NCBI GenBank assembly: GCA_902761665.1
Contig: CACWLA010000007.1
Coordinates: forward strand, 1 to 62,495
Reading direction: 5' to 3'
Length of the DNA stretch: 62,495 nucleotides
From: an uncultured Lachnospiraceae bacterium
Lineage (GTDB): Bacteria > Bacillota > Clostridia > Lachnospirales > Lachnospiraceae
Made by a program: the position numbers and the translations under genes. Positions 1 through 62,495 of this stretch are shown here, one piece after another. The notes beneath the pieces were generated by a model. That model did no database searches. It saw only the letters and a program-made list of their open reading frames with translations, and was not told where the DNA came from. Numbering within the stretch: the first letter of the stretch is position 1; each line of letters starts with the position of its first letter.

Positions 1-1
1 G

Positions 2-133
2 GTGCCGACGGGATTCATCCACGTGCCGGCGGTGCCGGAACTGGGGCATCCCGACATGCCGTCCATGGAATTCGACATGATCTATGAGGGCATCTGCGCG
101 GCGCTGGGGGCGGTGGCGGAAAGCATGGAGTGA
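2..133 (+). CDS. pcp: Pyrrolidone-carboxylate peptidase, C-terminal fragment
   Basis: Only the last 43 codons are inside the window; the frame is open from base 2 to a TGA at 131-133. The tail contains GFIHVPAVPEL, then a PSME motif and a helix with GICAAL, which matches the usual C-terminus of peptidase family C15 (GFIHVP...PSM...). These cytoplasmic cysteine peptidases remove N-terminal pyroglutamate from peptides. The catalytic Glu, Cys and His lie upstream of the window except possibly for residues near the cut, so activity cannot be judged. The family call rests on a short but characteristic stretch. Confidence 0.72.
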   Translation: MPTGFIHVPAVPELGHPDMPSMEFDMIYEGICAALGAVAESME

Positions 134-163
134 GAAGATCCTTCGCTGCGCTCAGGATGACAG
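134..163. repeat. Dispersed palindromic repeat (REP-like)
   Basis: Directly after the pcp stop is a short element with the core ATCCTTCGCTGCGCTCAGGA. The same core is known as a common intergenic repeat in many bacterial genomes; on the reverse strand it produces spurious ORFs reading CHPERSEGSS, which is seen here. Only one copy is in the window, so its repeat status is from general knowledge. Confidence 0.5.
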
Positions 164-171
164 AGTAAATA

Positions 172-201
172 AAACACGCCGGGCGGCTGCTCGGCGTGTT
201 T
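172..201. terminator. Bidirectional hairpin terminator
   Basis: A 10-bp perfect stem (AAACACGCCG / CGGCGTGTTT) around a 10-nt loop lies between the convergent pcp and nitroreductase genes. T-rich sequence follows on both strands, so it can end both transcripts. Confidence 0.7.
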
Positions 202-239
202 GCTGTTTTGCGCTTCCTTTTTCAGTTCTGTTCTTACCC

Positions 240-1049
240 TTAATATCTCAGGCTCGCGATATAGATCTCGCCGTCCGGGGCGGAAATGCCCGGGTCTTCG
301 AGGCTGAGGCTCGCGGTGCGGCCGGCCTCCTCCATGGCCAGGGTGAAGTGGCAGAGTGCGATGCCGATGTCGATCTTCTGGGTATCGAAGAGGCGGCCTT
401 CGCCGAAGCCCTTGTTGCGCTTCAGGTAAAAGTGCGCGGCGCCGTCCGCAAGGACGATCCGCCAGGGCTGGTAGTTGCAGGCGGAGGGAGCCCATCTGAC
501 GGCTTCGAGCGCATCGGCAAGATCTCCGGCGCCGTCTGCCGTAAGAGGCGTTTCGAAACTGCCCCGGAAGAAGAGCTTTTCGAAGGCAAAACGGCTGTCA
601 GCCGAGATGCCCTTACGCATCATGATCTCGCGGAGGGATCTCTTCGCGGCTGCCCGGCCGAGCGGGCTCACGCAGGGCATGATCTCGCCGTCCTTCACTT
701 CCGCGGCGCGTTCGAAGCTCTTCCGGTCCATGGTCCCGGCGATCCAGGTGGTGCCGATGCCTTTTTCCGCAGCAAAGAGGACGAGGCGCTCGAAGGAATA
801 TCCGAAGGCTTCCTCAGCGTGCGGGACTTTCGGGACTTTGGCCGTGACGTAGGTCTTTTCGCCCACGATCACGGGGCTGGAAAGCCCGGCCTTTTCGGTA
901 TCGAGGATCACCCATTCAAGCGGAATGCCGTAAGGGTTTTCCGCCGTGCGGGCAAAGGCGAGAAGTTCCTGCAGCTCGCTTTCGGAAAGCGCTCTGCCGT
1001 CAAAACTGCGGACGCTCCTTCTGGAGCGGACTGTGGATAAAAAGCTCAT
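240..1049 (-). CDS. Nitroreductase family protein (TM1586-like)
   Basis: A 269-residue FMN-type oxidoreductase. The N-terminus has the RRSVRSF signature typical of nitroreductase-fold proteins (FMN phosphate contact), and the C-terminal half has WAPSACNYQPW, the helix that usually contacts the flavin. Length and arrangement match the duplicated 'putative TM nitroreductase' family rather than the 170-200-residue NfsB group. It probably reduces quinone- or nitro-type electrophiles with NAD(P)H in the cytoplasm; the substrate is unknown. A GGAGG ribosome site precedes the ATG. It is the last gene of a tightly spaced minus-strand run (30 bp after the CDF gene) headed by an organic-peroxide sensor, which suggests a role in oxidative or electrophile stress. 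Confidence 0.82.
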   Translation of the reverse strand: MSFLSTVRSRRSVRSFDGRALSESELQELLAFARTAENPYGIPLEWVILDTEKAGLSSPVIVGEKTYVTAKVPKVPHAEEAFGYSFERLVLFAAEKGIGTTWIAGTMDRKSFERAAEVKDGEIMPCVSPLGRAAAKRSLREIMMRKGISADSRFAFEKLFFRGSFETPLTADGAGDLADALEAVRWAPSACNYQPWRIVLADGAAHFYLKRNKGFGEGRLFDTQKIDIGIALCHFTLAMEEAGRTASLSLEDPGISAPDGEIYIASLRY

Positions 1050-1079
1050 CGTTCGTATTCCTCCAATATCAGGAAAGGG

Positions 1080-2222
1080 TCATTCCTCCGCAAAATCGGT
1101 ATCCATCGCGGTCTGCAGGGCATAGTCGGGGAAGGCTTTCTGCACGTCGGCAACGGCCTCCGCAAACGCGGCCCGGCGGTCCTTCGCATCGAAGCTGATG
1201 ACTAGGTCGAAGCGCATGGTCTTCGGCTCCTTCACGAGGTAGAAGCCGTGCATCTGCCGCACGTAAGGGTGCGCAAAGACGATCTCCCGTACCTTCTTCT
1301 GCGCGGCGATGACCTCCTCGTCCTTCGTGTTCATCGAATAGACGCCGATGGCAGTCAGGATCACCTGATGCTCCTTGTAGACGGTCGTCTGGATGTTCCG
1401 GAGGAGCCTGTCCAGCTGATCGGCCGAATAGGTATCCGGGACTTCGATGTGGATGGAGCCGTTCCAGGCGTCCGGTCCGTAGTTGTTGAGGACCAGGTCG
1501 TATGCGCCGTGCACGCCGGGGAAGGACGTTACGGTCTTCTTGATCTCCCGCGCGAGCTCCGGATCGTTCTTTTCGCCCAGGATCTGCGAGATCGTATCCT
1601 TCAGCATCTCCACGCCGGACTTGATGATGACGAGGGAGATCACGGCGCCCAGCCAGGCCTCCAGGGAGATCCCGAAGATCAGGAAGATCGCTGCCGCGAC
1701 CAGGGTCGAAGCGGAGATGACGGAGTCGAGCGTCGCGTCCTCGCCGGAGTTGACGAGGGAGTCCGAATTGACCTTTTTGCCGACGCTCTTAACGTACCGG
1801 CCAAGCACGATCTTGACGACTACGGCGACGCCCACGATGATCAGCGAGAGCGTTCTGTAGTCCGGCGTTTCCGGATGGATAATCTGCTTCACGGATTCCG
1901 TGAAGGAGGTGACGCCGGCGTAGAGCACGATCACGGAAATGATCATGGCGCTCAGGTACTCGATGCGGCCGTAGCCGAAGGGGTGCTTCTTGTCCGGCTC
2001 GCGGCCGGCCAGCTTGGTACCGATGATGGTGATGAGGGAACTTCCCGCATCCGAAATGTTGTTGACCGCGTCGAGTACGATGGCGATGGAATTCGCCGCC
2101 AGCCCGATCACAGCCTTGAACGCCGCGAGAAAAACATTGGCGACGATCCCGATGATGCTGGTCCGTACGATCGTTTTCTCGCGGCCGGCATTTGTCTCGC
2201 TCACGGCGTTCAGTTTAGGCAT
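1080..2222 (-). CDS. Cation diffusion facilitator family transporter
   Basis: A 380-residue member of the CDF family, which exports divalent cations (Zn, Fe, Mn or Co) in exchange for protons. The second membrane helix carries DAVNNISDAGSS, the family's metal-site signature, followed by HPFGYGRIEYLS, the classic motif before TM3. About six hydrophobic segments fill residues 15-215; the remaining part is a soluble C-terminal domain, longer than in short CDFs. The metal cannot be read safely from the sequence. An AAGGAG site lies just upstream of the ATG. It sits 30 bp downstream of the glutathione peroxidase gene in the ohrR-led run, so co-expression under peroxide stress is likely; a manganese or iron export role would fit but is inference. 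Confidence 0.9.
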   Translation of the reverse strand: MPKLNAVSETNAGREKTIVRTSIIGIVANVFLAAFKAVIGLAANSIAIVLDAVNNISDAGSSLITIIGTKLAGREPDKKHPFGYGRIEYLSAMIISVIVLYAGVTSFTESVKQIIHPETPDYRTLSLIIVGVAVVVKIVLGRYVKSVGKKVNSDSLVNSGEDATLDSVISASTLVAAAIFLIFGISLEAWLGAVISLVIIKSGVEMLKDTISQILGEKNDPELAREIKKTVTSFPGVHGAYDLVLNNYGPDAWNGSIHIEVPDTYSADQLDRLLRNIQTTVYKEHQVILTAIGVYSMNTKDEEVIAAQKKVREIVFAHPYVRQMHGFYLVKEPKTMRFDLVISFDAKDRRAAFAEAVADVQKAFPDYALQTAMDTDFAEE

Positions 2223-2252
2223 TTTGTTCTCCTTTTCGGCAGTCCGGAGCGC

Positions 2253-2798
2253 TTACAGCGCGGCTTCGACGGCCTTTCTGACTTCCTTCATGTCGACGGT
2301 GGGTTCGAAACGGGCAATGACGCTGCCTTCACGGTCCACCAGGAACTTGGTGAAGTTCCACTTGATGTAGGCTTTGTCGCCGAACTTCTTGTTGTTCATT
2401 TCCGTGAACTTGTTCAGCGCGGCGAACTTCAGGCCCTTGCCGAAGCCCTGGAAAGGCTTTTCGGTGGCCAGCCAGGCAAAGAGCGGGTCGGCGGTCTCGC
2501 CGTTCACGTCGATCTTCCTGAACTGCGGGAACTCGGTGCCGAACTTGATCGTGCAGAAATCGTGGATCTCGTCGTCGCTGCCGGGCGCCTGATTCGCGAA
2601 CTGGTTGCAGGGGAAGTCCAGGATCTCGAAGCCCTTATCTTTCAGATCTTTGTACATTTCCTCGAGGGGTTCATAGTGCGGGGTGAAGCCGCAGCCGGTC
2701 GCCGTGTTGACGATCAGAAGGACCTTGCCCTGATATTCCGACAGGCTGACTTCCGCACCCTGTCTGTCCGTTACGGTAAAATCGTAAACCTTGCTCAT
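2253..2798 (-). CDS. Glutathione peroxidase family protein
   Basis: A 181-residue thiol peroxidase of the glutathione peroxidase fold. It shows NTATGCGFTPHYEPL, the active-site loop with the peroxidatic Cys, then FPCNQFANQAPG with the conserved Gln, and KWNFTKFLVD with the conserved Trp and Asn. The catalytic residue is Cys (TGC), not selenocysteine. Bacterial members usually take electrons from thioredoxin and reduce H2O2 or lipid hydroperoxides. The start MSKVYDF was chosen because AAGGAGC stands at the right distance; the frame stays open further upstream but without a better site. It follows the OhrR-type regulator by 76 bp, a pairing that fits organic-peroxide defence. Confidence 0.92.
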   Translation of the reverse strand: MSKVYDFTVTDRQGAEVSLSEYQGKVLLIVNTATGCGFTPHYEPLEEMYKDLKDKGFEILDFPCNQFANQAPGSDDEIHDFCTIKFGTEFPQFRKIDVNGETADPLFAWLATEKPFQGFGKGLKFAALNKFTEMNNKKFGDKAYIKWNFTKFLVDREGSVIARFEPTVDMKEVRKAVEAAL

Positions 2799-2874
2799 GA
2801 TTCGTTGCTCCTTTTCATGTTTTATTCTGCCGTCCTGCCGGCGTATGCTGTAAGCAGCTCCTGGCTGCGGGGGT

Positions 2875-3327
2875 TCAGGCTTCACGGCCTGCCGCCCGCT
2901 CTCCGTCCAGCATCTTGTACAGAATGCCGTAGAGCGCTGCCGCTTCGGCGGGTTCGAGGTGGAATTCCCGGGCAACGGTCTCCGGAACGCAGATGGCTTC
3001 GTCCCGCAGCTTTTCTCCGGCCTCGGTCAGCGTGATCACGAGATTCCGCTCGTCGCCCTTGTCCCTGACCTTTTCGATGTAGCCCTTGGCTTCCAGCTTC
3101 TGCAGGAGGGGCGTTACCGTGTTGGACTTCAGGAAGAGGGCTTCGCACAGAAATTTCTCGTTGACCTGCTTTTCCTCCCACAGCACCATCATGACGATGT
3201 ACTGCGTGTAGGTGAGGTCGAGCTTGTCGAGGGCTGGCTTGTATTTCCGGGTGATCATGTTCGAGACGGCGTACAGCGGAAAGCACAGTTGGTTCTTCAG
3301 TCTCAGAACGTCGTATTTATCTTCCAT
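2875..3327 (-). CDS. ohrR: MarR-family organic peroxide sensor (OhrR type)
   Basis: A 150-residue winged-helix repressor. From the chosen start MEDKYDV, the motif LKNQLCFPLYAVSN places a cysteine at residue 15, exactly the position of the redox-sensing cysteine in OhrR proteins, followed by LDLTYTQYIVMMVLWE, also typical of OhrR. The wing region DERNLVITLT matches the MarR family. Known OhrR proteins leave DNA when this Cys is oxidised by organic hydroperoxides. The frame extends 29 codons further upstream (to 3414), but that would run through the operator region and displace Cys15, so the shorter start is preferred. It heads a minus-strand run with glutathione peroxidase, CDF exporter and nitroreductase. 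Confidence 0.9.
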   Translation of the reverse strand: MEDKYDVLRLKNQLCFPLYAVSNMITRKYKPALDKLDLTYTQYIVMMVLWEEKQVNEKFLCEALFLKSNTVTPLLQKLEAKGYIEKVRDKGDERNLVITLTEAGEKLRDEAICVPETVAREFHLEPAEAAALYGILYKMLDGERAAGREA

Positions 3328-3383
3328 GGTGAATACCTCGCATTCGGATGAGGGGGCGGTCCGGAGACCGACTGCCTGAAAAA

Positions 3384-3426
3384 TGTCGCGTGCGACACGT
3401 TTCGGGATGATCATATCGCGTGCGAC
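3384..3426. promoter_or_regulatory. Two tandem OhrR operator candidates
   Basis: Upstream of ohrR there are two copies of the same palindrome: TGTCGCGTGCGACA at 3384-3397 (TGTCGC / GCGACA with GT between) and ATCGCGTGCGACT at 3415-3427. Their centres are 30 bp apart, about three helical turns, so two dimers would sit on one face of the DNA. They lie in the 231-bp gap between ohrR and the divergent M48 gene, so they may control both. Binding is inferred. Confidence 0.65.
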
Positions 3427-3558
3427 TTAATTTGTCAACAGCTTTTTTCGCACGGGAGAAGAATTTTTGCACAAAAACAACTTGCGCGGGAAGACTAAGT
3501 GGTATACATTTATATTCGGCTGAAAATGCCCCATTTTCACATGAAAGAGGTTTGATGC

Positions 3559-5202
3559 ATGAGAAAGATCCTGTTCGGCGTATCTGCCGCGACTCTGGCC
3601 CTGCTTTACGGTCTGCTGGCCCTCATCCTGCTGATCGTTTTTGATCTGGTTGGCGTACCGCTGATCGTTGCCCTGATCGGTTCCGCGATCGCGCTGTTCA
3701 TTCAGTTCCTGATCTCGCCTCCCCTGACGGACCTGACGCAGCGGCTGTTTTATAAGACGAAGTTTGGCGCGGACGTGCCGGAATACCTTCGCGAATTCAT
3801 CGAAGAGGTATGCCGGGAACATAAGATGAAATACCCGAGGATCGGTTATATCGACGACGGCGCCCCGAACGCCTTTACATACGGCCACACGAAGAACAAC
3901 GCCCGCATCGTGCTGACGCGGGGCATTTTCGAACTGCTGACGGAAGATGAAGTGAAGGCTGTTGTCGCGCACGAACTGGGCCACGCGGTCCACTATGACA
4001 TGCTGCTGATGACGGTGGCTGAACTGGTCCCGATGGTGCTCTACGGCATCGCGAGAGGCCTCCTGGAAGGCGCGAAGAGCTCTACCGGCGGCGACAGCGA
4101 CGACAACAAGACGGCGGCTGCGGAAGCGGCGGTCGCGGCGATCGCGTACGTCCTCTACATCGTTGCGCAGTACATCGTGCTGTGGTTCTCCAGAACGAGA
4201 GAATATTTCGCGGACGAGTTTGCCGTGGATGCGACCCGGGATCCGGAGTCGCTTTCCCGCGCACTGATCCAGATCGGCTTCGGCCTCAGCACGCACGCTG
4301 ATATCAAGGCCAAAAAGGACAAGAAGAGCGGCATGAGCGCGTCTGCCACGAACGCCATGGGCATCTTCGATACGAAGGCTTCCAAGTCCCTCGTGGTCAG
4401 CTGCTTCGTGAACGGTGAGATCGACAAGACGCACATCAAGAATGCCATGAAGTGGGAACTCTGGAACACCTGGGCAAAGTGGTACGAACTGAATTCCACG
4501 CACCCGCTGATCTCGAAGCGTCTGCAGGCGATCGACAGACTGGCGCCGCAGTACGGCAAAGCCCCCTTCGTGGAGTTCGACCTTGTCAAGCCGGAATCCT
4601 ACTTTGACGATTTCCTTCGCGAGATCGGCATCGGCATCGCTCCCGTCATTGCTTTCCTGGGAGCGGGTGCGACCGGCGCCTTTTTCTACTTCACGGAGAA
4701 GATGTCGCTGCTGTGGATCCCCGCGGCGCTCCTTATCCTTTCCGCGATCCTGTCCCTGCTGAAGTATCGCTTTACGCACCCGACCAAGGCTTACCATGAA
4801 GCGACGGTCGCCGGCCTGATCGCCGAACCGAAGGTCTCCGGCATCCGCAGCATCCCCTGCGAACTGCAGGGCACCATCATCGGCCGCGGCGACCCGGGCT
4901 GCATCTTCAACGAAGACTTCGTGCTGCAGGACGAGACCGGTATCATCTTCCTGGATTACAATCAGCCGCTGTTCATCCTGAACAAGATCTTTGCAATTTT
5001 CAAGGCGAAGAAGAACCTTGACCGGACTGCTGTCATCCGCGGCTGGTACCGCAGAAGCCCCATCCCGTACGTGGAACTGTACACGATGGAGATCGGCGGA
5101 AAGACGAAGAAGATCTTCACCTACGGCGTGGGCAAGGTGCTGCGCTGGCTGTACCTGCTGATCGCCATCGCTGCGCTGGCAGCCGTGTTCGTGCTTCTGT
5201 AA
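3559..5202 (+). CDS. M48 family membrane metallopeptidase
   Basis: A 547-residue integral membrane zinc protease. Two N-terminal hydrophobic helices (about residues 5-55) are followed by the catalytic HELGH motif at residues 138-142 and a third zinc-ligand candidate in REYFADEFAV near residue 216; a further hydrophobic stretch (about 180-210) lies between. This resembles HtpX/Ste24-type M48 peptidases, which cut misfolded membrane proteins or prenylated peptides. Unusually it has a long C-terminal half with two more hydrophobic segments (about 355-410) and a beta-rich region ending in a final membrane helix (about 525-547). The gene is transcribed alone, diverges from ohrR across the operator pair, and ends at a strong hairpin terminator. 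The ATG is preceded by GAGG. Confidence 0.88.
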   Translation: MRKILFGVSAATLALLYGLLALILLIVFDLVGVPLIVALIGSAIALFIQFLISPPLTDLTQRLFYKTKFGADVPEYLREFIEEVCREHKMKYPRIGYIDDGAPNAFTYGHTKNNARIVLTRGIFELLTEDEVKAVVAHELGHAVHYDMLLMTVAELVPMVLYGIARGLLEGAKSSTGGDSDDNKTAAAEAAVAAIAYVLYIVAQYIVLWFSRTREYFADEFAVDATRDPESLSRALIQIGFGLSTHADIKAKKDKKSGMSASATNAMGIFDTKASKSLVVSCFVNGEIDKTHIKNAMKWELWNTWAKWYELNSTHPLISKRLQAIDRLAPQYGKAPFVEFDLVKPESYFDDFLREIGIGIAPVIAFLGAGATGAFFYFTEKMSLLWIPAALLILSAILSLLKYRFTHPTKAYHEATVAGLIAEPKVSGIRSIPCELQGTIIGRGDPGCIFNEDFVLQDETGIIFLDYNQPLFILNKIFAIFKAKKNLDRTAVIRGWYRRSPIPYVELYTMEIGGKTKKIFTYGVGKVLRWLYLLIAIAALAAVFVLL

Positions 5203-5261
5203 GCCGGACCGCTCCGAAAGAGACGCCCCTGAAGAACAGGCGGCGCGCAGAAAATGAAAAG

Positions 5262-5295
5262 CCGGAGGCTGACAAAGGTCAGTCTCCGGTTTTTT
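5262..5295 (+). terminator. Intrinsic terminator of the M48 gene
   Basis: The hairpin CCGGAGGCTGAC / GTCAGTCTCCGG has a 4-nt loop, one G-T wobble, and is followed directly by six T. It lies 59 bp after the stop codon. Confidence 0.85.
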
Positions 5296-5324
5296 GCTGC
5301 CGCATTTACCGGTCCGCGGAGGGC

Positions 5325-6356
5325 TTACTTTTTGTATTCCTCCAGGACCTGCTTTAAGAGCAGGGGGTCGTCCGTCATGATGGCATCCGCGCCGCGCTCG
5401 ATCAGGAAGCGCATGTCATCCGCATCGTTGATGGTCCAGTACTGTACCGCGATGTTCCTCCGGTGCGCGCGGGCAATGTAGGTCTTCCAGGTAAGATCCA
5501 GCTGGATCCCCTTCACGTCGTACGCCATGGGAACTTGCAGGCAGGCAAAATCCACGTCGGCGAAGAGGTTGACGCGGAGCAGCTGGGAGACGATGAACTT
5601 CCGTGCCCCGGCCGTCGAAGCGCCTCTGAGGAGCGTCGGGTGGTTTGCCTGCAGATCGGCTTCGATGGCAGGGTGGAAGGTCCCGACGACCAGGTTGTTC
5701 TTATAATCCGGGAAGCGTTCCGTGAGGGTCCTGTCGATGATCTCAGCCGCCTTGAAGCCGGTCTCGCCGTCATTCTTGATCTCCACAATGAAGAGGAGGT
5801 CCTTCCGGGTATCGTAGAATTCTTCCAGCAGTTCGTGGAATTCGAGGATCTTGAGGCCGAGCCTTTCCTGCTCCTCCTCGGAGGCGTCCCGGTAGGGATA
5901 GGGATCATCGCTGCTCAGGGGATCCATGAAGTTGTAACCCATGTTGTAAGCCTTGAGCTCCGCCAGCGTGTGCTCGCCGATGACCACCTTCTCTGCGCCT
6001 TCGGGGCAGGCCATGCGGTTGATCGAGGAGTCGTGGCTGTACACGAGGTGGCCGTCGCTCGTCATCCAGAGGTCGGTCTCGCAGATCTGGATGCCGTATT
6101 CGTTCACGGCCTTCCGGTAGGCGAGGAGCGTGTTCTCGGGATTGCTGATGCCGCCGCCGCGGTGGGCGGCGATCATAGGCAGGGCGCCTTTTTCCTTGAT
6201 GAACGGATTTTTCTCCATCACCTTCTTCGGCGGGATCAGATTGATTATGAGAAAGAAGAGGACGATCACGCCCAGGATGCAGGCGAGGGTCTTCAGGACC
6301 CGGCCTTTTTTCTTTTCTTTCTTCGCGGCGGGTGCCGCGCTTTGTTCCGTACTCAT
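5325..6356 (-). CDS. Glycerophosphodiester phosphodiesterase, membrane-anchored
   Basis: A 343-residue GDPD-family enzyme that hydrolyses glycerophosphodiesters or lysophospholipids to glycerol-3-phosphate. A Lys-rich cytoplasmic N-terminus is followed by one membrane helix (about residues 20-41), which places the TIM-barrel outside the membrane. Catalytic features are AAHRGG (His65 region), ICETDLW with metal ligands, and YSHDSSINR with the second catalytic His. The C-terminal part has the usual VQYWTIND and GADAIMTDDP strands. The start MSTEQ is chosen over an upstream in-frame Met because that would overlap asnA. It lies 10 bp downstream of asnA on the same strand, so the two are probably co-transcribed. 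Confidence 0.9.
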   Translation of the reverse strand: MSTEQSAAPAAKKEKKKGRVLKTLACILGVIVLFFLIINLIPPKKVMEKNPFIKEKGALPMIAAHRGGGISNPENTLLAYRKAVNEYGIQICETDLWMTSDGHLVYSHDSSINRMACPEGAEKVVIGEHTLAELKAYNMGYNFMDPLSSDDPYPYRDASEEEQERLGLKILEFHELLEEFYDTRKDLLFIVEIKNDGETGFKAAEIIDRTLTERFPDYKNNLVVGTFHPAIEADLQANHPTLLRGASTAGARKFIVSQLLRVNLFADVDFACLQVPMAYDVKGIQLDLTWKTYIARAHRRNIAVQYWTINDADDMRFLIERGADAIMTDDPLLLKQVLEEYKK

Positions 6357-6366
6357 TTCCGGCCTC

Positions 6367-7374
6367 CTACAGAAGTTCGATGCCGGCCTCCCGGCAGGCA
6401 CTGATCATTTCGGCCGGCCAGACGGACGCCTGTACCTCGCCGATATGGGCTTTTTTCAGGAAATACATGCAGAGCCGGCTCTGCCCGATGCCGCCGCCGA
6501 TCGAAAGCGGCAGTTCGTCATGCAGCACGGCCTGATGGAAAGGGAGCTCCCGCCTGTCCTCGCAGCCGGAGGCGCGGAGCTGCCGGTCCATGGCGTCGGC
6601 GTCGACCCGGATGCCCATGGAACTGAGCTCGAAGGCGCATTCCAGCAGCTCATTCCAGAGCAGGATGTCGCCGTTCAGATCCCAGTCGTCGTAGTCGGGC
6701 GAGCGGCCGTCGTGCGGCTGTCCGCTTGCGAGAGGACCGCCGATCCCTTCGATGAAGACCGCCTTCTTCTCACGGCAGATCCGGTCCTCGCGCTGCTTGG
6801 GGGAAAGATCCGGCCAGCGCTCTTCGAGTTCGCGGGCCGTGATGAAGAAGATCTCGTTCGGGATGTCGTTCCGCAGTTCCTCGTAGCAGCGGTTGACGTA
6901 ATCGCTGAGGTTCCGGATCGCGTGATAGATGGTCGTGACCGTACGGTGCAGGTATTCGCGGGTCCGTTCCTCACGGGTGATCGTTTTCTCCCAGTCCCAC
7001 TGGTCCACGTAGACGGAGTGGAGATTGTCCAGCTCTTCGTCCCGGCGGATCGCGTTCATGTCCGTATAAAGGCCGCGTCCGGCTTCGATCCCGTACTTGC
7101 CGAGCGCGTAGCGCTTCCATTTGGCCAGGGACTGCACGATCTCGGCGGTCTCTTCGTCTATGCCCTTCAGCGTGAAGGCAACGCGGCGTTCAGTGCCGGT
7201 CAGGTTGTCGTTCAGGCCGGAGCCGGGCAGTACGATGAGCGGCGCCGAAACGCGCCGCAGCTTCAGATGGTAAGCCAGTTCATCCTGGAAATAATCCTTG
7301 ATCTTCTTGATGGCCCGCTGGGTCTCCATGGGGTACAGAACGGGCTTGTACCCGGGCGGCAGGATCAAAGCCAT
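6367..7374 (-). CDS. asnA: Aspartate--ammonia ligase
   Basis: A 335-residue AsnA-type asparagine synthetase, which makes asparagine from aspartate, ammonia and ATP in the cytoplasm. It has the full family length and a class II aminoacyl-tRNA-synthetase-like fold. Visible motifs are APLIVLPGSGLNDNL near the start, LHSVYVDQWDWE in the middle (very characteristic of AsnA), DWDLNGDILLW, and the C-terminal LSIGGGIGQSRLCM, which forms the ATP site. The translation starts close to a CCTCC-complement ribosome site (AGGAGG). It probably forms a two-gene unit with the phosphodiesterase downstream and diverges from the flavin reductase gene. Confidence 0.95.
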   Translation of the reverse strand: MALILPPGYKPVLYPMETQRAIKKIKDYFQDELAYHLKLRRVSAPLIVLPGSGLNDNLTGTERRVAFTLKGIDEETAEIVQSLAKWKRYALGKYGIEAGRGLYTDMNAIRRDEELDNLHSVYVDQWDWEKTITREERTREYLHRTVTTIYHAIRNLSDYVNRCYEELRNDIPNEIFFITARELEERWPDLSPKQREDRICREKKAVFIEGIGGPLASGQPHDGRSPDYDDWDLNGDILLWNELLECAFELSSMGIRVDADAMDRQLRASGCEDRRELPFHQAVLHDELPLSIGGGIGQSRLCMYFLKKAHIGEVQASVWPAEMISACREAGIELL

Positions 7375-7413
7375 GGCAGCCTCCTTTCAGGGAGCCGTAT
7401 CTTCCCGCGGCAT

Positions 7414-7441
7414 TTGAAATATCCGCGGATCTTGCTATAAT
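7414..7441 (+). promoter_or_regulatory. Promoter of the flavin reductase gene
   Basis: TTGAAA (7414-7419), a 16-bp spacer and a perfect TATAAT (7436-7441) lie 55 bp upstream of the ATG at 7497. Activity is inferred from consensus alone. Confidence 0.6.
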
Positions 7442-7496
7442 AATAGGGCAGGACGAGCGGTCCTGTCAATTCAAAACGAACAATGAGGTATCTGCC

Positions 7497-8061
7497 ATGA
7501 GAACGAAACTGAGTATCACCGAGGGCATTTTCCCGATGCCCGTACTGATGATCGCGACCTACAACGAGGACGGAAGCGTCAACGTGATGAACGGCCGCCT
7601 GGGGCACCATGCAGGAGCGGGATACGGTCGTTCTGAACCTCACCGAGAGCCATAAGACGGTGAAGAACATCAAGGCGAGAGGCGCCTTCACGGTCAGCAT
7701 CGCGGACGCGGCGCACGTGGCCGAAGCCGATTATTTCGGCGTCGTTTCCGGGAACAAAGTCGCGGATAAGCTCGCGGGCAGCGGTCTTACCGCAAGCCGC
7801 GCGGAGACGGTCGATGCGCCGGTCATCAACGAATTTCCCCTCTGCCTGGAGTGCAGGTTCATTGAATATCAGGATAATGAATACGGCTGCGGCGTGATCG
7901 GAAAGGTCCTGAATGTCACCGCCGATGAGCGCGTGATGGTGGATGGAAAGCCGGACATGTCACTCGTGAACGCCATTGCTTTCGACCCCTATACCCACGG
8001 CTACTACAAGGTGTCCGAGCGTGTCGGCGATGCCTTTAAGGACGGCCTGAAACTGAGATGA
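7497..8061 (+). pseudogene. Flavin reductase family protein, frameshifted
   Basis: The gene starts at ATG 7497 with MRTKLSITEGIFPMP and reads NVMN, then loses frame. If one G of the pair 7593-7594 is removed, the frame becomes MNAAWGTMQERDTVVLNL and continues open to the stop at 8061; MNAAWG is the normal signature of the FMN-binding flavin reductase (DIM6/NTAB) family. The corrected protein would be about 187 residues, full family length, and would bind FMN and use NAD(P)H. All else looks intact, so this is either a very recent inactivating insertion or an assembly error. A good promoter and a terminator flank it. Confidence 0.82.
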
Positions 8062-8080
8062 TCGTTCAGGGACATAAGGA

Positions 8081-8109
8081 AAGCCCCCCTCTCCGCGAGG
8101 GGGCTTTTT
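8081..8109. terminator. Bidirectional terminator
   Basis: The stem AGCCCCC / GGGGGCT is followed by TTTTT on the plus strand. It stands between the convergent flavin reductase gene and the CMD operon and can serve both, though the minus-strand T run is poorer. Confidence 0.78.
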
Positions 8110-8155
8110 GCGTAGGATCATTTCCGTGCGGAGCAGATGCCGGACAATGCGAAAG

Positions 8156-8215
8156 TCATCTGCCGCGCGACATCATGATGCCGATCAGGACGGCAGCAAT
8201 CATTTTTTTCATCAT
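8156..8215 (-). CDS. Possible 19-residue hydrophobic peptide
   Basis: A tiny ORF, MMKKMIAAVLIGIMMSRGR, starts on an ATGA overlap with the stop of the CMD gene, and the GGAGGAAGA at the end of that gene would serve as its ribosome site. It has two lysines followed by a short hydrophobic stretch. It could be a real small membrane peptide at the end of the operon or chance; nothing identifies it. Confidence 0.22.
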   Translation of the reverse strand: MMKKMIAAVLIGIMMSRGR

Positions 8216-8544
8216 TCTTCCTCCTTCCAGACTTCCTTCGCGAGGCGGAACACCGCCCAGGCTTTCGGCCAGCCCACATACATCGCCGCGTGCGTGACGA
8301 TGGCGGCGATCTCTTCCTTCGTGACGCCGTGGGTCTTCGCGTTCTGCAGGTGGTAGGTCAGGGACGAATCGGTGATCCCCGACGCCATCAGGGCGACGAC
8401 GGTCACGATGCATTTGGTCTTTACGCTGATGGCCTCTTCGTTCCAGACTTCTCCGAAAAGCACGTCGTCGTTGAGGTGCGCGAACATCGGCGCGAAATCG
8501 CCGAGCTGGGTCCTTCCGGCGGTCTGTACTATCTTTTCACTCAT
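8212..8544 (-). CDS. Carboxymuconolactone decarboxylase family protein
   Basis: A 110-residue all-helical protein of the CMD/AhpD-like superfamily. It has the typical order: an N-terminal FGEVWNEEAISVKTKCIVTV helix, ASGITDSSLTYHL, then THGVTKEEIAAIVTHAAMYVGWPKAW, where the H...A..GWP pattern is standard. The CxxC pair of true AhpD is absent; a single Cys is followed by no second Cys, and the later His is kept, so it is not an AhpD-type peroxidase. Members often accompany esterases and oxidoreductases. The start overlaps the esterase stop by 8 bp, indicating translational coupling in a four-gene operon. Confidence 0.88.
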   Translation of the reverse strand: MSEKIVQTAGRTQLGDFAPMFAHLNDDVLFGEVWNEEAISVKTKCIVTVVALMASGITDSSLTYHLQNAKTHGVTKEEIAAIVTHAAMYVGWPKAWAVFRLAKEVWKEEE

Positions 8545-9460
8545 GGTTGTTTCCTCTGCATAATGTTTTTTTCAGAAATTTCACCCTCTGCTCGATCAGT
8601 TCCTTCACGATCCCGCTCCGCAGCATCATGTCATAGCCGTGGACGGTGCCTTTCGTATTGTGCAGCTCGACGGGGATCCCGTTTTCACGGAGCTTTTCCG
8701 CATAGAGGATCGCGCCGTCCCGCAGGCAGTCGAATTCCGCGGTCTCTATGTAGGTCATGGGGATGCCTGCGAAGGACTCCGCCTCGATGGGAGAGCGGTA
8801 GGCGAGCTTTCCTGCGGACTCATCCTGCACGTACCACTCGCCGTAGGTGTTCATGTCTTCCGTATTGCACATGGGCGTGTCGGTGTAGAGGCGAAGCGAT
8901 TCCGTTTCGCCGCAGTTGCCGACGGCCGGATAGGTGAGGAGCTGAGCACAGGGAACGGGGAGTCCCCGGTCGATCGCCATGAGGGTAACGGTCATGGAGA
9001 GCGTTCCGCCTGCGCTGTCGCCGCAAACGGCGATCGGGCTTCCTCCCGCAAGGACAAGGAGCCGCCGGTAAGCGGCAAAGCAGTCTTCCGGCGCCGCGGG
9101 GAAGGGGTGCTCCGGGGCGAGCCGGTAGTCGGGAAAGAGCACGCGGCAGCCGACGCGCTCCGCGTAGATCCGCGCGAGATCATACTGATACGGCGCGGCA
9201 GGAAAGGCGTAGCCCCCGCCGTGGCAGTAGAGAAGGCACGCCTTCGTCTTTTCCTCCGTCGGGACGCAGAGAAGCGCCCGCATAGAATGATCCCCGACGG
9301 GAATGATGAGCTTCTCGACCATGACCCTGCGGTCCGAGCGCTGACGGTCGAAGAGCAGCCCCATCATCTTCTGCATGCGCGGCATGCTTTCCTTCTTCAG
9401 GGGCGGGCGGATCACGGAGAGGAGTTTAAAGTCGGGATGAATGTCGTATTGCTTTTTCAT
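8537..9460 (-). CDS. Alpha/beta hydrolase, HSL-type esterase
   Basis: A 307-residue esterase of the hormone-sensitive-lipase group. It has the oxyanion-hole motif CHGGGYAFPAA, the nucleophile elbow VCGDSAGGTL with the catalytic Ser, the Asp/Glu region TAEFDCLRDGA, and the catalytic His in GTVHGYDMM. Such enzymes hydrolyse short acyl esters, for example acetylated sugars, in the cytoplasm; no signal peptide is seen. The start MKKQYDIH has AGGAAA upstream and is preferred over an extended N-terminus that begins inside the preceding gene. It lies 32 bp after the acetyltransferase and overlaps the CMD gene. Clustering with an isomerase suggests use on acyl-sugar-like compounds, which is inference. 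Confidence 0.88.
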   Translation of the reverse strand: MKKQYDIHPDFKLLSVIRPPLKKESMPRMQKMMGLLFDRQRSDRRVMVEKLIIPVGDHSMRALLCVPTEEKTKACLLYCHGGGYAFPAAPYQYDLARIYAERVGCRVLFPDYRLAPEHPFPAAPEDCFAAYRRLLVLAGGSPIAVCGDSAGGTLSMTVTLMAIDRGLPVPCAQLLTYPAVGNCGETESLRLYTDTPMCNTEDMNTYGEWYVQDESAGKLAYRSPIEAESFAGIPMTYIETAEFDCLRDGAILYAEKLRENGIPVELHNTKGTVHGYDMMLRSGIVKELIEQRVKFLKKTLCRGNNHE

Positions 9461-9492
9461 GTCATTTCCTACCGGACGGCAGTTCCGGCCAT

Positions 9493-10107
9493 TCATGCCG
9501 AGGGGCTGCGGGACCTGCCCGGGTCGTACGCCAGGCTGTATCTGGTGACCCCGTTTTCCGCCGTGCGCGTGCCGTACAGCTCGCAGCCGAGGTGGCGGTA
9601 CATATCTGCGTAATCTTTCATGTCCGTGTCAAAAAGGAGGGGGATGCCGAGCACATCCGCTTTTTTCTTTGCGAGATCAACGAGTCCGGAGGCGATCCCC
9701 TCACCCTGATGTGCTTTGTCCACGCAGACCATCAGGGCGTCCAGATGCCGTTTCTTCGCGAACTTTTCGTTCGCACGGCCGATCTCGTTTGCATAGCGGA
9801 GGATGGCTTTCATCCGGCTGTACGGGATCGCCCGCAGCATCCGGAAGATCATCCGGATCCGCGGGAGCACCGGCGCATGCGCCGAATCCTCGAGGCCGAT
9901 GAAGCCGGTCATTTCTTCGTTTGCGTACAGTTCCCCTGCCCGGTAAACGTAGTCGACATAGAGCGCCATGTATTTCATGACGTCGTCATGCCGCTCGGCT
10001 TCGCTGCCCCAGTTGTGGAAGAGTTCGTTCGAAACGAAGGCTTCCCCGACGGTTTTCCGGATCTTTTCCAGCTGTTCTTCCGACAGGTTTTCCGCTTTTC
10101 GGATCAT
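9493..10107 (-). CDS. GNAT family N-acetyltransferase
   Basis: A 204-residue acetyltransferase. The acetyl-CoA binding strand and loop are visible as HLDALMVCVDKAHQGEGIASGLVDLAKKKAD, where the Q-G-E-G-I-A core matches motif A (Q/RxxGxG/A) of GNAT enzymes. The N-terminal region (AENLSEEQLEKIRKTVGEAF) and the middle MTGFIGLEDS are ordinary for the fold. The acceptor substrate cannot be deduced. It is the second gene of the operon, 32 bp after the FucI-like isomerase gene and 32 bp before the esterase gene. Confidence 0.85.
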   Translation of the reverse strand: MIRKAENLSEEQLEKIRKTVGEAFVSNELFHNWGSEAERHDDVMKYMALYVDYVYRAGELYANEEMTGFIGLEDSAHAPVLPRIRMIFRMLRAIPYSRMKAILRYANEIGRANEKFAKKRHLDALMVCVDKAHQGEGIASGLVDLAKKKADVLGIPLLFDTDMKDYADMYRHLGCELYGTRTAENGVTRYSLAYDPGRSRSPSA

Positions 10108-10139
10108 GGCAAAACGCCTCCGCAGTCCGTTCCCCGGGC

Positions 10140-11336
10140 TCAGGCCTTTTCGCCGAGGAGTTCGAAGAAGGCCTCGATCTCATCGGCATGGCTGCCCTTG
10201 CAGAGGATGTGGTGGTTCCCGATCGGATCGGTCAGGAAGTAGGAGAAATCGTTCAGCGCGAGGCGGACCTGCGTGCGGCAGAGCATTTCGGAGAAAGGCG
10301 TCTCGAGGATGCGTGCTTCTGCGGCAAAGTGGCGGGAGAGATCCCCGGAGCACTTGAAAAGGGTGCAGGGGCCTTCGTCGAAGCTGCCCTGGACGGCGAC
10401 GCCGATCCCGGACTCAAAATGCGTGTTCAGGCAGAAACGGTCGGGCATGGTCACGGGCAGGGTGCAGTGCGCGAAGGTCGCGCAGCCTTCCTTCGTGTCG
10501 AAGCGGCTAGGATTGCACATGAAAAGGTCTTCGCCCGTGATGCTCCCGAGGACCGCCATGGAAAGGAGCGCCGGCATGTCGCCTTCGCAGCCGCCCCAGA
10601 TGCCGAGGCTGTTCAGGACGGAAAGCCCGAGGCAGCCGGTCGAATGTACGCTGTCGAGAAGGTCGAAGCAGCGCACGGAAACGCCGCACAGCCCGTACCG
10701 GTCGACAAGACGTTTGAACGCACCGTAGATCTGCAGCGCCTTTTCGGTCTCTTCCGGAGCGAAGGGCGCTTTTTTGAACATTTCGGTATACTCGTTATCC
10801 TCGTATTTCGCGAGGTCGATCTCCGCGAGGAGCTCCTCCATCGGGATCCGCACGAAGCCGAGACCGAGCTTTTTCTCCACGGCCGCTGCATCGTAGTCGC
10901 TGGCGATCAGCCACGAGGAAGGCTCCCCGATGCAGCCGAGCTTTTTGCCGCGAAGGTTCGAGGCGGCGCGGGACGCGTTCCGGAGCGCGCGGATCTTCCC
11001 TGCAAGCGCCGCGGTATCGCCGTGCAGGATCTGCCCCGATCCGCCGTGTTTTTTCAGGAAACTGAGGATCTCCATGGATGCGGCGAGGGAATTGGACTCC
11101 CCGCTCGTCAGAATGAAGCATTTCCGCTCTTTCAGCCGGTCGAAGACCTCGAGAAAATACCCTTCGCTCCCGCCCGAAGCCACGTAGAGGAGGGCAAACT
11201 CGTCGCGGAGGTATTCGTCAAGTTCCACCTTGCGAAGTTCCTCGCCGAGTTCCCGGCCGAGCTCGCTGATAAAGCGTGTCATGTGTCCGTCCGACGAAGC
11301 CGCCAGCGGGCTGCGGATCTGATAATAGTCGATCAT
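10140..11336 (-). CDS. L-fucose/L-arabinose isomerase-like protein
   Basis: A 398-residue protein resembling the short, cytoplasmic FucI/AraA-like proteins of Clostridia. Regions that support this are LDEYLRDEFALLYVASGGSEG (N-terminal Rossmann-like part), LGCIGEPSSWLIAS, the central GLCGVSVRCFDLLDSV, GGCEGDMPALLSM (Glu and Asp near the expected metal site), and the C-terminal GNHHILCKGSH, where HH is a usual metal or substrate contact. It probably converts an aldose and ketose, but the true sugar is unknown, and several such proteins are uncharacterised. The start MIDYYQIRS has GGGAGA upstream; an in-frame GTG a few codons earlier is possible. It leads the operon. Confidence 0.75.
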   Translation of the reverse strand: MIDYYQIRSPLAASSDGHMTRFISELGRELGEELRKVELDEYLRDEFALLYVASGGSEGYFLEVFDRLKERKCFILTSGESNSLAASMEILSFLKKHGGSGQILHGDTAALAGKIRALRNASRAASNLRGKKLGCIGEPSSWLIASDYDAAAVEKKLGLGFVRIPMEELLAEIDLAKYEDNEYTEMFKKAPFAPEETEKALQIYGAFKRLVDRYGLCGVSVRCFDLLDSVHSTGCLGLSVLNSLGIWGGCEGDMPALLSMAVLGSITGEDLFMCNPSRFDTKEGCATFAHCTLPVTMPDRFCLNTHFESGIGVAVQGSFDEGPCTLFKCSGDLSRHFAAEARILETPFSEMLCRTQVRLALNDFSYFLTDPIGNHHILCKGSHADEIEAFFELLGEKA

Positions 11337-11371
11337 GGTTTCTCCCTTCGTTTTCACTCGTTTACGGCGCT

Positions 11372-11380
11372 ATTATAACA
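11372..11380 (-). promoter_or_regulatory. Extended -10 promoter of the isomerase operon
   Basis: On the minus strand the sequence reads TGTTATAAT, a perfect extended -10 box, 36 bp upstream of the isomerase ATG. No good -35 was seen, as is common for extended -10 promoters. Confidence 0.5.
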
Positions 11381-11421
11381 CGAAAATACCGCGCCCGAAA
11401 AGCGTGTACCGTAAATAGCGC

Positions 11422-12480
11422 TCAGCCTATCTGCTTTTCGGCATCCAGGCTCCGCCGGTATTCGGTCGGCGTCTTCTGATTATGTTTCCTGAAGGAGCGG
11501 ATGAAGTTCTCCGGGTTTTCGTAACCGACCTGATACGCGATCTCGCGGACGGTCAGGTTGGTGGATTTCAGCAGGGCGGCGGCGTGCTTCATGCGGCTGT
11601 CGGCGAGGATGTCGCTGTATTTCCTTCCGCTGAGCTGCCGGATGAGCCGTGACATGTACTCCTCGGAATAACCGAAATGTTCCGCGATCTCCGAGAGGGA
11701 AGTGCTTCTGTGGTTTTCCTGGATGTACTGGCTGATCTCATAGGAAAGCCGCGATTTCTGCGCGTCGGAATCGCTGATCTCCGCCGTGTTTTCGTAGTAG
11801 CGGAGCAGTTTTCCGAAGAAGATGGAGAAATAGGCGTTCAGGATCGCTTCGTATTCCTGATAGCGGTTGATGTATTCCAGCATCATCTGCAGGATCAGAT
11901 CCTTGAGTTCCTGGTCGTTGCCGGTATGGAAGATCAGATAGTTGTTCTGCGCGGAGAAATGCAGGTTACGGACGAAGAAGTCCGAGAGGACGTTGTTACG
12001 GTAGAACAGGGGGTTCTTGAAGACGTTTTCAATGACTTTCGAGCTGTTGATCATGTTGATCACGATGCTGCTGTCCTGCACGGAAATGGAGTGGCTGACG
12101 CCGGGCGGAAGGATGCAGAAGTCCCCCATCCTGAGCGTCTGCCGCTTGCCGTTTATCTCCTGGATGCAGATCCCCTCGAAGACGTAGAAGGATTCGAAAT
12201 AGGTATGAAAATGCTGAAAGACGGGAGAGAAGCAGTTGTGTTTGCTGATGACCATGCCGATGTCCGGGTCGGAGTAGAAATATTCGTCCCGCATGGCTTC
12301 CGGCATGGTCTCCCGGAATTCCGGAATGACATAATGCTTCGCGAGACATTCCTGAAGGTCCAGAGAACGCAGAAAGGCGTCAAAGCGCGCAGGATCCTTC
12401 CTTGCTTCCTGATACCGCTGATAGAAAAGCTCTGCGTCGTTGTAGTTATGCAGGGACTGGATCAGTTCGATTTCGTTCAT
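11422..12480 (-). CDS. AraC family transcriptional regulator
   Basis: A 352-residue regulator. A cupin-like sensing domain occupies about residues 85-160 (HFHTYFESFYVFEG and CILPPGVSHSI), and a C-terminal double helix-turn-helix spans about residues 250-345, with LSEIAEHFGYSEEYMSRLIRQ and REIAYQVGYENPENFIRSFRK. The cupin fold suggests that it senses a sugar. It diverges from the sugar ABC operon across a 155-bp region with overlapping promoters, so it most likely controls that operon. The start MNEIEL was taken because GGAG stands upstream; longer reading would run through its own promoter. Confidence 0.9.
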   Translation of the reverse strand: MNEIELIQSLHNYNDAELFYQRYQEARKDPARFDAFLRSLDLQECLAKHYVIPEFRETMPEAMRDEYFYSDPDIGMVISKHNCFSPVFQHFHTYFESFYVFEGICIQEINGKRQTLRMGDFCILPPGVSHSISVQDSSIVINMINSSKVIENVFKNPLFYRNNVLSDFFVRNLHFSAQNNYLIFHTGNDQELKDLILQMMLEYINRYQEYEAILNAYFSIFFGKLLRYYENTAEISDSDAQKSRLSYEISQYIQENHRSTSLSEIAEHFGYSEEYMSRLIRQLSGRKYSDILADSRMKHAAALLKSTNLTVREIAYQVGYENPENFIRSFRKHNQKTPTEYRRSLDAEKQIG

Positions 12481-12521
12481 GATTCGCTCCGGGAGACAAA
12501 ATAAGTCAATAGTATAGATAA

Positions 12522-12566
12522 AATATAATATATTTGACAAAATCTGTCAATATGAATGATTATACT
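12522..12566. promoter_or_regulatory. Divergent promoters with a shared palindrome
   Basis: The palindrome TTGACAAAATCTGTCAA (12534-12550) provides a -35 box for each strand. On the minus strand TTGACA is followed after 17 bp by TATATT, a strong promoter for the araC-type gene. On the plus strand TTGACA is followed by GATTAT after 18 bp or TATACT after 21 bp. A protein bound to the palindrome would affect both directions. Operator function is inferred. Confidence 0.6.
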
Positions 12567-12579
12567 TAACGATTTGAAA

Positions 12580-12625
12580 CTTCCGCAAAATGATTATGAT
12601 GAAATCAAGAAAGTTTTTGCGGAAG
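12580..12625 (+). promoter_or_regulatory. 5'-UTR inverted repeat covering the ribosome site
   Basis: CTTCCGCAAAA (12580-12590) and TTTTGCGGAAG (12615-12625) form a perfect 11-bp inverted repeat with a 24-nt loop. The right arm contains the GGAAG that starts the ribosome site of the ABC ATPase gene (ATG 12636). If transcription starts near 12570, both arms are in the mRNA and pairing would hide the ribosome site. Confidence 0.5.
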
Positions 12626-12635
12626 GGTATTCCTG

Positions 12636-14129
12636 ATGACTCGGACAGTTGAGATCAAAAACATGTCAAAACGCTTCGGACCGACCGTGGCGCTTGACAA
12701 CGTAAGCTTTGAAGCGCACGGCGGAGAGATCCTGGGCCTGATCGGTGAAAACGGATCCGGAAAATCCACGGCAACGTCGATCTTTGCCGGGATGCAGCGC
12801 TGCGACAGCGGCGAGATGCTTTTCGAAGGAAAAGCCTGGTCACCGGTTTCCATGACGGATGCGCTGAACAAGGGTGTCGGCATGATCGTTCAGGAAAGCG
12901 GGACCGTAGCCGGGATCAGCGTGGCCGAAAACATTTTTCTCGGCGAAACGAAGGATTTCCGGAAAGGCCTGTTCATCGACAGAAAGCGCATGATCGAAGA
13001 AGCGCAGAAAGCCCTGGACGGCATCGGCGCTGACCATATCCGGGCGGACGCCGTGACAGGCACGCTGGATTTCCAGGACAGAAAGCTCACGGAGATCGCG
13101 AAGGTCATGGTGAAGGCGCCCCGCGTCCTGGTCGTGGACGAGACCACCACGGCGCTCTCGCAGAAAGGCCGCGACATCATCTACACCATCATGAACCGCA
13201 TGAAGGAAGAGGGAAAGACGGTGATCTTCATCTCCCACGACCTGGACGAGATCATGGAAAAATGCGACCGCCTGACGGTCCTGCGGGACGGGAAGATCAT
13301 CCGCACCTTCGAAAAGAACGAGTTCGATCCGGACGCCATCCGGACTTCCATGATCGGCCGTGAGATCGAAGGCAGCTACTACCGGGCGGATTACGGTGAG
13401 GAGACGGGTAAGGAAATTGTCCTCAGGGCTGAAGGCCTCTGCCTCGGCGACCAGCTGAAGGATCTTTCCTTTGAACTGCACGCAGGCGAGATCCTCGGCG
13501 TCGGCGGCCTCTCACACTGCGGGATGCACACGCTCGGCAAGGTGCTCTTCGGCGCGGAGAAGGCGGAAAAAGGCAGCTTTACCGTGAAGGGAAAGGCCGT
13601 CCGGAACGAAGCGGAAGCCATGCGGCTCGGCATCGGCTACGTCGCGAAAGACCGCGATACAGAGTCTCTGTGCACGGAAGCCAGCATTAAGGACAACATC
13701 GCCGTAGCCGGTCTCGACCGCTTTGCCGTGAAGAATTTCCTGATCCTTCCCGGAAAGGAAAAACAGTACGTGAACGAGCAGGTACAGGCCCTGAGCATCA
13801 AGTGCCGGAACGCCGACCAGTACGTATCCGCCCTGTCCGGCGGAAACAAGCAGAAGGTCGCTTTCGGCAAATGGACCGGGCGCCGCTCCGAGATCCTGAT
13901 CCTCGACTGCCCCACGCGCGGCGTGGACATCGGCGTCAAGCAGGCCATGTACCGGCTGATGGACCGGATCCGGAAGGAAGGCAGGTCCGTCCTGCTGATC
14001 TCGGAGGAACTTGCGGAGCTCATCGGGATGTCCGACCGTCTGCTGATCATGAAGGACGGCAGGCTGGAGAAGGAATTCAAAAGAGATCCGGAACTGACGG
14101 AGGCGGATGTGATCCGCTGCATGATCTGA
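12636..14129 (+). CDS. Sugar ABC transporter ATP-binding protein (RbsA/MglA type)
   Basis: A 497-residue protein with two fused nucleotide-binding domains, typical for pentose/galactoside importers. Domain 1 (about residues 1-240) has the Walker A LIGENGSGKSTATS and Walker B VLVVDETTTALS, but its ABC signature region (GTLDFQDRKLTEIAK) departs from the usual LSxGQxQ. Domain 2 (about 255-497) has a degenerate Walker A (GVGGLSHCGMHTL, no Lys), as in RbsA proteins, together with a good signature LSGGNKQKVAFGKW and Walker B LILDCPTRGVD. It powers uptake through the two permeases encoded next. First gene of the seven-gene operon. Confidence 0.92.
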   Translation: MTRTVEIKNMSKRFGPTVALDNVSFEAHGGEILGLIGENGSGKSTATSIFAGMQRCDSGEMLFEGKAWSPVSMTDALNKGVGMIVQESGTVAGISVAENIFLGETKDFRKGLFIDRKRMIEEAQKALDGIGADHIRADAVTGTLDFQDRKLTEIAKVMVKAPRVLVVDETTTALSQKGRDIIYTIMNRMKEEGKTVIFISHDLDEIMEKCDRLTVLRDGKIIRTFEKNEFDPDAIRTSMIGREIEGSYYRADYGEETGKEIVLRAEGLCLGDQLKDLSFELHAGEILGVGGLSHCGMHTLGKVLFGAEKAEKGSFTVKGKAVRNEAEAMRLGIGYVAKDRDTESLCTEASIKDNIAVAGLDRFAVKNFLILPGKEKQYVNEQVQALSIKCRNADQYVSALSGGNKQKVAFGKWTGRRSEILILDCPTRGVDIGVKQAMYRLMDRIRKEGRSVLLISEELAELIGMSDRLLIMKDGRLEKEFKRDPELTEADVIRCMI

Positions 14130-14138
14130 GGAGGCCCC

Positions 14139-15116
14139 ATGGAAAACGAGAAAAAGATACGGAAAGAAAACGTCAAGGCTGCCGTCTTTCGTTTCGCGCC
14201 CCTGGGCGGCCTCATCCTTCTCTTCGGGATCTTCATGGCTCTTGCGGTCATCAAGGACATCAATATCCCCTACAGTTTCAAGAACATCGTAAATCAGTCC
14301 GTCGTCGTGGTCGTGGCTGCGACGGGAGCGGTCTTCATCTATACGCTGGGATCGTTTGACATCTCCCTCGGCGCCTCGCTCTGCGTCAGCGCCCTGATCG
14401 GCGCCATGGCCTACAATGCAACGAAGAGCTTGCCGGTCATGCTGCTTACCTGCGTCGGGGTCGCCGTCCTGATCTCGCTGACCAGCTCGGTCCTCGCGTC
14501 CGTGTTCAACCTGCCGGTCTTCGTGACGACGATCGCCATGCTGTCGCTTTTAAGCGCCCTGGCCCTCGTGCTCATCGGTGCGAACGGGACCGGCGACGTG
14601 ATCCAGGTCCCTGCGGCAGCTGTCCGCGGGATCAACAACGTCTGGTTCAAACTGATCATCCTGGCGGTCTACCTGGGCATGTGCGTTTTCCTCTTCGACT
14701 TCATGAAGCTGGGACGCCGCGAGAAGTTCCAGGGCGGGAACCCGGTCTGTGCGAAGCTGACCGGCCTGAACGGAAAGCGCCTCGCCATCGCCGCATTCGC
14801 GATCGCCGGCGTCGGCGTCGGACTCGGCGCGTTCCTGACCATCACCTATGCACCGACGCTTTCGCGCAATACCGCATCCAGCGTCGGAATGGATATCATC
14901 ATTTCAATCGTTTTCGGCGGCATGCCGGTATCCGGCGGCGCCAGGAGCAAGATCTACTCCGCCGTGATCGGCGCCCTGTCCATGACGATGCTGAACCAGA
15001 TCATGCTGGCGCTCAGTCTGGACTCCGGGGTAGGACAGATCGTAAAGGCAATAATATTCCTGCTTGTCGTATCCATTTCCATGTCGAACAGCAAAGGGAA
15101 TATTTTACCGCGATAA
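14139..15116 (+). CDS. Sugar ABC transporter permease (first)
   Basis: A 325-residue polytopic membrane protein of the RbsC/BPD_transp_2 family with roughly eight to ten hydrophobic segments. The diagnostic stretch is FIYTLGSFDISLGASLCVSA near residues 65-85, matching the GxxDLSxG motif of these permeases, and VFGGMPVSGGARSKIYSA near the C-terminus matches the late GG(x)xxxGGxG motif. It starts 9 bp after the ATPase gene with a GAGG site and ends 22 bp before the binding-protein gene. A second, different permease follows, so the channel is probably a heterodimer. Confidence 0.9.
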   Translation: MENEKKIRKENVKAAVFRFAPLGGLILLFGIFMALAVIKDINIPYSFKNIVNQSVVVVVAATGAVFIYTLGSFDISLGASLCVSALIGAMAYNATKSLPVMLLTCVGVAVLISLTSSVLASVFNLPVFVTTIAMLSLLSALALVLIGANGTGDVIQVPAAAVRGINNVWFKLIILAVYLGMCVFLFDFMKLGRREKFQGGNPVCAKLTGLNGKRLAIAAFAIAGVGVGLGAFLTITYAPTLSRNTASSVGMDIIISIVFGGMPVSGGARSKIYSAVIGALSMTMLNQIMLALSLDSGVGQIVKAIIFLLVVSISMSNSKGNILPR

Positions 15117-15138
15117 ACAACATTTCAGGAGGAACAAA

Positions 15139-16419
15139 ATGAAGAACGGAATGAAACTCACGGCGCTGCTCATGGCTCTCGTCATGACCCTCTGCGCCTG
15201 CGGAACGAAGGGAAACGAATCGACCGCTTCTGCGGCGCCCGGAACGAGCACCGAAGCGCCCGGAAAGAGCACTGAGGCGCCTGCAACGACGGCTGCCGAA
15301 AAGACCGGTCCGGACGATTCCAAGAACGTGAAGATCGGCGTGCTGGTCTCTGACGTGACGAGTGCGGAAGCCCTGGCTTTCCGTGCCTACTATGAGGAAT
15401 ACATCCAGAAGCAGTACAACGTGACCTTCATGTATTCGGACGAACTGGCTGACGCCGCTGCCGAAGCCAGCGCGATCGACAACTTCATCGCCAACAACTG
15501 CAAGGCCATCATCTCCTTCGCGTCCGCAGACCGTCCCGCCCAGATCGAGACCTGCGAGAGCAACGGCGTGTACTATGCCGTCGCCACCGGTACTCTGACC
15601 GATGAACAGTATGAGACCTACAAGAACTACAAGTACTACGTCGGCGCTATCGGTCCGGATCTGATGACCGAATACATGGCCGGCTACGACATGGCCAAGT
15701 ACTACCTGGATCAGGGTTTCACGAAGTTCGGCATGTTCGGCGGTGCGACCCCCTACTACACTGAGATGCACATCTACCGTGCGGCCGGCATGCTGGTCGC
15801 CATGTGTGAAGCCGGCAAGGGTACCTACCTCGGCGCGAGCGATATGGGCGGCATGATCGGCGCCATCTACGGAGCCGGATGCCAGCTGACCCCGGCCAAG
15901 ATCGGCAGCGTGGAACTGTGCGGCTATGTCGGCGGCTACGATTTCGACGATGCGTGGTTCGGCAAACTGGCTGCCGTGGCCAACGATCCCAATGTGGAAG
16001 TCCTCCTTGCGGTCGGCTCCGGCCAGACGGCATTCGCAGGCTTCAAGCAGGCCTCACAGAAACTGGGCGACATTGACTGCTACACCGCCGATTCCGTCAA
16101 GCTCATGGAAAGCGGCACCCTGAACTATCTTGCCGGCAAGTTCTCCGCTTCCATCGGCCCGATCTTCATGGCTGTCCTGTCCGCCGTTCAGGGTCATCCG
16201 ATCCGCAATGCGGAAGGCAATGCCTTCGCCATCGGCCAGGGCTACTGGGTAGCCACCTCCGCGGAAGAAGCGAAGGAATACTACGCCGTTGACTCTTCCA
16301 AGACCGAACCGGCGTACACCAGGAACATGCTGGATAAGCTGTACAACGCTTCCTACAGCGATTTCGAAGCGTTCGTCAAGGCCTATTCCTTCGAGGAGAT
16401 CAAAGGCCTCGCCAAATAA
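15139..16419 (+). CDS. Sugar ABC transporter substrate-binding lipoprotein
   Basis: A 426-residue extracellular binding protein. The N-terminus is a lipoprotein signal (MKNGMKLTALLMALVMTLCAC, with the lipobox Cys near residue 21), followed by a Ser/Thr/Ala/Pro/Glu linker (about residues 25-55), then a periplasmic-binding fold beginning KIGVLVSDVTSAEAL. It is a divergent type I (sugar) binding protein, rich in Tyr, which suits carbohydrate stacking. The start is chosen at AGGAGG + ATG; the longer open frame reaches back into the permease gene. The gene is followed by a stem-loop that may protect its mRNA and raise its level over the permeases. Confidence 0.88.
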   Translation: MKNGMKLTALLMALVMTLCACGTKGNESTASAAPGTSTEAPGKSTEAPATTAAEKTGPDDSKNVKIGVLVSDVTSAEALAFRAYYEEYIQKQYNVTFMYSDELADAAAEASAIDNFIANNCKAIISFASADRPAQIETCESNGVYYAVATGTLTDEQYETYKNYKYYVGAIGPDLMTEYMAGYDMAKYYLDQGFTKFGMFGGATPYYTEMHIYRAAGMLVAMCEAGKGTYLGASDMGGMIGAIYGAGCQLTPAKIGSVELCGYVGGYDFDDAWFGKLAAVANDPNVEVLLAVGSGQTAFAGFKQASQKLGDIDCYTADSVKLMESGTLNYLAGKFSASIGPIFMAVLSAVQGHPIRNAEGNAFAIGQGYWVATSAEEAKEYYAVDSSKTEPAYTRNMLDKLYNASYSDFEAFVKAYSFEEIKGLAK

Positions 16420-16442
16420 GAAAGCGCAAGGAACAACAGGCT

Positions 16443-16464
16443 GTCCGGCACTGCGTGCCGGGAC
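16443..16464 (+). other. Intercistronic stem-loop after the binding-protein gene
   Basis: GTCCGGCAC and GTGCCGGGAC can pair around a 3-nt loop with one bulge. There is no T run, so it looks like an mRNA-stabilising or partial attenuating hairpin, as often found after binding-protein genes, rather than a full terminator. Confidence 0.5.
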
Positions 16465-16488
16465 TGAGAATTAACAGAGGCTGAAGCT

Positions 16489-17457
16489 ATGAAAATGGGA
16501 AAGAAGATAACAGGAACTCTCGTGATCCCGGTCATTACCCTGATCGCTGCATGGATCATCTGCTCATCACAGGGCGTGAAGCTGTTTGAAACGCAGCTGA
16601 ATCTGCTGACGTTCATCCGGACGGTCGCCAATGTTTCACTGGTCACGTTCGCGCTGGCGATCAACCTGAATTCGGGACGCTTTGACTTCTCGCTGGGTTC
16701 GGTAGCGCTCCTCAGCTCCGTGATCAGTTCGAAGATCGTGCTTGCTCTGGACTGGGGTCCGGTGGCCATGCTGCTTCTTTCCCTCTGCTTCGGCGTCATT
16801 TTCGGCCTGATCTCAGGCGCCGTCTACGTGAGCGTGAAGCTGCCGCCGATCATCGTATCGCTGGCAGTCGCCCTGCTCTACGAGGGGCTCTCCTTCACGC
16901 TGACGGGCGGTCACGGGGTGAGTTTTGCAAACAGCGCGCGGCTGCTCGGCTTTGCCTCCATCCCGAACTTCCTGATCATCATCGTGCTCGCGCTGGCCTT
17001 CATGATCATCGTTTTCGACCGTACGAAGTTCGGCTATGAGTACAAAGCCCTGCTTTCCGGCCAGAAGGTGGCGGTAAGCACCGGGATCCGCGAGGTCCCG
17101 AACGCACTCCTCTGCTACGCGATCGCCGGAGGCCTCATGGGCATCCAGGGCTTCATCTCCGCCACGACGAACGGGACCATCCAGATGTCGCTGAACTTCG
17201 GCTCGATCTCTCCGATGTTCATGGCCTTCCTGCCGATGTTCATCGGCGGCTTCATCGGCCGCTATTCGAACGATAAGCTGGGGTACCTTCTCGGCGCCGT
17301 CACCAGCGCATTCATTTCCCTGCTGTACGTCAGGCTCAACGTTTCGTCCTCCGTGCAGCAGATCACCTCAGCCCTGCTGCTGGTCGGCTTCCTGATCTAC
17401 CTGAACAACGAAGGGAAGCTGAAAGGCCTGTTCGTCCGCGGCGGCGGGAAAGGGTGA
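16489..17457 (+). CDS. Sugar ABC transporter permease (second)
   Basis: A 322-residue RbsC-like permease with about nine hydrophobic segments. NLNSGRFDFSLGSVALLSSV near residues 59-78 corresponds to the family's N-terminal motif, and SISPMFMAFLPMFIGGFIG near 240-258 to the late glycine-rich one. It differs clearly from the first permease, so it is a partner and not a duplicate. The ATG is preceded by GAGG. The GH3 gene begins 4 bp after its stop region, so import and cleavage are translated together. Confidence 0.9.
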   Translation: MKMGKKITGTLVIPVITLIAAWIICSSQGVKLFETQLNLLTFIRTVANVSLVTFALAINLNSGRFDFSLGSVALLSSVISSKIVLALDWGPVAMLLLSLCFGVIFGLISGAVYVSVKLPPIIVSLAVALLYEGLSFTLTGGHGVSFANSARLLGFASIPNFLIIIVLALAFMIIVFDRTKFGYEYKALLSGQKVAVSTGIREVPNALLCYAIAGGLMGIQGFISATTNGTIQMSLNFGSISPMFMAFLPMFIGGFIGRYSNDKLGYLLGAVTSAFISLLYVRLNVSSSVQQITSALLLVGFLIYLNNEGKLKGLFVRGGGKG

Positions 17458-17461
17458 CGAA

Positions 17462-19147
17462 ATGGCAGTTTCACTGCGTGCGAAGCCGTTTTGCCTGACG
17501 GCAGAGGAAGAAGCCTTCCTGGAGAAAACAAAGGAAGGCATGTCGGAGGAAGAGAAGATCGGGCAGCTCTTTTTCCCGATCGGCTACGCGGCGGATCCGG
17601 GGTATCTGGATCACGCCATACTGAATAAGCATCCCGGCGGGCTGATGTTCCGGACGGGAGATCCGGCGGAGATCGCCGGTGCCTACAACTACGTGCAGAA
17701 GGCTTCGAAGATCCCGATGTTCACGGCAGCCAACCTGGAAGCCGGTGGCGACGGGATCGCGGCAGGCGGCACGGCCTACGGGAAGCAGATGCAGGTGGCT
17801 GCAGCGGGCGGCCCGAAATACGCCCGTGAACTGGGTGAGGTCTGCACGAAGGAAGGGAAGGCCGTCGGCTGCAACTTTGCCTTCGCGCCGGTGGTGGATA
17901 TCGACTTCAACTGGCGGAACCCCATCACGAACGTCCGCACCTACGGCTCCGACCCGGAAACGGTCCTTGCCTGCGCGCGGGAATACATCCGCTCCTGCCG
18001 TGAGAACGGCATGCTGACGTCCATCAAGCATTTCCCGGGAGACGGCACGGACGAGCGGGACCAGCACATCTTAACGAGCGTGAATTCGCTTGACCGGGAA
18101 GCCTGGAACGCCTCCTACGGTAAAGTTTACCGGACGCTGATCGAAGAAGGCGCGGAGGCTGTCATGGTGGGGCACATCGCTCTGCCGGCTTATCAGAAAG
18201 AAGACAGGATGCTGCCCGCGACCCTGTCAGGCGAGCTCGTGACCGGGCTCCTCCGGGGAGAACTGGGCTTTAACGGCCTCGTGATCACGGATGCGACGCC
18301 GATGGTCGGCTTCTGCGCTGCAATGGAACGGCGGCTCGCCGTCCCGAAGGCGATCATGGCCGGCTGCGACATGTTCCTGTTCAACAAAGATTACGACGAG
18401 GACTTCCGCTTCATGAAGGATGCGCTGCAAAGTGGCCTTCTGACGCGGGAACGCCTCGACGAAGCCGTAACGAGGATCCTGGCGACGAAGATCCGCCTGG
18501 GCCTTTTCGGCCGGGACCTGACCGTCACGGAAGAAGGCTTCGCCGTCATCGGCTGCGAAAAGCACCGGAAGATGGCGGAGGAATGCGCCGACCGGGCGGT
18601 GACGCTCGTCAAGGATGAGGAGAAGATCCTCCCCGTCACGGCGGAAAAGCACAGGAGGGTCCTCCTCCAGGTGCTGGGCGGCTGTGCCTCGGACGAGCGC
18701 GTCATGCGGACCTTTGCCGAAGAACTGGAAAAGCGCGGCCACACGGTCATTCCGTATGAGAGGGAGGTCTTCGATTTCACGAAGCCGCTCCCGTTTGACA
18801 GCGCGGAAAGTTTCCGGAAGAAGTACGATCTGGTCATTTACGTCGGCAACGTGGAAAACGCGTCCAACAAGACCGTGAACCGGATCAGCTGGTACACCCT
18901 TTTCGGCCTCGGCAACAACCTGCCCTGGTTCGTGAAGGAAGTACCGACGCTCTTCGTCTCCCTGCAGAATCCTTATCATCTGTTCGACGTGCCGATGATC
19001 GGGACCTACGTGAACGCCTACTCGAACCATGACGCGATGATCCGCGCCGTGGCGGCGAAACTGCACGGCGAGAGCCCGTTCACGGGCATCAGCCCGGTGG
19101 ATCCGTTCTGCGGAAACAACTATTTGCGAGGCTTGACAGAGGCATGA
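17462..19147 (+). CDS. Glycoside hydrolase family 3 enzyme
   Basis: A 561-residue cytoplasmic GH3 protein (no signal peptide). The N-terminal TIM barrel has FAPVVDIDFNWRNPITNVRTYG and the motif KHFPGDGTDERDQH near residues 190-203, in the style of the beta-N-acetylglucosaminidase branch (KHFPGHG...DxH), then GLVITDATPM, whose Asp sits at the usual nucleophile position. In that branch a His near the motif is the acid/base, and at least one characterised member acts as a phosphorylase. The second domain (about 380-561) resembles the alpha/beta sandwich. It probably cleaves imported beta-linked oligosaccharides; the sugar is uncertain. The stop overlaps the pgmB start (ATGA). Confidence 0.85.
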   Translation: MAVSLRAKPFCLTAEEEAFLEKTKEGMSEEEKIGQLFFPIGYAADPGYLDHAILNKHPGGLMFRTGDPAEIAGAYNYVQKASKIPMFTAANLEAGGDGIAAGGTAYGKQMQVAAAGGPKYARELGEVCTKEGKAVGCNFAFAPVVDIDFNWRNPITNVRTYGSDPETVLACAREYIRSCRENGMLTSIKHFPGDGTDERDQHILTSVNSLDREAWNASYGKVYRTLIEEGAEAVMVGHIALPAYQKEDRMLPATLSGELVTGLLRGELGFNGLVITDATPMVGFCAAMERRLAVPKAIMAGCDMFLFNKDYDEDFRFMKDALQSGLLTRERLDEAVTRILATKIRLGLFGRDLTVTEEGFAVIGCEKHRKMAEECADRAVTLVKDEEKILPVTAEKHRRVLLQVLGGCASDERVMRTFAEELEKRGHTVIPYEREVFDFTKPLPFDSAESFRKKYDLVIYVGNVENASNKTVNRISWYTLFGLGNNLPWFVKEVPTLFVSLQNPYHLFDVPMIGTYVNAYSNHDAMIRAVAAKLHGESPFTGISPVDPFCGNNYLRGLTEA

Positions 19148-19794
19148 AAGGGTATATATTTGACCTGGACGGCGTGATCGTTGACACCGCCAAGTACCAT
19201 TATCTGGGCTGGAAAAGACTGGCCGACGAACTGGGGCTTCGCTTCACGGCGCAGGATAACGAACTGCTGAAAGGCGTGAGCCGCATCCGTTCCTTCGAGA
19301 TCATTCTGGAACTGAACGGACGGGAAATGCCGGCGGAAGAGATCGAAAAGTACTGCACGGTCAAGAACGAATACTACGTACAGTATATCCGGAGGATCAC
19401 GCCGGACGAGATCCTGCCTGGCGTGCGCGGCTTCATCCGGGAGATCCGGAGGGAAGGGATCAGGACGGCGCTCGGTTCTGCGAGCAAGAACGCGCGCACG
19501 ATCCTGGACCGGCTGGGACTCGAGTCCTATTTTGACGCCGTGATCGACGGGACCATGGTGTCCAAGGCGAAGCCGGATCCCGAGGTATTCCTGAAGGGTG
19601 CGGAAGCGCTGGGGCTGGATCCCGGCGACTGCATCGTGTTTGAGGATGCTGTCGCTGGCATCGTCGCAGCGCATAACGGCGGCATGAAGGCCGTCGGCGT
19701 CGGCAACGCGGAAGTCCGCGAATGCTGCGATTTCTTTATTCCCTCATTCAGCGGCCTGACGGCAGCGGTCATCGAAAAGAAACTCGGCCTGTAA
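19144..19794 (+). CDS. pgmB: Beta-phosphoglucomutase, HAD superfamily
   Basis: A 216-residue HAD phosphatase-fold enzyme. FDLDGVIVDTAKYHYLGWKRLA at the N-terminus is the typical PgmB start with the nucleophile Asp and acid/base Asp two residues later, and the cap contains LKGVSRIRSFEIIL (LKGVSR being a hallmark of beta-PGM). Later motifs are LGSASKNAR and VFEDAVAGIVAA. Beta-PGM converts beta-glucose-1-phosphate to glucose-6-phosphate, so an upstream phosphorylase is normally expected. None of the usual alpha-glucoside phosphorylases is in this operon, which makes the GH3 enzyme or an unlinked gene the possible source. It overlaps the GH3 stop by 4 bp. Confidence 0.9.
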   Translation: MKGYIFDLDGVIVDTAKYHYLGWKRLADELGLRFTAQDNELLKGVSRIRSFEIILELNGREMPAEEIEKYCTVKNEYYVQYIRRITPDEILPGVRGFIREIRREGIRTALGSASKNARTILDRLGLESYFDAVIDGTMVSKAKPDPEVFLKGAEALGLDPGDCIVFEDAVAGIVAAHNGGMKAVGVGNAEVRECCDFFIPSFSGLTAAVIEKKLGL

Positions 19795-19838
19795 GGCGCT
19801 CCTCCCGGAGCGCCCGGCCGGTGAAAACGGAAAGCATC

Positions 19839-21299
19839 ATGAGCAACAAAGCGTTTTTAGATACGGCGGAAAGTCTGAAGCCGCATCTTTACAGGAAGAC
19901 GGTTACGCTCCCCGGGAAGGCGGAAAGCCTGAACCGGGGAGACGAAGCCACATATGATTTCGGGAAGCATTTGACCGGACGGGTCCGGCTCGTGCTTTCC
20001 GGGGAAGGGCACCATCCGGATGCCCCGGTCTGGCTGAGGCTCCGCTTTGCCGAAAGGCTGACGGAACTGTCGGAATCGCTGGAAGATTACCGCGGCTGGA
20101 TCAGCACCTCCTGGATCCAGGAGGAAGAACTGCGCGTCGACGTGCTGCCGGCGGAGATCCGCCTTCCGCGCCGCTACGCATTCCGTTATCTGCGGATCGA
20201 GGTGCGGGGGATCAGCAGCCGCTTCTCCCTGAAGATCAGGGAAGTCTCCTGCGAGGCAGCAACGAGTGCGGACGAAGAAGCACCGGAAAAGCTGCATTTC
20301 CGTGACCCGCTGCTTGACCGGGTCGACGAAGTCGCCTGCGCGACCCTCAGGGAGTGCATGCAGGAGGTCTTTGAAGACGGTCCCAAGAGGGACAGACGGC
20401 TGTGGCTCGGCGATCTGAGGCTCCAGGCGCTCACGAACTATGAGACCTTCCGGAACAATGATCTCGTAAAGCGCTGCCTGTATCTTTTCGCGGGTACGGC
20501 GCTCGCGGACGGCTCCCTTCCGACCTGCCTGTTCACGGAACCGGAGGTCGAAGGCGACGACCAGTATATGTTCGATTATTCCTTGCTGTTTGCGAAAGCG
20601 CTGCAGGACTATCATAAGGAAACGGGAGACCGGAAGACGGCGGAGGAACTCTGGCCGACGGTGAAGGCGCAGTTTGCCGCCGCGGAAGGTTTCTTCGGAC
20701 CGGACGGCCTGATCCGGGTACCGGAAGGCGCGGAACACTGGTGCTTCGTCGACTGGAATCTGGAACTTGACAAGGAGACTGCCGCCCTCGGCATATGGCT
20801 TTACTGCGCGGAAGCGGCGCTTTCCCTGGCGGAGACCGCGGGAGATGAGGCGTTCCGCAGAGAACTGTCGGAGAAAATGTCGGCAAGACGCAAAGCTGCC
20901 GAAGCGCTCTTTGACCCGGCAGCCGGCTTGTTTGTGAGCGGTCCTGCCCGCCAGATCTCCCTGGCGAGCCAGATCTGGGCGGTCCTCGGCGGCCTCACGG
21001 AGGATCCGGAGATCCTTTCGCGGGCGGCTTCCGCAGGCGCGCTGAAGATCGTTTCGCCGTATCTCATGCATTACGAACTTGAAGCGCTGATGAAGCTCGG
21101 CCGAAAGGAAGAAACGCTGGGCGTGATCCGTTCCTACTGGGGCGGCATGGTCCGGAACGGGGCGGATACCTTCTGGGAACTCTACGATCCCGAAGACCCC
21201 GACGGCTCGCCTTACGGCGGGACGATCGTCAACAGCTACTGCCACGCGTGGAGCTGCACGCCGTCGTATTTTCTGAGGCGGCATTTCAGAGACAGATAA
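19839..21299 (+). CDS. GH78-like (alpha-L-rhamnosidase-related) enzyme
   Basis: A 486-residue protein with a beta-rich N-terminal half (to about residue 150) and an (alpha/alpha)6-barrel C-terminal half. The key stretch EDGPKRDRRLWLGDLRLQA parallels the D-C-P-Q-R-D-E-R-x-x-W-x-G-D motif around the general acid of GH78 alpha-L-rhamnosidases; further support comes from YMFDYSLLFAKALQDY, HWCFVDWN and the late ADTFWELYDPE and NSYCHAWSCTPSYFL. It is much shorter than classical GH78 enzymes and lacks the extra beta domains, so it belongs to a reduced subgroup. No signal peptide is seen, so it acts inside the cell on imported saccharides. Last gene of the operon; the start has no strong site but fits the pgmB spacing. 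Confidence 0.78.
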   Translation: MSNKAFLDTAESLKPHLYRKTVTLPGKAESLNRGDEATYDFGKHLTGRVRLVLSGEGHHPDAPVWLRLRFAERLTELSESLEDYRGWISTSWIQEEELRVDVLPAEIRLPRRYAFRYLRIEVRGISSRFSLKIREVSCEAATSADEEAPEKLHFRDPLLDRVDEVACATLRECMQEVFEDGPKRDRRLWLGDLRLQALTNYETFRNNDLVKRCLYLFAGTALADGSLPTCLFTEPEVEGDDQYMFDYSLLFAKALQDYHKETGDRKTAEELWPTVKAQFAAAEGFFGPDGLIRVPEGAEHWCFVDWNLELDKETAALGIWLYCAEAALSLAETAGDEAFRRELSEKMSARRKAAEALFDPAAGLFVSGPARQISLASQIWAVLGGLTEDPEILSRAASAGALKIVSPYLMHYELEALMKLGRKEETLGVIRSYWGGMVRNGADTFWELYDPEDPDGSPYGGTIVNSYCHAWSCTPSYFLRRHFRDR

Positions 21300-21309
21300 A
21301 AGGAAAGAC

Positions 21310-21341
21310 CCCGGAAACAAACGGTTTCCGGGATTTTTTTT
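21310..21341 (+). terminator. Terminator of the sugar ABC operon
   Basis: CCCGGAAA / TTTCCGGG pair across a short loop and are followed by a run of eight T. It lies 10 bp after the GH78-like stop codon. Confidence 0.88.
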
Positions 21342-21476
21342 CGTGAAAAATCAAATTTTAAAAGCCGAGCGCACCGGTCCAGCCATCCACGCTTTTTCTG
21401 ACGCTATCCTGCTTGTTCCGGCTTGGCGTTTTCCGACCGCCGCAATGCCGCTTTTATGCCGTTTGGCGCGCGGTTC

Positions 21477-21505
21477 TTGAATTTTCGGCCTTTGCACTTT
21501 ATAGT
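21477..21505 (+). promoter_or_regulatory. Promoter of the giant gene
   Basis: TTGAAT (21477-21482), a 17-bp spacer and TATAGT (21500-21505) stand about 50 bp before the ATG at 21554; an AAGGAGG ribosome site follows. With the terminator on each side, the giant gene forms its own transcription unit. Confidence 0.65.
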
Positions 21506-21553
21506 AAAAATGCATTATTCAGAAACGTCATATCCGGACCAAGGAGGAATCAT

Positions 21554-24500
21554 ATGCCGGCTTTTACGATCCATGACCTGTACGCATCCATGGGAGGCGC
21601 CGCCTCGCCGCAGGACTACAGGAACAAAGAACGGAACACCTGGACGGTCTACGACTGGCTGAATGCCGTGACTGCAGGCGTGACCGGTGAAGGCGCGTCG
21701 CCTGCCGAGAGGCGGAAGATCGACAGCATCAAACGCGTGATCGGGAACATCGCCGCTTACAAGGCCATGCTGCCCGGCCTTACCGAACAGCAAATGGCCG
21801 CCGATTACGGCCGCCGCTTCAGGGACCTGCACCGTCAGATTGCGGAGCTTGCCGCGCTGCCTGCGGGAGCTCTGAGGGACGAAGACAGGGAACTGCTCTC
21901 CGGAATCGTTCAGGCCATGCCCGAACCTGACAGTGAACAGGTCATCGCCGAGGCGGAAACGGCTGTCGCCGTCGCCCGCTACAAGGCGGACGCGCAGGCG
22001 TATATTGAAAGACAGATCAGAGAGCGCTACCGCGAAGAAGCCAAGGCAGGCAAGGGCGACTTTGCCGTCCGCGAAAAACTGGCCTCGCGCTGCTACGTCG
22101 CGAACTTCCTGTCGGAACACGCTGCCGAGCTCATCCCGAACGGCTATCCGAGACGCTTTACGCCCGAGTATATCGAGACGGTTTCAAATCAGCTGCTGGA
22201 AGACGATATCTATAAGTTCCGTATCGATTTTGAACTGAACCACCATCCCCTGCCTCCCCTGCCCCAGCCGGGACAGGAGGCGCAGTACCGCGCGCAGATC
22301 CGCCAGAATCTGAACGATCTGGACCAGGGCGTCAACCAGGCGGCCATCGCCGGCGGCTCGCTGGAGCACGATCTCGGCGGCAGAGCGCTGGATCCCTCAA
22401 GAGTCCAGCAGCGCCTTGCGGTCCTGCGCGACGTGAAAAAGGCCTTGGACGCGACCGGGACCGGCTACAAGGTCTTCTATTTCAACCGCCGCGATGAAAA
22501 CTCGACCGAATATGAACGCGTGCGCCGCGAGGTCGACCGCCAGCTGAAGCGTCTGGAAGCCGGCCTCCCGCTCGGGCCCGCCGACGACCGGGCCATGCTG
22601 GAAAGACTGGACGACTATACCCACGACCGCGAGAAGGAGCCGTTCTACGGCTACGCGAAGATCCGCCAGAACAACGTACTGAAGCTTTACTCGGAATACA
22701 CCCGCTTCCCCGCGCCTCACGAGCCGAACGAAGACCCGCCCTATCCGAGCGCAGCCTTCGTACAGCAGCGTTTCAATCAGGGACGCGGCGTGGCGGACAA
22801 CCCCGATTCCGCGGACTACGTCAACCTCGCGTCGAGGAAATATGCCTTCGACGTCAACGACCGGCCCGGGGATGCCCGCACGAAATACCGGGAGACCCTG
22901 GCTGCTTTGGAGCGCCAGCAGGCGCAGGCCGCAGCCGGAAGGGCGCTGAGCGACAGCCAGAGACTTGTCATGGAACAGAATATCCGCCGCCTGTACGCGC
23001 TGCACACCCAGATGGTGACCGACAGGGCGGGACTTTTCGCACCTTACGATGAGGCTGCACTGCGGAGGATCATGGCGGACCAGCAGAACGCGCCTGCCGT
23101 ACTCGCCGCCGTCAATGCCGCGAACCGCTCCTCCGCCTCCTTCGGCGAGCTGCTGGGAACCTTCCGCGCGACGGACCACGCTGCGGCAAGCCGGCTTTAC
23201 TTTGACGACCCGGCCCATTTCGAGGATCCTCTGCGCGCAGAAATACAGCAGATCTCCTATCCGACCGTTCAGCAGCACCTTACCGCTGCACTGACTGAGC
23301 TGAACACCATGCAGATGCCCGGACCGGGCGTTCCGCTCTCACCCGAACAGGCTGACCGGCTCATGGATCTGAGCCTTCGGATCATTGCTCTGAAACCCCT
23401 GGCCGCCGCGCCGGAGGGAGCCGGCAGGCACCTGAGCGAAGGTGATCTGGCAAAGGCGATCGACGACGCGACCGGCTACAGCTATGCCCGCGACGCTGCC
23501 CTTAACTGCAGGCGGGACGGTCAGCTGGCAAACGAATACAGGGCAAGCCTTAACGCGGCTTCGTCCCTGCCGGATCTTCTGGACCGCGCCGACCGCTTCG
23601 CGCTGGGGCACGTCGGTACGATGATGGATGAAGCCGTCCGCGCCGTGACGGATCTTCCGGACGGCATGCAGCTCGACGATGCCGCAGCGACGGAGGAGGC
23701 CCTGGTCACGATCGCCGCGATCGCGAATCTTCGCGACAATGCCGAAGGGTATCTGCCCGGCCGCAATTTCCTTTCCCGGAACATGTTCACGCATGCCGAA
23801 CTTGACGCCGCGAAGGCTGCGGTTCGCGGGAATCAGGCCTTCATGAACGCGATCGGCCATCCGGCAAATTCCACCGATCTGAAGCGGACCGTAAACAGCA
23901 TGGCTTCCCTGCGCTACGCGCGCCTGCTTGCGGAAGCCGACGCGCAGGCTGCCACCGTCCGGAACCCGGTATCGCCTGAAGGCCTGACCCGGACGAGAGA
24001 AGAATACAAGGAACGCTTTGCCCGCATGATGGCTCTCCGTACCCTCCAGAGGAACGCGAACAACAGCTCCCTCCCCGTCAGCGACGAACAGCTGCAGGAG
24101 ACGGTGCAGCGCATCAAACTTACGGAAGAATATCTGGCCGTCGCCCGCGCGATCGACCGGACCCCGCACGCCATTTACGGCATCATCGACGGCTTCCGCC
24201 GGCAGGGCAGCGAACTGGATGCCTACCTTCAGGAGCAGCCGGCGGCGGTGCCTTATGCCGAGGCGCCTGTCGGATCCATCGGTTCCCGCTATGACCTGCA
24301 GTTCCTGAATTCCGGCCAGTACGGCGCACAGCTGGATACGCCCGAGGGGCGGCAGCATCTCGGTGAATTCGTTCTCGCCGTCATGACGTACCGGCAGATG
24401 GCGGCGGAAGCCCCGCAGGGGTATCTTACGGCATTTGATCCGCAGGAGTACCTGCGCGTGCAGAACAGCATCCGGACGAGCCAGGACTATCGGTCCTTCG

Positions 24501-27500
24501 TTCAGAGAATGACGGCCAGCGAATACATCGCGAGGGACATCTACGTTTCCCTGACGCAGTACGCCCCGCCGATCTATCTTCTGAAAGGCGCGTATGACCG
24601 CGCGCAGGCGGACGGCCTCCCGTACGTGGATCCGATCGTGGTCCGGATGAGAGAACTGTCCGCCGAACGGGCCGAAGAGGTCAACAGCAGAGGCATCAAC
24701 AGCCTTTCTTCCATGCTCGCGGATTATAAACGCGGCACGCCGCTGACGGAAAATCAGCGGAATGACCTGATGGATGCCGCCGTGCTGATGGTCGCCGGAA
24801 AGAACTTCGTCGATACTTACGGCAGGCAGCACAGCGTGAGCGCCGCAGATCTGGACGCGAAAATCGCCGAACTGAAGGCGGGTGAGACCGAAGAATCCCG
24901 CAGCCTCCGGATGGCGGTCGAGCGCGCGGCGCTTGACGGCGGCAGTGTCGGCGAGTTGATGGCGCTCCTCAACGTGCCTTCGAACGAACGCGCGCAGGCT
25001 CTCGCGGACTACGCGAAACTTACGCCGGCTGAGTGGGCACAGAAGGCGCAGGAGACCCTGAATTATTTCAATACCGTGGATCATCCCGCTCCCTGGACGG
25101 AAGCGGAGATCGGCAATGTCGTCAATACCTACGCGCAGCTCCACGTCATGCGCATGCTGGAGAAGGATCCGGCGGCGGCCAACATGAAGCTGAGCGCCGC
25201 CGAACTGCAGCAGCGCGCGGATCAGTATCTGACGGACGACGTGCGCGCCGAGCTGCGCTACGGCTTCGGCGTGCCCACGAACATGTTCTCCCGCAACATG
25301 ATCCGGAACCAGATCGAAAACACCGAACAGCGCGATACGGACAGCAGGATGCAGCGGATGAGCAAGCTGCAGACGCTCATGGCGCTGCACAACCTGGAAA
25401 AGAAATACTTCCCCGGCGCTTTCGTGAACCGGAACGAACTGTACCGGGAGATGCAGGCCGTCCAGAGAGACGTGCCCTTCAAGGTGCTCACGCATGAAGG
25501 CAATGACCTGATCCCGCCGGTCGAAATCAGAAATCTGCGCGGGAAAGCGCTGCATGAAGCCATCGAGAACTTCGTGTACAATTCTCCGCTGCGCCGCACG
25601 GTCGTTCTCGGCGGCGAAAGTCCGGACAGCGCTCTGGGACGCGTCAGGCTGATGGCCGACGAGGTCCGCCATGACAGCGCCCTCGGCCGTACGCAGGACA
25701 TGCACCGGCACCTCGCGAAAATGCTCATCATGAGCCTGCACAACGACGTGCATTTTCAGCCTTATGAGCTTCCGACCGCTGAAGACCTCACGCGGCTTGC
25801 GCAGGACCTTCTGCAGGATCCGGACTTTGCGGCAGCCATGGCGACGCTGGACAAGTTCCCTGAAAAGCAGAGAGCATTCATCCGCGAACTGCAGAACGGC
25901 CTGGACGGCATGGCGCTCATCCGGGAACTGGACGATCTAGCAGATACGGAGAAACGCACCGCGAACCCGCGCGGCTTCAAGCGCTCCAACATTGCCCTGA
26001 ACATGCGGCAGTCACAGCTTGATCAGGTGAGCGCTCACCTGAAGGGCACCCCTCATGCGCCTGCATGGCCGACGTCCGGCGACCGCACGAGGGAACGCAT
26101 TCATTCCGAATATCTTCAGTTCACGGCGCTTAGCAGGCTGCACAGGGCCAATCCTCACAGGATGTTCTTCAGCCTCAACGAGATCGGGGCAGAGATGCGG
26201 ACCGTTGCGAACGATCCCGGGATGCAGGAGGACATGGCGGTCCTGCTCGAAAACCCCGGAAGCTTCCGCTCATATATCTACAATACCGGTTCCATGACGC
26301 TGTGGACAGGCCTTCAGGACCTTGAGACGCTCGGCCGTGACCTCGTCAACGCGGCGCCGGATGACCCTGCCATGGTCAGCAACGCCCTCGCGAGCATTGA
26401 CGAGACTCTTCCGCCCATGATCGCCGCCAAACTGAACGGGACAGCCGAGACCGGCAGACTGACGCTGAACGATCCTTACAACAAAACGGCTTCCCTGATC
26501 GGCCACAGTGACGATTACCTTGCCGTCAGCAACGCGCTGCGCCATAACATCAACGAGATCGACCGCATCAGGGACCTGATGATGCTTCCCACGGGCCAGT
26601 TTGAAGAGGCGTATAAGAAGTATGCGGCTGACTGCCGGAAACGTTATCCGGAAACACCCATCCCCAAACAGGACAGTGTCGGCTATGTCTACCATGCCGC
26701 GAAGACCCGCGTCCTTGCAGCCGATCCTGCCGGGATGGCTGAGGATGACGCTGCCCGCGCGAGACTGGCAGCCGATATCCGCGAGATCTTCTCGCTGCGC
26801 GACGCGGTCCTGAATTCACGGTTCGACTCCGTCAAGTACAAAAACAACGTAGACGAATATTCGACCCGTGACCATGAGCTCGTGACGGGCGTCGAAGCGA
26901 AAAACAAGACGCATCTGGACAATATCCTGGGGAATCTGGACGAAAGACTGAAGGATCCGGCGGTCGCCAGGGGCTTCATCGAACTGATCAGGGATTCGGA
27001 AAGCCTGCCCAGGCTGTTCGGCAAAAAACTGGAAGCCGGCGCCGAGATCACGGATCCTCTCGAGGAAAAACTCAGGGACCGCGGCCTTTCCGCAAAGCCC
27101 CTTTCCCATGAGGAACGCCGCGCGCAGTTGATCGCCCGGATCAGGCAGGAAGTGCCCGGAGAAGATGAGGCGGCGCGGAAAGCCCGCGTGACCGGACTGA
27201 TCGCCGAACTCTATAACGTGAGCCTCCATGCCGCAGGTGTCCCGGCGTATCTGATGCCTTCCGCAGAGGAACTGGCAGCGCAGGCGGCGTCGCTTGGGCA
27301 GATGGATGATTTTAAGCACGCCGCGAACCGGCTGGCCGACGATCCCGCGGCGCTTGCGGATCTGCTTGCCGCAGCGGAAAAGGGCTTGACGCCTGAGCAG
27401 TTCGCCGACCGCCTGAACGCGCTGTCCAGACAGGAACAGCTGATCCGGGATCCGCTCTGCGATCCGTACCCCAACATCCTGCTCGATACCCGGCAGAACC

Positions 27501-29233
27501 GGCTCGGACAGGCGTATAACAGGGTCAAGTCCTTCGCCGGACCTGCACTCAGCTGGGGAGAGATCGGCAGCGAGCCTGCGCGGCAGGCCTTCCTGGAATT
27601 CACCGCCTACAACAGTCTGCTGGAACGAAACCCCGGCCGGGTCTATTTCACCCCTTCCGAACTTCGCGACAGCTACCGCAGGGCTGAAACGGATCCCGCG
27701 CTCATGGAAGCACTGCGAAAAACCCTGGCATCGCCGAAAAAGCTCAGGGACGAACTGTTTAACTATGCCGGAAACGCGACCGTCGTCGGCATCGAGCAGG
27801 CCAGGCAGTACGTCAAAATGATAGAAATGCCCTCCATGGACATGGTCGGCCGCAAAGGACTGGTTGACCTGACGATCCCGAACATCGGCGACCTGCTCCG
27901 CCTCAGAAGGCAGAAGCAGATCGAAAGCAACCGCCCGTCTCCCGCGGCGGATACCATCGCGACAGCGGCGGCTTTCAGGCAGACGGAAGACTTCAAGCTG
28001 CTGTTTGCAGCTGCGATGTGCGACGCGCAGAGCATCAACAGGCTGATCAATGACATCTATCTCTGCAGCTTAGAAGAGATGGAAACGAGATACCGCGCGC
28101 GGATCGAGGAACTGAAGAAACCGTTGGATCTCGTGAAGCACGGCATCCGGACGCTGGATAAGCTGCACGGGATCGCGGACGATTTCCCGGATGACGTCTC
28201 CATGACGAGATCCATGCACAGCCGCATGTCCGCGCACCTGGCGGATCTGTACATCGTCAACATGTATGAGGGCGTTTCCGCGGATAAGCATCCGAATGTC
28301 AAGGAGTTCATTGACAAGCGCGACGCGCTGGAGAATACGCCTGAATTCAAGGCGGCCGCGGCGTGGTATGCCGACCACCCGGAGGAACTGAGGACACTTC
28401 TGAGCGATCTGGAGAACGGCCTTTCGCCTAAACAGTTCACCGCTGCCCTCAACCTGGCCGCGGCTTCGGAAGTAAAGAGAAACAGGCAGGCGGGGATCCG
28501 GGGCGTTCCTGACCTCGGCGGTAAAACGAAGGAGCTCTTCGCGGTTCCGGAGCCGGCGCCTCAGCCGGTACCCGCGCCTCAGCCCGTCCCTCAGCCCGTA
28601 CCCGCTCCTCAGCCTGCTCCGGTACCGGTCCGGCCTGCGCAGCCGCCGGTAAATGTCATCAACGAGCCGAAGCCGGAAGAGAAGAAGGCGGTTCCCGAAT
28701 CTAAGTACGACAAGGATCCGCTCATGCAGCAGTATCAGCGCTCCGCCGCGCAGCTTGAGAAAGTCCTCCGGATGCGTGAATCCAGCGGCATCGAAGCGGC
28801 CAACCCGCAGTTCATCGCCGCCGTAAACGACGGGATCTGCAAGTCGGTCGCTCTGCAGAACCTTGCCTTACTCCCGCAGCATAAGGGGACGAAGATCGAC
28901 AAAAATGCGATCTCCGCCGAGACGGAGAGAGTAAAGCAGGAGATGGCCGGAAGCGGTCTGGACAAAGCCCTGCAGGATCCGAAGACAGCAGAGACCGCTC
29001 TCGAAGGCATCAGGAAACTGGAAGGCAACGCGAAAGGGCTGAATGAGTTCATGAAGGCCCTGGCGAAGGATCCGGCCGCCGCAAAGAAACAGCTGGACCG
29101 CGTCTCCGACACTAACTCCCGTCATGAGATCCGTGACGACAGCAAGAAGATCCCGGCGGAAAACCGGAACCTGAAGGAAGGCAAGAACAAGGAGCAGGAT
29201 CAGAGCAGGGAACAGGATCAGCCCGTCGTCTGA
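21554..29233 (+). CDS. Giant helical repeat protein of unknown function
   Basis: A 2559-residue protein that I do not recognise. It has no signal peptide, no membrane helix and no visible catalytic motif, and reads as almost entirely alpha-helical. A degenerate module recurs: a hydrophobic helix (such as TLMALHNLEKKYFPG), then a phi-x-phi-S/N-x-x-E-L turn, then a second helix containing D-P/D-x-x-F-x-x-A. Copies are seen near residues 721, 829, 1076, 1192, 1277, 1389, 1523, 1883, 2016 and 2229. Two longer segments align best: NIALNMRQSQLDQV (1479) with FTALSRLHRANPHR (1523), and NILLDTRQNRLGQA (1974) with FTAYNSLLERNPGR (2016). A Pro-Gln-Ala-Val linker (about 2330-2366) separates a Lys/Glu-rich tail. 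The start is fixed by AAGGAGG. Own promoter and terminator; not in an operon. A scaffold, sequestration or surface-independent effector role are all open. Confidence 0.85.
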   Translation: MPAFTIHDLYASMGGAASPQDYRNKERNTWTVYDWLNAVTAGVTGEGASPAERRKIDSIKRVIGNIAAYKAMLPGLTEQQMAADYGRRFRDLHRQIAELAALPAGALRDEDRELLSGIVQAMPEPDSEQVIAEAETAVAVARYKADAQAYIERQIRERYREEAKAGKGDFAVREKLASRCYVANFLSEHAAELIPNGYPRRFTPEYIETVSNQLLEDDIYKFRIDFELNHHPLPPLPQPGQEAQYRAQIRQNLNDLDQGVNQAAIAGGSLEHDLGGRALDPSRVQQRLAVLRDVKKALDATGTGYKVFYFNRRDENSTEYERVRREVDRQLKRLEAGLPLGPADDRAMLERLDDYTHDREKEPFYGYAKIRQNNVLKLYSEYTRFPAPHEPNEDPPYPSAAFVQQRFNQGRGVADNPDSADYVNLASRKYAFDVNDRPGDARTKYRETLAALERQQAQAAAGRALSDSQRLVMEQNIRRLYALHTQMVTDRAGLFAPYDEAALRRIMADQQNAPAVLAAVNAANRSSASFGELLGTFRATDHAAASRLYFDDPAHFEDPLRAEIQQISYPTVQQHLTAALTELNTMQMPGPGVPLSPEQADRLMDLSLRIIALKPLAAAPEGAGRHLSEGDLAKAIDDATGYSYARDAALNCRRDGQLANEYRASLNAASSLPDLLDRADRFALGHVGTMMDEAVRAVTDLPDGMQLDDAAATEEALVTIAAIANLRDNAEGYLPGRNFLSRNMFTHAELDAAKAAVRGNQAFMNAIGHPANSTDLKRTVNSMASLRYARLLAEADAQAATVRNPVSPEGLTRTREEYKERFARMMALRTLQRNANNSSLPVSDEQLQETVQRIKLTEEYLAVARAIDRTPHAIYGIIDGFRRQGSELDAYLQEQPAAVPYAEAPVGSIGSRYDLQFLNSGQYGAQLDTPEGRQHLGEFVLAVMTYRQMAAEAPQGYLTAFDPQEYLRVQNSIRTSQDYRSFVQRMTASEYIARDIYVSLTQYAPPIYLLKGAYDRAQADGLPYVDPIVVRMRELSAERAEEVNSRGINSLSSMLADYKRGTPLTENQRNDLMDAAVLMVAGKNFVDTYGRQHSVSAADLDAKIAELKAGETEESRSLRMAVERAALDGGSVGELMALLNVPSNERAQALADYAKLTPAEWAQKAQETLNYFNTVDHPAPWTEAEIGNVVNTYAQLHVMRMLEKDPAAANMKLSAAELQQRADQYLTDDVRAELRYGFGVPTNMFSRNMIRNQIENTEQRDTDSRMQRMSKLQTLMALHNLEKKYFPGAFVNRNELYREMQAVQRDVPFKVLTHEGNDLIPPVEIRNLRGKALHEAIENFVYNSPLRRTVVLGGESPDSALGRVRLMADEVRHDSALGRTQDMHRHLAKMLIMSLHNDVHFQPYELPTAEDLTRLAQDLLQDPDFAAAMATLDKFPEKQRAFIRELQNGLDGMALIRELDDLADTEKRTANPRGFKRSNIALNMRQSQLDQVSAHLKGTPHAPAWPTSGDRTRERIHSEYLQFTALSRLHRANPHRMFFSLNEIGAEMRTVANDPGMQEDMAVLLENPGSFRSYIYNTGSMTLWTGLQDLETLGRDLVNAAPDDPAMVSNALASIDETLPPMIAAKLNGTAETGRLTLNDPYNKTASLIGHSDDYLAVSNALRHNINEIDRIRDLMMLPTGQFEEAYKKYAADCRKRYPETPIPKQDSVGYVYHAAKTRVLAADPAGMAEDDAARARLAADIREIFSLRDAVLNSRFDSVKYKNNVDEYSTRDHELVTGVEAKNKTHLDNILGNLDERLKDPAVARGFIELIRDSESLPRLFGKKLEAGAEITDPLEEKLRDRGLSAKPLSHEERRAQLIARIRQEVPGEDEAARKARVTGLIAELYNVSLHAAGVPAYLMPSAEELAAQAASLGQMDDFKHAANRLADDPAALADLLAAAEKGLTPEQFADRLNALSRQEQLIRDPLCDPYPNILLDTRQNRLGQAYNRVKSFAGPALSWGEIGSEPARQAFLEFTAYNSLLERNPGRVYFTPSELRDSYRRAETDPALMEALRKTLASPKKLRDELFNYAGNATVVGIEQARQYVKMIEMPSMDMVGRKGLVDLTIPNIGDLLRLRRQKQIESNRPSPAADTIATAAAFRQTEDFKLLFAAAMCDAQSINRLINDIYLCSLEEMETRYRARIEELKKPLDLVKHGIRTLDKLHGIADDFPDDVSMTRSMHSRMSAHLADLYIVNMYEGVSADKHPNVKEFIDKRDALENTPEFKAAAAWYADHPEELRTLLSDLENGLSPKQFTAALNLAAASEVKRNRQAGIRGVPDLGGKTKELFAVPEPAPQPVPAPQPVPQPVPAPQPAPVPVRPAQPPVNVINEPKPEEKKAVPESKYDKDPLMQQYQRSAAQLEKVLRMRESSGIEAANPQFIAAVNDGICKSVALQNLALLPQHKGTKIDKNAISAETERVKQEMAGSGLDKALQDPKTAETALEGIRKLEGNAKGLNEFMKALAKDPAAAKKQLDRVSDTNSRHEIRDDSKKIPAENRNLKEGKNKEQDQSREQDQPVV

Positions 29234-29251
29234 TCCGCCGACACACAAAAA

Positions 29252-29294
29252 AGAAGACCCCGGCGGTCCGTGGGACCTGCCGGGGCCTTCTTTG
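29252..29294. terminator. Terminator of the giant gene
   Basis: A long GC-rich stem (GAAGACCCCGGCGGTCC against GGACCTGCCGGGGCCTTC, with one or two mismatches) is followed by TTT. A-rich sequence before it makes it usable on the opposite strand too, where the DUF4256 gene approaches. Confidence 0.8.
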
Positions 29295-29335
29295 TCTGCG
29301 GCAGTCTATTCCTCTTTCAGCTGCCGGATCTCCGC

Positions 29336-29857
29336 TTACACGAGGATGTACCCTCTCCACCCGCGGACGGAGTAATAGGAGTCCGCGCCGTTATGGAAGG
29401 TGAAAACGGTGCCGTAGCGCCGCTCGCAGAAGAGGGCGCCGCCGAGTTTTCGGATCTCCGGGGGCGTCGCGATCCAGCTGGAGGTCTTCAGGTCGAATTC
29501 CCCGAGCGTCTGGAGTCTTCGGTACAGTGCTTCGGTCATGAGCTTCACGCCGATCGTTTCCGCCTCATGCGCCGCGCTTCCCGAAGGCGGGTTCTTCGCG
29601 CGCTTCCTGAGCGCCTCGTCGTCATAGCAGAGGCTCCTCCGCCCCGCAGGTGTTTCCTTCGCGCAGTCGCAGAAGATGAGTTTTCCCGTCTCATCGTCAA
29701 AACCGACCGTGTCCGGCTCTCCACCGCTTTCCTCCATGCGGCGAAGGATCTCAAGCGCGTCCGGATCTTCCCGCAGGCGCTGCTCCACGGTCTCCCAATC
29801 AAGCCCGGGATGGCGTGTCATGTTTTCGTGAAATCTTTTTTCCAGCAGTTCAAGCAT
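29336..29857 (-). CDS. DUF4256 domain protein
   Basis: A 173-residue protein filling the whole DUF4256 family. Recognisable conserved stretches are LLEKRFHENMTRHPGLDW, EESGGEPDTVGFD, IFCDCAKETPAGRRSLCYD, TLGEFDLKTSSWI and FCERRYGTVFTFHNGADSYYS. The function of the family is not known; the many conserved Cys, Asp and Arg residues suggest an enzyme or a ligand-binding protein in the cytoplasm. It is the downstream partner of the SLC13/ArsB-type carrier, with a 37-bp gap. Confidence 0.9.
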   Translation of the reverse strand: MLELLEKRFHENMTRHPGLDWETVEQRLREDPDALEILRRMEESGGEPDTVGFDDETGKLIFCDCAKETPAGRRSLCYDDEALRKRAKNPPSGSAAHEAETIGVKLMTEALYRRLQTLGEFDLKTSSWIATPPEIRKLGGALFCERRYGTVFTFHNGADSYYSVRGWRGYILV

Positions 29858-29894
29858 CGTGAAAGCTCCTTTTCATCAGGCCCGCCGTGCCGCG

Positions 29895-31040
29895 TCAGGA
29901 GAAGAAATCCCAGCGCGAAAGCAGGAGGCCGGGGATCACGACCAGCAGGAAGAAGGCCCAGCTGATCAGGGTAAAAGTCCGGATGAACGCCTTGCCGTTT
30001 CCGGGGTATTCGCGCACGTAGATCCGGTAATTGATCACCGAGGCGAGAGAACCGATGAGGGAACATAGGCCGGCCGTGTCGGCGCCGTAGATCAGGCCGG
30101 CGAAATTCCGGCTGAACGGATACAGCACGATGGTCGCGGGAACGTTGGAGATCAGCTGGCTGAGCCCGATGGCCCACCAGTATTCATGCCCGGCAACGGC
30201 CTTCTCCAGAAATCCGCCGACCGAAGGATTCCGCGCGACGGAAGAAGAGAAGACGAAGAAGCACAGGAAGGTCGCGAGCAGCACGTAGTCCACCTTCCCG
30301 AGGAGCCGGCGGTCGGCGAAGGTGATCGTAAGCAGCACGAAGGCCAGAGCAGCCGGCCACAGTGACGTACGGGTAACGATGACAAGCAGTACGATGACGA
30401 AAAGGCCAACATACATCTGGTAAAGGAAACTTTTCTTCTTTATAAAAGTTTCCTCGCTGCTGAGGGAGACCGGATCGTGAAGATTTCTCCTGAAGACAAA
30501 AAACACGAAGCCGATCAGCAGCACTCCGGAAAGCAGGCACAGCGGGAGCATGTGCAGCATGAACCGGCCGGCGCCGATCTCGGCCTGCCCGTAGAGGAAA
30601 AGGTTCTGCGGGCTGCCGAAAGGTGTGAGGAGAGAGCCGCGGACGGCAGCGATATTCTCCAGAGTGATCACCGGCAGAATGAACTTTTCCCGGCCGGCCT
30701 GCCGGAACAGCAGGATGGTTAACGGCACGAAGATCAGAAGTGAAACGTCATTCGTCACGAACATGGAGGAGAAAAACACGCAGAAGACCAGAAACAGGCT
30801 CAGGGAAGTCATGGACTTCAGTTTCCCTGCCAGCGCGACCAGCGGCTGCAGCACGTTCTCCTGCTTGAATCCTTCCAGAACGCAGAGCATCATCAGCAGG
30901 ATCCCCAGGGTGCGCCAGTCGATCCCGCGAAGCAGCTCCGCCGTGGGCGGAGTCATGATGAGTCCGGCTGCCGCGGCGATCACCGACAGGAGGAGCATCG
31001 GTTCCTTTTTCAGATAATTGATCAGCTTGTATGCACTCAT
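29895..31040 (-). CDS. SLC13/ArsB-type anion transporter
   Basis: A 381-residue membrane protein of the ion-transporter (IT) superfamily with about ten to eleven hydrophobic segments. Features include MLCVLEGFKQENVLQPL, SSMFVTNDVSLLIFVPL (the TND motif of the first hairpin), ENIAAVRGSLLTPFGSPQNLFLY (the clear ArsB/NhaD/SLC13 motif with PxGxxxN-like loop) and the repeat-related SQLISNVPATIVLYPFS. Possible substrates are dicarboxylates or oxyanions; no arsenic genes are beside it. The start MSAYKLINY is preferred over a Met ten codons upstream because AGGAG stands before it. Confidence 0.87.
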   Translation of the reverse strand: MSAYKLINYLKKEPMLLLSVIAAAAGLIMTPPTAELLRGIDWRTLGILLMMLCVLEGFKQENVLQPLVALAGKLKSMTSLSLFLVFCVFFSSMFVTNDVSLLIFVPLTILLFRQAGREKFILPVITLENIAAVRGSLLTPFGSPQNLFLYGQAEIGAGRFMLHMLPLCLLSGVLLIGFVFFVFRRNLHDPVSLSSEETFIKKKSFLYQMYVGLFVIVLLVIVTRTSLWPAALAFVLLTITFADRRLLGKVDYVLLATFLCFFVFSSSVARNPSVGGFLEKAVAGHEYWWAIGLSQLISNVPATIVLYPFSRNFAGLIYGADTAGLCSLIGSLASVINYRIYVREYPGNGKAFIRTFTLISWAFFLLVVIPGLLLSRWDFFS

Positions 31041-31159
31041 GATGATCTCCTGAAGCGGAATCTGCATCCCGGTTCTTCTTTATACCATCTTGCTCCGGCC
31101 AGCGAATCCGTTATCATGTTTTTCATCTTTTCCATTCACAAACGGGAAGTTATGCCGTT

Positions 31160-32233
31160 TCAGTCACAGGAATAATCTGCGAGGAGCGCCAGCAGTTCCA
31201 GAATCTCGCTCCGTAAGGATTCGTCCTTCAATCCGTCAAGGAAGAAACATACCTGCGGCCAGCCTGCAGCAAGTGCGATCCAGCTGTACCATCGGATCGC
31301 CTGTTTCTCCAGTTCGGAAGCATGGTATATCTGAAACATACGTTCCTGATATTTCCGATAGCTTTCCATAGCGTATGCCATCCTCGCCTCCGCTCCGATG
31401 GGGTCAAGCACTTCCTCCCTGAATCCTCCGCCCAAATTGGCAAACTGGTTGACGACGACTTCTGTCCCGGCCATATTAAAATCAATTAAACCTGCTAGAT
31501 GTTTATTTTCATCAACAAGGACATTGCTCAAATTCTCGTCTGCCTGAAATACGCAGCGCGGTAGAGTTTGATAAACAGACCTGATCTTGTCGCGGATCAG
31601 CCTGTGTCTGGCTGTCAGTCTCTCTGCCAGAGCGATTTCTCCCATCTTCTGAAGGGTTTCGCATAGATTGTCGAAATTCTGCTGCTTTTCGTCTTTGCCT
31701 ATTGGTATGTCGAAGGGAGCGAGATCAAACAGGCTGTACATCCCCATTGTTTTTGACAGATCAACATTTCGGTATGCTTCCGCAAAACCTGCTACACTGT
31801 CCAAAACCTCCTGCCAGAGCCTTTCCTCCTCCTGCGGTTCCAGCTGCAGTTCATCCGCAGTTGGAAGATCGATATATTCCTGCAGATACCCTGTAAAACC
31901 ATTCCATTCATGAAAAAATCGTCCTTCGCGGTCGGGCAGAAAACGCGGGCACCTTAGTCCGAAGTTTATATACCTTTCGATCAGTCGGTTTAGTTCTGTC
32001 AGCCTCTGCTCCGTCATATCGGGAGCGTTGCATAGCCGGAGTACCCATCTTTTATCAATGATGTAATTAAGTCTGATGTCATCGGCACTGTGAGAAGTGT
32101 CGATCAAGCGTATGCCACCTCGGCCTGTATAGCCAAATTTTGACAGTTCAGAAAGGATGTCGCTCTGTTCAGGTATTCTCATATCCGCAGGAAAACACTT
32201 CCCGGGCATCAAGGATGTTTTTTGCGATTCCAT
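31160..32233 (-). CDS. Phosphotransferase (APH-like) family protein
   Basis: A 357-residue protein with an aminoglycoside-phosphotransferase-like kinase fold. The catalytic loop reads CVFQADENLSNVLVDENK, keeping the catalytic Asp and the Asn of HxDxxxxN but with Gln in place of His, and the metal-binding strand LAGLIDFNMAG follows, again with Asp. The N-lobe has WVLRLCN with a likely Arg in place of the usual Lys. Such enzymes phosphorylate small molecules or sugars rather than only drugs, so resistance should not be assumed. The sequence is less GC-rich than its neighbours, which hints at acquisition. The start at 32233 has GGAG with 9-nt spacing; the Met three codons earlier is too close to it. 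Confidence 0.8.
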   Translation of the reverse strand: MESQKTSLMPGKCFPADMRIPEQSDILSELSKFGYTGRGGIRLIDTSHSADDIRLNYIIDKRWVLRLCNAPDMTEQRLTELNRLIERYINFGLRCPRFLPDREGRFFHEWNGFTGYLQEYIDLPTADELQLEPQEEERLWQEVLDSVAGFAEAYRNVDLSKTMGMYSLFDLAPFDIPIGKDEKQQNFDNLCETLQKMGEIALAERLTARHRLIRDKIRSVYQTLPRCVFQADENLSNVLVDENKHLAGLIDFNMAGTEVVVNQFANLGGGFREEVLDPIGAEARMAYAMESYRKYQERMFQIYHASELEKQAIRWYSWIALAAGWPQVCFFLDGLKDESLRSEILELLALLADYSCD

Positions 32234-32384
32234 CGTTATCATCTCCGTAAGTTTCGATCTGTCGGGTTCTTTTATCTCTCGACAATTATATCATACCATA
32301 ATGCACTCTGGTTTAGAAGATACTGCAGTCCCATCATTTTTCTGACAAACAGAATGATCCCGGCAGCATCGAAAACATGGAAAT

Positions 32385-32414
32385 AAAGAAAAAAGGATCG
32401 TCTTTCGACAATCC
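32385..32414 (-). terminator. Minus-strand terminator after the decayed ORF
   Basis: On the minus strand GGATTGTC / GACGATCC (with a G-U pair) closes a 4-nt loop and is followed by TTTTTTCTTTATTT. It lies immediately after the stop of the broken ORF, which suggests that a real gene once ended here. Confidence 0.7.
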
Positions 32415-32416
32415 TT

Positions 32417-32890
32417 CTATGGAAAAACCGGTTTTTCAGGCAATCGGAGCCCGAGGCGCCTCGGGTGCCTACTATCCCCCAGCAGCGTAGTCACCGTGCC
32501 ATTGATCCGCTGGCCTTCCGGCGCGGCCGGAATACGCTTCTCGAGCCCGTATCCTGTTTTCCTTTCGACCTGGCAGATATTGCGGATAGCGATGATCTCC
32601 GCGGCGGCGGATTCCTGCACAGACGCATCGTCCGGTGCATTCTTCACCTGCCGTTTCAATTCCTCTATCCGTTCTTTCGCGGTCGGCATGAAGCGGGCAA
32701 GCTCCGGCGCGTTCTCCAGTTGGCCTGCTTCAAGTTTCAGCAGGTATTTTTTAAACTCGTCTTCAATATACCCGCCGTGCGTATTGGAAGTATTTGTTAA
32801 TAGTCTTCCGACAGTTATCTTTCAGCACTTCAATACGGCGACGATCTCGTCTCCGTCCTGATCCTCGTTTTGTTTGATCGGGTACTTCAT
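32417..32890 (-). pseudogene. Broken ORF of a helical hypothetical protein
   Basis: A continuous reading frame starts at 32890 with MKYPIKQNEDQDGDE, hits TGA at 32822-32824, and then continues open through GGYIEDEFKKYLLKLEAGQ, LENAPELARFMPTAKER and AAAEIIAIRNICQVERKTG to a stop at 32417. The last part could also start at ATG 32689 as a 90-residue protein. The Glu/Lys/Leu-rich helical composition resembles the larger unknown proteins nearby, but no family is recognised. The internal TGA, the lack of a ribosome site at 32890, and decayed neighbours indicate a remnant. Confidence 0.55.
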
Positions 32891-32928
32891 CAAATTACAA
32901 GCGGTGCGTATCTTGCCGTCAAACCGGC

Positions 32929-33261
32929 TCAGACATAACGAACATGAGAATTGGAAGAAAGGATCATGATAATGACAAACATGACCGTTGATCCTATCGT
33001 GCTGATAAACTGAATTGTCTTAATGAGGCTTTTTTGAAATCCGAGAAAAAGAAGAACACTGGTAATGATACTGACTGCAGCAAGAACGATCTGCAGATAA
33101 AACAGGAACGATTGATTGGAAATACTCAGCCTTGTAACAGGACTGCGGTGCCATTCCCGGATCTCCCCTGTCGGCATCTTTACCCGGTCCGTATAAAACG
33201 CCAAGTTCAGGATAACAAGATACGCGATATTCACGATAATGGAAAGTATATTCATCAACAT
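32929..33261 (-). CDS. Small membrane protein, unknown
   Basis: A 110-residue protein with three hydrophobic segments: about residues 3-22 (ILSIIVNIAYLVILNLAFY), 52-72 (FLFYLQIVLAAVSIITSVLL) and 82-101 (IQFISTIGSTVMFVIIMIL). A loop with KMPTGEIREWHRSPVTRL lies between the first two. No family is recognised. The ATG has AGGAG at a good distance, and its first codons overlap the end of the P-loop remnant, so it would be translated with that ORF. Lower GC than the flanks. Confidence 0.6.
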   Translation of the reverse strand: MLMNILSIIVNIAYLVILNLAFYTDRVKMPTGEIREWHRSPVTRLSISNQSFLFYLQIVLAAVSIITSVLLFLGFQKSLIKTIQFISTIGSTVMFVIIMILSSNSHVRYV

Positions 33262-33362
33262 TCTTCATTTGCTCCTGATCTCATACCTGCTGCAATTATC
33301 TCATTGGTAATCATCTCCGGGGTTTTGCCGACTCCATATGCACCGTTAAGCCAATAGATCAT
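33255..33362 (-). pseudogene. Truncated P-loop ATPase/kinase remnant
   Basis: A 35-codon ORF begins with AAAGGAG and ATG and reads MIYWLNGAYGVGKT, the exact look of the N-terminus of small P-loop kinases (GxxGxGKT), then PEMITNEIIAAGMRSGANEEC and stop. The expected 150 or more residues after the Walker A Thr are missing, so the N-terminal phosphate loop seems joined directly to what may be a C-terminal tail by an internal deletion. It would not be functional. Confidence 0.7.
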
Positions 33363-33488
33363 ATTGCGTCTCCTTTCAAATTTCGGCTTTTTTGTTCGAA
33401 ATCTCGCAGATCATTAAACAGAATATCCCGAATCAGTATCAGAAGGTGCAATCAGTAGGTTTCCGGGAATTAAGCGAAAGACATATCC

Positions 33489-33941
33489 TTATCGGTGGAT
33501 ATACATCCTCGTCATTTCCGGCTCTCCGTCACCCTGTACCATGCAGAGAAATTCCCAGCCGTACCGTTCATAAAACCCGGTATGATTCGTTACCAGATAG
33601 ACAGGCGTGATCCCCTTCGCTTTGAGATCGTTTACCGTCATGTCAAGCAGATGCCCTGCGATGCCTCTGCAGCGATATTCTTCATCCGTATACACCGCGC
33701 AGACGTTCGGGCTCAGATCTTTTCTGTCGTGAAAGTCGTTTTCGATGACGCCCATTCCGCCGACGATCCTGTTTCCGTCCAGGCACAGATACCATCCGTA
33801 TTCGGTATCATGATCCAGATAGCTTTCCATGCATTCCAGATAGGCTTCCTTCGGAACGCCCCATTTGCCGTGGAACCATTCTGCGGCCGTCTCCTTAAGC
33901 GCCGGATCTTCCCGGAGCGTCATATAAGTTAATTTATCCAT
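33489..33941 (-). CDS. GNAT family N-acetyltransferase
   Basis: A 150-residue acetyltransferase. The acetyl-CoA motif is seen in VCAVYTDEEYRCRGIAGHLLD (R-x-R-G-I-A), preceded by RIVGGMGVIEN and followed by VYLVTNHTGFYERYGWEFLC, in which the FYERYGW element is the common C-terminal GNAT signature. The substrate is unknown. The chosen start MDKLTYMTL has only a weak AGAAAG site; reading upstream extends into low-quality sequence that does not look like part of the fold. It lies between the decayed-gene patch and the 730-residue protein gene. Confidence 0.85.
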   Translation of the reverse strand: MDKLTYMTLREDPALKETAAEWFHGKWGVPKEAYLECMESYLDHDTEYGWYLCLDGNRIVGGMGVIENDFHDRKDLSPNVCAVYTDEEYRCRGIAGHLLDMTVNDLKAKGITPVYLVTNHTGFYERYGWEFLCMVQGDGEPEMTRMYIHR

Positions 33942-34062
33942 GTCTTTCTTCTTTCTCTGATCCGCACAAGGCGCCGGACTGAAAAGCCCCGGATCCGGTA
34001 CGACCCGCTGCATCTGGTGACCGCCGTCCAGGGCTTTCGCATCCAGGCTGTTTACCCGGAGA

Positions 34063-36255
34063 TCATCCGAGGATGATCTTATTCTCTTTGTTTTTTTCCG
34101 CCGCAGTGTCCCTGCCTTTGTTTCCGGCACCGGCAGCAGGTCCCGCTTCAGGTCCCGTCTCTTTGAGCTGGTTTCTTAAGGCATATTTTTTGAGCTCGGG
34201 ATCCCGCTCAAGCATGTTTCTGACCCGGGTGTTGATCTCGGTCATGACGGTCTTTTCCGTGCCGTCGGCACGGCTTTTGATTTCCTGGCCGGTCCTCCGG
34301 ATGGCAATCGAAAGAAGCTCGCCGAGACGCTGTTTATTGCCCTGTCCGTAGGCCTGAAGCGCCGCGTTCGCCATGCGCCTGCCGTCGGCGATCTGCTCGT
34401 CGGAAGGATGCAGCAGGTCGTCATTGATCAGCATATCGTTCCTTTTCGGAAGGGATAAGGCGCAGGAATAAGCAATCGCGGTGTAGTCCCGGTTGGAGAG
34501 ATTCCCCAGCGTTTCATTGCCGCGAAGTCCGATCGCGGGATACGTTTCCCCGGGGCCCGGGACGATCGCCGTGTCGAGTTCGGCGAGTTCGTAGCCGTAG
34601 CGGTTGGGAAAATCGGTCGCGAAGTCCTTCGTCGCTTCCTGCGCTTCCTGTTCGTTATTCTTTGCGTTCACGATGAACGTTTGCTTCCTTGACGCAAGTG
34701 AGTCGAGCGTTATCTTGTCATTCTCGCCGCGCTTGGCGTTTATATTCTGAAGAAGTTCCTGGAATTTTGCCGGCGTCAGTTCTTGGTAAAGAAGCGTCAG
34801 CGCGGTATTGAAGCGCAGTTGCCCTTCAGGGCTGCGCCTCTTCGGGTATTTATCGTCAATATAGTCCCTGATTGCAAGATACATCTCGTTCCTGCGGCTG
34901 AGTGCCTTTCCGCCCTCATTTGCGGCAAGCGCCCGGTGATATTTTTTAATGGCAGTTACCATTTTTTCGTAAGACTTGCTGTTCTCACTGTGATACTTCC
35001 AGGTGCTTCCGGTGCCTTCCAGCGCAAGCAGCGCGCCTTTTGTGGCAAACATTTTCTCCGTGTATACGGCTTTTCCCGCGCTGTAGGATTCGGAAAGACC
35101 GGGTTCTTCACGCATCATCAGAGGCTTTTCGGATAAAATGTACTCGTCGATCTTCCTGAGATCCTTAAAAATGAACTCGCGGTGGAACTTTTTGTCGAGC
35201 GCTTTCAGATCCGGGAATCTTTCTTCCATTTTTTCCTCAAACTCTTTGCGTTCCTTGCCGAGCAGATCATTAAGTTTTACGCCTTTCTGATACTCTTTCC
35301 TTTCAGCGCCCTGAAGTCCTTTTTCATATTTCTCGGCGCCGCTTCTCTTCCAGCTTGCCGACACCTTGGAGGCATAGTTATTGGCGAGCTTCTTGATCGC
35401 TTCGCGTTCGAAGGTGTTCCGCATTTCCTCTTCGCTGTTAAAGACTTTGCCCTTTTTTTCAGCATTGTCCTTTTCCTTTTGATAATAGACGTCATAGACC
35501 CGGTCGTTCGCGGAACATTTTGAGTTTTTCAGGAAGAGTGCCTGTTCCTCTTCTGTCATTTTAGCCAAAGCGCAGTACTCGCTGACCGTCATGGTCCGGC
35601 CTTCGGGCCTGTTCAGCCTTGCCGTGAAATCGGCTGTCAGCAGATTGGACATATGTACGATATATTCCACATCATTTCCGTTCTGCCGGAAGCTCCGGTC
35701 ATCGAGCTGACTGAACATCGCTTCCACACCCTGGAGGATCCTGTTGGGCAGAACATCCGCCTTGCCCACCAGATAATCCGCCATGTCATCTTTCGTCTGC
35801 TCATCCAGATCGCCGGGCAGTTCCTTGCGGATCTCTTCGCGCGCCTTCGCGAGTTCATGCGCGGCCTTTGCGGAGATCAGGCCGAGCGTAGAATAAAAGT
35901 TTTCAAAATCCTGCAGGGTCGGAGGCACTTCCATGAGACTGTCTACGGCCCCCCGGATCAGCTGATCTTCCCGATCGTACAAAATTTCGTCTCTTCCTAA
36001 TTCTGAGGGGCCTCTCAGCCCAAGGTCGTACTTTTCCTCATCCGTAAGAAGATCATAATTATGGAGATAGGTGTTTCTCGCGATCATCAAAAGAGCCATG
36101 TACGTCTTATCGAGGGGGATGTACTGCTTCTCGGCGGTCTTTTTGATTTTTTTGTCCGTTTCTTCATTTACGCTGTCCGCGCGTTCGTCAAAAATGGCCT
36201 GTTTCGTTTCCGGATCTGCGTTTTTTAAACGGTCAATGATCTTCTTGGTGGGCAT
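34063..36255 (-). CDS. Large helical protein of unknown function (730 aa)
   Basis: Not recognised. The protein is 730 residues, strongly charged (Lys, Glu, Asp) and predicted by eye to be helical throughout, with coiled-coil-like stretches (for example FEREAIKKLANNYASKVSA and KERKEFEEKMEERFPD). No signal peptide, membrane segment or catalytic motif is visible. The N-terminus begins MPTKKIIDRLKNADPETKQ, and the C-terminus is a low-complexity Gly/Ala/Lys tail after DPELKKYALRNQL. It has its own promoter candidate and an AGGAAGGA ribosome site. Its size, solubility and isolation parallel the giant gene 5 kb away, although no clear shared module was found by eye. A chaperone-like, scaffolding or secreted effector role cannot be told apart. 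Confidence 0.82.
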   Translation of the reverse strand: MPTKKIIDRLKNADPETKQAIFDERADSVNEETDKKIKKTAEKQYIPLDKTYMALLMIARNTYLHNYDLLTDEEKYDLGLRGPSELGRDEILYDREDQLIRGAVDSLMEVPPTLQDFENFYSTLGLISAKAAHELAKAREEIRKELPGDLDEQTKDDMADYLVGKADVLPNRILQGVEAMFSQLDDRSFRQNGNDVEYIVHMSNLLTADFTARLNRPEGRTMTVSEYCALAKMTEEEQALFLKNSKCSANDRVYDVYYQKEKDNAEKKGKVFNSEEEMRNTFEREAIKKLANNYASKVSASWKRSGAEKYEKGLQGAERKEYQKGVKLNDLLGKERKEFEEKMEERFPDLKALDKKFHREFIFKDLRKIDEYILSEKPLMMREEPGLSESYSAGKAVYTEKMFATKGALLALEGTGSTWKYHSENSKSYEKMVTAIKKYHRALAANEGGKALSRRNEMYLAIRDYIDDKYPKRRSPEGQLRFNTALTLLYQELTPAKFQELLQNINAKRGENDKITLDSLASRKQTFIVNAKNNEQEAQEATKDFATDFPNRYGYELAELDTAIVPGPGETYPAIGLRGNETLGNLSNRDYTAIAYSCALSLPKRNDMLINDDLLHPSDEQIADGRRMANAALQAYGQGNKQRLGELLSIAIRRTGQEIKSRADGTEKTVMTEINTRVRNMLERDPELKKYALRNQLKETGPEAGPAAGAGNKGRDTAAEKNKENKIILG

Positions 36256-36331
36256 GTGTGATTCCTTCCTTTTTCTATTTGTTTGCCGGATCCCGAACTG
36301 CAGGGATGAGGATCTATCAATTGCATTGCAT

Positions 36332-36361
36332 ATCATACCATAAGACGGGCCGCTTCGGTAA
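36332..36361 (-). promoter_or_regulatory. Promoter candidate for the 730-aa protein gene
   Basis: On the minus strand TTACCG (36361-36356), an 18-bp spacer and TATGAT (36337-36332) lie about 80 bp upstream of the ATG. The -35 is weak. Confidence 0.4.
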
Positions 36362-36503
36362 GAAAAAATTGAGAGCCGGGAAAATGCCGGACATCCGTGA
36401 AAAAACATATGTTATACTGATTTTTGAAAAATCCCCTTGCGTAGGGTATTGCTTGTTACGCTGCGTCATGTTGTAGGATGCATGGCGAAAGGAGGCAAAA
36501 GCC

Positions 36504-37229
36504 ATGTCAAAATATACGACGGGAGAACTTGCGAAGCTTTGCGGCGTTACGGTCCGGACGGTTCAGTACTATGACACCCGGGGCATTCTGATCCCGAGCG
36601 AACTTTCCGAGGGCGGAAGACGGCTCTATTCGGAAGAAGATCTGAAGCGCATGAAGTTCATCTGCTTTCTGCGCGGGCTGGACATCCCGATCGATGCCAT
36701 TTCTCAGATCCTGCAGGAAGAGCATCCCGAGAAGTTGATCTCGCTGCTGATCGAGCAGCAGGAGACCGTTCTTTCAGAGGAGATCGCTGAGAAGCAGGAA
36801 AAACTCACGAAGCTCCGGGAACTGAAAAATGAACTGAAAAGCCGGAAGGCATTCTCTCTCGAATCCGTCGGTGACATGGCCGTTCTTATGGAAGGAAAGA
36901 AAAAACTGAAAAGAATGCGCTGGATGATGCTTCTGACCGGGCTTCCGGTCACGGCGCTGCAGTGGTTTTCCGTTATTTTCTGGATCGTCAGAGGCATCTG
37001 GTGGCCGTTCGTCGTCTGGGTACTGGTGGCTGCTGTCTGGGGGACAGTGATCAGCCGCTATTATTTCAGCCATGTGAAATATATCTGCCCGGAATGCCAC
37101 GAGGTATTCAAGCCTACGCTGAAAGAGGCCTTCTGGGCGAGACATACCCCCGCGGCAAGGAAACTGACCTGCACGGCCTGCGGCCACAAAGGCTTCTGCG
37201 TGGAGGTCTGGGGAGGTGACGGAGAATGA
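36504..37229 (+). CDS. MerR family regulator with membrane and zinc-ribbon segments
   Basis: A 241-residue fusion. The N-terminus is a MerR DNA-binding domain (YTTGELAKLCGVTVRTVQYYD, then GGRRLYSEEDLKRMKFI) with a coiled-coil dimer helix to about residue 115. Two hydrophobic segments follow (about 140-157 and 160-184), and the C-terminus has two CxxC pairs, CPECHEVF and CTACGHKGF, which would form a zinc ribbon. This architecture suggests a membrane-bound regulator that senses something at the membrane. It is preceded by AGGAGG and overlaps the YhfC gene by 4 bp (ATGA), so the protease may be its partner or target. Confidence 0.88.
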   Translation: MSKYTTGELAKLCGVTVRTVQYYDTRGILIPSELSEGGRRLYSEEDLKRMKFICFLRGLDIPIDAISQILQEEHPEKLISLLIEQQETVLSEEIAEKQEKLTKLRELKNELKSRKAFSLESVGDMAVLMEGKKKLKRMRWMMLLTGLPVTALQWFSVIFWIVRGIWWPFVVWVLVAAVWGTVISRYYFSHVKYICPECHEVFKPTLKEAFWARHTPAARKLTCTACGHKGFCVEVWGGDGE

Positions 37230-38080
37230 AAGAATTCGAGAAAATCGTCTTCGGCAAAGCCAGCATTCCGTCGCTAGCTGTTACGGTCGTCCTGATGATC
37301 GCGATCCCCGTTGCCCTCTTCGTTTACTGGCGCAGGAAGCATAAATCTGAGACGAAGCTCAGCTGGCTCATTGCCGGCGCCGCAGGTTTCATCGTTTCCG
37401 CCCGCGTGCTGGAACTCGGCGTGCACTATTTCTGCATCATCGCGGACAATCCCGTCTCCCGCTTCATTAACGGAAACACGGCAGCCTATGTCCTTTACGG
37501 AACGCTCATGGCAGGTGTTTTCGAGGAGTGCGGAAGGCACGTCATCATGAAGTACGTCATGAAAAAGAATCGCAGCCGTGAGAATGCGGTTCTGTACGGG
37601 ATCGGCCACGGCGGGATCGAGATCCTGGCGGTGCTCCTGCCCGGGATGATCCTGTCCCTGGCTGCCGCGCTCCTGTTTTCTTCGGGAGATACGGAAAGTG
37701 CGCTCAGGGCGCTGAACATCACGGAGGAGAATGCAGCTGCTGCCCTTCCGACTGTTCAGGCTGCTGCCTCGTTCGGCTTCGGCACGGCGGCGCTGAACGT
37801 CCTTGAGCGGCTGTTTGCGATGTTTCTTCATATCGGTCTTTCGGTCATCGTATATTGCGGTGTCGTAAGCGGAAAGAAGGGGTATCTTCCGCTGGCGATC
37901 CTTCTGCATATGCTGATGGACACGTTCCCGGCCATCTACCAGCGAGGCCTACTGCCCCTCTGGGCAGTCGAGCTGTGGGCTGCATTGTGGGCTGCCGTCA
38001 CTACTGCCATTGCCCTGAAACTGTACAGAAAAATGAAAACAGCGGACGGAGGTCCGTCCGCTGCTGCAGCGAAGAAATAA
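37226..38080 (+). CDS. YhfC family intramembrane metalloprotease
   Basis: A 284-residue polytopic protein (about seven to eight membrane helices). Motifs fit the YhfC/CPBP-like protease group: GVFEECGRHVIM with the EExxR catalytic Glu pair, YGIGHGGIEIL with a conserved His, and LLHMLMDTFPA with a second His and Asp. These membrane-embedded enzymes may cleave regulatory or bacteriocin-like proteins. Its start overlaps the MerR stop (ATGA), so the two are one unit. Near the end, positions 38041-38062 contain a perfect inverted repeat (AGCGGACGGA / TCCGTCCGCT), which may act as a terminator before the convergent NhaC gene, 2 bp away. Confidence 0.87.
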   Translation: MKEFEKIVFGKASIPSLAVTVVLMIAIPVALFVYWRRKHKSETKLSWLIAGAAGFIVSARVLELGVHYFCIIADNPVSRFINGNTAAYVLYGTLMAGVFEECGRHVIMKYVMKKNRSRENAVLYGIGHGGIEILAVLLPGMILSLAAALLFSSGDTESALRALNITEENAAAALPTVQAAASFGFGTAALNVLERLFAMFLHIGLSVIVYCGVVSGKKGYLPLAILLHMLMDTFPAIYQRGLLPLWAVELWAALWAAVTTAIALKLYRKMKTADGGPSAAAAKK

Positions 38081-38082
38081 TA

Positions 38083-39621
38083 TTACGCAGTCTTAGTCTT
38101 CCCGCGGCTGATCAGCCGGATCAGTAAGAGAGACAGGACCATGAGCACGATGCTGATGAGGAGCGAGAATACCGCGCTCTTGATGAATCCGGCAATGATG
38201 TAGCTCACGAAGGACACACCGGCGACGGTGAGCGCGTAAGGGAGCTGGGTATTCACGTGGGTGATGTGCTCACACTGGGCGCCGGCCGAAGCCATGATCG
38301 TGGTATCGGAGATCGGGCTGCAGTGGTCGCCGCAGACGGCGCCGGCCATGCAGGCAGAGACGGCCATGATCATCATCGGGTTGGAGATGTCATTCGCGAA
38401 CACGCCGGCCGCGATCGGGATCAGGATGCCGAAGGTCCCCCAGGAGGTGCCGGTCGCGAAGGCGATCGCCGTGGCGACCAGGAAAACGATCGCAGGAAGC
38501 AGGTTCATGATCGCTTCCTTATCGGCAAAGCCCTTGACGAAGTTTTTTACGAACACGTCCGACCCGAGCGAGCTCGTCATGGACTTCAGGGTCCAGGCGA
38601 AAGTCAGGATCAGGATGGCGGGGACCATGGATTTGAAGCCTTCCGGCAGCGCGTTCATGCACTCCTTGAAGGAGAGTACGCGCGTCGCCAGGTAGAAGAT
38701 CACAGTGACGATCAGTGCCGAGACCGAGCCGAACACAAGACCTACGGAGGCATCGGAGCCTGCGAACGCGTCGGCGAAGCTCTCGCCCTCGAAGAAACCG
38801 CCGGTGTAGATCATGCCGATGACGCAGGAGACAATCAGGACCACGATGGGAAGGACCAGGTGAATGACCTTGCCCTTCCCGCTCACGGGAGGATGCGGCT
38901 GATCCTGCGCGCCGGTCATCGAAGACTCGGGAAGGGGATCGTCAGCCTTGCTCAGCTTGCCGCTCATCTCGGCCAGCTTCATGGGGCCGTAATCGAACCG
39001 GCCTGCCGCCAGTACCAGCATCATGACGATGGTCAGAATGGCGTAGAAATTGTAGGGGATGGCTTTGATGAACAGTTCCAGGCCGTTGACGCCTTCCACC
39101 GAGCCGGTAACGGCGGCTGCCCAGGACGAGATCGGGGCGATGATGCAGATCGGCGCTGCGGTGGCATCGATCAGGTAGGCCAGTTTCTGCCTTGAGATGC
39201 CGTGCTTATCGGTAAGCGGTCTCATGACGGAGCCGACGGTCAGGCAGTTGAAATAGTCGTCGATGAAGATGAGGACGCCGAGGGCGATGGTGGCAAGCTG
39301 CGCGCCGAACTTGGTCTTGACGTGCGCAACGGACCAGCGTCCGAATGCGGCGGATCCTCCGGCGCGGTTCATCAGCATGACCATGGCGCCCAGGACGACC
39401 AGGAATACCAGGATGCCGACGTTCCAGCTGTCCGAGAGCTGCCCTACCATGCCGTCCACGAAGACGTGGTTCAGGACACCGGGAAGCGAAAAACCGCTGT
39501 AGAGCACGCCGCCTACCAGTATGCCGATGAAGAGCGAGGAATAGACTTCTTTGGTGATCAGGGCCAGCAGGATGGCGATCAGTGCGGGAAACAGTGACCA
39601 TGCAGTGTTCAGTACGTTCAT
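38083..39621 (-). CDS. NhaC-family carrier, probable lysine transporter
   Basis: A 512-residue membrane carrier of the NhaC Na+/H+ antiporter family, with about twelve hydrophobic segments. Typical features are VLGAMVMLMNRAGGSAAFG, FIDDYFNCLTVGSVMRPL (conserved Asp pair), DATAAPICIIAPISSWAA and GAVCGDHCSPISDTTIMAS, the latter two being signatures of the family. The family also contains amino-acid transporters, and this gene lies behind a lysine riboswitch, so lysine uptake (LysW type) is the best guess. Its leader contains the riboswitch, hairpin terminator and a strong promoter; the ATG has AAGGAG upstream. Confidence 0.9.
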   Translation of the reverse strand: MNVLNTAWSLFPALIAILLALITKEVYSSLFIGILVGGVLYSGFSLPGVLNHVFVDGMVGQLSDSWNVGILVFLVVLGAMVMLMNRAGGSAAFGRWSVAHVKTKFGAQLATIALGVLIFIDDYFNCLTVGSVMRPLTDKHGISRQKLAYLIDATAAPICIIAPISSWAAAVTGSVEGVNGLELFIKAIPYNFYAILTIVMMLVLAAGRFDYGPMKLAEMSGKLSKADDPLPESSMTGAQDQPHPPVSGKGKVIHLVLPIVVLIVSCVIGMIYTGGFFEGESFADAFAGSDASVGLVFGSVSALIVTVIFYLATRVLSFKECMNALPEGFKSMVPAILILTFAWTLKSMTSSLGSDVFVKNFVKGFADKEAIMNLLPAIVFLVATAIAFATGTSWGTFGILIPIAAGVFANDISNPMMIMAVSACMAGAVCGDHCSPISDTTIMASAGAQCEHITHVNTQLPYALTVAGVSFVSYIIAGFIKSAVFSLLISIVLMVLSLLLIRLISRGKTKTA

Positions 39622-39690
39622 GAAATACTCCTTTCAGATGCGTCCGGCCTCCGCGCCGTGCGAAGCGGTATTCGGCGCTGCCGGAAATAA

Positions 39691-39723
39691 GAAAACCGGG
39701 TCATGATAGGTATCATGACCCGG
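39691..39723 (-). terminator. Riboswitch-controlled terminator
   Basis: The minus strand forms CCGGGTCATGATA / TATCATGACCCGG, a perfect 13-bp stem with a 2-nt centre, followed by TTTTCTT. It lies between the lysine aptamer and the NhaC-family gene and would be the premature-termination hairpin of the expression platform. Confidence 0.82.
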
Positions 39724-39743
39724 ACGTATTTCATGCCGCTGTC

Positions 39744-39915
39744 ACGATAGCTCTCCGCGCATGAAGCGCGACAGTCCGCAGGGTATTTCTCTGCGTCCCA
39801 GGCACTGCTCACCGGCGGAAGACCGGAAAAACAGCCCTTCGGCGGCATCCCCTTTCCCTTCGGAGCCTTCCCATACGCTCCGCAGGTACTCTTGTCAGCC
39901 GCGACCTCTATCACA
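39744..39915 (-). ncRNA. Lysine riboswitch (L box)
   Basis: On the minus strand the leader begins GTGATAGAGGTCGCGG and has GACAAGAGTACC, GGGAAGGCTCCGAAGGGAAA, GGGGATGCCGCCGAAG, GCCTGGGACGC and CCCTGCGGACTGTC in the order of the L-box consensus. The closing stem P1 pairs GUGAUAG with CUAUCGU at 39744-39750. With lysine bound, the following terminator would form and shut off the carrier. The assignment rests on conserved core motifs in correct order. Confidence 0.92.
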
Positions 39916-39927
39916 ACTTTGCCCTTA

Positions 39928-39955
39928 TTATAGGGCTTTCTTTTGTTTTGTCAAC
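39928..39955 (-). promoter_or_regulatory. Promoter of the lysine riboswitch and carrier
   Basis: Consensus boxes on the minus strand: TTGACA (39955-39950), 16-bp spacer, TATAAT (39933-39928), about 13 bp before the aptamer. Confidence 0.85.
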
Positions 39956-39996
39956 ACTTATTTGTTTTTTCCATAAAAACCGGGCGGTCCCGGCGG

Positions 39997-41214
39997 TCAG
40001 ACCTCTCCGCGCATGTACGAGAGGGCGTAAGCCGCCGTCATCGGAACCGAGACTTTGAAGACGTTCTCATCCACGTCCAGGCAGCTGTGGTGCAGCGGAT
40101 GCGCCGTTTCCGGACGATTTGGATCCTGCGTGCCGATAAAGGCAAAGCAGCCGCCGACCGCATCAATGAATTCCGACATGTCTTCGCCGATCATTGCCGG
40201 TCTGCGGAAGACCAGACAGTCCTCTCCGAACAGGGACGCTGCCACCTGCCGGCCTTCCCGGACCGCTTCTGCGGTATTGCTCTGGACCTTGGTGAATTCC
40301 CGCCATTCAACGGATGACGTCCCGCCGTACAAGGAGACGGTCGACTGCAGCAGCTGTTCCAGGCGCCGGACCGTTTTCTGCCGGAACTGCTCATCCAGGG
40401 TCCGGATGGTTCCCTCCAGCACGGCAGTTCCCGCGCCGATATTGTACGCCGTTCCGGCTTCCAGTCTGCCAAAACCGATCAGAAGCGGACTGACAGGGTC
40501 GCTCATGCGGGTGACCAGGGCCTGCGCCGCGACCACGACCTGCGCTGCCATGTACAGGGCATCTGCGCCCTGGTGCGGGTAGGCGATATGGGTCGGTTCT
40601 CCGTGGATGGTCATGAGGAACCTGTCCACGCTGGCATTGCATGCGCCTTCAGGCAGGGCGAGCGTTCCGACCGGGAACTCCGGGGCAATGTGAAAACCAA
40701 AGCAGCGTGTCGCGCCGTTTACGGCGCCGGCTTCCACCATCGCCTTTGCGCCGTAGCCGTGCTCTTCATCCGGCTGGAAAAGCAGGATGATGCGTCCCGC
40801 GAACCGGTCCCGGAAGGCGCAGAGCGTGCGGGCCGTTCCGATGAGGGACGTAAGATGCACGTCGTGGCCGCAGGCATGCATCCGGCCGGGACACTCGCTT
40901 TTGAAGTCGGATTCGCGCTGTTCCTCGAGAGGCAGCGCATCAATATCTGCGCGCAGCGCCATGCAGTGCGGCCGGCCTGCCGCGTCACGGACTGCCGGAC
41001 CTTCCCCGGTCCCGTCCACGTACGCGACTATCCCCGTGCCGGCGCAGCGGTGATGCGAAAGCCCGAGCTTATCCAGTTCCTCTTCGATCCGCGCCGCCGT
41101 CCAGAATTCGCTCCGTCCGACCTCCGGATGACGGTGGAATTCCCGGCGAAGGGAGACCAGTGTATCAAGGTCTTTTTCGACGAAAGCTTTTATCTGCCGT
41201 TCCAGTTCGTTCAT
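39997..41214 (-). CDS. M20 family amidohydrolase
   Basis: A 405-residue zinc amidohydrolase of the M20D/hippurate-hydrolase group. It has LRREFHRHPEVGRSEFWTA, MHACGHDVHLTSL (Cys and His metal ligands), LFQPDEEHGYGAKAMV with the catalytic Glu, and PTHIAYPHQGADA in the dimerisation domain. Such enzymes remove acyl groups from amino acids, for instance N-acetyl-diaminopimelate, or cleave indole conjugates. Its neighbour is the lysine-regulated carrier, so a diaminopimelate/lysine role is tempting but is only inference, since its promoter is separate. The second ATG (41214) is preferred as the start because GAGG lies 7 nt upstream. Confidence 0.9.
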   Translation of the reverse strand: MNELERQIKAFVEKDLDTLVSLRREFHRHPEVGRSEFWTAARIEEELDKLGLSHHRCAGTGIVAYVDGTGEGPAVRDAAGRPHCMALRADIDALPLEEQRESDFKSECPGRMHACGHDVHLTSLIGTARTLCAFRDRFAGRIILLFQPDEEHGYGAKAMVEAGAVNGATRCFGFHIAPEFPVGTLALPEGACNASVDRFLMTIHGEPTHIAYPHQGADALYMAAQVVVAAQALVTRMSDPVSPLLIGFGRLEAGTAYNIGAGTAVLEGTIRTLDEQFRQKTVRRLEQLLQSTVSLYGGTSSVEWREFTKVQSNTAEAVREGRQVAASLFGEDCLVFRRPAMIGEDMSEFIDAVGGCFAFIGTQDPNRPETAHPLHHSCLDVDENVFKVSVPMTAAYALSYMRGEV

Positions 41215-41240
41215 TTTCATACCTCACGGTTTCGCTTGCT

Positions 41241-41258
41241 TGATATGACGATATCATA
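41241..41258 (-). promoter_or_regulatory. Promoter/operator candidate of the M20 gene
   Basis: On the minus strand TTCCGG, a 17-bp spacer and TATGAT (41258-41253) form a fair promoter. TGATAT-GACG-ATATCA (41241-41256) is a perfect inverted repeat overlapping the -10 box and could be an operator. Confidence 0.4.
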
Positions 41259-41287
41259 ACACATGAACGGCAGTTCCGGAAGATACA

Positions 41288-41339
41288 GAAAAAGAGGAAA
41301 ACGGCCGGGGCGGCACTGCCCTGCGTTCTCCTCTTTTAT
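41288..41339. terminator. Terminator of the 59-residue ORF
   Basis: AAAAGAGGA and TCCTCTTTT pair as the base of a long hairpin with an inner GC-rich part, followed by T-rich sequence on the plus strand and TTTTTC on the minus strand. It can end the 59-codon gene. Confidence 0.55.
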
Positions 41340-41359
41340 ATGAACGGCTGCTGTTTGGT

Positions 41360-41539
41360 TCAGCGCTGTCCCTGCTTCACGGATTCCTGCATCCACATGA
41401 CAGAAGGCTTTGCGCAGCTGATGAACAGATCGATGTCACTTTCGCTGAGGCCTCCGCGGGCGTTTTTTTTCGTCCCTGCGTTGTTCAGAAATCTGAAGAT
41501 GTTCGTGTTTCCGTTTTTCTTAAAAATCTTGATGCTCAT
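41360..41539 (-). CDS. Short 59-residue protein, unknown
   Basis: Reads MSIKIFKKNGNTNIFR, then a basic Asn/Lys/Gly/Arg hinge, then GLSESDIDLFISCAKPSVMW and MQESVKQGQR. GGAAAGG precedes the ATG and a hairpin follows the stop, so it looks like a real gene. The layout (basic leader-like first half, one Cys in a more hydrophobic second half) can recall a peptide precursor, but no processing enzyme is next to it. The frame extends upstream to 41614 without a ribosome site. It diverges from an AraC-type regulator. Confidence 0.45.
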   Translation of the reverse strand: MSIKIFKKNGNTNIFRFLNNAGTKKNARGGLSESDIDLFISCAKPSVMWMQESVKQGQR

Positions 41540-41743
41540 TGTTTTTTCTTTCCTTCCCTTCCATTCTTTTTTCTCTCGCTGCTTCGCCGACGCGTTCCGA
41601 AGCAGGATGGTCATAATAGAACATATATGGAGAGGTTTCTACTTATTTTTCGTCCATATTTGCAAAAATTACAGATTTTTTGTTGTTTTCGGCACGGGGA
41701 TATGCTATTCTTGCCGCAGCATTGCCGCAAAGGAAGGCCCACG

Positions 41744-42568
41744 ATGAAGCAGACAGAAGCATTTGAAGACTTTATGATCACGCGGAAAACGCATGCCGGA
41801 CTCCGGGAGGAGGCGCAGCAGCGCTTTCACCGCTTTCACGAACTGTACTATGTCCTGGAGGGAAAATGCTCCGTGCTGATCGGGCAGCGCATCTGCAGCC
41901 TGCAGGCCGGCGACGTCGCCGTGATCCCCGTCCGCACGCTCCACAAGACCGATTATCTGTCCTCCGGACCGAACACGAAATACGTCATTTCGCTGACGGA
42001 AGACATGGCAAAGTCCATCGATGCCTTTCTCGGGGAAGAACTGACGCCCGTCTGCCTTGAAGCCGGACAGGTAACGATCCCGATGCAGCGCCGGGAACTG
42101 ATCCAGCTGCTCCTCGCCCGCATGCTGTATGAGTATGAAAACCGTCCGCCGCATGCGGCCAGCATCATCAAGGCCTGCCTGACGCAGTTCCTGACGTCGC
42201 TGTATCTTTACCGCACGCAGCAGGAGGAAAAGGACGACATTCCGGAGGAGAGCACGGAACGCATTCACGGGATCACGGACTATCTGTACGAACACTATTC
42301 GGAGAATCTGTCGCTGCCGCAGTTGGCAGAACATTTCGCCCTGAGCCCTTCGTATCTTTCCCGAAGCTTCAAGAAAGCCACGGGCTTGGGGCTCCGGGAA
42401 TACCTGGTCAATCTGCGCATCCAGCAGGCCTGTGAGCTGCTCCTTTCCACCTCGCTCTCCGTGACGGAGATCGCCGACCGCTGCGGCTTTAACGACAGCA
42501 ACTATTTCGGGGATGCCTTTAAAAAAGCCACCGGTCTCTCTCCCAGGGATTACCGGCGGCTCAGCTGA
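41744..42568 (+). CDS. AraC family transcriptional regulator
   Basis: A 274-residue regulator with an N-terminal cupin (HRFHELYYVLEGKCSVLIG, then GDVAVIPVRTLHKT) and a C-terminal pair of helix-turn-helix motifs (LSLPQLAEHFALSPSYLSRSF and SVTEIADRCGFNDSNYFGDAF). The terminal RDYRRLS is normal. The likely ligand is a sugar or other small molecule. No metabolic operon follows on its strand, so the target is unclear; the divergent 59-residue ORF is the nearest. The start has AGGAAGG upstream. Its 3' end overlaps the convergent acetyltransferase gene by 19 bp. Confidence 0.9.
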   Translation: MKQTEAFEDFMITRKTHAGLREEAQQRFHRFHELYYVLEGKCSVLIGQRICSLQAGDVAVIPVRTLHKTDYLSSGPNTKYVISLTEDMAKSIDAFLGEELTPVCLEAGQVTIPMQRRELIQLLLARMLYEYENRPPHAASIIKACLTQFLTSLYLYRTQQEEKDDIPEESTERIHGITDYLYEHYSENLSLPQLAEHFALSPSYLSRSFKKATGLGLREYLVNLRIQQACELLLSTSLSVTEIADRCGFNDSNYFGDAFKKATGLSPRDYRRLS

Positions 42569-43065
42569 TCTTTGCTGCCGCGCTGCGGCGATATGCTTTT
42601 CAGATCCTTTTTCAGCATGATGATCTCGTCCGTGCGGTATTCCTCGGTAAATCCGTTTTCCAGGAAGAGTCTGACGGCGGGATTGTCGATCGCGATGTCG
42701 TCGTGCAGGACTTCGATCCCGTTTTCCGCGGCCGCTTCGCAAAGCATCTCCAGGCCTTTCTTTCCGTATCCCCTGCCGCGGAATGGGGCATAGATGATGA
42801 CGTCCGCCGGCCAGATCCCTCTTTTCTCATCGAAATGATAAGCAATCTCGCCGACGAACTCGCCTGATTCGCTCTCTTTCAGATAGCGGTAGAAGCGCCT
42901 GCCGTCGGAACACAGGACCCAATATTCATACCAGTCCTGCCACTTACTTTCGGGGAAGGGGATCGTTCCGCCCCAGGCATGGTTGTATGACATCGTTTCT
43001 TCGTCGCTCATGAAGGTCTCGCGGAAGCGGAGATCTTCAAGCTTCGGCACATATGATTCCAACAT
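42550..43065 (-). CDS. GNAT family N-acetyltransferase
   Basis: A 171-residue acetyltransferase with the motif DVIIYAPFRGRGYGKKGLEMLC (R-G-R-G-Y-G as the acetyl-CoA loop) and IEVLHDDIAIDNPAVRLFLENGF, the typical fourth strand with N-P-A-x-x-L-F-x-x-x-G-F. The substrate is unknown. The start MLESYVPKLED is fixed by AGGAGG; the open frame continues into the upstream ferredoxin gene but has no site there. It is 35 bp downstream of that gene and convergent with the AraC gene. Confidence 0.88.
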   Translation of the reverse strand: MLESYVPKLEDLRFRETFMSDEETMSYNHAWGGTIPFPESKWQDWYEYWVLCSDGRRFYRYLKESESGEFVGEIAYHFDEKRGIWPADVIIYAPFRGRGYGKKGLEMLCEAAAENGIEVLHDDIAIDNPAVRLFLENGFTEEYRTDEIIMLKKDLKSISPQRGSKDQLSRR

Positions 43066-43100
43066 GGCGTATCCTCCTGCAGCGGGGCTCCGGGGCGGTC

Positions 43101-43928
43101 TCAAAGCGCCCCCCTGGGGCAGTTTTTCACGCATTCCATGCAGAGGATGCACTCGGTGCCGTTCTCCCTCTTCCGGGAGTTGTCGGTCACGTCCACGTTC
43201 ATCGGGCAGACGCGCCGGCATTTTCCGCAGGAAACGCATTTTTCCTTGTTGCATTTCACCCGCAGGAGGGCGAAATAACTCATCGGCTTCAGAAAAACCG
43301 TGATGGGGCAGATATATTTGCAGAACGCACGGTTGTCCTTAACGGCAAAGGCGAGGGCGATCCCAACGGCATAGTACAGGACGTTTCCGACGATGAAGGC
43401 CCAGAACATGATCCGCTCGAGATTCCCGACGTGTGCAAGGAAGAGGGCGGCGACGAAGAGCAGGGAGAGGGCAAAGGTAAGGTACCGGATCCAGCCGATC
43501 TTTTTCCGCGGTCCGGCAGGGACCTTATACGGGAGGAAGTCCAGGACCATGGCCGTCCAGCAGGCATAGCCGCACCAGCCGCGGCCGAAGAGGAGCGGAC
43601 CGAAGATCTTGGCTACCGCGTAGTGGATGGTCGCCGCTTCGAACACGCCGGTGAAAAGGTAGTACCAGAAGCCTTCGATCTGCATGTTTTCATTGCAGAT
43701 GAGGCCGAGATACACGAGCATGTACAGCCCCACGAGCAGCTGGACGACGCGCCTTGCGTGCTTGTATTTCCGGATGTACAGAAAGATCCCGAACGCGATC
43801 GACAGCCCGATGTAACTGAAGTTGAAGAGGTAGAACAGGTTGTCTTTCGTGAGCCAGAGGGTCACGGCAATGGTTTCGAAAATGATCAGTATGAGCAGCG
43901 GGTGGATGTATTTCCTGAGCTGTTTCAT
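43101..43928 (-). CDS. Membrane 4Fe-4S protein, NapH/polyferredoxin-like
   Basis: A 275-residue integral membrane iron-sulfur protein. Five to six hydrophobic segments occupy the N-terminal three quarters; FGRGWCGYACWTAMVLD and NRAFCKYICPITVFLKP are the paired cysteine motifs found in NapH/RnfB-related membrane proteins. The C-terminus has two 4Fe-4S clusters: CVSCGKCRRVCPMNVDV and CILCMECVKNCP. It probably passes electrons between a membrane donor and a soluble partner; which one is unknown. The start MKQLRKYIH has GGGAGA upstream. It diverges from the TSUP fusion gene. Confidence 0.87.
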   Translation of the reverse strand: MKQLRKYIHPLLILIIFETIAVTLWLTKDNLFYLFNFSYIGLSIAFGIFLYIRKYKHARRVVQLLVGLYMLVYLGLICNENMQIEGFWYYLFTGVFEAATIHYAVAKIFGPLLFGRGWCGYACWTAMVLDFLPYKVPAGPRKKIGWIRYLTFALSLLFVAALFLAHVGNLERIMFWAFIVGNVLYYAVGIALAFAVKDNRAFCKYICPITVFLKPMSYFALLRVKCNKEKCVSCGKCRRVCPMNVDVTDNSRKRENGTECILCMECVKNCPRGAL

Positions 43929-44016
43929 CTTAGTCTCCCTGACAGACCGGCGCATTTTTGCGGCAGATCCTTCCGCCCGGAACGATCTGCCGCTTGCATC
44001 CGGCGCCTGTGTTGTT

Positions 44017-44026
44017 TACAATTGTA
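44017..44026. promoter_or_regulatory. TACA-AT-TGTA palindrome
   Basis: A single TACAATTGTA stands in the gap between the ferredoxin gene and the TSUP fusion gene, 42 bp before the latter's ATG. It has the form TACAnnTGTA seen in CopY/BlaI-type operators, but a 10-bp match once can be chance and no such repressor is in the window. Confidence 0.25.
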
Positions 44027-44067
44027 GGGATCCTGACGATCCCTGTCAAGAAGAGGAGCAGGTCCCC

Positions 44068-45585
44068 ATGGAATATTTCTGGTACGTCATCGCGGCTCTC
44101 GGCGCCGGCATCGGCACCGGGCTTGCCGGCCTGTCCGCCGCTACGGTCATGGTCCCGATCCTGATCGTGCTGTGTCCCTCGTTCGGCGGGGAGCACGGCG
44201 CGTATCAGGCGACGGCCATCGCCCTTGCTTCGGACATCCTCGGCTCCGCCGTAACGACGTATACCTATGCGAAACATAAGAATATCGACTTAAGGCGCGG
44301 ATCGGTCATGCTGGTCTGCATTCTCGGCATGTGCACGGTCGGGAGCTACGTGGCTTTCCTCGTCGGCAACGTGGTCCTGGGCAGCTTCACCCTTTTCCTG
44401 ACCTTCTTCATCGGCATCCGTTTCCTGGTGAAACCGGATACCAGCCGGAAAGACCAGGCGGCCAATGGAGAGAAACTGGACCTTAAAGGCATCGCGGTAT
44501 CCCTCTTCTTCGGCCTTACGATCGGCTTTGGCACGGGCTTCGTGGGCACGGGCGGCGGCATGATGATGCTGGTGGTGTTCACGGCTTTTCTCGGGATGGA
44601 ACTGAAGACCGCCGTCGGGACCAGCACCTTCATCATGACCTTCACAGCGCTGATCGCTTCCGTGAGCCACATCCTGATCCATCCGGCGATCGTTCTGGAA
44701 AAATGGGACGTGATGCTGATCTGCATCGTGACGGCGACGGCGGCAAGCCTCATCTCCGCGCGCTTCGCGAACCGCGTGAAAAACCGCACCGTAGGCCTCG
44801 TGACCGGTGCGGTCCTGACCGTTCTCGGCGGCGCCATGCTGATCCTGAACTACTGGAGTTTTCTGTCGCGTTTCCCCCTGTTTACGGACACGCTGCACTG
44901 CATGGGCGTGCTGATCAGCTTCGTCATTCCCTGCGTCCTGATCCTGCTGCCGATCCGCTTCCTGACGAAGATCCCGTCGTACATTTTCCGGAAACTCCTG
45001 CATATCGTCGCCTTTACCTGCGTCTCGCTGACGATCCTGACCTCGCGGAACTGGCAGGCTTCGGCGCTCACCTGCGTCATCTTCGCGGGACTGATCTATC
45101 CGCTTCTTGCCCTTGTTGAGAAGGAAGCCTGGTACCCGAGGCTGTTCGTGGAGAAGACGAAAGGCGAGATCAGACGGAGCCTTCTCATGCTCTTCCTGAT
45201 GGTCGCCGCGCTGATCGCGGTGTGCTGGGGCATTTTCGGCGAGTCGGTCCTCTGCGCGGCCTCGATCCTCATGTGGGGAACGGGAGACGCCGCTGCGGCG
45301 CTCGTCGGCATCCCGTTCGGAAAACATAAGATAAAGACGAGATGGACCGACGGGAAAAAGTCCAGGGAAGGGACAGCTGCGATGTTTGCGGTCTCCTTTG
45401 TAAGCGGACTGCTGATGCTGCTCCTAGCGCATGAAGCAGGACTTCCGTATGCGCTTGTTTCGGCTGCCGTCGGCGCGCTCTTCGGCGCGCTGACCGAACT
45501 TTTCTCGCCCAGCGAATACGATACGGTCACCGTGCCCTCGGTGATCGCGGCGGTCCTGCTCCTCATAAACGCGGCCGTACGCTGA
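44068..45585 (+). CDS. TSUP permease fused to a dolichol/phytol-kinase-like domain
   Basis: A 505-residue membrane protein with two recognisable parts. Residues 1 to about 265 are a TauE/SafE (TSUP) sulfite or sulfonate exporter domain: GIGTGLAGLSAATVMVPIL and GFGTGFVGTGGGMMMLVVFT are the two half-repeat signatures. Residues about 290-505 resemble the SEC59/VTE5 polyprenol-kinase or CDP-alcohol group: RKLLHIVAFTCVS (about 308) and MWGTGDAAAALVGIPFGKHK (about 405). The frame is continuous, so the fusion is real in this sequence. It could link export with lipid-carrier phosphorylation, but no function is established. A strong terminator follows. The start MEYFWYV has GAGGAGC upstream. Confidence 0.85.
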   Translation: MEYFWYVIAALGAGIGTGLAGLSAATVMVPILIVLCPSFGGEHGAYQATAIALASDILGSAVTTYTYAKHKNIDLRRGSVMLVCILGMCTVGSYVAFLVGNVVLGSFTLFLTFFIGIRFLVKPDTSRKDQAANGEKLDLKGIAVSLFFGLTIGFGTGFVGTGGGMMMLVVFTAFLGMELKTAVGTSTFIMTFTALIASVSHILIHPAIVLEKWDVMLICIVTATAASLISARFANRVKNRTVGLVTGAVLTVLGGAMLILNYWSFLSRFPLFTDTLHCMGVLISFVIPCVLILLPIRFLTKIPSYIFRKLLHIVAFTCVSLTILTSRNWQASALTCVIFAGLIYPLLALVEKEAWYPRLFVEKTKGEIRRSLLMLFLMVAALIAVCWGIFGESVLCAASILMWGTGDAAAALVGIPFGKHKIKTRWTDGKKSREGTAAMFAVSFVSGLLMLLLAHEAGLPYALVSAAVGALFGALTELFSPSEYDTVTVPSVIAAVLLLINAAVR

Positions 45586-45612
45586 AGCGGTCCTTTGACA
45601 CTCAGACGTGCG

Positions 45613-45656
45613 AAAAGCCCCTCCCTCTGCCGGTTCGGCAGAAAGAGGGGCTTTTT
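45613..45656. terminator. Bidirectional terminator
   Basis: AAAAGCCCCTC...TCTGCCG pairs with CGGCAGA...GAGGGGCTTTTT around a GTT-containing loop. It separates the convergent TSUP fusion and ArsP genes and has A/T runs on both sides, so it can work both ways. Confidence 0.9.
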
Positions 45657-45681
45657 CGTGCGGCGCTTCGGGGCGGAGGGG

Positions 45682-46590
45682 CTAGATCAGGTTAACCGCA
45701 AGGCCGCAGACAAATGAGAAAATCATTACGAACACGAGGTACAGGGCAAAGCGCTTCCAGCCCATGACGATCTTGAGCGCGCCGAGATTGGTGATCTTCG
45801 TGGCCGGCCCCGTGATCATGAACGCGGCGGCAGAGCCGAGGCTCATGCCGTCCGCAAGCCAGCTCTGAAGGAGAGGGATCGTTCCTCCGCCGCAGGCATA
45901 GAGCGGGACACCTATCGTTGCCGCCATCAGAATGTCCCAGGCCTGATTGCCGCCGAACAGATTCACCATCACGTCCTGCGGGACATAGCGCTGAAAGAGA
46001 GCGGACAGAAGGATGCCGATGAGGAAGTAAAGACCGGTCGCCCTGACGTTTCTCACGAAGTTCAGCAGGTAGCGGATGAACAGATTCGGATGCGTATCGC
46101 GGCTCTTCCGTTCTTCGAAACCGTCAAAACTGAAGAACTCTTTTTTTCGGCAGAAGGCGTGCACGAGAAGACCTGCTGCACAGCCGCACAGGAAACAGGA
46201 AATGATACGCACGAGCAGCGCTTTCGTCCCGAGCGCTGCGCTGTAAATGATGAGCTGCGGATTCAGGAGGACGGAAGCCATCATGAAGGCGGCGAGCCAG
46301 TCCTCCCGCATGCCCTGCTTCCGGAAAGACGCGGCAATGGGAATCGTGCCGTACATGCAGAGCGGCGAGGCGATTCCCAGAAGGCAGGCGGGGATGATGC
46401 CGAGAAGCCCGAGCTTCTTTCCCTGCATTCCCGCGAAAAGTGCGTGTATCCTGTCCTTCGCGAACACGGAGACGAGCGAGCCGATCGCCATGCCGAGGAC
46501 CCAGTACAGGAAGATCTGCCGCAGCTGGAGATCAAAGTAGTACCGGATATACACGAACTCCCGGCGGATCACCGCGAACAGTTCAGTCAT
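45682..46590 (-). CDS. Permease of the ArsP/DUF318 family
   Basis: A 302-residue membrane permease with about eight hydrophobic segments. The family pattern is visible as ACLLGIASPLCMYGTIPIAAS (first half) and IGVPLYACGGGTIPLLQSWL (second half), each with a conserved Cys and Gly/Pro pattern, and FMITGPATKITNLGALK near the end. Characterised ArsP proteins export trivalent organoarsenicals, while others have been linked to different cations, so the substrate here is open. It overlaps the DUF362 gene by 8 bp and is the last gene of the LysR-flanked operon. Confidence 0.88.
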   Translation of the reverse strand: MTELFAVIRREFVYIRYYFDLQLRQIFLYWVLGMAIGSLVSVFAKDRIHALFAGMQGKKLGLLGIIPACLLGIASPLCMYGTIPIAASFRKQGMREDWLAAFMMASVLLNPQLIIYSAALGTKALLVRIISCFLCGCAAGLLVHAFCRKKEFFSFDGFEERKSRDTHPNLFIRYLLNFVRNVRATGLYFLIGILLSALFQRYVPQDVMVNLFGGNQAWDILMAATIGVPLYACGGGTIPLLQSWLADGMSLGSAAAFMITGPATKITNLGALKIVMGWKRFALYLVFVMIFSFVCGLAVNLI

Positions 46591-47599
46591 CGATCTTTAC
46601 CAGTTCATATGCCCGGCTGCCGAGCCCGATTGCTTCCGCGTGCTCCAGCGTGTGGATCCCCTTCTTGTTTTCAATGCGCTTCACGAGCGCGGCGTTTCCT
46701 TCCGCCTGATAAATGAGGTCCACGCAGGCCTGGTCAAGTGCCACCGGGTCGGTACTCGCTAGGATGCCGATGTCATGGATGTTCGGTTCCGCCGGGCTGC
46801 CATCGCAGTCGCAGTCCACGGAAAGGCGATTCATCACGTTGATGTAGACGACGTGCTCCTCCCCGACGTGGTCGCGGAAGCCCTTGACCATCTCGGCAAG
46901 CGCCTCCAGCCAGGCGCTCTGGCTGCCATGCATGATGCTGCCGCTCGTCCGCGTTCCGGCGCTGTGGACGTAGACCTTGCCGCTCGCGGAAGAGATGCCG
47001 ATGCCGACGTTCTTGATCGCGCCGCCAAAGCCGGCCATCGCGTGCCCCTTGAAGTGGGAGAGGATCACCCAGTCTTCGTAGTTTTCCGCGTGGCTCCCCA
47101 CGATGATCCGGTTCAGCCTCGTCCCGCCGCTCATGGGCCATTCGACCTCGCCGTCCTCGTCCATCAGGTCGAAGTCGGCGATCGCGGTAAAACCGTGGTC
47201 TTCGGCAACCTGCCTGTGCATGGCGGAACTGGAACGCGAGCCGCCGTAGGCTGTGTTGCATTCCACAATGGTGCCGTCAACGAGGCGCACCAGATCGCCG
47301 ATCAGTTCCGGCCGGAGATAATTGCTCGCGGGCGGTTCGCCCGTCGAGATCTTGACCGCGACTTTTCCGCCCGGCTGCCAGCCGAGTTTTTTGTAGAGCT
47401 TAACAAGAACTTCCGCGGAGATATCGGAGGTGAAGTAAACCGCCGCGGTCTCACGCGGCGCCGCGGAGGTGCTTTCGGTTCCCGGCGCAGCAGGGGCGTT
47501 TCCTTTCGTGCTTTCCGGCGCGCCTGCGCCGCATGCCGCAAGCGGCAGGAGCAGCAGAAGGGCGGCTAAAGCCGACATGATGCGTTTTTTCAGAGGCAT
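46583..47599 (-). CDS. DUF362 domain lipoprotein
   Basis: A 338-residue secreted protein. The N-terminus is a lipoprotein signal (ALLLLLPLAACGAG, lipobox Cys near residue 23), followed by a Ser/Thr/Ala/Pro linker and a DUF362 domain: VAVKISTGEPPASNYLRPELI, IVECNTAYGGSRSS, VILSHFKGHAMAGFGGAIKNVG, then SPAEPNIHDIGILASTDPVALDQACVDL. DUF362 domains often sit beside ferredoxin motifs, but here no iron-sulfur motif is visible, only the CDCDG pair. The function is unknown; it may handle electrons outside the membrane. It overlaps the ArsP gene. Confidence 0.85.
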   Translation of the reverse strand: MPLKKRIMSALAALLLLLPLAACGAGAPESTKGNAPAAPGTESTSAAPRETAAVYFTSDISAEVLVKLYKKLGWQPGGKVAVKISTGEPPASNYLRPELIGDLVRLVDGTIVECNTAYGGSRSSSAMHRQVAEDHGFTAIADFDLMDEDGEVEWPMSGGTRLNRIIVGSHAENYEDWVILSHFKGHAMAGFGGAIKNVGIGISSASGKVYVHSAGTRTSGSIMHGSQSAWLEALAEMVKGFRDHVGEEHVVYINVMNRLSVDCDCDGSPAEPNIHDIGILASTDPVALDQACVDLIYQAEGNAALVKRIENKKGIHTLEHAEAIGLGSRAYELVKIDD

Positions 47600-47611
47600 G
47601 GTGCTTCCTCC

Positions 47612-48226
47612 TTATTTCAGTTCGATGGTGACGGTGACGTCTCCGTTTCCCAGTAGTTCAGCCATTTCCTGAGCAGTCTTGTCCGTGACATGGCCGAGCC
47701 GGGTGTACGCCCAGGCGTTGGAACCGTAGAAAATGACGAGCTGATTCCCGGAATAAAGGACGATGTCGCCGGCCTCGGTGGTCGTCTGTACGTCCGCGCG
47801 GGGCAGGCTCCGGCCGATGCGCCCGACCTGCTCGAATCCGCCGTACATGGACATCTGGATGGTCAGAGGGCCGTTCTTGCACAGCGTCTTCAGAGCTTTC
47901 ACGGACTCGTTTTCTTCCCACTTCACGTTTACGGCGGTCCCGCTGATCGTCATCTGCAGTGTCATTTCGTGCTCCTCGGTTTCGGTTTCAGTATGCGGCT
48001 CGGTCTCAGCCTTCGCATCAGCGGCGGTTTCAGTCTCCGGCAGCGTCGCGGCCGCGGTCTCCTGTTCTTCAGCCGTCTGCTGCGTCTCTCCGGAGCCTTC
48101 CGGAGTCATTGCGCTCTGTACTTTTCCGCTTCCCTTTCCGTCATCCGCGCCGCAGCCCGCAAGAAGCAGCGCCGCCGCCAGCGCGATGGCGCGGGCGGCC
48201 TTATTCCAGTGCTTTACCGAATTCAT
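47612..48226 (-). CDS. Cyclophilin-like domain lipoprotein
   Basis: A 204-residue lipoprotein. The signal ends at ALLLAGCGAD, giving the lipidated Cys near residue 25. A Glu/Thr/Ala-rich linker (about 30-85) leads to a C-terminal domain (about 85-204) with MTLQMTISGTAVNVKWEENESVK, GPLTIQMSMYGGFEQVGRIG, AGDIVLYSGNQLVIFYGSNAW and YTRLGHV, the profile of the cyclophilin-like fold found near flavodoxin and oxidoreductase genes in Clostridia. Its exact function is unknown. The start MNSVKHW overlaps the previous gene by 26 bp; reading further upstream lacks a signal-peptide-like start. Confidence 0.82.
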   Translation of the reverse strand: MNSVKHWNKAARAIALAAALLLAGCGADDGKGSGKVQSAMTPEGSGETQQTAEEQETAAATLPETETAADAKAETEPHTETETEEHEMTLQMTISGTAVNVKWEENESVKALKTLCKNGPLTIQMSMYGGFEQVGRIGRSLPRADVQTTTEAGDIVLYSGNQLVIFYGSNAWAYTRLGHVTDKTAQEMAELLGNGDVTVTIELK

Positions 48227-48743
48227 AAGCTTTATCCTGCGCGTCTTTCCTCCCGGAGGCTTCTCCGGGGGCGCCGATCCCGCCGCAGAAGAGGGCGCCG
48301 GCGAACTTGGCCTTTTCAAAGCAGTCGACCCAGCCCTGCAGACCGCTTACGGCTTTCTCGGGAACGTAAGGTTCATCCTCGGCTGCCGTCGTGAGCAGAT
48401 AAACTTTGCGGAAGCGGTAATCCGAGGAGTAAAGCGGGTTCAGACGGTCCAGAAGCGTCTTCATCTGTCCGCTCATTTCATAGTAATAGATCGGCGTGGC
48501 AAATACAAGGGTATCTGCGTTCTTTACCTTTTCGGCGATCCACACGGCGTCGTCGTCCAGAACGCATTTCTGTGTTTTCTGGCAGGCAAGGCAGCCGATG
48601 CAGAAGCGGATGTCTTTCCCCTTCAGGCTGATCTGCTCGACCTCATGCCCTGCATTGCGGGCGCCGGCGATCAGGCGTTCCGCAAGAACGTCTGAGTTGC
48701 TCCCTGCCCGAAGGCTTGCGGTAATGACCAGTACTTTGCTCAT
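48201..48743 (-). CDS. NAD(P)H-dependent FMN flavoprotein (iron-sulfur flavoprotein-like)
   Basis: A 180-residue flavodoxin-fold reductase. VLVITASLRAGSNSDVLAERL is the FMN phosphate loop; CIGCLACQKTQKCVLDDD gives a compact cysteine motif resembling that of iron-sulfur flavoproteins (CxxCxxC-x4-C), which bind a 4Fe-4S cluster; VFATPIYYYEMSGQMKTLLDR is the family's second flavin loop. It probably shuttles electrons to small molecules. It begins 12 bp after the hydrolase gene's stop and overlaps the next gene, within the LysR-controlled operon. Confidence 0.88.
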   Translation of the reverse strand: MSKVLVITASLRAGSNSDVLAERLIAGARNAGHEVEQISLKGKDIRFCIGCLACQKTQKCVLDDDAVWIAEKVKNADTLVFATPIYYYEMSGQMKTLLDRLNPLYSSDYRFRKVYLLTTAAEDEPYVPEKAVSGLQGWVDCFEKAKFAGALFCGGIGAPGEASGRKDAQDKAYEFGKALE

Positions 48744-48755
48744 GGTTCGTTCTCC

Positions 48756-49757
48756 TTATTTCAGATATTCGCGGAAGAAGGCTTCCAGTTTGTCAAACGG
48801 GATGGCGTCCTTTCCGCCGCCGTCGTAGAGGTCGGTATGCACGGCGTCCGGGATGATCATCAGTTCCTTGTTGTCCGCATACTTGCTGTCTTTTACCATA
48901 TTGGCGTAGGCATCGCGCGAAAAATAGCAGGAGTGCGCCTTTTCGCCGTGGATAAGCAGGACCGCGCTGCGGATCTCGTTCGAATACTGCAGGATGGGCT
49001 GGTTGATGAAACTTTCGCAGCCGATCACGTTCCAGCCGCCGTTGGAATTGAGCGAGCGCGCGTGATACCCGCGGCCGGTCTTGTAATAATCGTAGTAGTC
49101 TTTTACGAAGAAGGGAGCATCATCCGGCAGGGGATCGACCACGCCGCCCCCGAGTTTGTATTCGCCGGCCTTAAGGTCCGCGAGCCGCTGCGCGCACATG
49201 GCCGCCTTTGCCTGATACCGGGCTTCCTCGCTGTCAGCGGAATCGAAGTATCCCTTCGCGTTCACGCGGGTCATGTCGTACATCGTGGAGGCAACCGTGG
49301 CCTTGACGCGCGTATCGAGGGCTGCGGTATTGACCGCCATGCCGCCCCAGCCGCAGATGCCGATGATGCCGATGCGGTCCGGATCGGCCTTGTCATGCAG
49401 GGAAAGGAAATCCACCGCGGCCATGAAGTCTTCGGTATTGATGTCGGGAGAAGCCATGTACCGGACGTTCCCGCCGCTCTCGCCGGTAAAGGACGGGTCG
49501 AAGGCAAGGGTGAGGAAGCCGCGCTCCGCCATGGTCTGCGCGTACAGCCCGGAGCACTGCTCCTTCACGGCGCCGAAGGGGCCGGAAACGGCGATCGCGG
49601 GAAGCTTTCCTTCCGCATTCTTCGGTACGTACAGGTCTGCCGCGAGCGTGATGCCGTAGCGGTTCACGAAGGTCACTTTTTCGTGATTAACCTTATCGCT
49701 CTTCGGAAACGTCTTATCCCACTCGGTCACGAGTTTAAGTTCTTCTTTTCTGATCAT
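48756..49757 (-). CDS. Alpha/beta hydrolase with a Cys nucleophile position
   Basis: A 333-residue hydrolase of the dienelactone-hydrolase-like group. FVNRYGITLAADLYVPKNA and FDPSFTGESGG are typical strands. The nucleophile elbow reads GIIGICGWGGMAVNTAA: Cys rather than Ser stands in the G-x-C-x-G elbow, as in dienelactone hydrolases. The catalytic His is likely in PDAVHTDLYDGG, and the Asp lies upstream. Such enzymes open lactones or hydrolyse small esters; the real substrate is unknown. It follows the 74-residue gene by 21 bp. The first ATG has AAGGAG upstream. Confidence 0.85.
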   Translation of the reverse strand: MIRKEELKLVTEWDKTFPKSDKVNHEKVTFVNRYGITLAADLYVPKNAEGKLPAIAVSGPFGAVKEQCSGLYAQTMAERGFLTLAFDPSFTGESGGNVRYMASPDINTEDFMAAVDFLSLHDKADPDRIGIIGICGWGGMAVNTAALDTRVKATVASTMYDMTRVNAKGYFDSADSEEARYQAKAAMCAQRLADLKAGEYKLGGGVVDPLPDDAPFFVKDYYDYYKTGRGYHARSLNSNGGWNVIGCESFINQPILQYSNEIRSAVLLIHGEKAHSCYFSRDAYANMVKDSKYADNKELMIIPDAVHTDLYDGGGKDAIPFDKLEAFFREYLK

Positions 49758-49778
49758 CTTTTATCTCCTTTTTCCTGC

Positions 49779-50003
49779 TTAATGCGCTGTTTTCGCTTTT
49801 GCCGTCTGCCGGATCAGGTAGTCCAGGCAGTCCACTTTCCGCTGGCTTTCGTGGAGTTCCTCCATCCGGCTGCAGCGGCAGATCCGGAAGTACCGGAGCA
49901 GGGCGTCGGTATCGCCTGCTTCGTGAAGCCGCCTGGCTTTCCGTATTTCCTCCTCCGTGCATCCGGCATCCTTCATGCCCGTGAGGGCGCTCTCCAGATC
50001 CAT
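49779..50003 (-). CDS. Small helical protein (74 aa), unknown
   Basis: A short, charged protein reading MDLESALTGMKDAGCTEEE, IRKARRLHEAGDTDALLRYF and later RMEELHESQRKVDCLDYLIR. The layout (helix, CTEEEI turn, RLHEAGD, helix, ELHESQRKVDCLDYL) resembles small conserved hypothetical proteins that accompany Clostridial hydrolase or oxidoreductase genes. No DNA-binding motif is plain. The start was set at the Met with AAGGAG 7 nt upstream. First gene of the operon opposite the LysR regulator. Confidence 0.7.
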   Translation of the reverse strand: MDLESALTGMKDAGCTEEEIRKARRLHEAGDTDALLRYFRICRCSRMEELHESQRKVDCLDYLIRQTAKAKTAH

Positions 50004-50052
50004 CCTGTTTCTCCTTGGCATGCATTTTGTACTGCGCTTTCATCATAAGGTC

Positions 50053-50081
50053 TTTACGAATAACGCGCTAATGGTTATAAT
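50053..50081 (+). promoter_or_regulatory. LysR promoter with operator-like repeat
   Basis: TTTACG (50053-50058), a 17-bp spacer and TATAAT (50076-50081) form a promoter for the LysR gene. ATAAC-N9-GTTAT (50060-50078) is an inverted repeat of LysR-box shape that overlaps it; bound LysR could repress itself and activate the divergent operon. Inferred. Confidence 0.5.
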
Positions 50082-50141
50082 GCATATCGTGATATTCTAA
50101 AAAGGCATAACATGGAACCGAAACAGAAGGAGGACCGTTCG

Positions 50142-51017
50142 ATGGAGATCCGCACGCTGCGCTATTTCCTGGCTGTCGCGAGAGAAGAGAACATGACCCG
50201 GGCGGCCGAACTGCTTCACGTGACGCAGCCGACACTTTCGAAAGCCCTGAAGTCGCTGGAAGATGAGCTGGGCAAAAAGCTCTTTACCCGCCGCAGCTTC
50301 AGCATCAGCCTGACGGAGGAGGGCGTGCTGCTGCGGGACCGGGCGGAAGACCTTGTGTCCATGGCGGATAAGATCGAGCAGGAGTTTCTCTCCTTCGACG
50401 ACATCACTGGCGGGGATATCTATTTCGGACTGGCCGAATCCTATCAGATCCGCTACCTCGCGCGGGAGATCCGGAGCTTTAAGAAGACCTATCCGGACCT
50501 ACGCTACCACATCACGAGCGGGGATACCGAGCAGGTCACGGAGAAACTGGACAAGGGCCTTCTGGACTTTGCCGTGATCTGCGAAACACCGGACGAAAGG
50601 AAATATCAGTACCTGACCTTCCCGGAAGCCGACTGCTTCGGCGCGGCCGTCCCGGCGGATTCTCCGCTCGCAGAAAAGGAACAGATCACGGCGGAGGATC
50701 TCTGCGGTCTGCCGTTATTCTGTTCCGAACAAAGCTGGGAGAATGATATCCGCCCATGGGCGGGAGAACATTTCGAAAGTCTCCGGCTGGAGGGCTCCTT
50801 CCGCCTCGCCTACAACGGGTCGATGTTTGCGCGGGAAGGCCTCGGGATCCTGCTGACCCTGAACGACCTCATTGACACCTCGCCGGGCAGCGGGCTGGTC
50901 TTCCGGCCGCTTTTCCCGCATCTGGAGATGAAGATGTACCTGATCTGGAATAAGTATCAGAGTTTCACGCCCATCGCGGAGAGGTTCCTGAAGCAGATCC
51001 GGGCGTCGTTTTCGTGA
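50142..51017 (+). CDS. LysR family transcriptional regulator
   Basis: A 291-residue regulator. The N-terminal winged helix is standard (MEIRTLRYFLAVAREENMTR, AAELLHVTQPTLSKALKSLE, ELGKKLFTRR) and is followed by the dimer helix and a two-lobed ligand domain (about 90-291). The ligand is unknown. The start is fixed by AAGGAGG 9 nt upstream; an ATG ten codons earlier lacks a site. It diverges from the six-gene redox/ArsP operon and most likely controls it; the gene downstream is separated by a terminator. Confidence 0.92.
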   Translation: MEIRTLRYFLAVAREENMTRAAELLHVTQPTLSKALKSLEDELGKKLFTRRSFSISLTEEGVLLRDRAEDLVSMADKIEQEFLSFDDITGGDIYFGLAESYQIRYLAREIRSFKKTYPDLRYHITSGDTEQVTEKLDKGLLDFAVICETPDERKYQYLTFPEADCFGAAVPADSPLAEKEQITAEDLCGLPLFCSEQSWENDIRPWAGEHFESLRLEGSFRLAYNGSMFAREGLGILLTLNDLIDTSPGSGLVFRPLFPHLEMKMYLIWNKYQSFTPIAERFLKQIRASFS

Positions 51018-51045
51018 GTCATTCCTGCGGGCAGTGAAATCTTTC

Positions 51046-51100
51046 TTGCCCGAAATACGAAAAGGGGTTATGATTCAAGGCGGATCATAACCTCTTTTTT
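51046..51100 (+). promoter_or_regulatory. LysR terminator overlapping the AraC promoter
   Basis: AAAGGGGTTATGATTC and GGATCATAACCTCTTTTTT (51061-51100) form a terminator for lysR. The same sequence contains a -10 box TATGAT (51069-51074), 17 bp after TTGCCC (51046-51051), a fair promoter for the following araC-type gene. So terminator and promoter share bases. Confidence 0.6.
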
Positions 51101-51115
51101 GAAGGAGAAAATACG

Positions 51116-52066
51116 ATGCGGGGCGTCATTTTGCAGCAGCTTTCCGAAGTCACGCCGGAAGAACAGGCCATCCTCGACGGGAGAAAAACCATAGACCGCG
51201 AGATCTATATGGACGGGAGTACCGACGTGATCTCGGGGGAAAAACTGCTGGAAAAGGGGAAACTCATTGCCATCCGCCCGCACACGCGCTTCATCGCGTT
51301 TCCGGAGCACACGCACGATTACGTTGAGATGGTTTACATGTGCCGCGGTGAGACGGTGCACGTCGTCAACGGCAGCCGGATCGTCCTGCGCGAAGGCGAA
51401 CTGCTCATGCTGGGGCAGCACGCCCGCCAGTCCATCGAACCGGCCGGAAAAGAAGACATTGCCGTAAACTTCATCGTCCGGCCGGGCTTTTTCACCGGCA
51501 CGCTCCCGTATCTCGGCGAAGAGGAGACGCCGCTCAGACGCTTCGTGGTGAGCTGCCTGACCGGGGAGAATGAAGCCGGATACCTGCTGTTCCGGGTGGC
51601 GGACGTCCTGCCGATCCAGAACCTGATCGAGAACCTCCTCTTTACGATCCCGGAGGCCGCGCCGAATAAGCGGGGCATCCTGCAGGCAACGATGGGCCTG
51701 CTGTTTGCGAATCTTCTCAATCACACGGAGAAGCTGACCTATTCGAGCGGCGAGCAGGAGACGGTCTTTTCCGTGCTCCGCTACGTGGAAGAGCATTACC
51801 GGGGCGGAAGCCTCGGCGAGCTTGCCGCGCGGGAGCACTATGAACTGACGGCGCTTTCCCGACTGATCCGCGCCCGAACCGGGAAGACCTATACCGAGCT
51901 CGTGCAGGAGAAGAGACTTTCGCAGGCCGCGTGGTTGTTGAAGAACACCGGCCGCAAGGTGGATGAAATCGCCCGTACGGTAGGATATGAGAACGTCAGC
52001 TACTTCCACCGCCTTTTCGCCGCACGCTTCGGCTGCTCGCCGAAACATTACCGGGACTGCAAATAA
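51116..52066 (+). CDS. AraC family regulator of rhamnose use (RhaR/RhaS-like)
   Basis: A 316-residue regulator: an N-terminal cupin with FPEHTHDYVEMVYMCRGETVHVV and GELLMLGQHARQSI (about residues 60-110), then a C-terminal AraC domain with LGELAAREHYELTALSRLIR and VDEIARTVGYENVSYFHRLFA. It precedes rhaB-rhaA-rhaD on the same strand with an 81-bp gap that contains a separate promoter, so it is the natural activator of that operon, responding to L-rhamnose or a metabolite. The role is inferred from position. GAAGGAG precedes the start. Confidence 0.88.
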   Translation: MRGVILQQLSEVTPEEQAILDGRKTIDREIYMDGSTDVISGEKLLEKGKLIAIRPHTRFIAFPEHTHDYVEMVYMCRGETVHVVNGSRIVLREGELLMLGQHARQSIEPAGKEDIAVNFIVRPGFFTGTLPYLGEEETPLRRFVVSCLTGENEAGYLLFRVADVLPIQNLIENLLFTIPEAAPNKRGILQATMGLLFANLLNHTEKLTYSSGEQETVFSVLRYVEEHYRGGSLGELAAREHYELTALSRLIRARTGKTYTELVQEKRLSQAAWLLKNTGRKVDEIARTVGYENVSYFHRLFAARFGCSPKHYRDCK

Positions 52067-52093
52067 GGACACTTTTTCGGCAAACTCAAGACA

Positions 52094-52143
52094 TTGGAAC
52101 ATACCCCCTCATCCTGTATGCTGTAAGCAGGAAAAGGGGGTAT
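52094..52143 (+). promoter_or_regulatory. rhaBAD promoter with flanking inverted repeat
   Basis: TTGGAA (52094-52099), a 17-bp spacer and TATGCT (52117-52122) lie before rhaB. ATACCCCCT (52101-52109) and AGGGGGTAT (52135-52143) form a perfect 9-bp inverted repeat around the -10 box; the right arm is also the ribosome site. Because the left arm lies upstream of the likely start of transcription, the repeat more probably acts as a DNA site. Confidence 0.5.
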
Positions 52144-52147
52144 TGTC

Positions 52148-53422
52148 ATGAATTATTACCTCGCGGTCGATATCGGTGCTTCGTCCGGGCGGCATATCGT
52201 CGGCTGGACGGAGAACGGAGAACGGAAAACGCGGGAGGTCTATCGCTTCCCGAACGGTGTGGAATCCGCGGACGGGCACCTCGTGTGGAACATGGACGCG
52301 CTCACGGCGCACGTCCGGCGCGGCATCGAAGAAGCGAAAACCCAGTTCGGAAATATCAGAAGCCTCTCGGTCGATACCTGGGGCGTCGATTACGTTTTGC
52401 TGAAGGGCGAGGAGGAGATCCTCCCCTGCTTCGCCTACCGGGACAGCCGCACGCAGCGCGTGATCCCCGAAGTGCACGAAAAACTGCCGTTTGCGGAACT
52501 GTACCGCCGCACCGGCATCCAGTTCCAGCCCTTCAACACGGTCTACCAGCTGTGCGGCGACCTGATGGCGGGAAGGCTGAACGAGGCGACGGACTTTCTG
52601 ATGATCCCGGAGTACCTCCTCTGGAAACTCTGCGGCGTAAAGGCGCACGAATATACCAATGCCACGACCGGCGGCATGGTGAGTGCCGTGACCGGAGAGT
52701 ACGATCCGGAAATCATTGAGGCGCTCGGTCTGCCGCAGCACCTGTTCCACCCGCTGCAGCGCCCCGGCACGGTGATCGGAGAATATGAAGGCATCAAATG
52801 CGTCCTCTGCGCGACCCACGATACCGGCTCCGCGGTCGAGGGCATTCCGATGGAAGAGAACGCGCCGTACATCTCCTCGGGCACCTGGAGCCTGCTGGGC
52901 GTGAAGACGGAGCAGCCCCTTACGGATGAGGCGTCTGAACGCGCCAACTGGTCGAATGAGGGCGGCGTCGGCTATAACCGCTATCAGAAGAACATCATGG
53001 GCATGTGGCTCGTCAACCGCCTGCGGGATGAGCTTTGTCCCGAAAAGCCCTGGAGCGAGATCACGGCCGAGGCCGAAGCGGACAGCTTTGACGGGACCGT
53101 CGACGCAAACGCCGAAGTATTTCTCGCACCCGAGAGCATGAAGGCCGCCTTCGACGAAGCCCTGCCGGAAAAGCCCCGGACGGCCGCCGGATATTTCCGC
53201 TGCGCCTACCGCTCGCTGGCCTTGTCCTACCGGCAGGCTGTCCGCGAACTGGAGCATAACACCGGAAAGAAATACGACCGCATTTACATCGTCGGCGGCG
53301 GCGCGAAGAACGCCTTCCTGAACCGTCTGACGGAAGAAGCCACGGAAAAGAAAGTCATCGCCCTGCCCATTGAGGCCACGGCGCTCGGAAACCTGAAGAT
53401 CCAAACGGAGGAAGACAGATGA
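52148..53422 (+). CDS. rhaB: Rhamnulokinase
   Basis: A 424-residue FGGY-family kinase that phosphorylates L-rhamnulose at C1. It has DIGASSGRHIVGW (phosphate-1 loop), LSVDTWGVDYVLL (catalytic Asp region), FQPFNTVYQL, and ISSGTWSLLGVKT (adenosine site), all typical of RhaB; the C-terminus ends at EATALGNLKIQTEEDR. It is shorter than the usual 465-490 residues and ends soon after the ATALGN motif, where other RhaB proteins continue for some 30 more residues. Its stop overlaps the rhaA start (ATGA). GGGGG provides the ribosome site. Confidence 0.93.
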   Translation: MNYYLAVDIGASSGRHIVGWTENGERKTREVYRFPNGVESADGHLVWNMDALTAHVRRGIEEAKTQFGNIRSLSVDTWGVDYVLLKGEEEILPCFAYRDSRTQRVIPEVHEKLPFAELYRRTGIQFQPFNTVYQLCGDLMAGRLNEATDFLMIPEYLLWKLCGVKAHEYTNATTGGMVSAVTGEYDPEIIEALGLPQHLFHPLQRPGTVIGEYEGIKCVLCATHDTGSAVEGIPMEENAPYISSGTWSLLGVKTEQPLTDEASERANWSNEGGVGYNRYQKNIMGMWLVNRLRDELCPEKPWSEITAEAEADSFDGTVDANAEVFLAPESMKAAFDEALPEKPRTAAGYFRCAYRSLALSYRQAVRELEHNTGKKYDRIYIVGGGAKNAFLNRLTEEATEKKVIALPIEATALGNLKIQTEEDR

Positions 53423-54675
53423 GTTACACGGAAGCGAAAGAGAAATATGCGGCGTACGGCGTGGACGCCGAAAAAGCCATTGAGACCCTGAAAAAAGTCC
53501 CGGTCTCGCTGCACTGCTGGCAGGGAGACGACGTGCGCGGCTTCGATACCGACCCGAGCAAGCCCCTTACCGGCGGTATCCAGACCACCGGCAACTATCC
53601 CGGCAGAGCGAGGACGCCGGAAGAACTGATGGCCGACCTCGACAAGGTGCTTTCCCTGATCCCCGGCAGGCCGAAGATGAACCTGCACGCAAGCTACGCG
53701 ATCTTCGAAGACGGCGAGTGGGCGGACCGTGACAAACTGGAACCGAAGCATTTCGCAAAGTGGGTCAGCTTCTGTAAGGAAAGAGGCCTCGGCTGCGATT
53801 TCAACCCGACCTTCTTCTCGCACCCGATGTGCGACCCGCAGACCCTGTCCTCTGCGGATGAAAAGACCCGCCGCTTCTGGATCGAACACGGCAAGGCATG
53901 CATCCGCATCTCCAATTATCTGGCGGAAGAACTGGGTGAACCCTGCGTCATGAACATCTGGACCGGCGACGGCTTCAAGGATATCCCCGCGGACCGCATG
54001 GGACCGCGCGTGCGCTACCGCGAAAGCATCGACGAGATCCTTTCCGAACCCTACGATTTCACGAAGGTGAAGCCCTGCATCGAGTCGAAGGTCTTCGGCA
54101 TCGGCGTCGAGGCATATACGGTGGGGAGCGCCGAATTTGCGCTTTCCTACGCGGCAATGAACAAAGATAAATGCATCCCGCTGATGGACAACGGCCACTA
54201 CCATCCGACCGAGGTGGTCTTTGACAAGATCCCCGCCCTGCTCGCCTTCTTCCCGGAGATCGCGCTGCACGTCACCAGACCGATCCGCTGGGATTCCGAC
54301 CACGTGGTCCTGTTTGACGATGAGACGAAGGAGATCGCGCGCGAGATCGTGCGCTGCGGCGGCCTGGACGGACGGGTCAACATCGCACTCGACTATTTTG
54401 ACGCGTCGATCAACCGCATTTCCGCCTGGGTGACCGGTTACCGCAACGTGCAGAAGGCCCTGCTGTTCGCTCTGCTGCAGCCGAACGAAACGCTGAAGGC
54501 GCTGCAGGACGGCGGAAACTTCACCAAACTCATGGTGTTTCAGGAAGAACTGAAGACGCTGCCGTTCGGCGAGGTCTGGGACGAATACTGCCGCCGCTGC
54601 GGCAGGCCGCTCGACGGAGAGTGGTTCTCCGAAGTGGAACGCTACGAAAAAGAAGTGCTGGAGGTGAGGAAATGA
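53419..54675 (+). CDS. rhaA: L-rhamnose isomerase
   Basis: A 418-residue isomerase converting L-rhamnose to L-rhamnulose. Full family length and very characteristic stretches: VSLHCWQGDDVRGFD, GGIQTTGNYPGRARTPEEL, LHASYAIFEDG, LGCDFNPTFFSHPM and SAEFALSYAAMNKDKCIPL, MDNGHYHPTEVV, then IRWDSDHVV with the metal ligands. The enzyme is cytoplasmic and uses Mn2+ or similar. ATGA overlaps with rhaB before and rhaD after show a single coupled operon. Confidence 0.97.
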   Translation: MSYTEAKEKYAAYGVDAEKAIETLKKVPVSLHCWQGDDVRGFDTDPSKPLTGGIQTTGNYPGRARTPEELMADLDKVLSLIPGRPKMNLHASYAIFEDGEWADRDKLEPKHFAKWVSFCKERGLGCDFNPTFFSHPMCDPQTLSSADEKTRRFWIEHGKACIRISNYLAEELGEPCVMNIWTGDGFKDIPADRMGPRVRYRESIDEILSEPYDFTKVKPCIESKVFGIGVEAYTVGSAEFALSYAAMNKDKCIPLMDNGHYHPTEVVFDKIPALLAFFPEIALHVTRPIRWDSDHVVLFDDETKEIAREIVRCGGLDGRVNIALDYFDASINRISAWVTGYRNVQKALLFALLQPNETLKALQDGGNFTKLMVFQEELKTLPFGEVWDEYCRRCGRPLDGEWFSEVERYEKEVLEVRK

Positions 54676-55481
54676 AAGACATTCTGACTGCGCCGTTCAT
54701 GGTGGAAATGATCCGTACGGCGACGAACATGTACGGTCACGGCTGGGATGAGAGGAACGGCGGCAACATCAGCCTGCTCCTGGACGAAGCCGAACTGAAG
54801 GAATACCTGGACATGCGCCCGGTCCGCGTGCTGGAGACCGGCTTTGCGGCGCCGGAACTTGCGGGAAAGTGCTTCCTCGTGACCGGTACGGGCAAGTATT
54901 TCAAGAACGTGCAGTATGCGCCTGACGTGAACCTCGGCATCGTCCGTCTGACCGACGGCGGCACGAAGGCGGAACTCCTCTGGGGCTTTTCCGACGGCGG
55001 AAAGTTTACCAGCGAATTCCCCGCCCATATGATGAGCCACATCGCGCGCCTTAAGGCCGACCCTGCGAACCGCGTCGTCATGCACTGCCATCCGGCGAAT
55101 CTCCTCGCCATGACCTACGTGCACGACCTTGACGAGAAGGCCTTCACCCGCACGCTCTGGCAGATGTGCACCGAGTGCATCGTGGTCTTCCCGGACGGCG
55201 TGAACGTGCTGCCCTGGATGCTCTGCGGGACCAACGAGATCGGCGAGGCCACGGCGAAAAAGATGGAGACCGCCCGCCTGGTGGTATGGGCACAGCACGG
55301 CATTTACGGCGCCGGGAAGGACCTTGACGAGACCTTCGGCCTCATTGAGACGGCCGAAAAAGCCGCAGAGATCTACCTGAAGATCGCGCACCTGCCGCTG
55401 AAGCAGACGATCACGGACGAACAGATGCACCTCCTGGAGCAGCGCTTCGGCGTGAAGGCGAGAGAAGGGTATCTTGACTGA
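54672..55481 (+). CDS. rhaD: Rhamnulose-1-phosphate aldolase
   Basis: A 269-residue class II zinc aldolase splitting L-rhamnulose-1-phosphate to dihydroxyacetone phosphate and L-lactaldehyde. WDERNGGNISLLL is the family's phosphate-binding start, VTGTGKYFKNV follows, VVMHCHPANLLAM gives two zinc-ligand His, and VVWAQHGIYGAG the third. The start MKDILTAPF overlaps rhaA by 4 bp with GAGG before it. A terminator follows, so no lactaldehyde reductase or rhamnose mutarotase is part of this operon. Confidence 0.96.
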   Translation: MKDILTAPFMVEMIRTATNMYGHGWDERNGGNISLLLDEAELKEYLDMRPVRVLETGFAAPELAGKCFLVTGTGKYFKNVQYAPDVNLGIVRLTDGGTKAELLWGFSDGGKFTSEFPAHMMSHIARLKADPANRVVMHCHPANLLAMTYVHDLDEKAFTRTLWQMCTECIVVFPDGVNVLPWMLCGTNEIGEATAKKMETARLVVWAQHGIYGAGKDLDETFGLIETAEKAAEIYLKIAHLPLKQTITDEQMHLLEQRFGVKAREGYLD

Positions 55482-55533
55482 AAAAACCGCAGATATACGG
55501 CGGATGCCGATGAAGATCCGGTCATATACTAAG

Positions 55534-55573
55534 AAAAAGCCCGGCTGCATGTACTCCATGCAGCTGGGCTTTT
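55534..55573. terminator. Terminator between rhaD and the macro-domain gene
   Basis: AAAAGCCCGGCTGCATG and CATGCAGCTGGGCTTTT pair almost perfectly with a 5-nt loop. A and T runs flank both sides, so it can end both convergent transcripts. Confidence 0.88.
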
Positions 55574-55590
55574 CATGATGCGCAGAATGG

Positions 55591-56526
55591 TTAATTCGAA
55601 GGCTTTCCGGCCTTGTTCAGTGCGTCCGCGGTCTCGGCAAGCCATTCGTGATAATGGTCATAGGGATCATCCGTCCACCAGTTAAGCAGTTTGTGGAGCT
55701 GCTCGGCATCTTCAGCCGTGCTCGTGCATCCGTACTGCTCGGGGTCCCGGTTAACCGTTACGGCATGATTGCCGTCGGGCTTGAAATCGATGCGGTAAAT
55801 GCAGAATCCAGTCCAGCTGCGATGGGCGAAGAGCGTATCACCCTCCATGAACCAGAACCATTTATCCTCCATTCCCTGGGGAATGTTGCCGCGGCGGAGC
55901 GCTGCCATCTGCTGCGCCGTAAACGGCCTCCGGAGGATGAAGGTGTCATGCTGCTCAGGCATGTCCAGGCTTTTCCAGTCGTTTCTTTCCGCGACTTTAT
56001 AACGGGAGGCATCGCTTCCCGACAGGACTTTCTGACCGGCTTTCATGATCTCGTCGCTCAGCACGGCAAAAACGATATCCAGGGAGATGTTTTTGTGCCG
56101 GTCAAGGAAATCCCTGCATGCACTGAGTGCCTGACGCCAGGCACCCTGCACGGGATAGCCGAAGATCCCGGATGAGATCAGGGGAAAACCGATGGATCTG
56201 CAGTTATTGGCTGCCGCCAGTTCGAGAGACTTCTGATATGCTCCGTAAAGCAGCTCCGGTTCTCTGTGCAGACCGTCCTTCCACCGGGGACCGACCGCAT
56301 GAATGACGTATCTGGCTTTCAGCCGGAAGCCGGGGGTGATGACGGCGGAACCCGTCTCGCAGCGGCCGATCCTGCTGCAGGCATCCTGCAGCTGATCGTA
56401 TCCTGCTGCCCTGAAGATCGCGCCGCAGACACCGCCGCCGGCCTGAAGGCCTTCATTTGCGGCGTTGACGATCGCATCCGTATCCAGATCGGTGATGCTG
56501 ATTTTTCTGATCTTGATCGTACTCAT
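55591..56526 (-). CDS. Macro domain protein with a C-terminal extra domain
   Basis: A 311-residue protein. Residues 1-165 are a macro domain, which binds or hydrolyses ADP-ribose derivatives: DTDAIVNAANEGLQAGGGVC, GAIFRAAG, VIHAVGPRW and FPLISSGIFGYP are all standard. Residues about 185-311 form a second part (PEQHDTFILRRPFTAQQMAAL, MEDKWFWFMEGDTLFAHRSW, FCIYRIDF) that also occurs as a conserved stand-alone domain in my impression, but I cannot name it. Together they could remove ADP-ribose from an internal target or protect from an ADP-ribosylating toxin; neither is shown. No toxin gene lies beside it. Confidence 0.9.
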   Translation of the reverse strand: MSTIKIRKISITDLDTDAIVNAANEGLQAGGGVCGAIFRAAGYDQLQDACSRIGRCETGSAVITPGFRLKARYVIHAVGPRWKDGLHREPELLYGAYQKSLELAAANNCRSIGFPLISSGIFGYPVQGAWRQALSACRDFLDRHKNISLDIVFAVLSDEIMKAGQKVLSGSDASRYKVAERNDWKSLDMPEQHDTFILRRPFTAQQMAALRRGNIPQGMEDKWFWFMEGDTLFAHRSWTGFCIYRIDFKPDGNHAVTVNRDPEQYGCTSTAEDAEQLHKLLNWWTDDPYDHYHEWLAETADALNKAGKPSN

Positions 56527-56568
56527 GGGTTTTCGTGCTGCCTCCTGTGCCGTACTGCGTCACGCTGA

Positions 56569-56955
56569 TCATTCCCTGTTCAGCGCAGTTTCTGTCTTAT
56601 TCAGCGTATCAAAGAAGCGGTGCGTCGCGACTGCCGGACCGAAGAGGAGGAGCCCTAAGGTGTTCCAGCCGAACATGTGCCGCCATGAGGTATACGGCCC
56701 TTGGACGCCGAGCGATGCGGCCTTTGCCTTCAGCTCTTCCGCGATACGGGACATCCAGATCAGGGGATAAATGAACAGCGTCGGAATGCCGAGCAGATAG
56801 GCTTTCCAGTAAGGCATCAGCTTGTGCCCCAGCACCTGCTCCAGTTCATTCTGCAGGCCGCCGAAGGGCATGTACAGCAGGAAAAAGAGCCCTGCCGTAA
56901 AGAAGTCGATAAAGCCGAGCCAGAAGCCTTTTCTGTTTGTGCGTCTGAATTTCAT
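56569..56955 (-). CDS. DUF4234-like membrane protein
   Basis: A 128-residue protein with three hydrophobic stretches (about 10-30, 50-68 and 92-110). The pattern FWLGFIDFFTAGLFFLLYM, YPLIWMSRIAEELKA and WNTLGLLLFGPAVATHRFFD resembles DUF4234 proteins. Function unknown. It has a good promoter (TTGTAT, 17 bp, TATAAT) on its own, about 70 bp before the ATG, and is downstream of nothing on its strand. Confidence 0.75.
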   Translation of the reverse strand: MKFRRTNRKGFWLGFIDFFTAGLFFLLYMPFGGLQNELEQVLGHKLMPYWKAYLLGIPTLFIYPLIWMSRIAEELKAKAASLGVQGPYTSWRHMFGWNTLGLLLFGPAVATHRFFDTLNKTETALNRE

Positions 56956-57024
56956 GTCCGCAGCATCACCGCCGAAGCCGAACCCTCGGATGAAGAGGAT
57001 GTTCAGCGCTTTCCGTTTTTCTTA

Positions 57025-57053
57025 ATTATAGCCGAACAGGGCCCGGAATACAA
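57025..57053 (-). promoter_or_regulatory. Promoter of the DUF4234-like gene
   Basis: On the minus strand TTGTAT (57053-57048), a 17-bp spacer and a perfect TATAAT (57030-57025). Confidence 0.65.
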
Positions 57054-57121
57054 TAGGCTGGCGGCTTCGTCCGATTTCATGACATTGCTGATCTTGGCTT
57101 CCGAAACGGACGGCATTATGG

Positions 57122-57127
57122 TATGAT
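57122..57127 (+). promoter_or_regulatory. -10 box before the CAT-like gene
   Basis: TATGAT at 57122-57127, 17 bp after a weak TTCCGA, and 57 bp before the ATG at 57184. Confidence 0.4.
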
Positions 57128-57183
57128 ACGGATCGTCGGGAGACGAAAGCTCCGGCATATCGTGATTTGTGAGGATGATGCAG

Positions 57184-57843
57184 ATGAATTATAAGGTGAT
57201 CGACAGAGAGACATACTACAGAAAAGGCGTGTTCCGCCACTTTTCGGAAGACTGTAAATGTTCGGCTTCAATGACGGCGAGAATCGACGTAACTGACCTC
57301 GCGGCATGCTCGAAAAGAACGGGAACAAAGTTTTATGTTAACTTTCTGTATATTCTTTCAAAGGTCATGAATTCACGCGAAGATTACCGAATGGGATACC
57401 TCTGGCAGACAGATGAACTGATCTGTTATGACGTGATCAATCCCACACAGTATGTTTTTCATGAAGATACGGAAACCTGTACGCCTGTGTATACGGAATA
57501 TCATGAGAACTATGAAGAGTTCTACGCTGCTGCCCTGCGGGATGTTGAGGAGGCAAAGAAAACGAGGGAATATGGCCTGGATATGGCGAATCATCCAAAC
57601 TGGTTCGATGCGTCGTTCATCTCATGGCTCTCCTATGACTCTTTGCATCTTGAACTGCCCGATGGATATCTGTATTTTGCACCGATCATTAACTGGGGAA
57701 AATACAGGGAAGAAAACGGCAGGCTTGTCATGCCTGTGACTGTCCGTCTGAATCATGCCGTCGCTGATGGCTATCTGCTTGCAAACGTATTCCGTCTCTT
57801 AGAGCAGGAGATCAGGGCTTTTGCTGCCAAAATGCAGGAATGA
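57184..57843 (+). CDS. CatA-like chloramphenicol O-acetyltransferase
   Basis: A 219-residue protein, exactly the usual CAT length. The catalytic motif appears as VRLNHAVADGYLLANVF (H-x-x-x-D-G), and earlier parts fit: YYRKGVFRHFSEDCKCSASM, KFYVNFLYILSKVMNS, FHEDTETCTPVYTEY and WFDASFISWLSYD. CAT proteins are trimeric and transfer acetyl groups to chloramphenicol; many chromosomal relatives have other or unknown acceptors, so drug resistance is uncertain. Lower GC than its neighbours points to transfer. The start MNYKVIDR has GTGAGG upstream; a Met five codons earlier is possible. Confidence 0.85.
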   Translation: MNYKVIDRETYYRKGVFRHFSEDCKCSASMTARIDVTDLAACSKRTGTKFYVNFLYILSKVMNSREDYRMGYLWQTDELICYDVINPTQYVFHEDTETCTPVYTEYHENYEEFYAAALRDVEEAKKTREYGLDMANHPNWFDASFISWLSYDSLHLELPDGYLYFAPIINWGKYREENGRLVMPVTVRLNHAVADGYLLANVFRLLEQEIRAFAAKMQE

Positions 57844-57946
57844 CATCAGACTGCCTCTGGTGTCTGTCCGCAGGAACCCGGCGGACAGGGATCCTGACAA
57901 ACCGGGATCTGCAGAGGAAAATGACGATGTATTTTTCAAAACGCAA

Positions 57947-57955
57947 TGATATAAT
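57947..57955 (+). promoter_or_regulatory. Extended -10 promoter before prsW-like gene
   Basis: TGATATAAT is a perfect extended -10 box (TGnTATAAT), 34 bp before the ATG at 57989. Confidence 0.55.
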
Positions 57956-57988
57956 CCATATGAGCATTATCCGCAGGGAGGGTAAAAC

Positions 57989-58756
57989 ATGCCTATTATT
58001 CAGTTAGTGATTTCTTTGATCGTACTGGGGTTCCTCTATTCAAGAATGATCCGCAGGGAGAGCCCCGAACCGGTCTCAAAACCGCAGGCAGCGGTTCCGG
58101 TCGTTCTGGGGGCTGTCTCTACGGTCCTTTCTTTCCTGCTGTTTCTCGGCATAGGCTATCTGCTCGATAAAGCCGGTGTTTCCACGAAGCAGCTCCCCTC
58201 CTTCATCCGTTCCGTGGTCGCGGCCTTCATCTCGGCCGGCCTGCCCGAGGAGATCACAAAGTTCCTGATGATCCTGCTCACGCTGCTGATATTCCGCGGC
58301 AGGATCCGGAACGTCTATGAATACATCCTAATCGGCGCCGGCATCGGCTTCGGATTTACGCTTCTGGAAGAATTCTTATACGGTTCCGCCGAGGGGATGA
58401 CCGCGATCGCGAGACTGCTCACTGTTGCAAGCCACATGGTGTTCGGGATCATCATGGCAAGGCACCTTGGAACAGCAAAGTACAACAAGATCAAAGGCAG
58501 CGGATCCGTAACGGGCGAATACGTCCTGGCCCTGATCGTTCCCATTCTGCTCCATACCCTGTATGATGCCGGCACGGCAACCAATGCCTACATGAACAGC
58601 GGCAAAGAAGAGGACGAACTGATCGGCATCGTTATCGCCCTGGTCGTTACGGTCGCTTTGTTCATCGTACAGATCGCCGTCCCGGTCAGACTGAAAAAGA
58701 ATACGGAGAAATACTGCGGAATGCTGACCGGCAGCGCGGATAAGCAGGTTTTGTAA
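57989..58756 (+). CDS. PrsW-family intramembrane protease
   Basis: A 255-residue membrane protein with about seven helices. PrsW motifs are clear: GLPEEITKFLMI (EExxK), GFGFTLLEEFLYG, ASHMVFGIIMARHLG (His) and LLHTLYDAGTA (HxxYD-like). In Bacillus, PrsW cuts an anti-sigma factor to start a stress response; here neither sigma nor anti-sigma gene is beside it. It is followed after 22 bp by the four-repeat protein gene with its own GGAGGAG site, so the two are probably one unit. The start has AGGGAGG upstream. Confidence 0.88.
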   Translation: MPIIQLVISLIVLGFLYSRMIRRESPEPVSKPQAAVPVVLGAVSTVLSFLLFLGIGYLLDKAGVSTKQLPSFIRSVVAAFISAGLPEEITKFLMILLTLLIFRGRIRNVYEYILIGAGIGFGFTLLEEFLYGSAEGMTAIARLLTVASHMVFGIIMARHLGTAKYNKIKGSGSVTGEYVLALIVPILLHTLYDAGTATNAYMNSGKEEDELIGIVIALVVTVALFIVQIAVPVRLKKNTEKYCGMLTGSADKQVL

Positions 58757-58778
58757 TTGAATATTTTGCGGAGGAGTA

Positions 58779-60212
58779 ATGTTTAACGTCAATTATAAGG
58801 AACTCACACTGTCGTTTAACGAATTCCACGACGTTTCGGCCAAAGACATGCCGCAGTACGGAGAATACTGCCTGCTCGAACTGAAAACGGGAGCGTATAC
58901 CGCAGGCGGCTGGTATCCGTCGGGGAAAGGTCATACCGCAGCAGGGTTCTTCTTACGCGGGACCGCCGACACGGTAGATTCGGAAGAAGTGGCAAGGTGG
59001 CACTCTCTCGATCGCTATGACCTTACGGACATCCTTAAAGATGAAGAGGTCAACTGGATCAATCTCGGGCCTGAAGAAGGCGGCCGGAATGTTCAGTTCG
59101 ACGGCTTTAAGTCGTTTGCGGACGGAAAGAAACCGAAAGAGGAGCAGTTCTGCCTTCTGATCATGAAGGACGGGAGCCTCGCGGCAGGCAGATGGAACAA
59201 GTGGCGCCGCCAGGCCGGGGGAGCCTTCATTTATTCGTCGGCATTGGCGAGCCACAGTTCGGAAAAGGTCTGGGCGTGGACGCCGCTCAGTTCCGATGAT
59301 ATTTTCGCGGCGGAGGTGGAAAGGGAGAACGAGAAAAAACGCGAAAAGAAACTGAACAAGAACCCTTCAGCGGATCCGGAACTGTTCAAATACGGAACGG
59401 ATATCAACGTGTATTACGAAAAAGCCCTGGAAAAGCTTCGTGAGGAATTCTATTGGGCTACTCTGCCGATGATGAAGAAGGAAAAGCCGCTCTGGCAGAT
59501 CGCGCCCCTTCACGGCAAATTAGTTTTCGGTCAGATCAGCAAAAACTATTATGACGATTCGGATGTCGTGACCCCGTGGACAGAAGGCACCACCGCGGAC
59601 GAGTTCATCGATTATCTGGTCGGATATACGCGCGATGCCGTGAAACGGTCGAATCCGGAAGAGAAATTCAAGTTCGGCACGGACATCAATGTCTATCTGG
59701 AAAAGGCGTTCAATAACGTAAAGAAGGATTATCGCTGGCTCGACAGGAAGATGCTCGGAAAGACCTGGCAGTACGATATCCGGAAGGTTGACGGAGATCT
59801 GGAATTCGTCAGAAAATGCTGGAATGAAAGCGAGTTTTCGGTGTACGACGTCGAAAGCGCCGAACGTTTCATCGAGAGTGTGGAGTACGATTATCAGAGC
59901 GAAGCGCTGCAGGCTAATAAGACCGTGGCCACTTATGCCCCTTCGTTCGGCCATATCAGCCTGCACGGCTGGAATCTGGAGCGCTATGTTTTCTATAAGC
60001 TGAAGTCCGGCGACTACAAAGTGAGCGTAACAGCCGGAGACCGCGTGACCGGCGGCAGCAGGGAGTTTTTCATTACGCCGTACTGCTTCGAGGCAAAGAC
60101 CTACGAGGAATTTCTGGACCGCTATCTGGAGATCGTTCCGGACTACTCGTTCGGACTCGGCAAAAAGGAGCTTCTGCCTGACGGGAATCTGAAAAAATTC
60201 CTTGGCTATTGA
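58779..60212 (+). CDS. Protein with two pairs of internal repeats, unknown
   Basis: Not recognised. The 477-residue protein has two N-terminal repeats, GEYCLLELKTGAYTAGGWYP (about 28-47) and EQFCLLIMKDGSLAAGRWNK (about 123-142), each of beta type, and two C-terminal repeats, FKYGTDINVYYEKALEKLRE (about 205) and FKFGTDINVYLEKAFNNVKK (about 305), each followed by a Trp-rich segment. A Lys/Glu linker sits between. No signal peptide or membrane helix is seen. The co-transcribed PrsW protease suggests a role in a cell-surface or stress pathway, but that is inference. Its 3' end overlaps the convergent acetyltransferase ORF. Confidence 0.82.
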   Translation: MFNVNYKELTLSFNEFHDVSAKDMPQYGEYCLLELKTGAYTAGGWYPSGKGHTAAGFFLRGTADTVDSEEVARWHSLDRYDLTDILKDEEVNWINLGPEEGGRNVQFDGFKSFADGKKPKEEQFCLLIMKDGSLAAGRWNKWRRQAGGAFIYSSALASHSSEKVWAWTPLSSDDIFAAEVERENEKKREKKLNKNPSADPELFKYGTDINVYYEKALEKLREEFYWATLPMMKKEKPLWQIAPLHGKLVFGQISKNYYDDSDVVTPWTEGTTADEFIDYLVGYTRDAVKRSNPEEKFKFGTDINVYLEKAFNNVKKDYRWLDRKMLGKTWQYDIRKVDGDLEFVRKCWNESEFSVYDVESAERFIESVEYDYQSEALQANKTVATYAPSFGHISLHGWNLERYVFYKLKSGDYKVSVTAGDRVTGGSREFFITPYCFEAKTYEEFLDRYLEIVPDYSFGLGKKELLPDGNLKKFLGY

Positions 60213-60672
60213 AAAGAAAAAAGGGAAAGACCGCCGCTATATCTCCATCCCCATGAGAATTACGCGATTCTCTTTTTTTGAATCCATGACGCTCATAAAA
60301 CTCCGGCAGGAAGCCCTCCGCCCCTGTGATCAGATTCAGGCCAACGATTCCCCGTTCCTTCATGTCTGCCTTGCACTTTTCCAGAAGCGTCACCGCAATA
60401 CCGCGCCCCTGATAATTCGGGTCGACAGCCAGATCATTGATCTCAAAAGTACGGCCATAGTGGAAAAGCATGGAAGCTCCGAGGATAAAGCCGACAACCT
60501 TGCCGCCGATCACGTATTCAAGCCCGTAGGACTGTCTGGATTCCATGATTTCCCGGACATGAATTTCCGCGTTTGCAGGTTCCCACGGATCGTTCCAGGG
60601 GGGACCGGAAAAGGCGGCGGCATAGATCTCACCGTAGCGTTTAATATGCTCCATCGTCATCGATTGAATCAT
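60073..60672 (-). CDS. GNAT N-acetyltransferase, 3' end altered by a homopolymer slip
   Basis: A 199-residue ORF whose first about 130 residues are a normal acetyltransferase (FEINDLAVDPNYQGRGIAVT with the Q-G-R-G-I-A loop, and EGFLPEFYERHGFKK). After that comes a run of seven A (60273-60279 on the minus strand). With six A the frame would read HGFKKENRVILMGMEI and stop at 60237, the usual GNAT ending, a 145-residue product. With seven A the frame runs 50 or more residues into the gene on the other strand. So the tail is almost certainly unnatural: a real slip, phase variation or a sequencing error. Confidence 0.75.
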   Translation of the reverse strand: MIQSMTMEHIKRYGEIYAAAFSGPPWNDPWEPANAEIHVREIMESRQSYGLEYVIGGKVVGFILGASMLFHYGRTFEINDLAVDPNYQGRGIAVTLLEKCKADMKERGIVGLNLITGAEGFLPEFYERHGFKKRESRNSHGDGDIAAVFPFFLFNSQGIFSDSRQAEAPFCRVRTSSPERSPDSGPEIPRRSLPRSSTA

Positions 60673-60734
60673 TTTTTTGTACTCCTTACAGCACCGGCTG
60701 ATGATTGTCTGTATCAGCTTCGCTGGCAGTTCTT

Positions 60735-61286
60735 TTATGAAATAACCTGATCACTGATTCCCTGGCATAGCTCCCGGTAAAACATGCTTGTAAAATCATT
60801 CATTTCCGCGCACAACGGAATCGTTTCCGGCAGATAGCATTTGTTTTTGTCCAGCACATGCTTTTCCAAATAATCCAAGGTTTCGATAAGAGACTGCCCT
60901 CGCACAGAACCGGTGATCAGTGTTTTAACCACGGCATATGTTTTACCGCCTTCCAGAACGTGAGCATCGTGTAAGTTCTTGCCCTCTAAAGTTACGGGGA
61001 TTTCCGGACGCTGAGATTCGTGTGCAATCAAAATACATTTTTCGATTAAGGCTTCATTGCAGCCTTTTTCTGATAAATAGGTACGTATGGCGATCTCGTC
61101 ACGATATACGAAGCCATGGAAAGCTAAGGCTAAACGTAAGGCCTCGCGGTCAACTTTGTACTTCCCCAACGAGATAATATGGTCAACCTGCTTTTGTACC
61201 AACTCGATGTGCCACAGATTATGCATGACATCTTTGTTTTCATAATATGGCTTAATAAATGCGAGCAGCTCTTCATCTGAAAGCAT
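60735..61286 (-). CDS. HD-domain family protein
   Basis: A 183-residue protein of the HD phosphohydrolase-like fold. NLWHIELVQKQVDHIISLGK has the first His, LALAFHGFVYRD replaces the usual HD pair by HG, CILIAHESQRPE has another His, and LHDAHVLEGG keeps an HD pair. Such small proteins resemble predicted metal-dependent HD hydrolases, whose substrates are unknown. The altered HD motif leaves activity open. It lies 4 bp after the NUDIX gene, whose end contains its ribosome site (AGCGGAGG), so the pair is co-translated. Confidence 0.8.
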   Translation of the reverse strand: MLSDEELLAFIKPYYENKDVMHNLWHIELVQKQVDHIISLGKYKVDREALRLALAFHGFVYRDEIAIRTYLSEKGCNEALIEKCILIAHESQRPEIPVTLEGKNLHDAHVLEGGKTYAVVKTLITGSVRGQSLIETLDYLEKHVLDKNKCYLPETIPLCAEMNDFTSMFYRELCQGISDQVIS

Positions 61287-61290
61287 GGTA

Positions 61291-61776
61291 TTATCCTCCG
61301 CTTTGGCAAAGACAGGACTTTGCCGTTAATGCTTCCACAACGGAACGGATCGGGGGAGATATTTCGGAAAGATCGATCTCGCCCAGGGAGAAGAAGCGGA
61401 GTTCCTCCATTTCTCCGTCCTGAGCCTTCGGCACACCGCTCCATCTCCGGCAGAGATAGACGATTTCGAAATTGGAGACTTCATCCCCGTTCGGATAAAC
61501 ATAGTGGGCTTCCGGGCCGGAATTTACGCAGAAAAACTCCAGTTCCTCCGCCGTCAGGCCCATTTCCTCGAACAGTTCCCTCCTGGCACAGTCCTCCGCG
61601 CGCTCGTCGATCTCACAGGCGCCGCCGGCATAGCCCCATTTGTGATTGTCCGAGCGCCGGCCCAGAAGTATCCGGCTTTCTTTGTCTATGCAAATGATGC
61701 TCGCAGCACACTGCATGATCGTTCTGTGCCCGACCAGTTTCCTCATTTCAGCCATGTACCCGGTCATTTCGCTCAC
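61291..61776 (-). CDS. NUDIX hydrolase
   Basis: A 161-residue pyrophosphatase. A full NUDIX box, G-x5-E-x7-R-E-L-x-E-E-x-G, is read in GGACEIDERAEDCARRELFE followed by EMGL. The N-terminus has the VGHRTIMQCAASIICIDK strand, as in ADP-ribose or nucleotide-type members; the substrate is not determined. The ATG has AGGAGTGAG upstream. It heads a two-gene unit with the HD protein. Confidence 0.93.
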   Translation of the reverse strand: MSEMTGYMAEMRKLVGHRTIMQCAASIICIDKESRILLGRRSDNHKWGYAGGACEIDERAEDCARRELFEEMGLTAEELEFFCVNSGPEAHYVYPNGDEVSNFEIVYLCRRWSGVPKAQDGEMEELRFFSLGEIDLSEISPPIRSVVEALTAKSCLCQSGG

Positions 61777-61804
61777 TCCTTCATCATTTTGGGTTCCGGA
61801 TGAT

Positions 61805-61918
61805 TCAGTATTCCTTGCCCTTTATCGCCGACTGGACAGCATTCCGGCAAATGTTCTCTTTGTTTGTCTTCACTAAGTGAAGGCCTATATTTTTAAGCTC
61901 ATAATTTGCGTTATCCAT
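61805..61918 (-). CDS. Short ORF (37 aa), possible remnant
   Basis: Reads MDNANYELKNIGLHLVKTN and KENICRNAVQSAIKGKEY. CGGAGAT lies before the ATG and a promoter further upstream, so it may be translated, but the length suggests either a small protein or the preserved front of a truncated gene. The frame is open upstream to 62011 without a site. Not recognised. Confidence 0.4.
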   Translation of the reverse strand: MDNANYELKNIGLHLVKTNKENICRNAVQSAIKGKEY

Positions 61919-62006
61919 TGTAATATCTCCGAGAGTTCCAGTTTTGGCAATATCACGATAAGCACCGGTTTGTCGAGGCCTTCGACCCTCAACACAGGCA
62001 TAGTAT

Positions 62007-62035
62007 AGCATAGGTTTTTTAATTCAGTGTGACAA
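62007..62035 (-). promoter_or_regulatory. Promoter of the 37-residue ORF
   Basis: On the minus strand TTGTCA (62035-62030), a 17-bp spacer and TATGCT (62012-62007), just before a second -10-like TATACT. Confidence 0.6.
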
Positions 62036-62047
62036 TTCCTGATAAAA

Positions 62048-62079
62048 AAGGCGGCTCATGATCTCATGAAACCGCCTGA
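62048..62079. terminator. Hairpin after the decayed gene end
   Basis: AGGCGG and CCGCCT with an inner CATGA / TCATG pairing form a hairpin, and on the minus strand TTTTTTATC follows. It lies 7 bp after the stop at 62086 and would end that former gene. Confidence 0.65.
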
Positions 62080-62085
62080 TCATAC

Positions 62086-62211
62086 TTATCTCTTTTGCTT
62101 CTCAAACCGAAGCATCCCGTCGAAGTCTTCACCCTCATAATTGTTTTCTTCGCCGGTTTCCGGATCATGAGGATCCGGATGGTGGCTGTTAAAGAATTCG
62201 ACGATTATATA
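62086..62211 (-). pseudogene. C-terminal remnant of a protein gene
   Basis: From a stop at 62212 the minus strand is open for 41 codons: YIIVEFFNSHHPDPHDPETG, then EENNYEGEDFDGMLRFEKQK and R, then stop. There is no start codon with a ribosome site, and a terminator follows, so it looks like the end of a gene whose front has been lost, perhaps through the nearby insertion element. The family is not recognised; the His/Asp/Pro-rich piece stands out. Confidence 0.5.
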
Positions 62212-62401
62212 TTATCCAAGTTCTCAACGAAAGCAGAATGAGCTCACTATATGTATTCCAGAAAAAGAGCATGAAAAAAGCCGGGGCCTGATTTTGCGTG
62301 TCGGTTCCCGGCTATGTAATGGTCAGCATTCAGTTTTAGAATCCATATGCGGCTATCCCGGCGACTGCGGAAAGACAGATTAGCAGGATCGGTGATTGAT
62401 A
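62212..62401. other. Non-coding stretch before the insertion element
   Basis: No gene is seen. The stretch is AT-richer than average. It contains, at 62272-62313, an AGCCGGG / CCCGGCT pair with a T6 run on the minus strand, which looks like another terminator without a visible gene. Probably what is left of a gene region disturbed by insertion. Confidence 0.5.
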
Positions 62402-62495
62402 TGTACCCCCTTTACTGGACAACACCAGCAAAGGGGGTACATTTATGCGATACAGTTACAAGTTCAAACGAGACGCTGTCGATTTATATCGGCAA
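62402..62495 (+). mobile_element. Left end of an IS3-family insertion sequence
   Basis: TGTACCCCCTTTACTGGACA (62402-62421) has the look of an IS3-family terminal repeat starting with TG, and AAAGGGGGTACA (62431-62442) inverts its start. Three bases later the first transposase ORF begins. The rest is beyond the window, so the right end and target duplication cannot be checked. Confidence 0.75.
62445..62495 (+). CDS. IS3-family transposase OrfA, N-terminal fragment
   Basis: Seventeen codons are inside the window: MRYSYKFKRDAVDLYRQ. This is the usual start of IS3/IS150-type OrfA proteins (Y-x-F-K-x-x-A-V-x-L-Y), which carry a helix-turn-helix for binding the terminal repeats. Only the first helix is present. 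Confidence 0.8.
   Translation, partial: MRYSYKFKRDAVDLYRQ

What the first reader, a model, noticed from the sequence alone, without database searches (positions are those of the whole stretch)
21554..29233. Giant 2559-residue helical repeat protein with no recognisable function
One 7.7-kb ORF with its own promoter, AAGGAGG site and terminator. It has no signal peptide, membrane segment or catalytic motif, but at least ten degenerate copies of a helix-turn-helix-like module (helix, hydrophobic turn with ExL, helix with D-x-x-F-x-x-A). Two longer segments about 495 residues apart align well (1479/1523 with 1974/2016). The Pro/Gln linker and charged tail mark a separate C-terminal end. A cell keeping so large a solo gene intact suggests strong selection.
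Basis: partly seen in the sequence, partly recalled or inferred. Interest (0 to 1): 0.85.

Follow-up and report, generated by a model that had tools for sequence, protein, structure and literature searches.

The report
Giant putative secretion-system cargo of rumen bacteria
A huge repeat protein from an uncultured gut bacterium appears to be one of a family of very large proteins that travel with a type IV secretion machine and are found mostly in bacteria of the ruminant stomach, which would make it a candidate protein that these bacteria inject into neighbouring cells.

Summary
The ORF is real (21554-29233, 2559 aa) and is a helical repeat protein: ten module copies of two types and a super-repeat of about 500 residues. 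It matches no described family. It is not solitary: the genome has a 3032-aa paralogue (33% identical) beside a kinase-domain gene, and diverged homologues were found in three other genomes, two of them beside such a kinase. Members of this kinase family also lie in chromosomal type IV secretion (T4SS) loci (VirB6, VirB4, VirD4, in part SpoIIE/RsbW regulators) with rows of large orphan proteins. The machine's VirB4 is in 41 of 50 kinase-bearing genomes against 16 of 299 family genomes, and in 4 of 4 giant-bearing genomes found. These proteins share a lack of membrane segments, frequent Met-Pro starts and N/Q/K/P-rich tails that often carry GP/GM (not this protein's own tail). Of 18 kinase-bearing assemblies from a whole-gut ruminant catalogue, 17 come from the stomach. 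Best reading: a giant effector-like substrate of a Gram-positive T4SS, possibly aimed at rumen ciliates. Translocation and target are inferred, not shown. Whether Gram-positive T4SSs became dedicated effector translocators is an acknowledged open question (PMC12857230).

The parts
21554..29233 (+). giant ORF P0001, 2559 aa, no hydrophobic segment
21541..21547 (+). AAGGAGG ribosome-binding site
   Evidence: read
21477..21505 (+). promoter-like TTGAAT-17-TATAGT; not above chance
   Evidence: 1 found, 1.9 expected in shuffles
22970..23155 (+). module Y, residues 473-534
   Evidence: i-E 2.4e-14
23693..23908 (+). module Y, residues 714-785
   Evidence: i-E 1.2e-11
24005..24199 (+). module Y, residues 818-882
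   Evidence: i-E 2.6e-18
25358..25471 (+). module Y (partial), residues 1269-1306
   Evidence: i-E 9.6e-12
25709..25969 (+). module X, residues 1386-1472
   Evidence: i-E 2.7e-31
26102..26290 (+). module Y, residues 1517-1579
   Evidence: i-E 4e-21
27200..27454 (+). module X, residues 1883-1967
   Evidence: i-E 1.7e-31
27578..27772 (+). module Y, residues 2009-2073
   Evidence: i-E 3.1e-22
28235..28483 (+). module X, residues 2228-2310
   Evidence: i-E 9.3e-32
28544..28693 (+). Pro/Gln-rich linker, residues about 2331-2380
   Evidence: sequence
28829..29014 (+). module Y, residues 2426-2487
   Evidence: i-E 2.1e-15
29102..29230 (+). charged N/Q/K-rich tail, proposed secretion signal (lacks the GP/GM signature)
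   Evidence: inferred role
29245..29300 (+). terminator-like hairpin
   Evidence: z -4.77
34063..36255 (-). P0005, second large soluble orphan protein with N/K-rich tail (start probably M52 of the listed ORF, by eye); partial homologues in large ORFs of G017

Best explanation
The protein is a giant effector-like substrate of a chromosomal Gram-positive type IV secretion system encoded elsewhere in the same genome (contig C9). Shown by computation: it belongs to a family of helical repeat proteins of about 2250-3030 aa (one possibly cut by a contig end) that is linked, by adjacency and by presence across genomes, to a kinase family and to this T4SS; and members of that wider class share start, solubility and tail features. 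Inferred: the disordered tail is recognised by the VirD4 coupling protein; the chain is unfolded and threaded through the VirB4/VirB6 channel on cell contact, in this genome under partner-switching control (SpoIIE/RsbW/STAS genes in the locus); inside the target the helical repeats refold into a long scaffold that binds or sequesters target proteins, alongside the PI4K/Fam20C-like kinases. The most likely target is a eukaryote of the ruminant forestomach, that is, ciliates that graze on bacteria.
For: Paralogue P0002 (3032 aa) ends 85 bp before a kinase-domain gene. Giants P0008 and P0009 lie beside such kinases (153 bp and 1.2 kb away, divergent) in two water-buffalo genomes. A kinase homologue lies in the T4SS locus of this genome (G000:C9), and 9 of 74 named kinase loci have a T4SS-locus gene within the fetched DNA (two of these are near-identical, and two show only SpoIIE). 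VirB4 at E<=1e-100 is in 41 of 50 kinase-bearing genomes versus 16 of 299 family genomes (Fisher 2e-31). In the 299, VirB4 is in 16, the kinase in 15, both in 9 (p 1e-9; 7e-8 without the genomes that gave queries or alignment rows). Giant-bearing genomes with the VirB4: 4 of 4. Same-genus genomes: 0 of 15 have the VirB4 and 0 of 15 an intact giant. Corrected counts: GP/GM in the last 12 residues in 33 of 91 effector-class proteins versus 4 of 132 background; Met-Pro start 35 of 91 versus 4 of 132; hydrophobic segment 1 of 91 versus 68 of 132. The tail is disordered in the model of a P0003 orthologue. No relaxase of three families lies on the T4SS contigs, and 5 of 10 long-VirB4 genomes have none of the three. 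The kinase fold is nearest to human PI4K II-beta and, by sequence, FAM20C. Of the RGIG-catalogue assemblies among the hits, 17 of 18 are from the stomach against 41.9% of that catalogue's species-level genomes.
Against: The giant is not next to the T4SS in this genome. P0001, P0002, P0003 and P0005 lack the GP/GM signature in their last 12 residues. The tail and Met-Pro tests were framed after seeing the sequences. Kinases occur without a detected VirB4: 6 of 15 (against 51), 8 of 50, and G014, 96% complete with an intact kinase. VirB4 occurs without the kinase in 7 of 16. SpoIIE was seen in only 4 of 9 long-VirB4 loci read, some of them cut by contig ends. The giant is rare, so its own link to the T4SS rests on 4 genomes. 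The giant model is of low confidence (pLDDT 64) with no fold match, and the kinase's PI4K match has low TM-scores (0.38-0.44 by target length). No translocation, expression or target data exist. The stomach comparison is with all genomes of the catalogue, not with this family alone, and rests on the best 80 of 192 kinase matches.
Confidence: 0.62

Rival explanations
1. The T4SS is a conjugative element and the large proteins are cargo that enters recipient bacteria with the DNA, like polyvalent proteins of conjugative elements.
For: The machine belongs to the conjugative Gram-positive lineage (VirB4_plasma, MMCAP2_0566, CD1115 models). Polyvalent proteins are multidomain, serve phages and conjugative elements, and include kinases (passages of PMC5512222). 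Four and three of the 10 long-VirB4 genomes do carry a PF03432 or PF01076 relaxase, on other contigs.
Against: No relaxase of PF03432, PF02486 or PF01076 on the T4SS contigs, and none of the three in 5 of 10 long-VirB4 genomes; other relaxase families were not searched. Of 19 array proteins, 15 have no Pfam match at E<=0.01 and none passes a cut-off, unlike the enzyme-rich polyvalent proteins. No plasmid or phage record matches the giant.
Confidence: 0.15
2. The proteins are antibacterial toxins delivered by the T4SS into competing rumen bacteria.
For: T4SSs that kill other bacteria are known (mentioned in the review passages). The rumen is densely populated.
Against: In the G017:C26 array 11 of 13 gaps between large genes are 6-392 bp, which leaves little room for immunity genes in most of them. 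The kinase fold is nearest to a eukaryotic lipid kinase.
Confidence: 0.12
3. The giant is a cytoplasmic or cell-surface scaffold of its own cell, merely co-inherited with the T4SS on genomic islands.
For: Helical repeats suit scaffolds. The gene is unlinked to the T4SS in this genome, and its own tail lacks the GP/GM signature.
Against: Shared start, tail and solubility features of the wider class; giant-kinase adjacency in three genomes; no intact copy in 15 same-genus genomes, none of which has the VirB4.
Confidence: 0.11

Closest known systems
Gram-positive conjugative T4SSs / mycoplasma ICE T4SS (NCBIfam VirB4_plasma NF045975, MMCAP2_0566 NF045848, CD1115 VirD4 NF045973)
   Same: VirB4, VirB6-like and VirD4 homologues in one locus; only the VirB6-like match passes its NCBIfam cut-off (142.7 against 90 bits)
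   Different: VirB4 open frames of about 1270-1610 aa, SpoIIE/RsbW/STAS genes in the locus of this genome, rows of large orphan proteins, no relaxase found nearby
[quoted passage not shown]
   Same: Gram-positive T4SS linked to protein export
   Different: Its substrate SspA-1 goes to the extracellular milieu; here there are many large proteins without hydrophobic segments.
Legionella Dot/Icm effectors, including kinases (PMC9758233 passages; PDB entries MavQ and LegK7 appear without significance)
   Same: Large cytoplasmic-type proteins, atypical kinases, C-terminal signal (recalled for Legionella), protozoan target (proposed here)
   Different: No sequence match, Gram-positive host, different T4SS lineage
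Polyvalent proteins of phages and conjugative elements (PMC5512222 passages)
   Same: Large proteins linked to a T4SS-type apparatus
   Different: Those are strings of catalytic domains in mobile elements; the giant is a helical repeat without a recognised domain
FAM20C / PI4K II kinases
   Same: The associated kinase matches Fam20C (Pfam 2.2e-7, PDB 5yh3 2.6e-4) and its fold is nearest to PI4K II-beta
   Different: Bacterial, about 750 aa, no hydrophobic segment in P0003, helical flanks and a disordered tail

Membership tests
T4SS effector | translocation that depends on the T4SS | not testable with these tools
   needs an experiment
T4SS effector | the genome carries a T4SS with a coupling protein | tested here: met
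   G000:C9 VirB6, VirB4, VirD4; 4 of 4 giant-bearing genomes have the VirB4
T4SS effector | gene adjacent to the T4SS locus (frequent, not required) | tested here: not met
   the giant is on C7, its paralogue on C25, the T4SS on C9; relatives of the linked kinase are adjacent in some genomes
T4SS effector | hydrophilic disordered C-terminal signal shared with other substrates | tested here: inconclusive
   tail composition fits and 3 of 5 giants carry GP near the end, but P0001 and P0002 lack it
Polyvalent protein | several catalytic domains in one chain | tested here: not met
   no domain above cut-off in P0001 or P0002
Polyvalent protein / conjugative cargo | carried by a phage, plasmid or relaxase-bearing element | tested here: not met
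   no phage or plasmid match; no relaxase of the three families searched on the T4SS contig
Known helical repeat families (TPR, HEAT, ankyrin and others in Pfam) | profile match | tested here: not met
   nothing below E 0.079, nothing over a cut-off
Solved helical scaffolds | significant fold match | tested here: inconclusive
   best E 2.1, from a low-confidence model
Fam20C / PI3-PI4 kinase-like (the linked kinase P0003) | conserved DRHxxN and IDND motifs and kinase fold | tested here: met
   alignments of 11 and 30 sequences, with single departures; Pfam 31.2 bits over cut-off 26.8; Foldseek PI4K II-beta 9.5e-5, low TM

The most novel reading that the evidence does not exclude
A dedicated effector-delivering type IV secretion system of Gram-positive rumen bacteria, with repertoires of giant orphan proteins and PI4K/Fam20C-like kinases, injected into rumen ciliates as a defence against grazing or to set up association; the 2559-aa solenoid would be among the largest T4SS substrates proposed (recalled comparison).
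Probability: 0.3. Interest if true: 0.95.

Novelty: new variant of a known kind. Interest (0 to 1): 0.83.

Why it matters
A 2025 review states that whether Gram-positive T4SSs evolved as dedicated effector translocators is a long-standing question (PMC12857230 passages). The T4SS with its orphan-protein arrays gives a concrete, patchy and testable candidate, and three named isolates carry both kinase and VirB4 (Lachnospiraceae bacteria AC2029 and YSB2008, Eubacterium ruminantium FB3002). If the target is ciliates, it would be a molecular handle on bacteria-protozoa interaction in the rumen. It also gives a likely role to a class of huge proteins without annotation. Nine searches of the held library showed no paper on this system in the rows listed; several lists were cut (for example 12 of 685 and 10 of 921), and subscription journals and preprints are not held.

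Tried and rejected
Direct family, PDB-sequence, plasmid and phage searches with the giant gave nothing. A pattern scan of named genomes with the giant alone gave no relative; P0008 and P0009 came only through the linked kinase. P0003 shows no significant BLASTP match to P0005 or P0002, nor P0001 to P0005. The module profile found no copies outside the giants beyond one weak match (E 5e-5, L097 ORF), so the giants and the arrays share ends and context, not the repeat. Of 19 array proteins, 15 have no Pfam match at E<=0.01 and none passes a cut-off. The giant's fold search gave chance matches only. A split into long and short VirB4 (10 and 6 of 16) was seen, but kinase ORFs also follow a short one (G150), so it does not define the system. 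Rejected: spurious ORF (full-length paralogue), prophage or plasmid gene. At least two array-type proteins of other T4SS loci stayed in the background set, which works against the contrast.

Full report
What is there. The ORF at 21554-29233 codes for 2559 residues with a good ribosome site and a strong hairpin after the stop. It has no hydrophobic segment and matches no family or solved sequence. The promoter-like match is at chance level.

Repeats. With four family members I built profile windows and searched them against themselves: 468 off-diagonal matches, 15 in reversed and 0 in shuffled sequences. Iterated profiles give two helical modules, Y (about 65 residues; 34 copies in four giants) and X (about 85 residues; 11 copies). 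A model of residues 1258-2090 is all helix but of low confidence (pLDDT 64.4, pTM 0.36; three sequences), with no fold match.

Not solitary. The genome has a 3032-aa paralogue, 33% identical along its length. In 60 relatives the giant is otherwise absent except for two weak matches to short stretches that include the linker (G054, G017) and, in one same-genus genome (G013), the last 56 codons at 89% identity. In the 19.7 kb of G013 compared, pieces matching window 9992-10109 (84%) and 29071-31043 (96%) lie about 350 bp apart, so the DNA between is not there; gene order around it is otherwise rearranged. Since the tail remains, loss of the giant in G013 is the simpler reading; whether the other genes of that stretch lie elsewhere in G013 was not tested. 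In 299 genomes of the family the central profile is found in 2 (G000, G254). Two more giants, P0008 and P0009, 26% identical to P0001, came from water-buffalo rumen and omasum genomes.

The kinase link. 85 bp after P0002 comes P0003 (751 aa), with a Fam20C match of 2.2e-7. P0008 and P0009 also lie beside such kinases; the G254 giant does not, on the 15 kb read. Kinase alignments keep DRHxxN and IDND motifs with few departures. A model of a P0003 orthologue from 30 sequences (pLDDT 89.0) has a disordered tail; two Foldseek matches pass E 0.001, both human PI4K II-beta (9.5e-5 and 6.0e-4; TM 0.38-0.44 by target length). CotH kinase and Legionella MavQ follow without significance. The profile reaches FAM20C at 2.6e-4.

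The secretion system. A P0003 homologue (E 1.2e-54) is the second gene after a T4SS locus in G000:C9: VirB6-like 644 aa, VirB4 1333 aa, a 2126-aa secreted-type protein, VirD4 677 aa (its last 459 residues were scanned), STAS, RsbW-like and SpoIIE proteins, then 936-, 854- (kinase), 470-, 612- and 747-aa proteins near the contig end. That the VirB4 N-terminus is a PrgI-type fusion is my reading from recall. G017:C26 has a similar set of genes, with VirD4 at the other end, and 14 large proteins of 553-1717 aa. In seven further long-VirB4 loci VirB4, VirB6 and VirD4 recur in 7 of 7 and SpoIIE in 2 of 7, some loci being cut by contig ends. The kinase match in G014 and the fragment in G013, both without VirB4, may be remains after loss; this is inference, and they also count against a strict link.

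Co-occurrence. VirB4 at 1e-100: 16 of 299; kinase at 1e-10: 15 of 299; both: 9 (p 1e-9, or 7e-8 without G000, G017 and G021). In 50 of the 54 named kinase assemblies, 42 have VirB4 at 1e-50 and 41 at 1e-100; against 16 of 299 this gives p 2e-31. These sets differ in taxonomy, and at least three of the 50 are also in the 299 (same contig coordinates: G017, G254, G114). All four giant-bearing genomes found have the VirB4; in RGIG7540 VirB6, VirB4 and VirD4 were read in one locus.

Shared ends. The effector-class set is 68 kinases and 23 further array or window proteins (near-identical tails and one duplicate dropped). GP or GM falls in the last 12 residues of 25 and 8; for the kinases the shuffle mean is 3.0. 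In 132 background proteins it is 4, of which at least 2 belong to T4SS loci. Met-Pro starts: 28 of 68, 7 of 23, 4 of 132. N+Q+K+P in the last 30 residues: 36%, 41% and 19%. The motif was chosen after reading the tails, and P0001, P0002, P0003 and P0005 do not carry it; the giants P0008, P0009 and that of G254 do.

Where they live. The 74 named kinase loci (from the best 80 of 192 matches) come from 54 assemblies. By title, 17 are rumen, omasum or abomasum; 11 carry RUG names (rumen uncultured genomes, recalled); 6 are isolates that I recall as rumen isolates; 1 is cattle colon; 19 titles do not tell. Within the RGIG catalogue, which sampled the whole tract, 17 of 18 are from the stomach, against 41.9% of its species-level genomes (passages of PMC8199421; binomial 4e-6). 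Hosts by title include Lachnospiraceae, Oscillospiraceae, Erysipelotrichaceae and Acholeplasmatales, which would fit transfer within this habitat; no tree was built.

Mechanism and limits. Tight arrays with little room for immunity genes (11 of 13 gaps 6-392 bp, one array), a PI4K-like kinase companion and the stomach bias point to eukaryotic targets; ciliates are the obvious ones. A paper on ruminal ciliates notes that types 4 and 6 secretion systems let some protist-associated Proteobacteria survive in ciliates (PMC6079354 passages). None of this shows translocation. The steps shown are homology, linkage, co-occurrence and shared ends; recognition by VirD4, threading and action in the target are inferred.

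Noticed in passing
window 31000-37000: A lower-GC stretch (about 0.47-0.53 against about 0.60) that holds P0005 and an APH-like phosphotransferase (31160-32242); it may be acquired. GC is also low at 56000-62000.
   Followed up: partly
window 10109-29071: Not present between the matching pieces of the close relative G013 (L010); in the window it holds ABC-transporter, GH3, HAD and rhamnosidase genes and nearly all of the giant.
   Followed up: partly
L031:8626-12609: A 1327-aa G017 array protein has two kinase-domain matches in tandem.
   Followed up: no
G014:C10 (L039:7776-10079) and G000:C31 (L038:1937-4240): Nearly identical 767-aa kinase proteins in two species, of which only G000 has the T4SS VirB4.
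   Followed up: partly
L041:11941-18321: A 2126-aa protein with a hydrophobic N-terminus in the T4SS locus, no family match beyond a weak CshA-type repeat; relatives recur in other loci and it could be the cell-surface part of the machine.
   Followed up: no
G150:C24 (L093:17600-20000): Kinase-domain ORFs also follow a T4SS with the short VirB4 (898 aa); there the match is spread over two ORFs.
   Followed up: no
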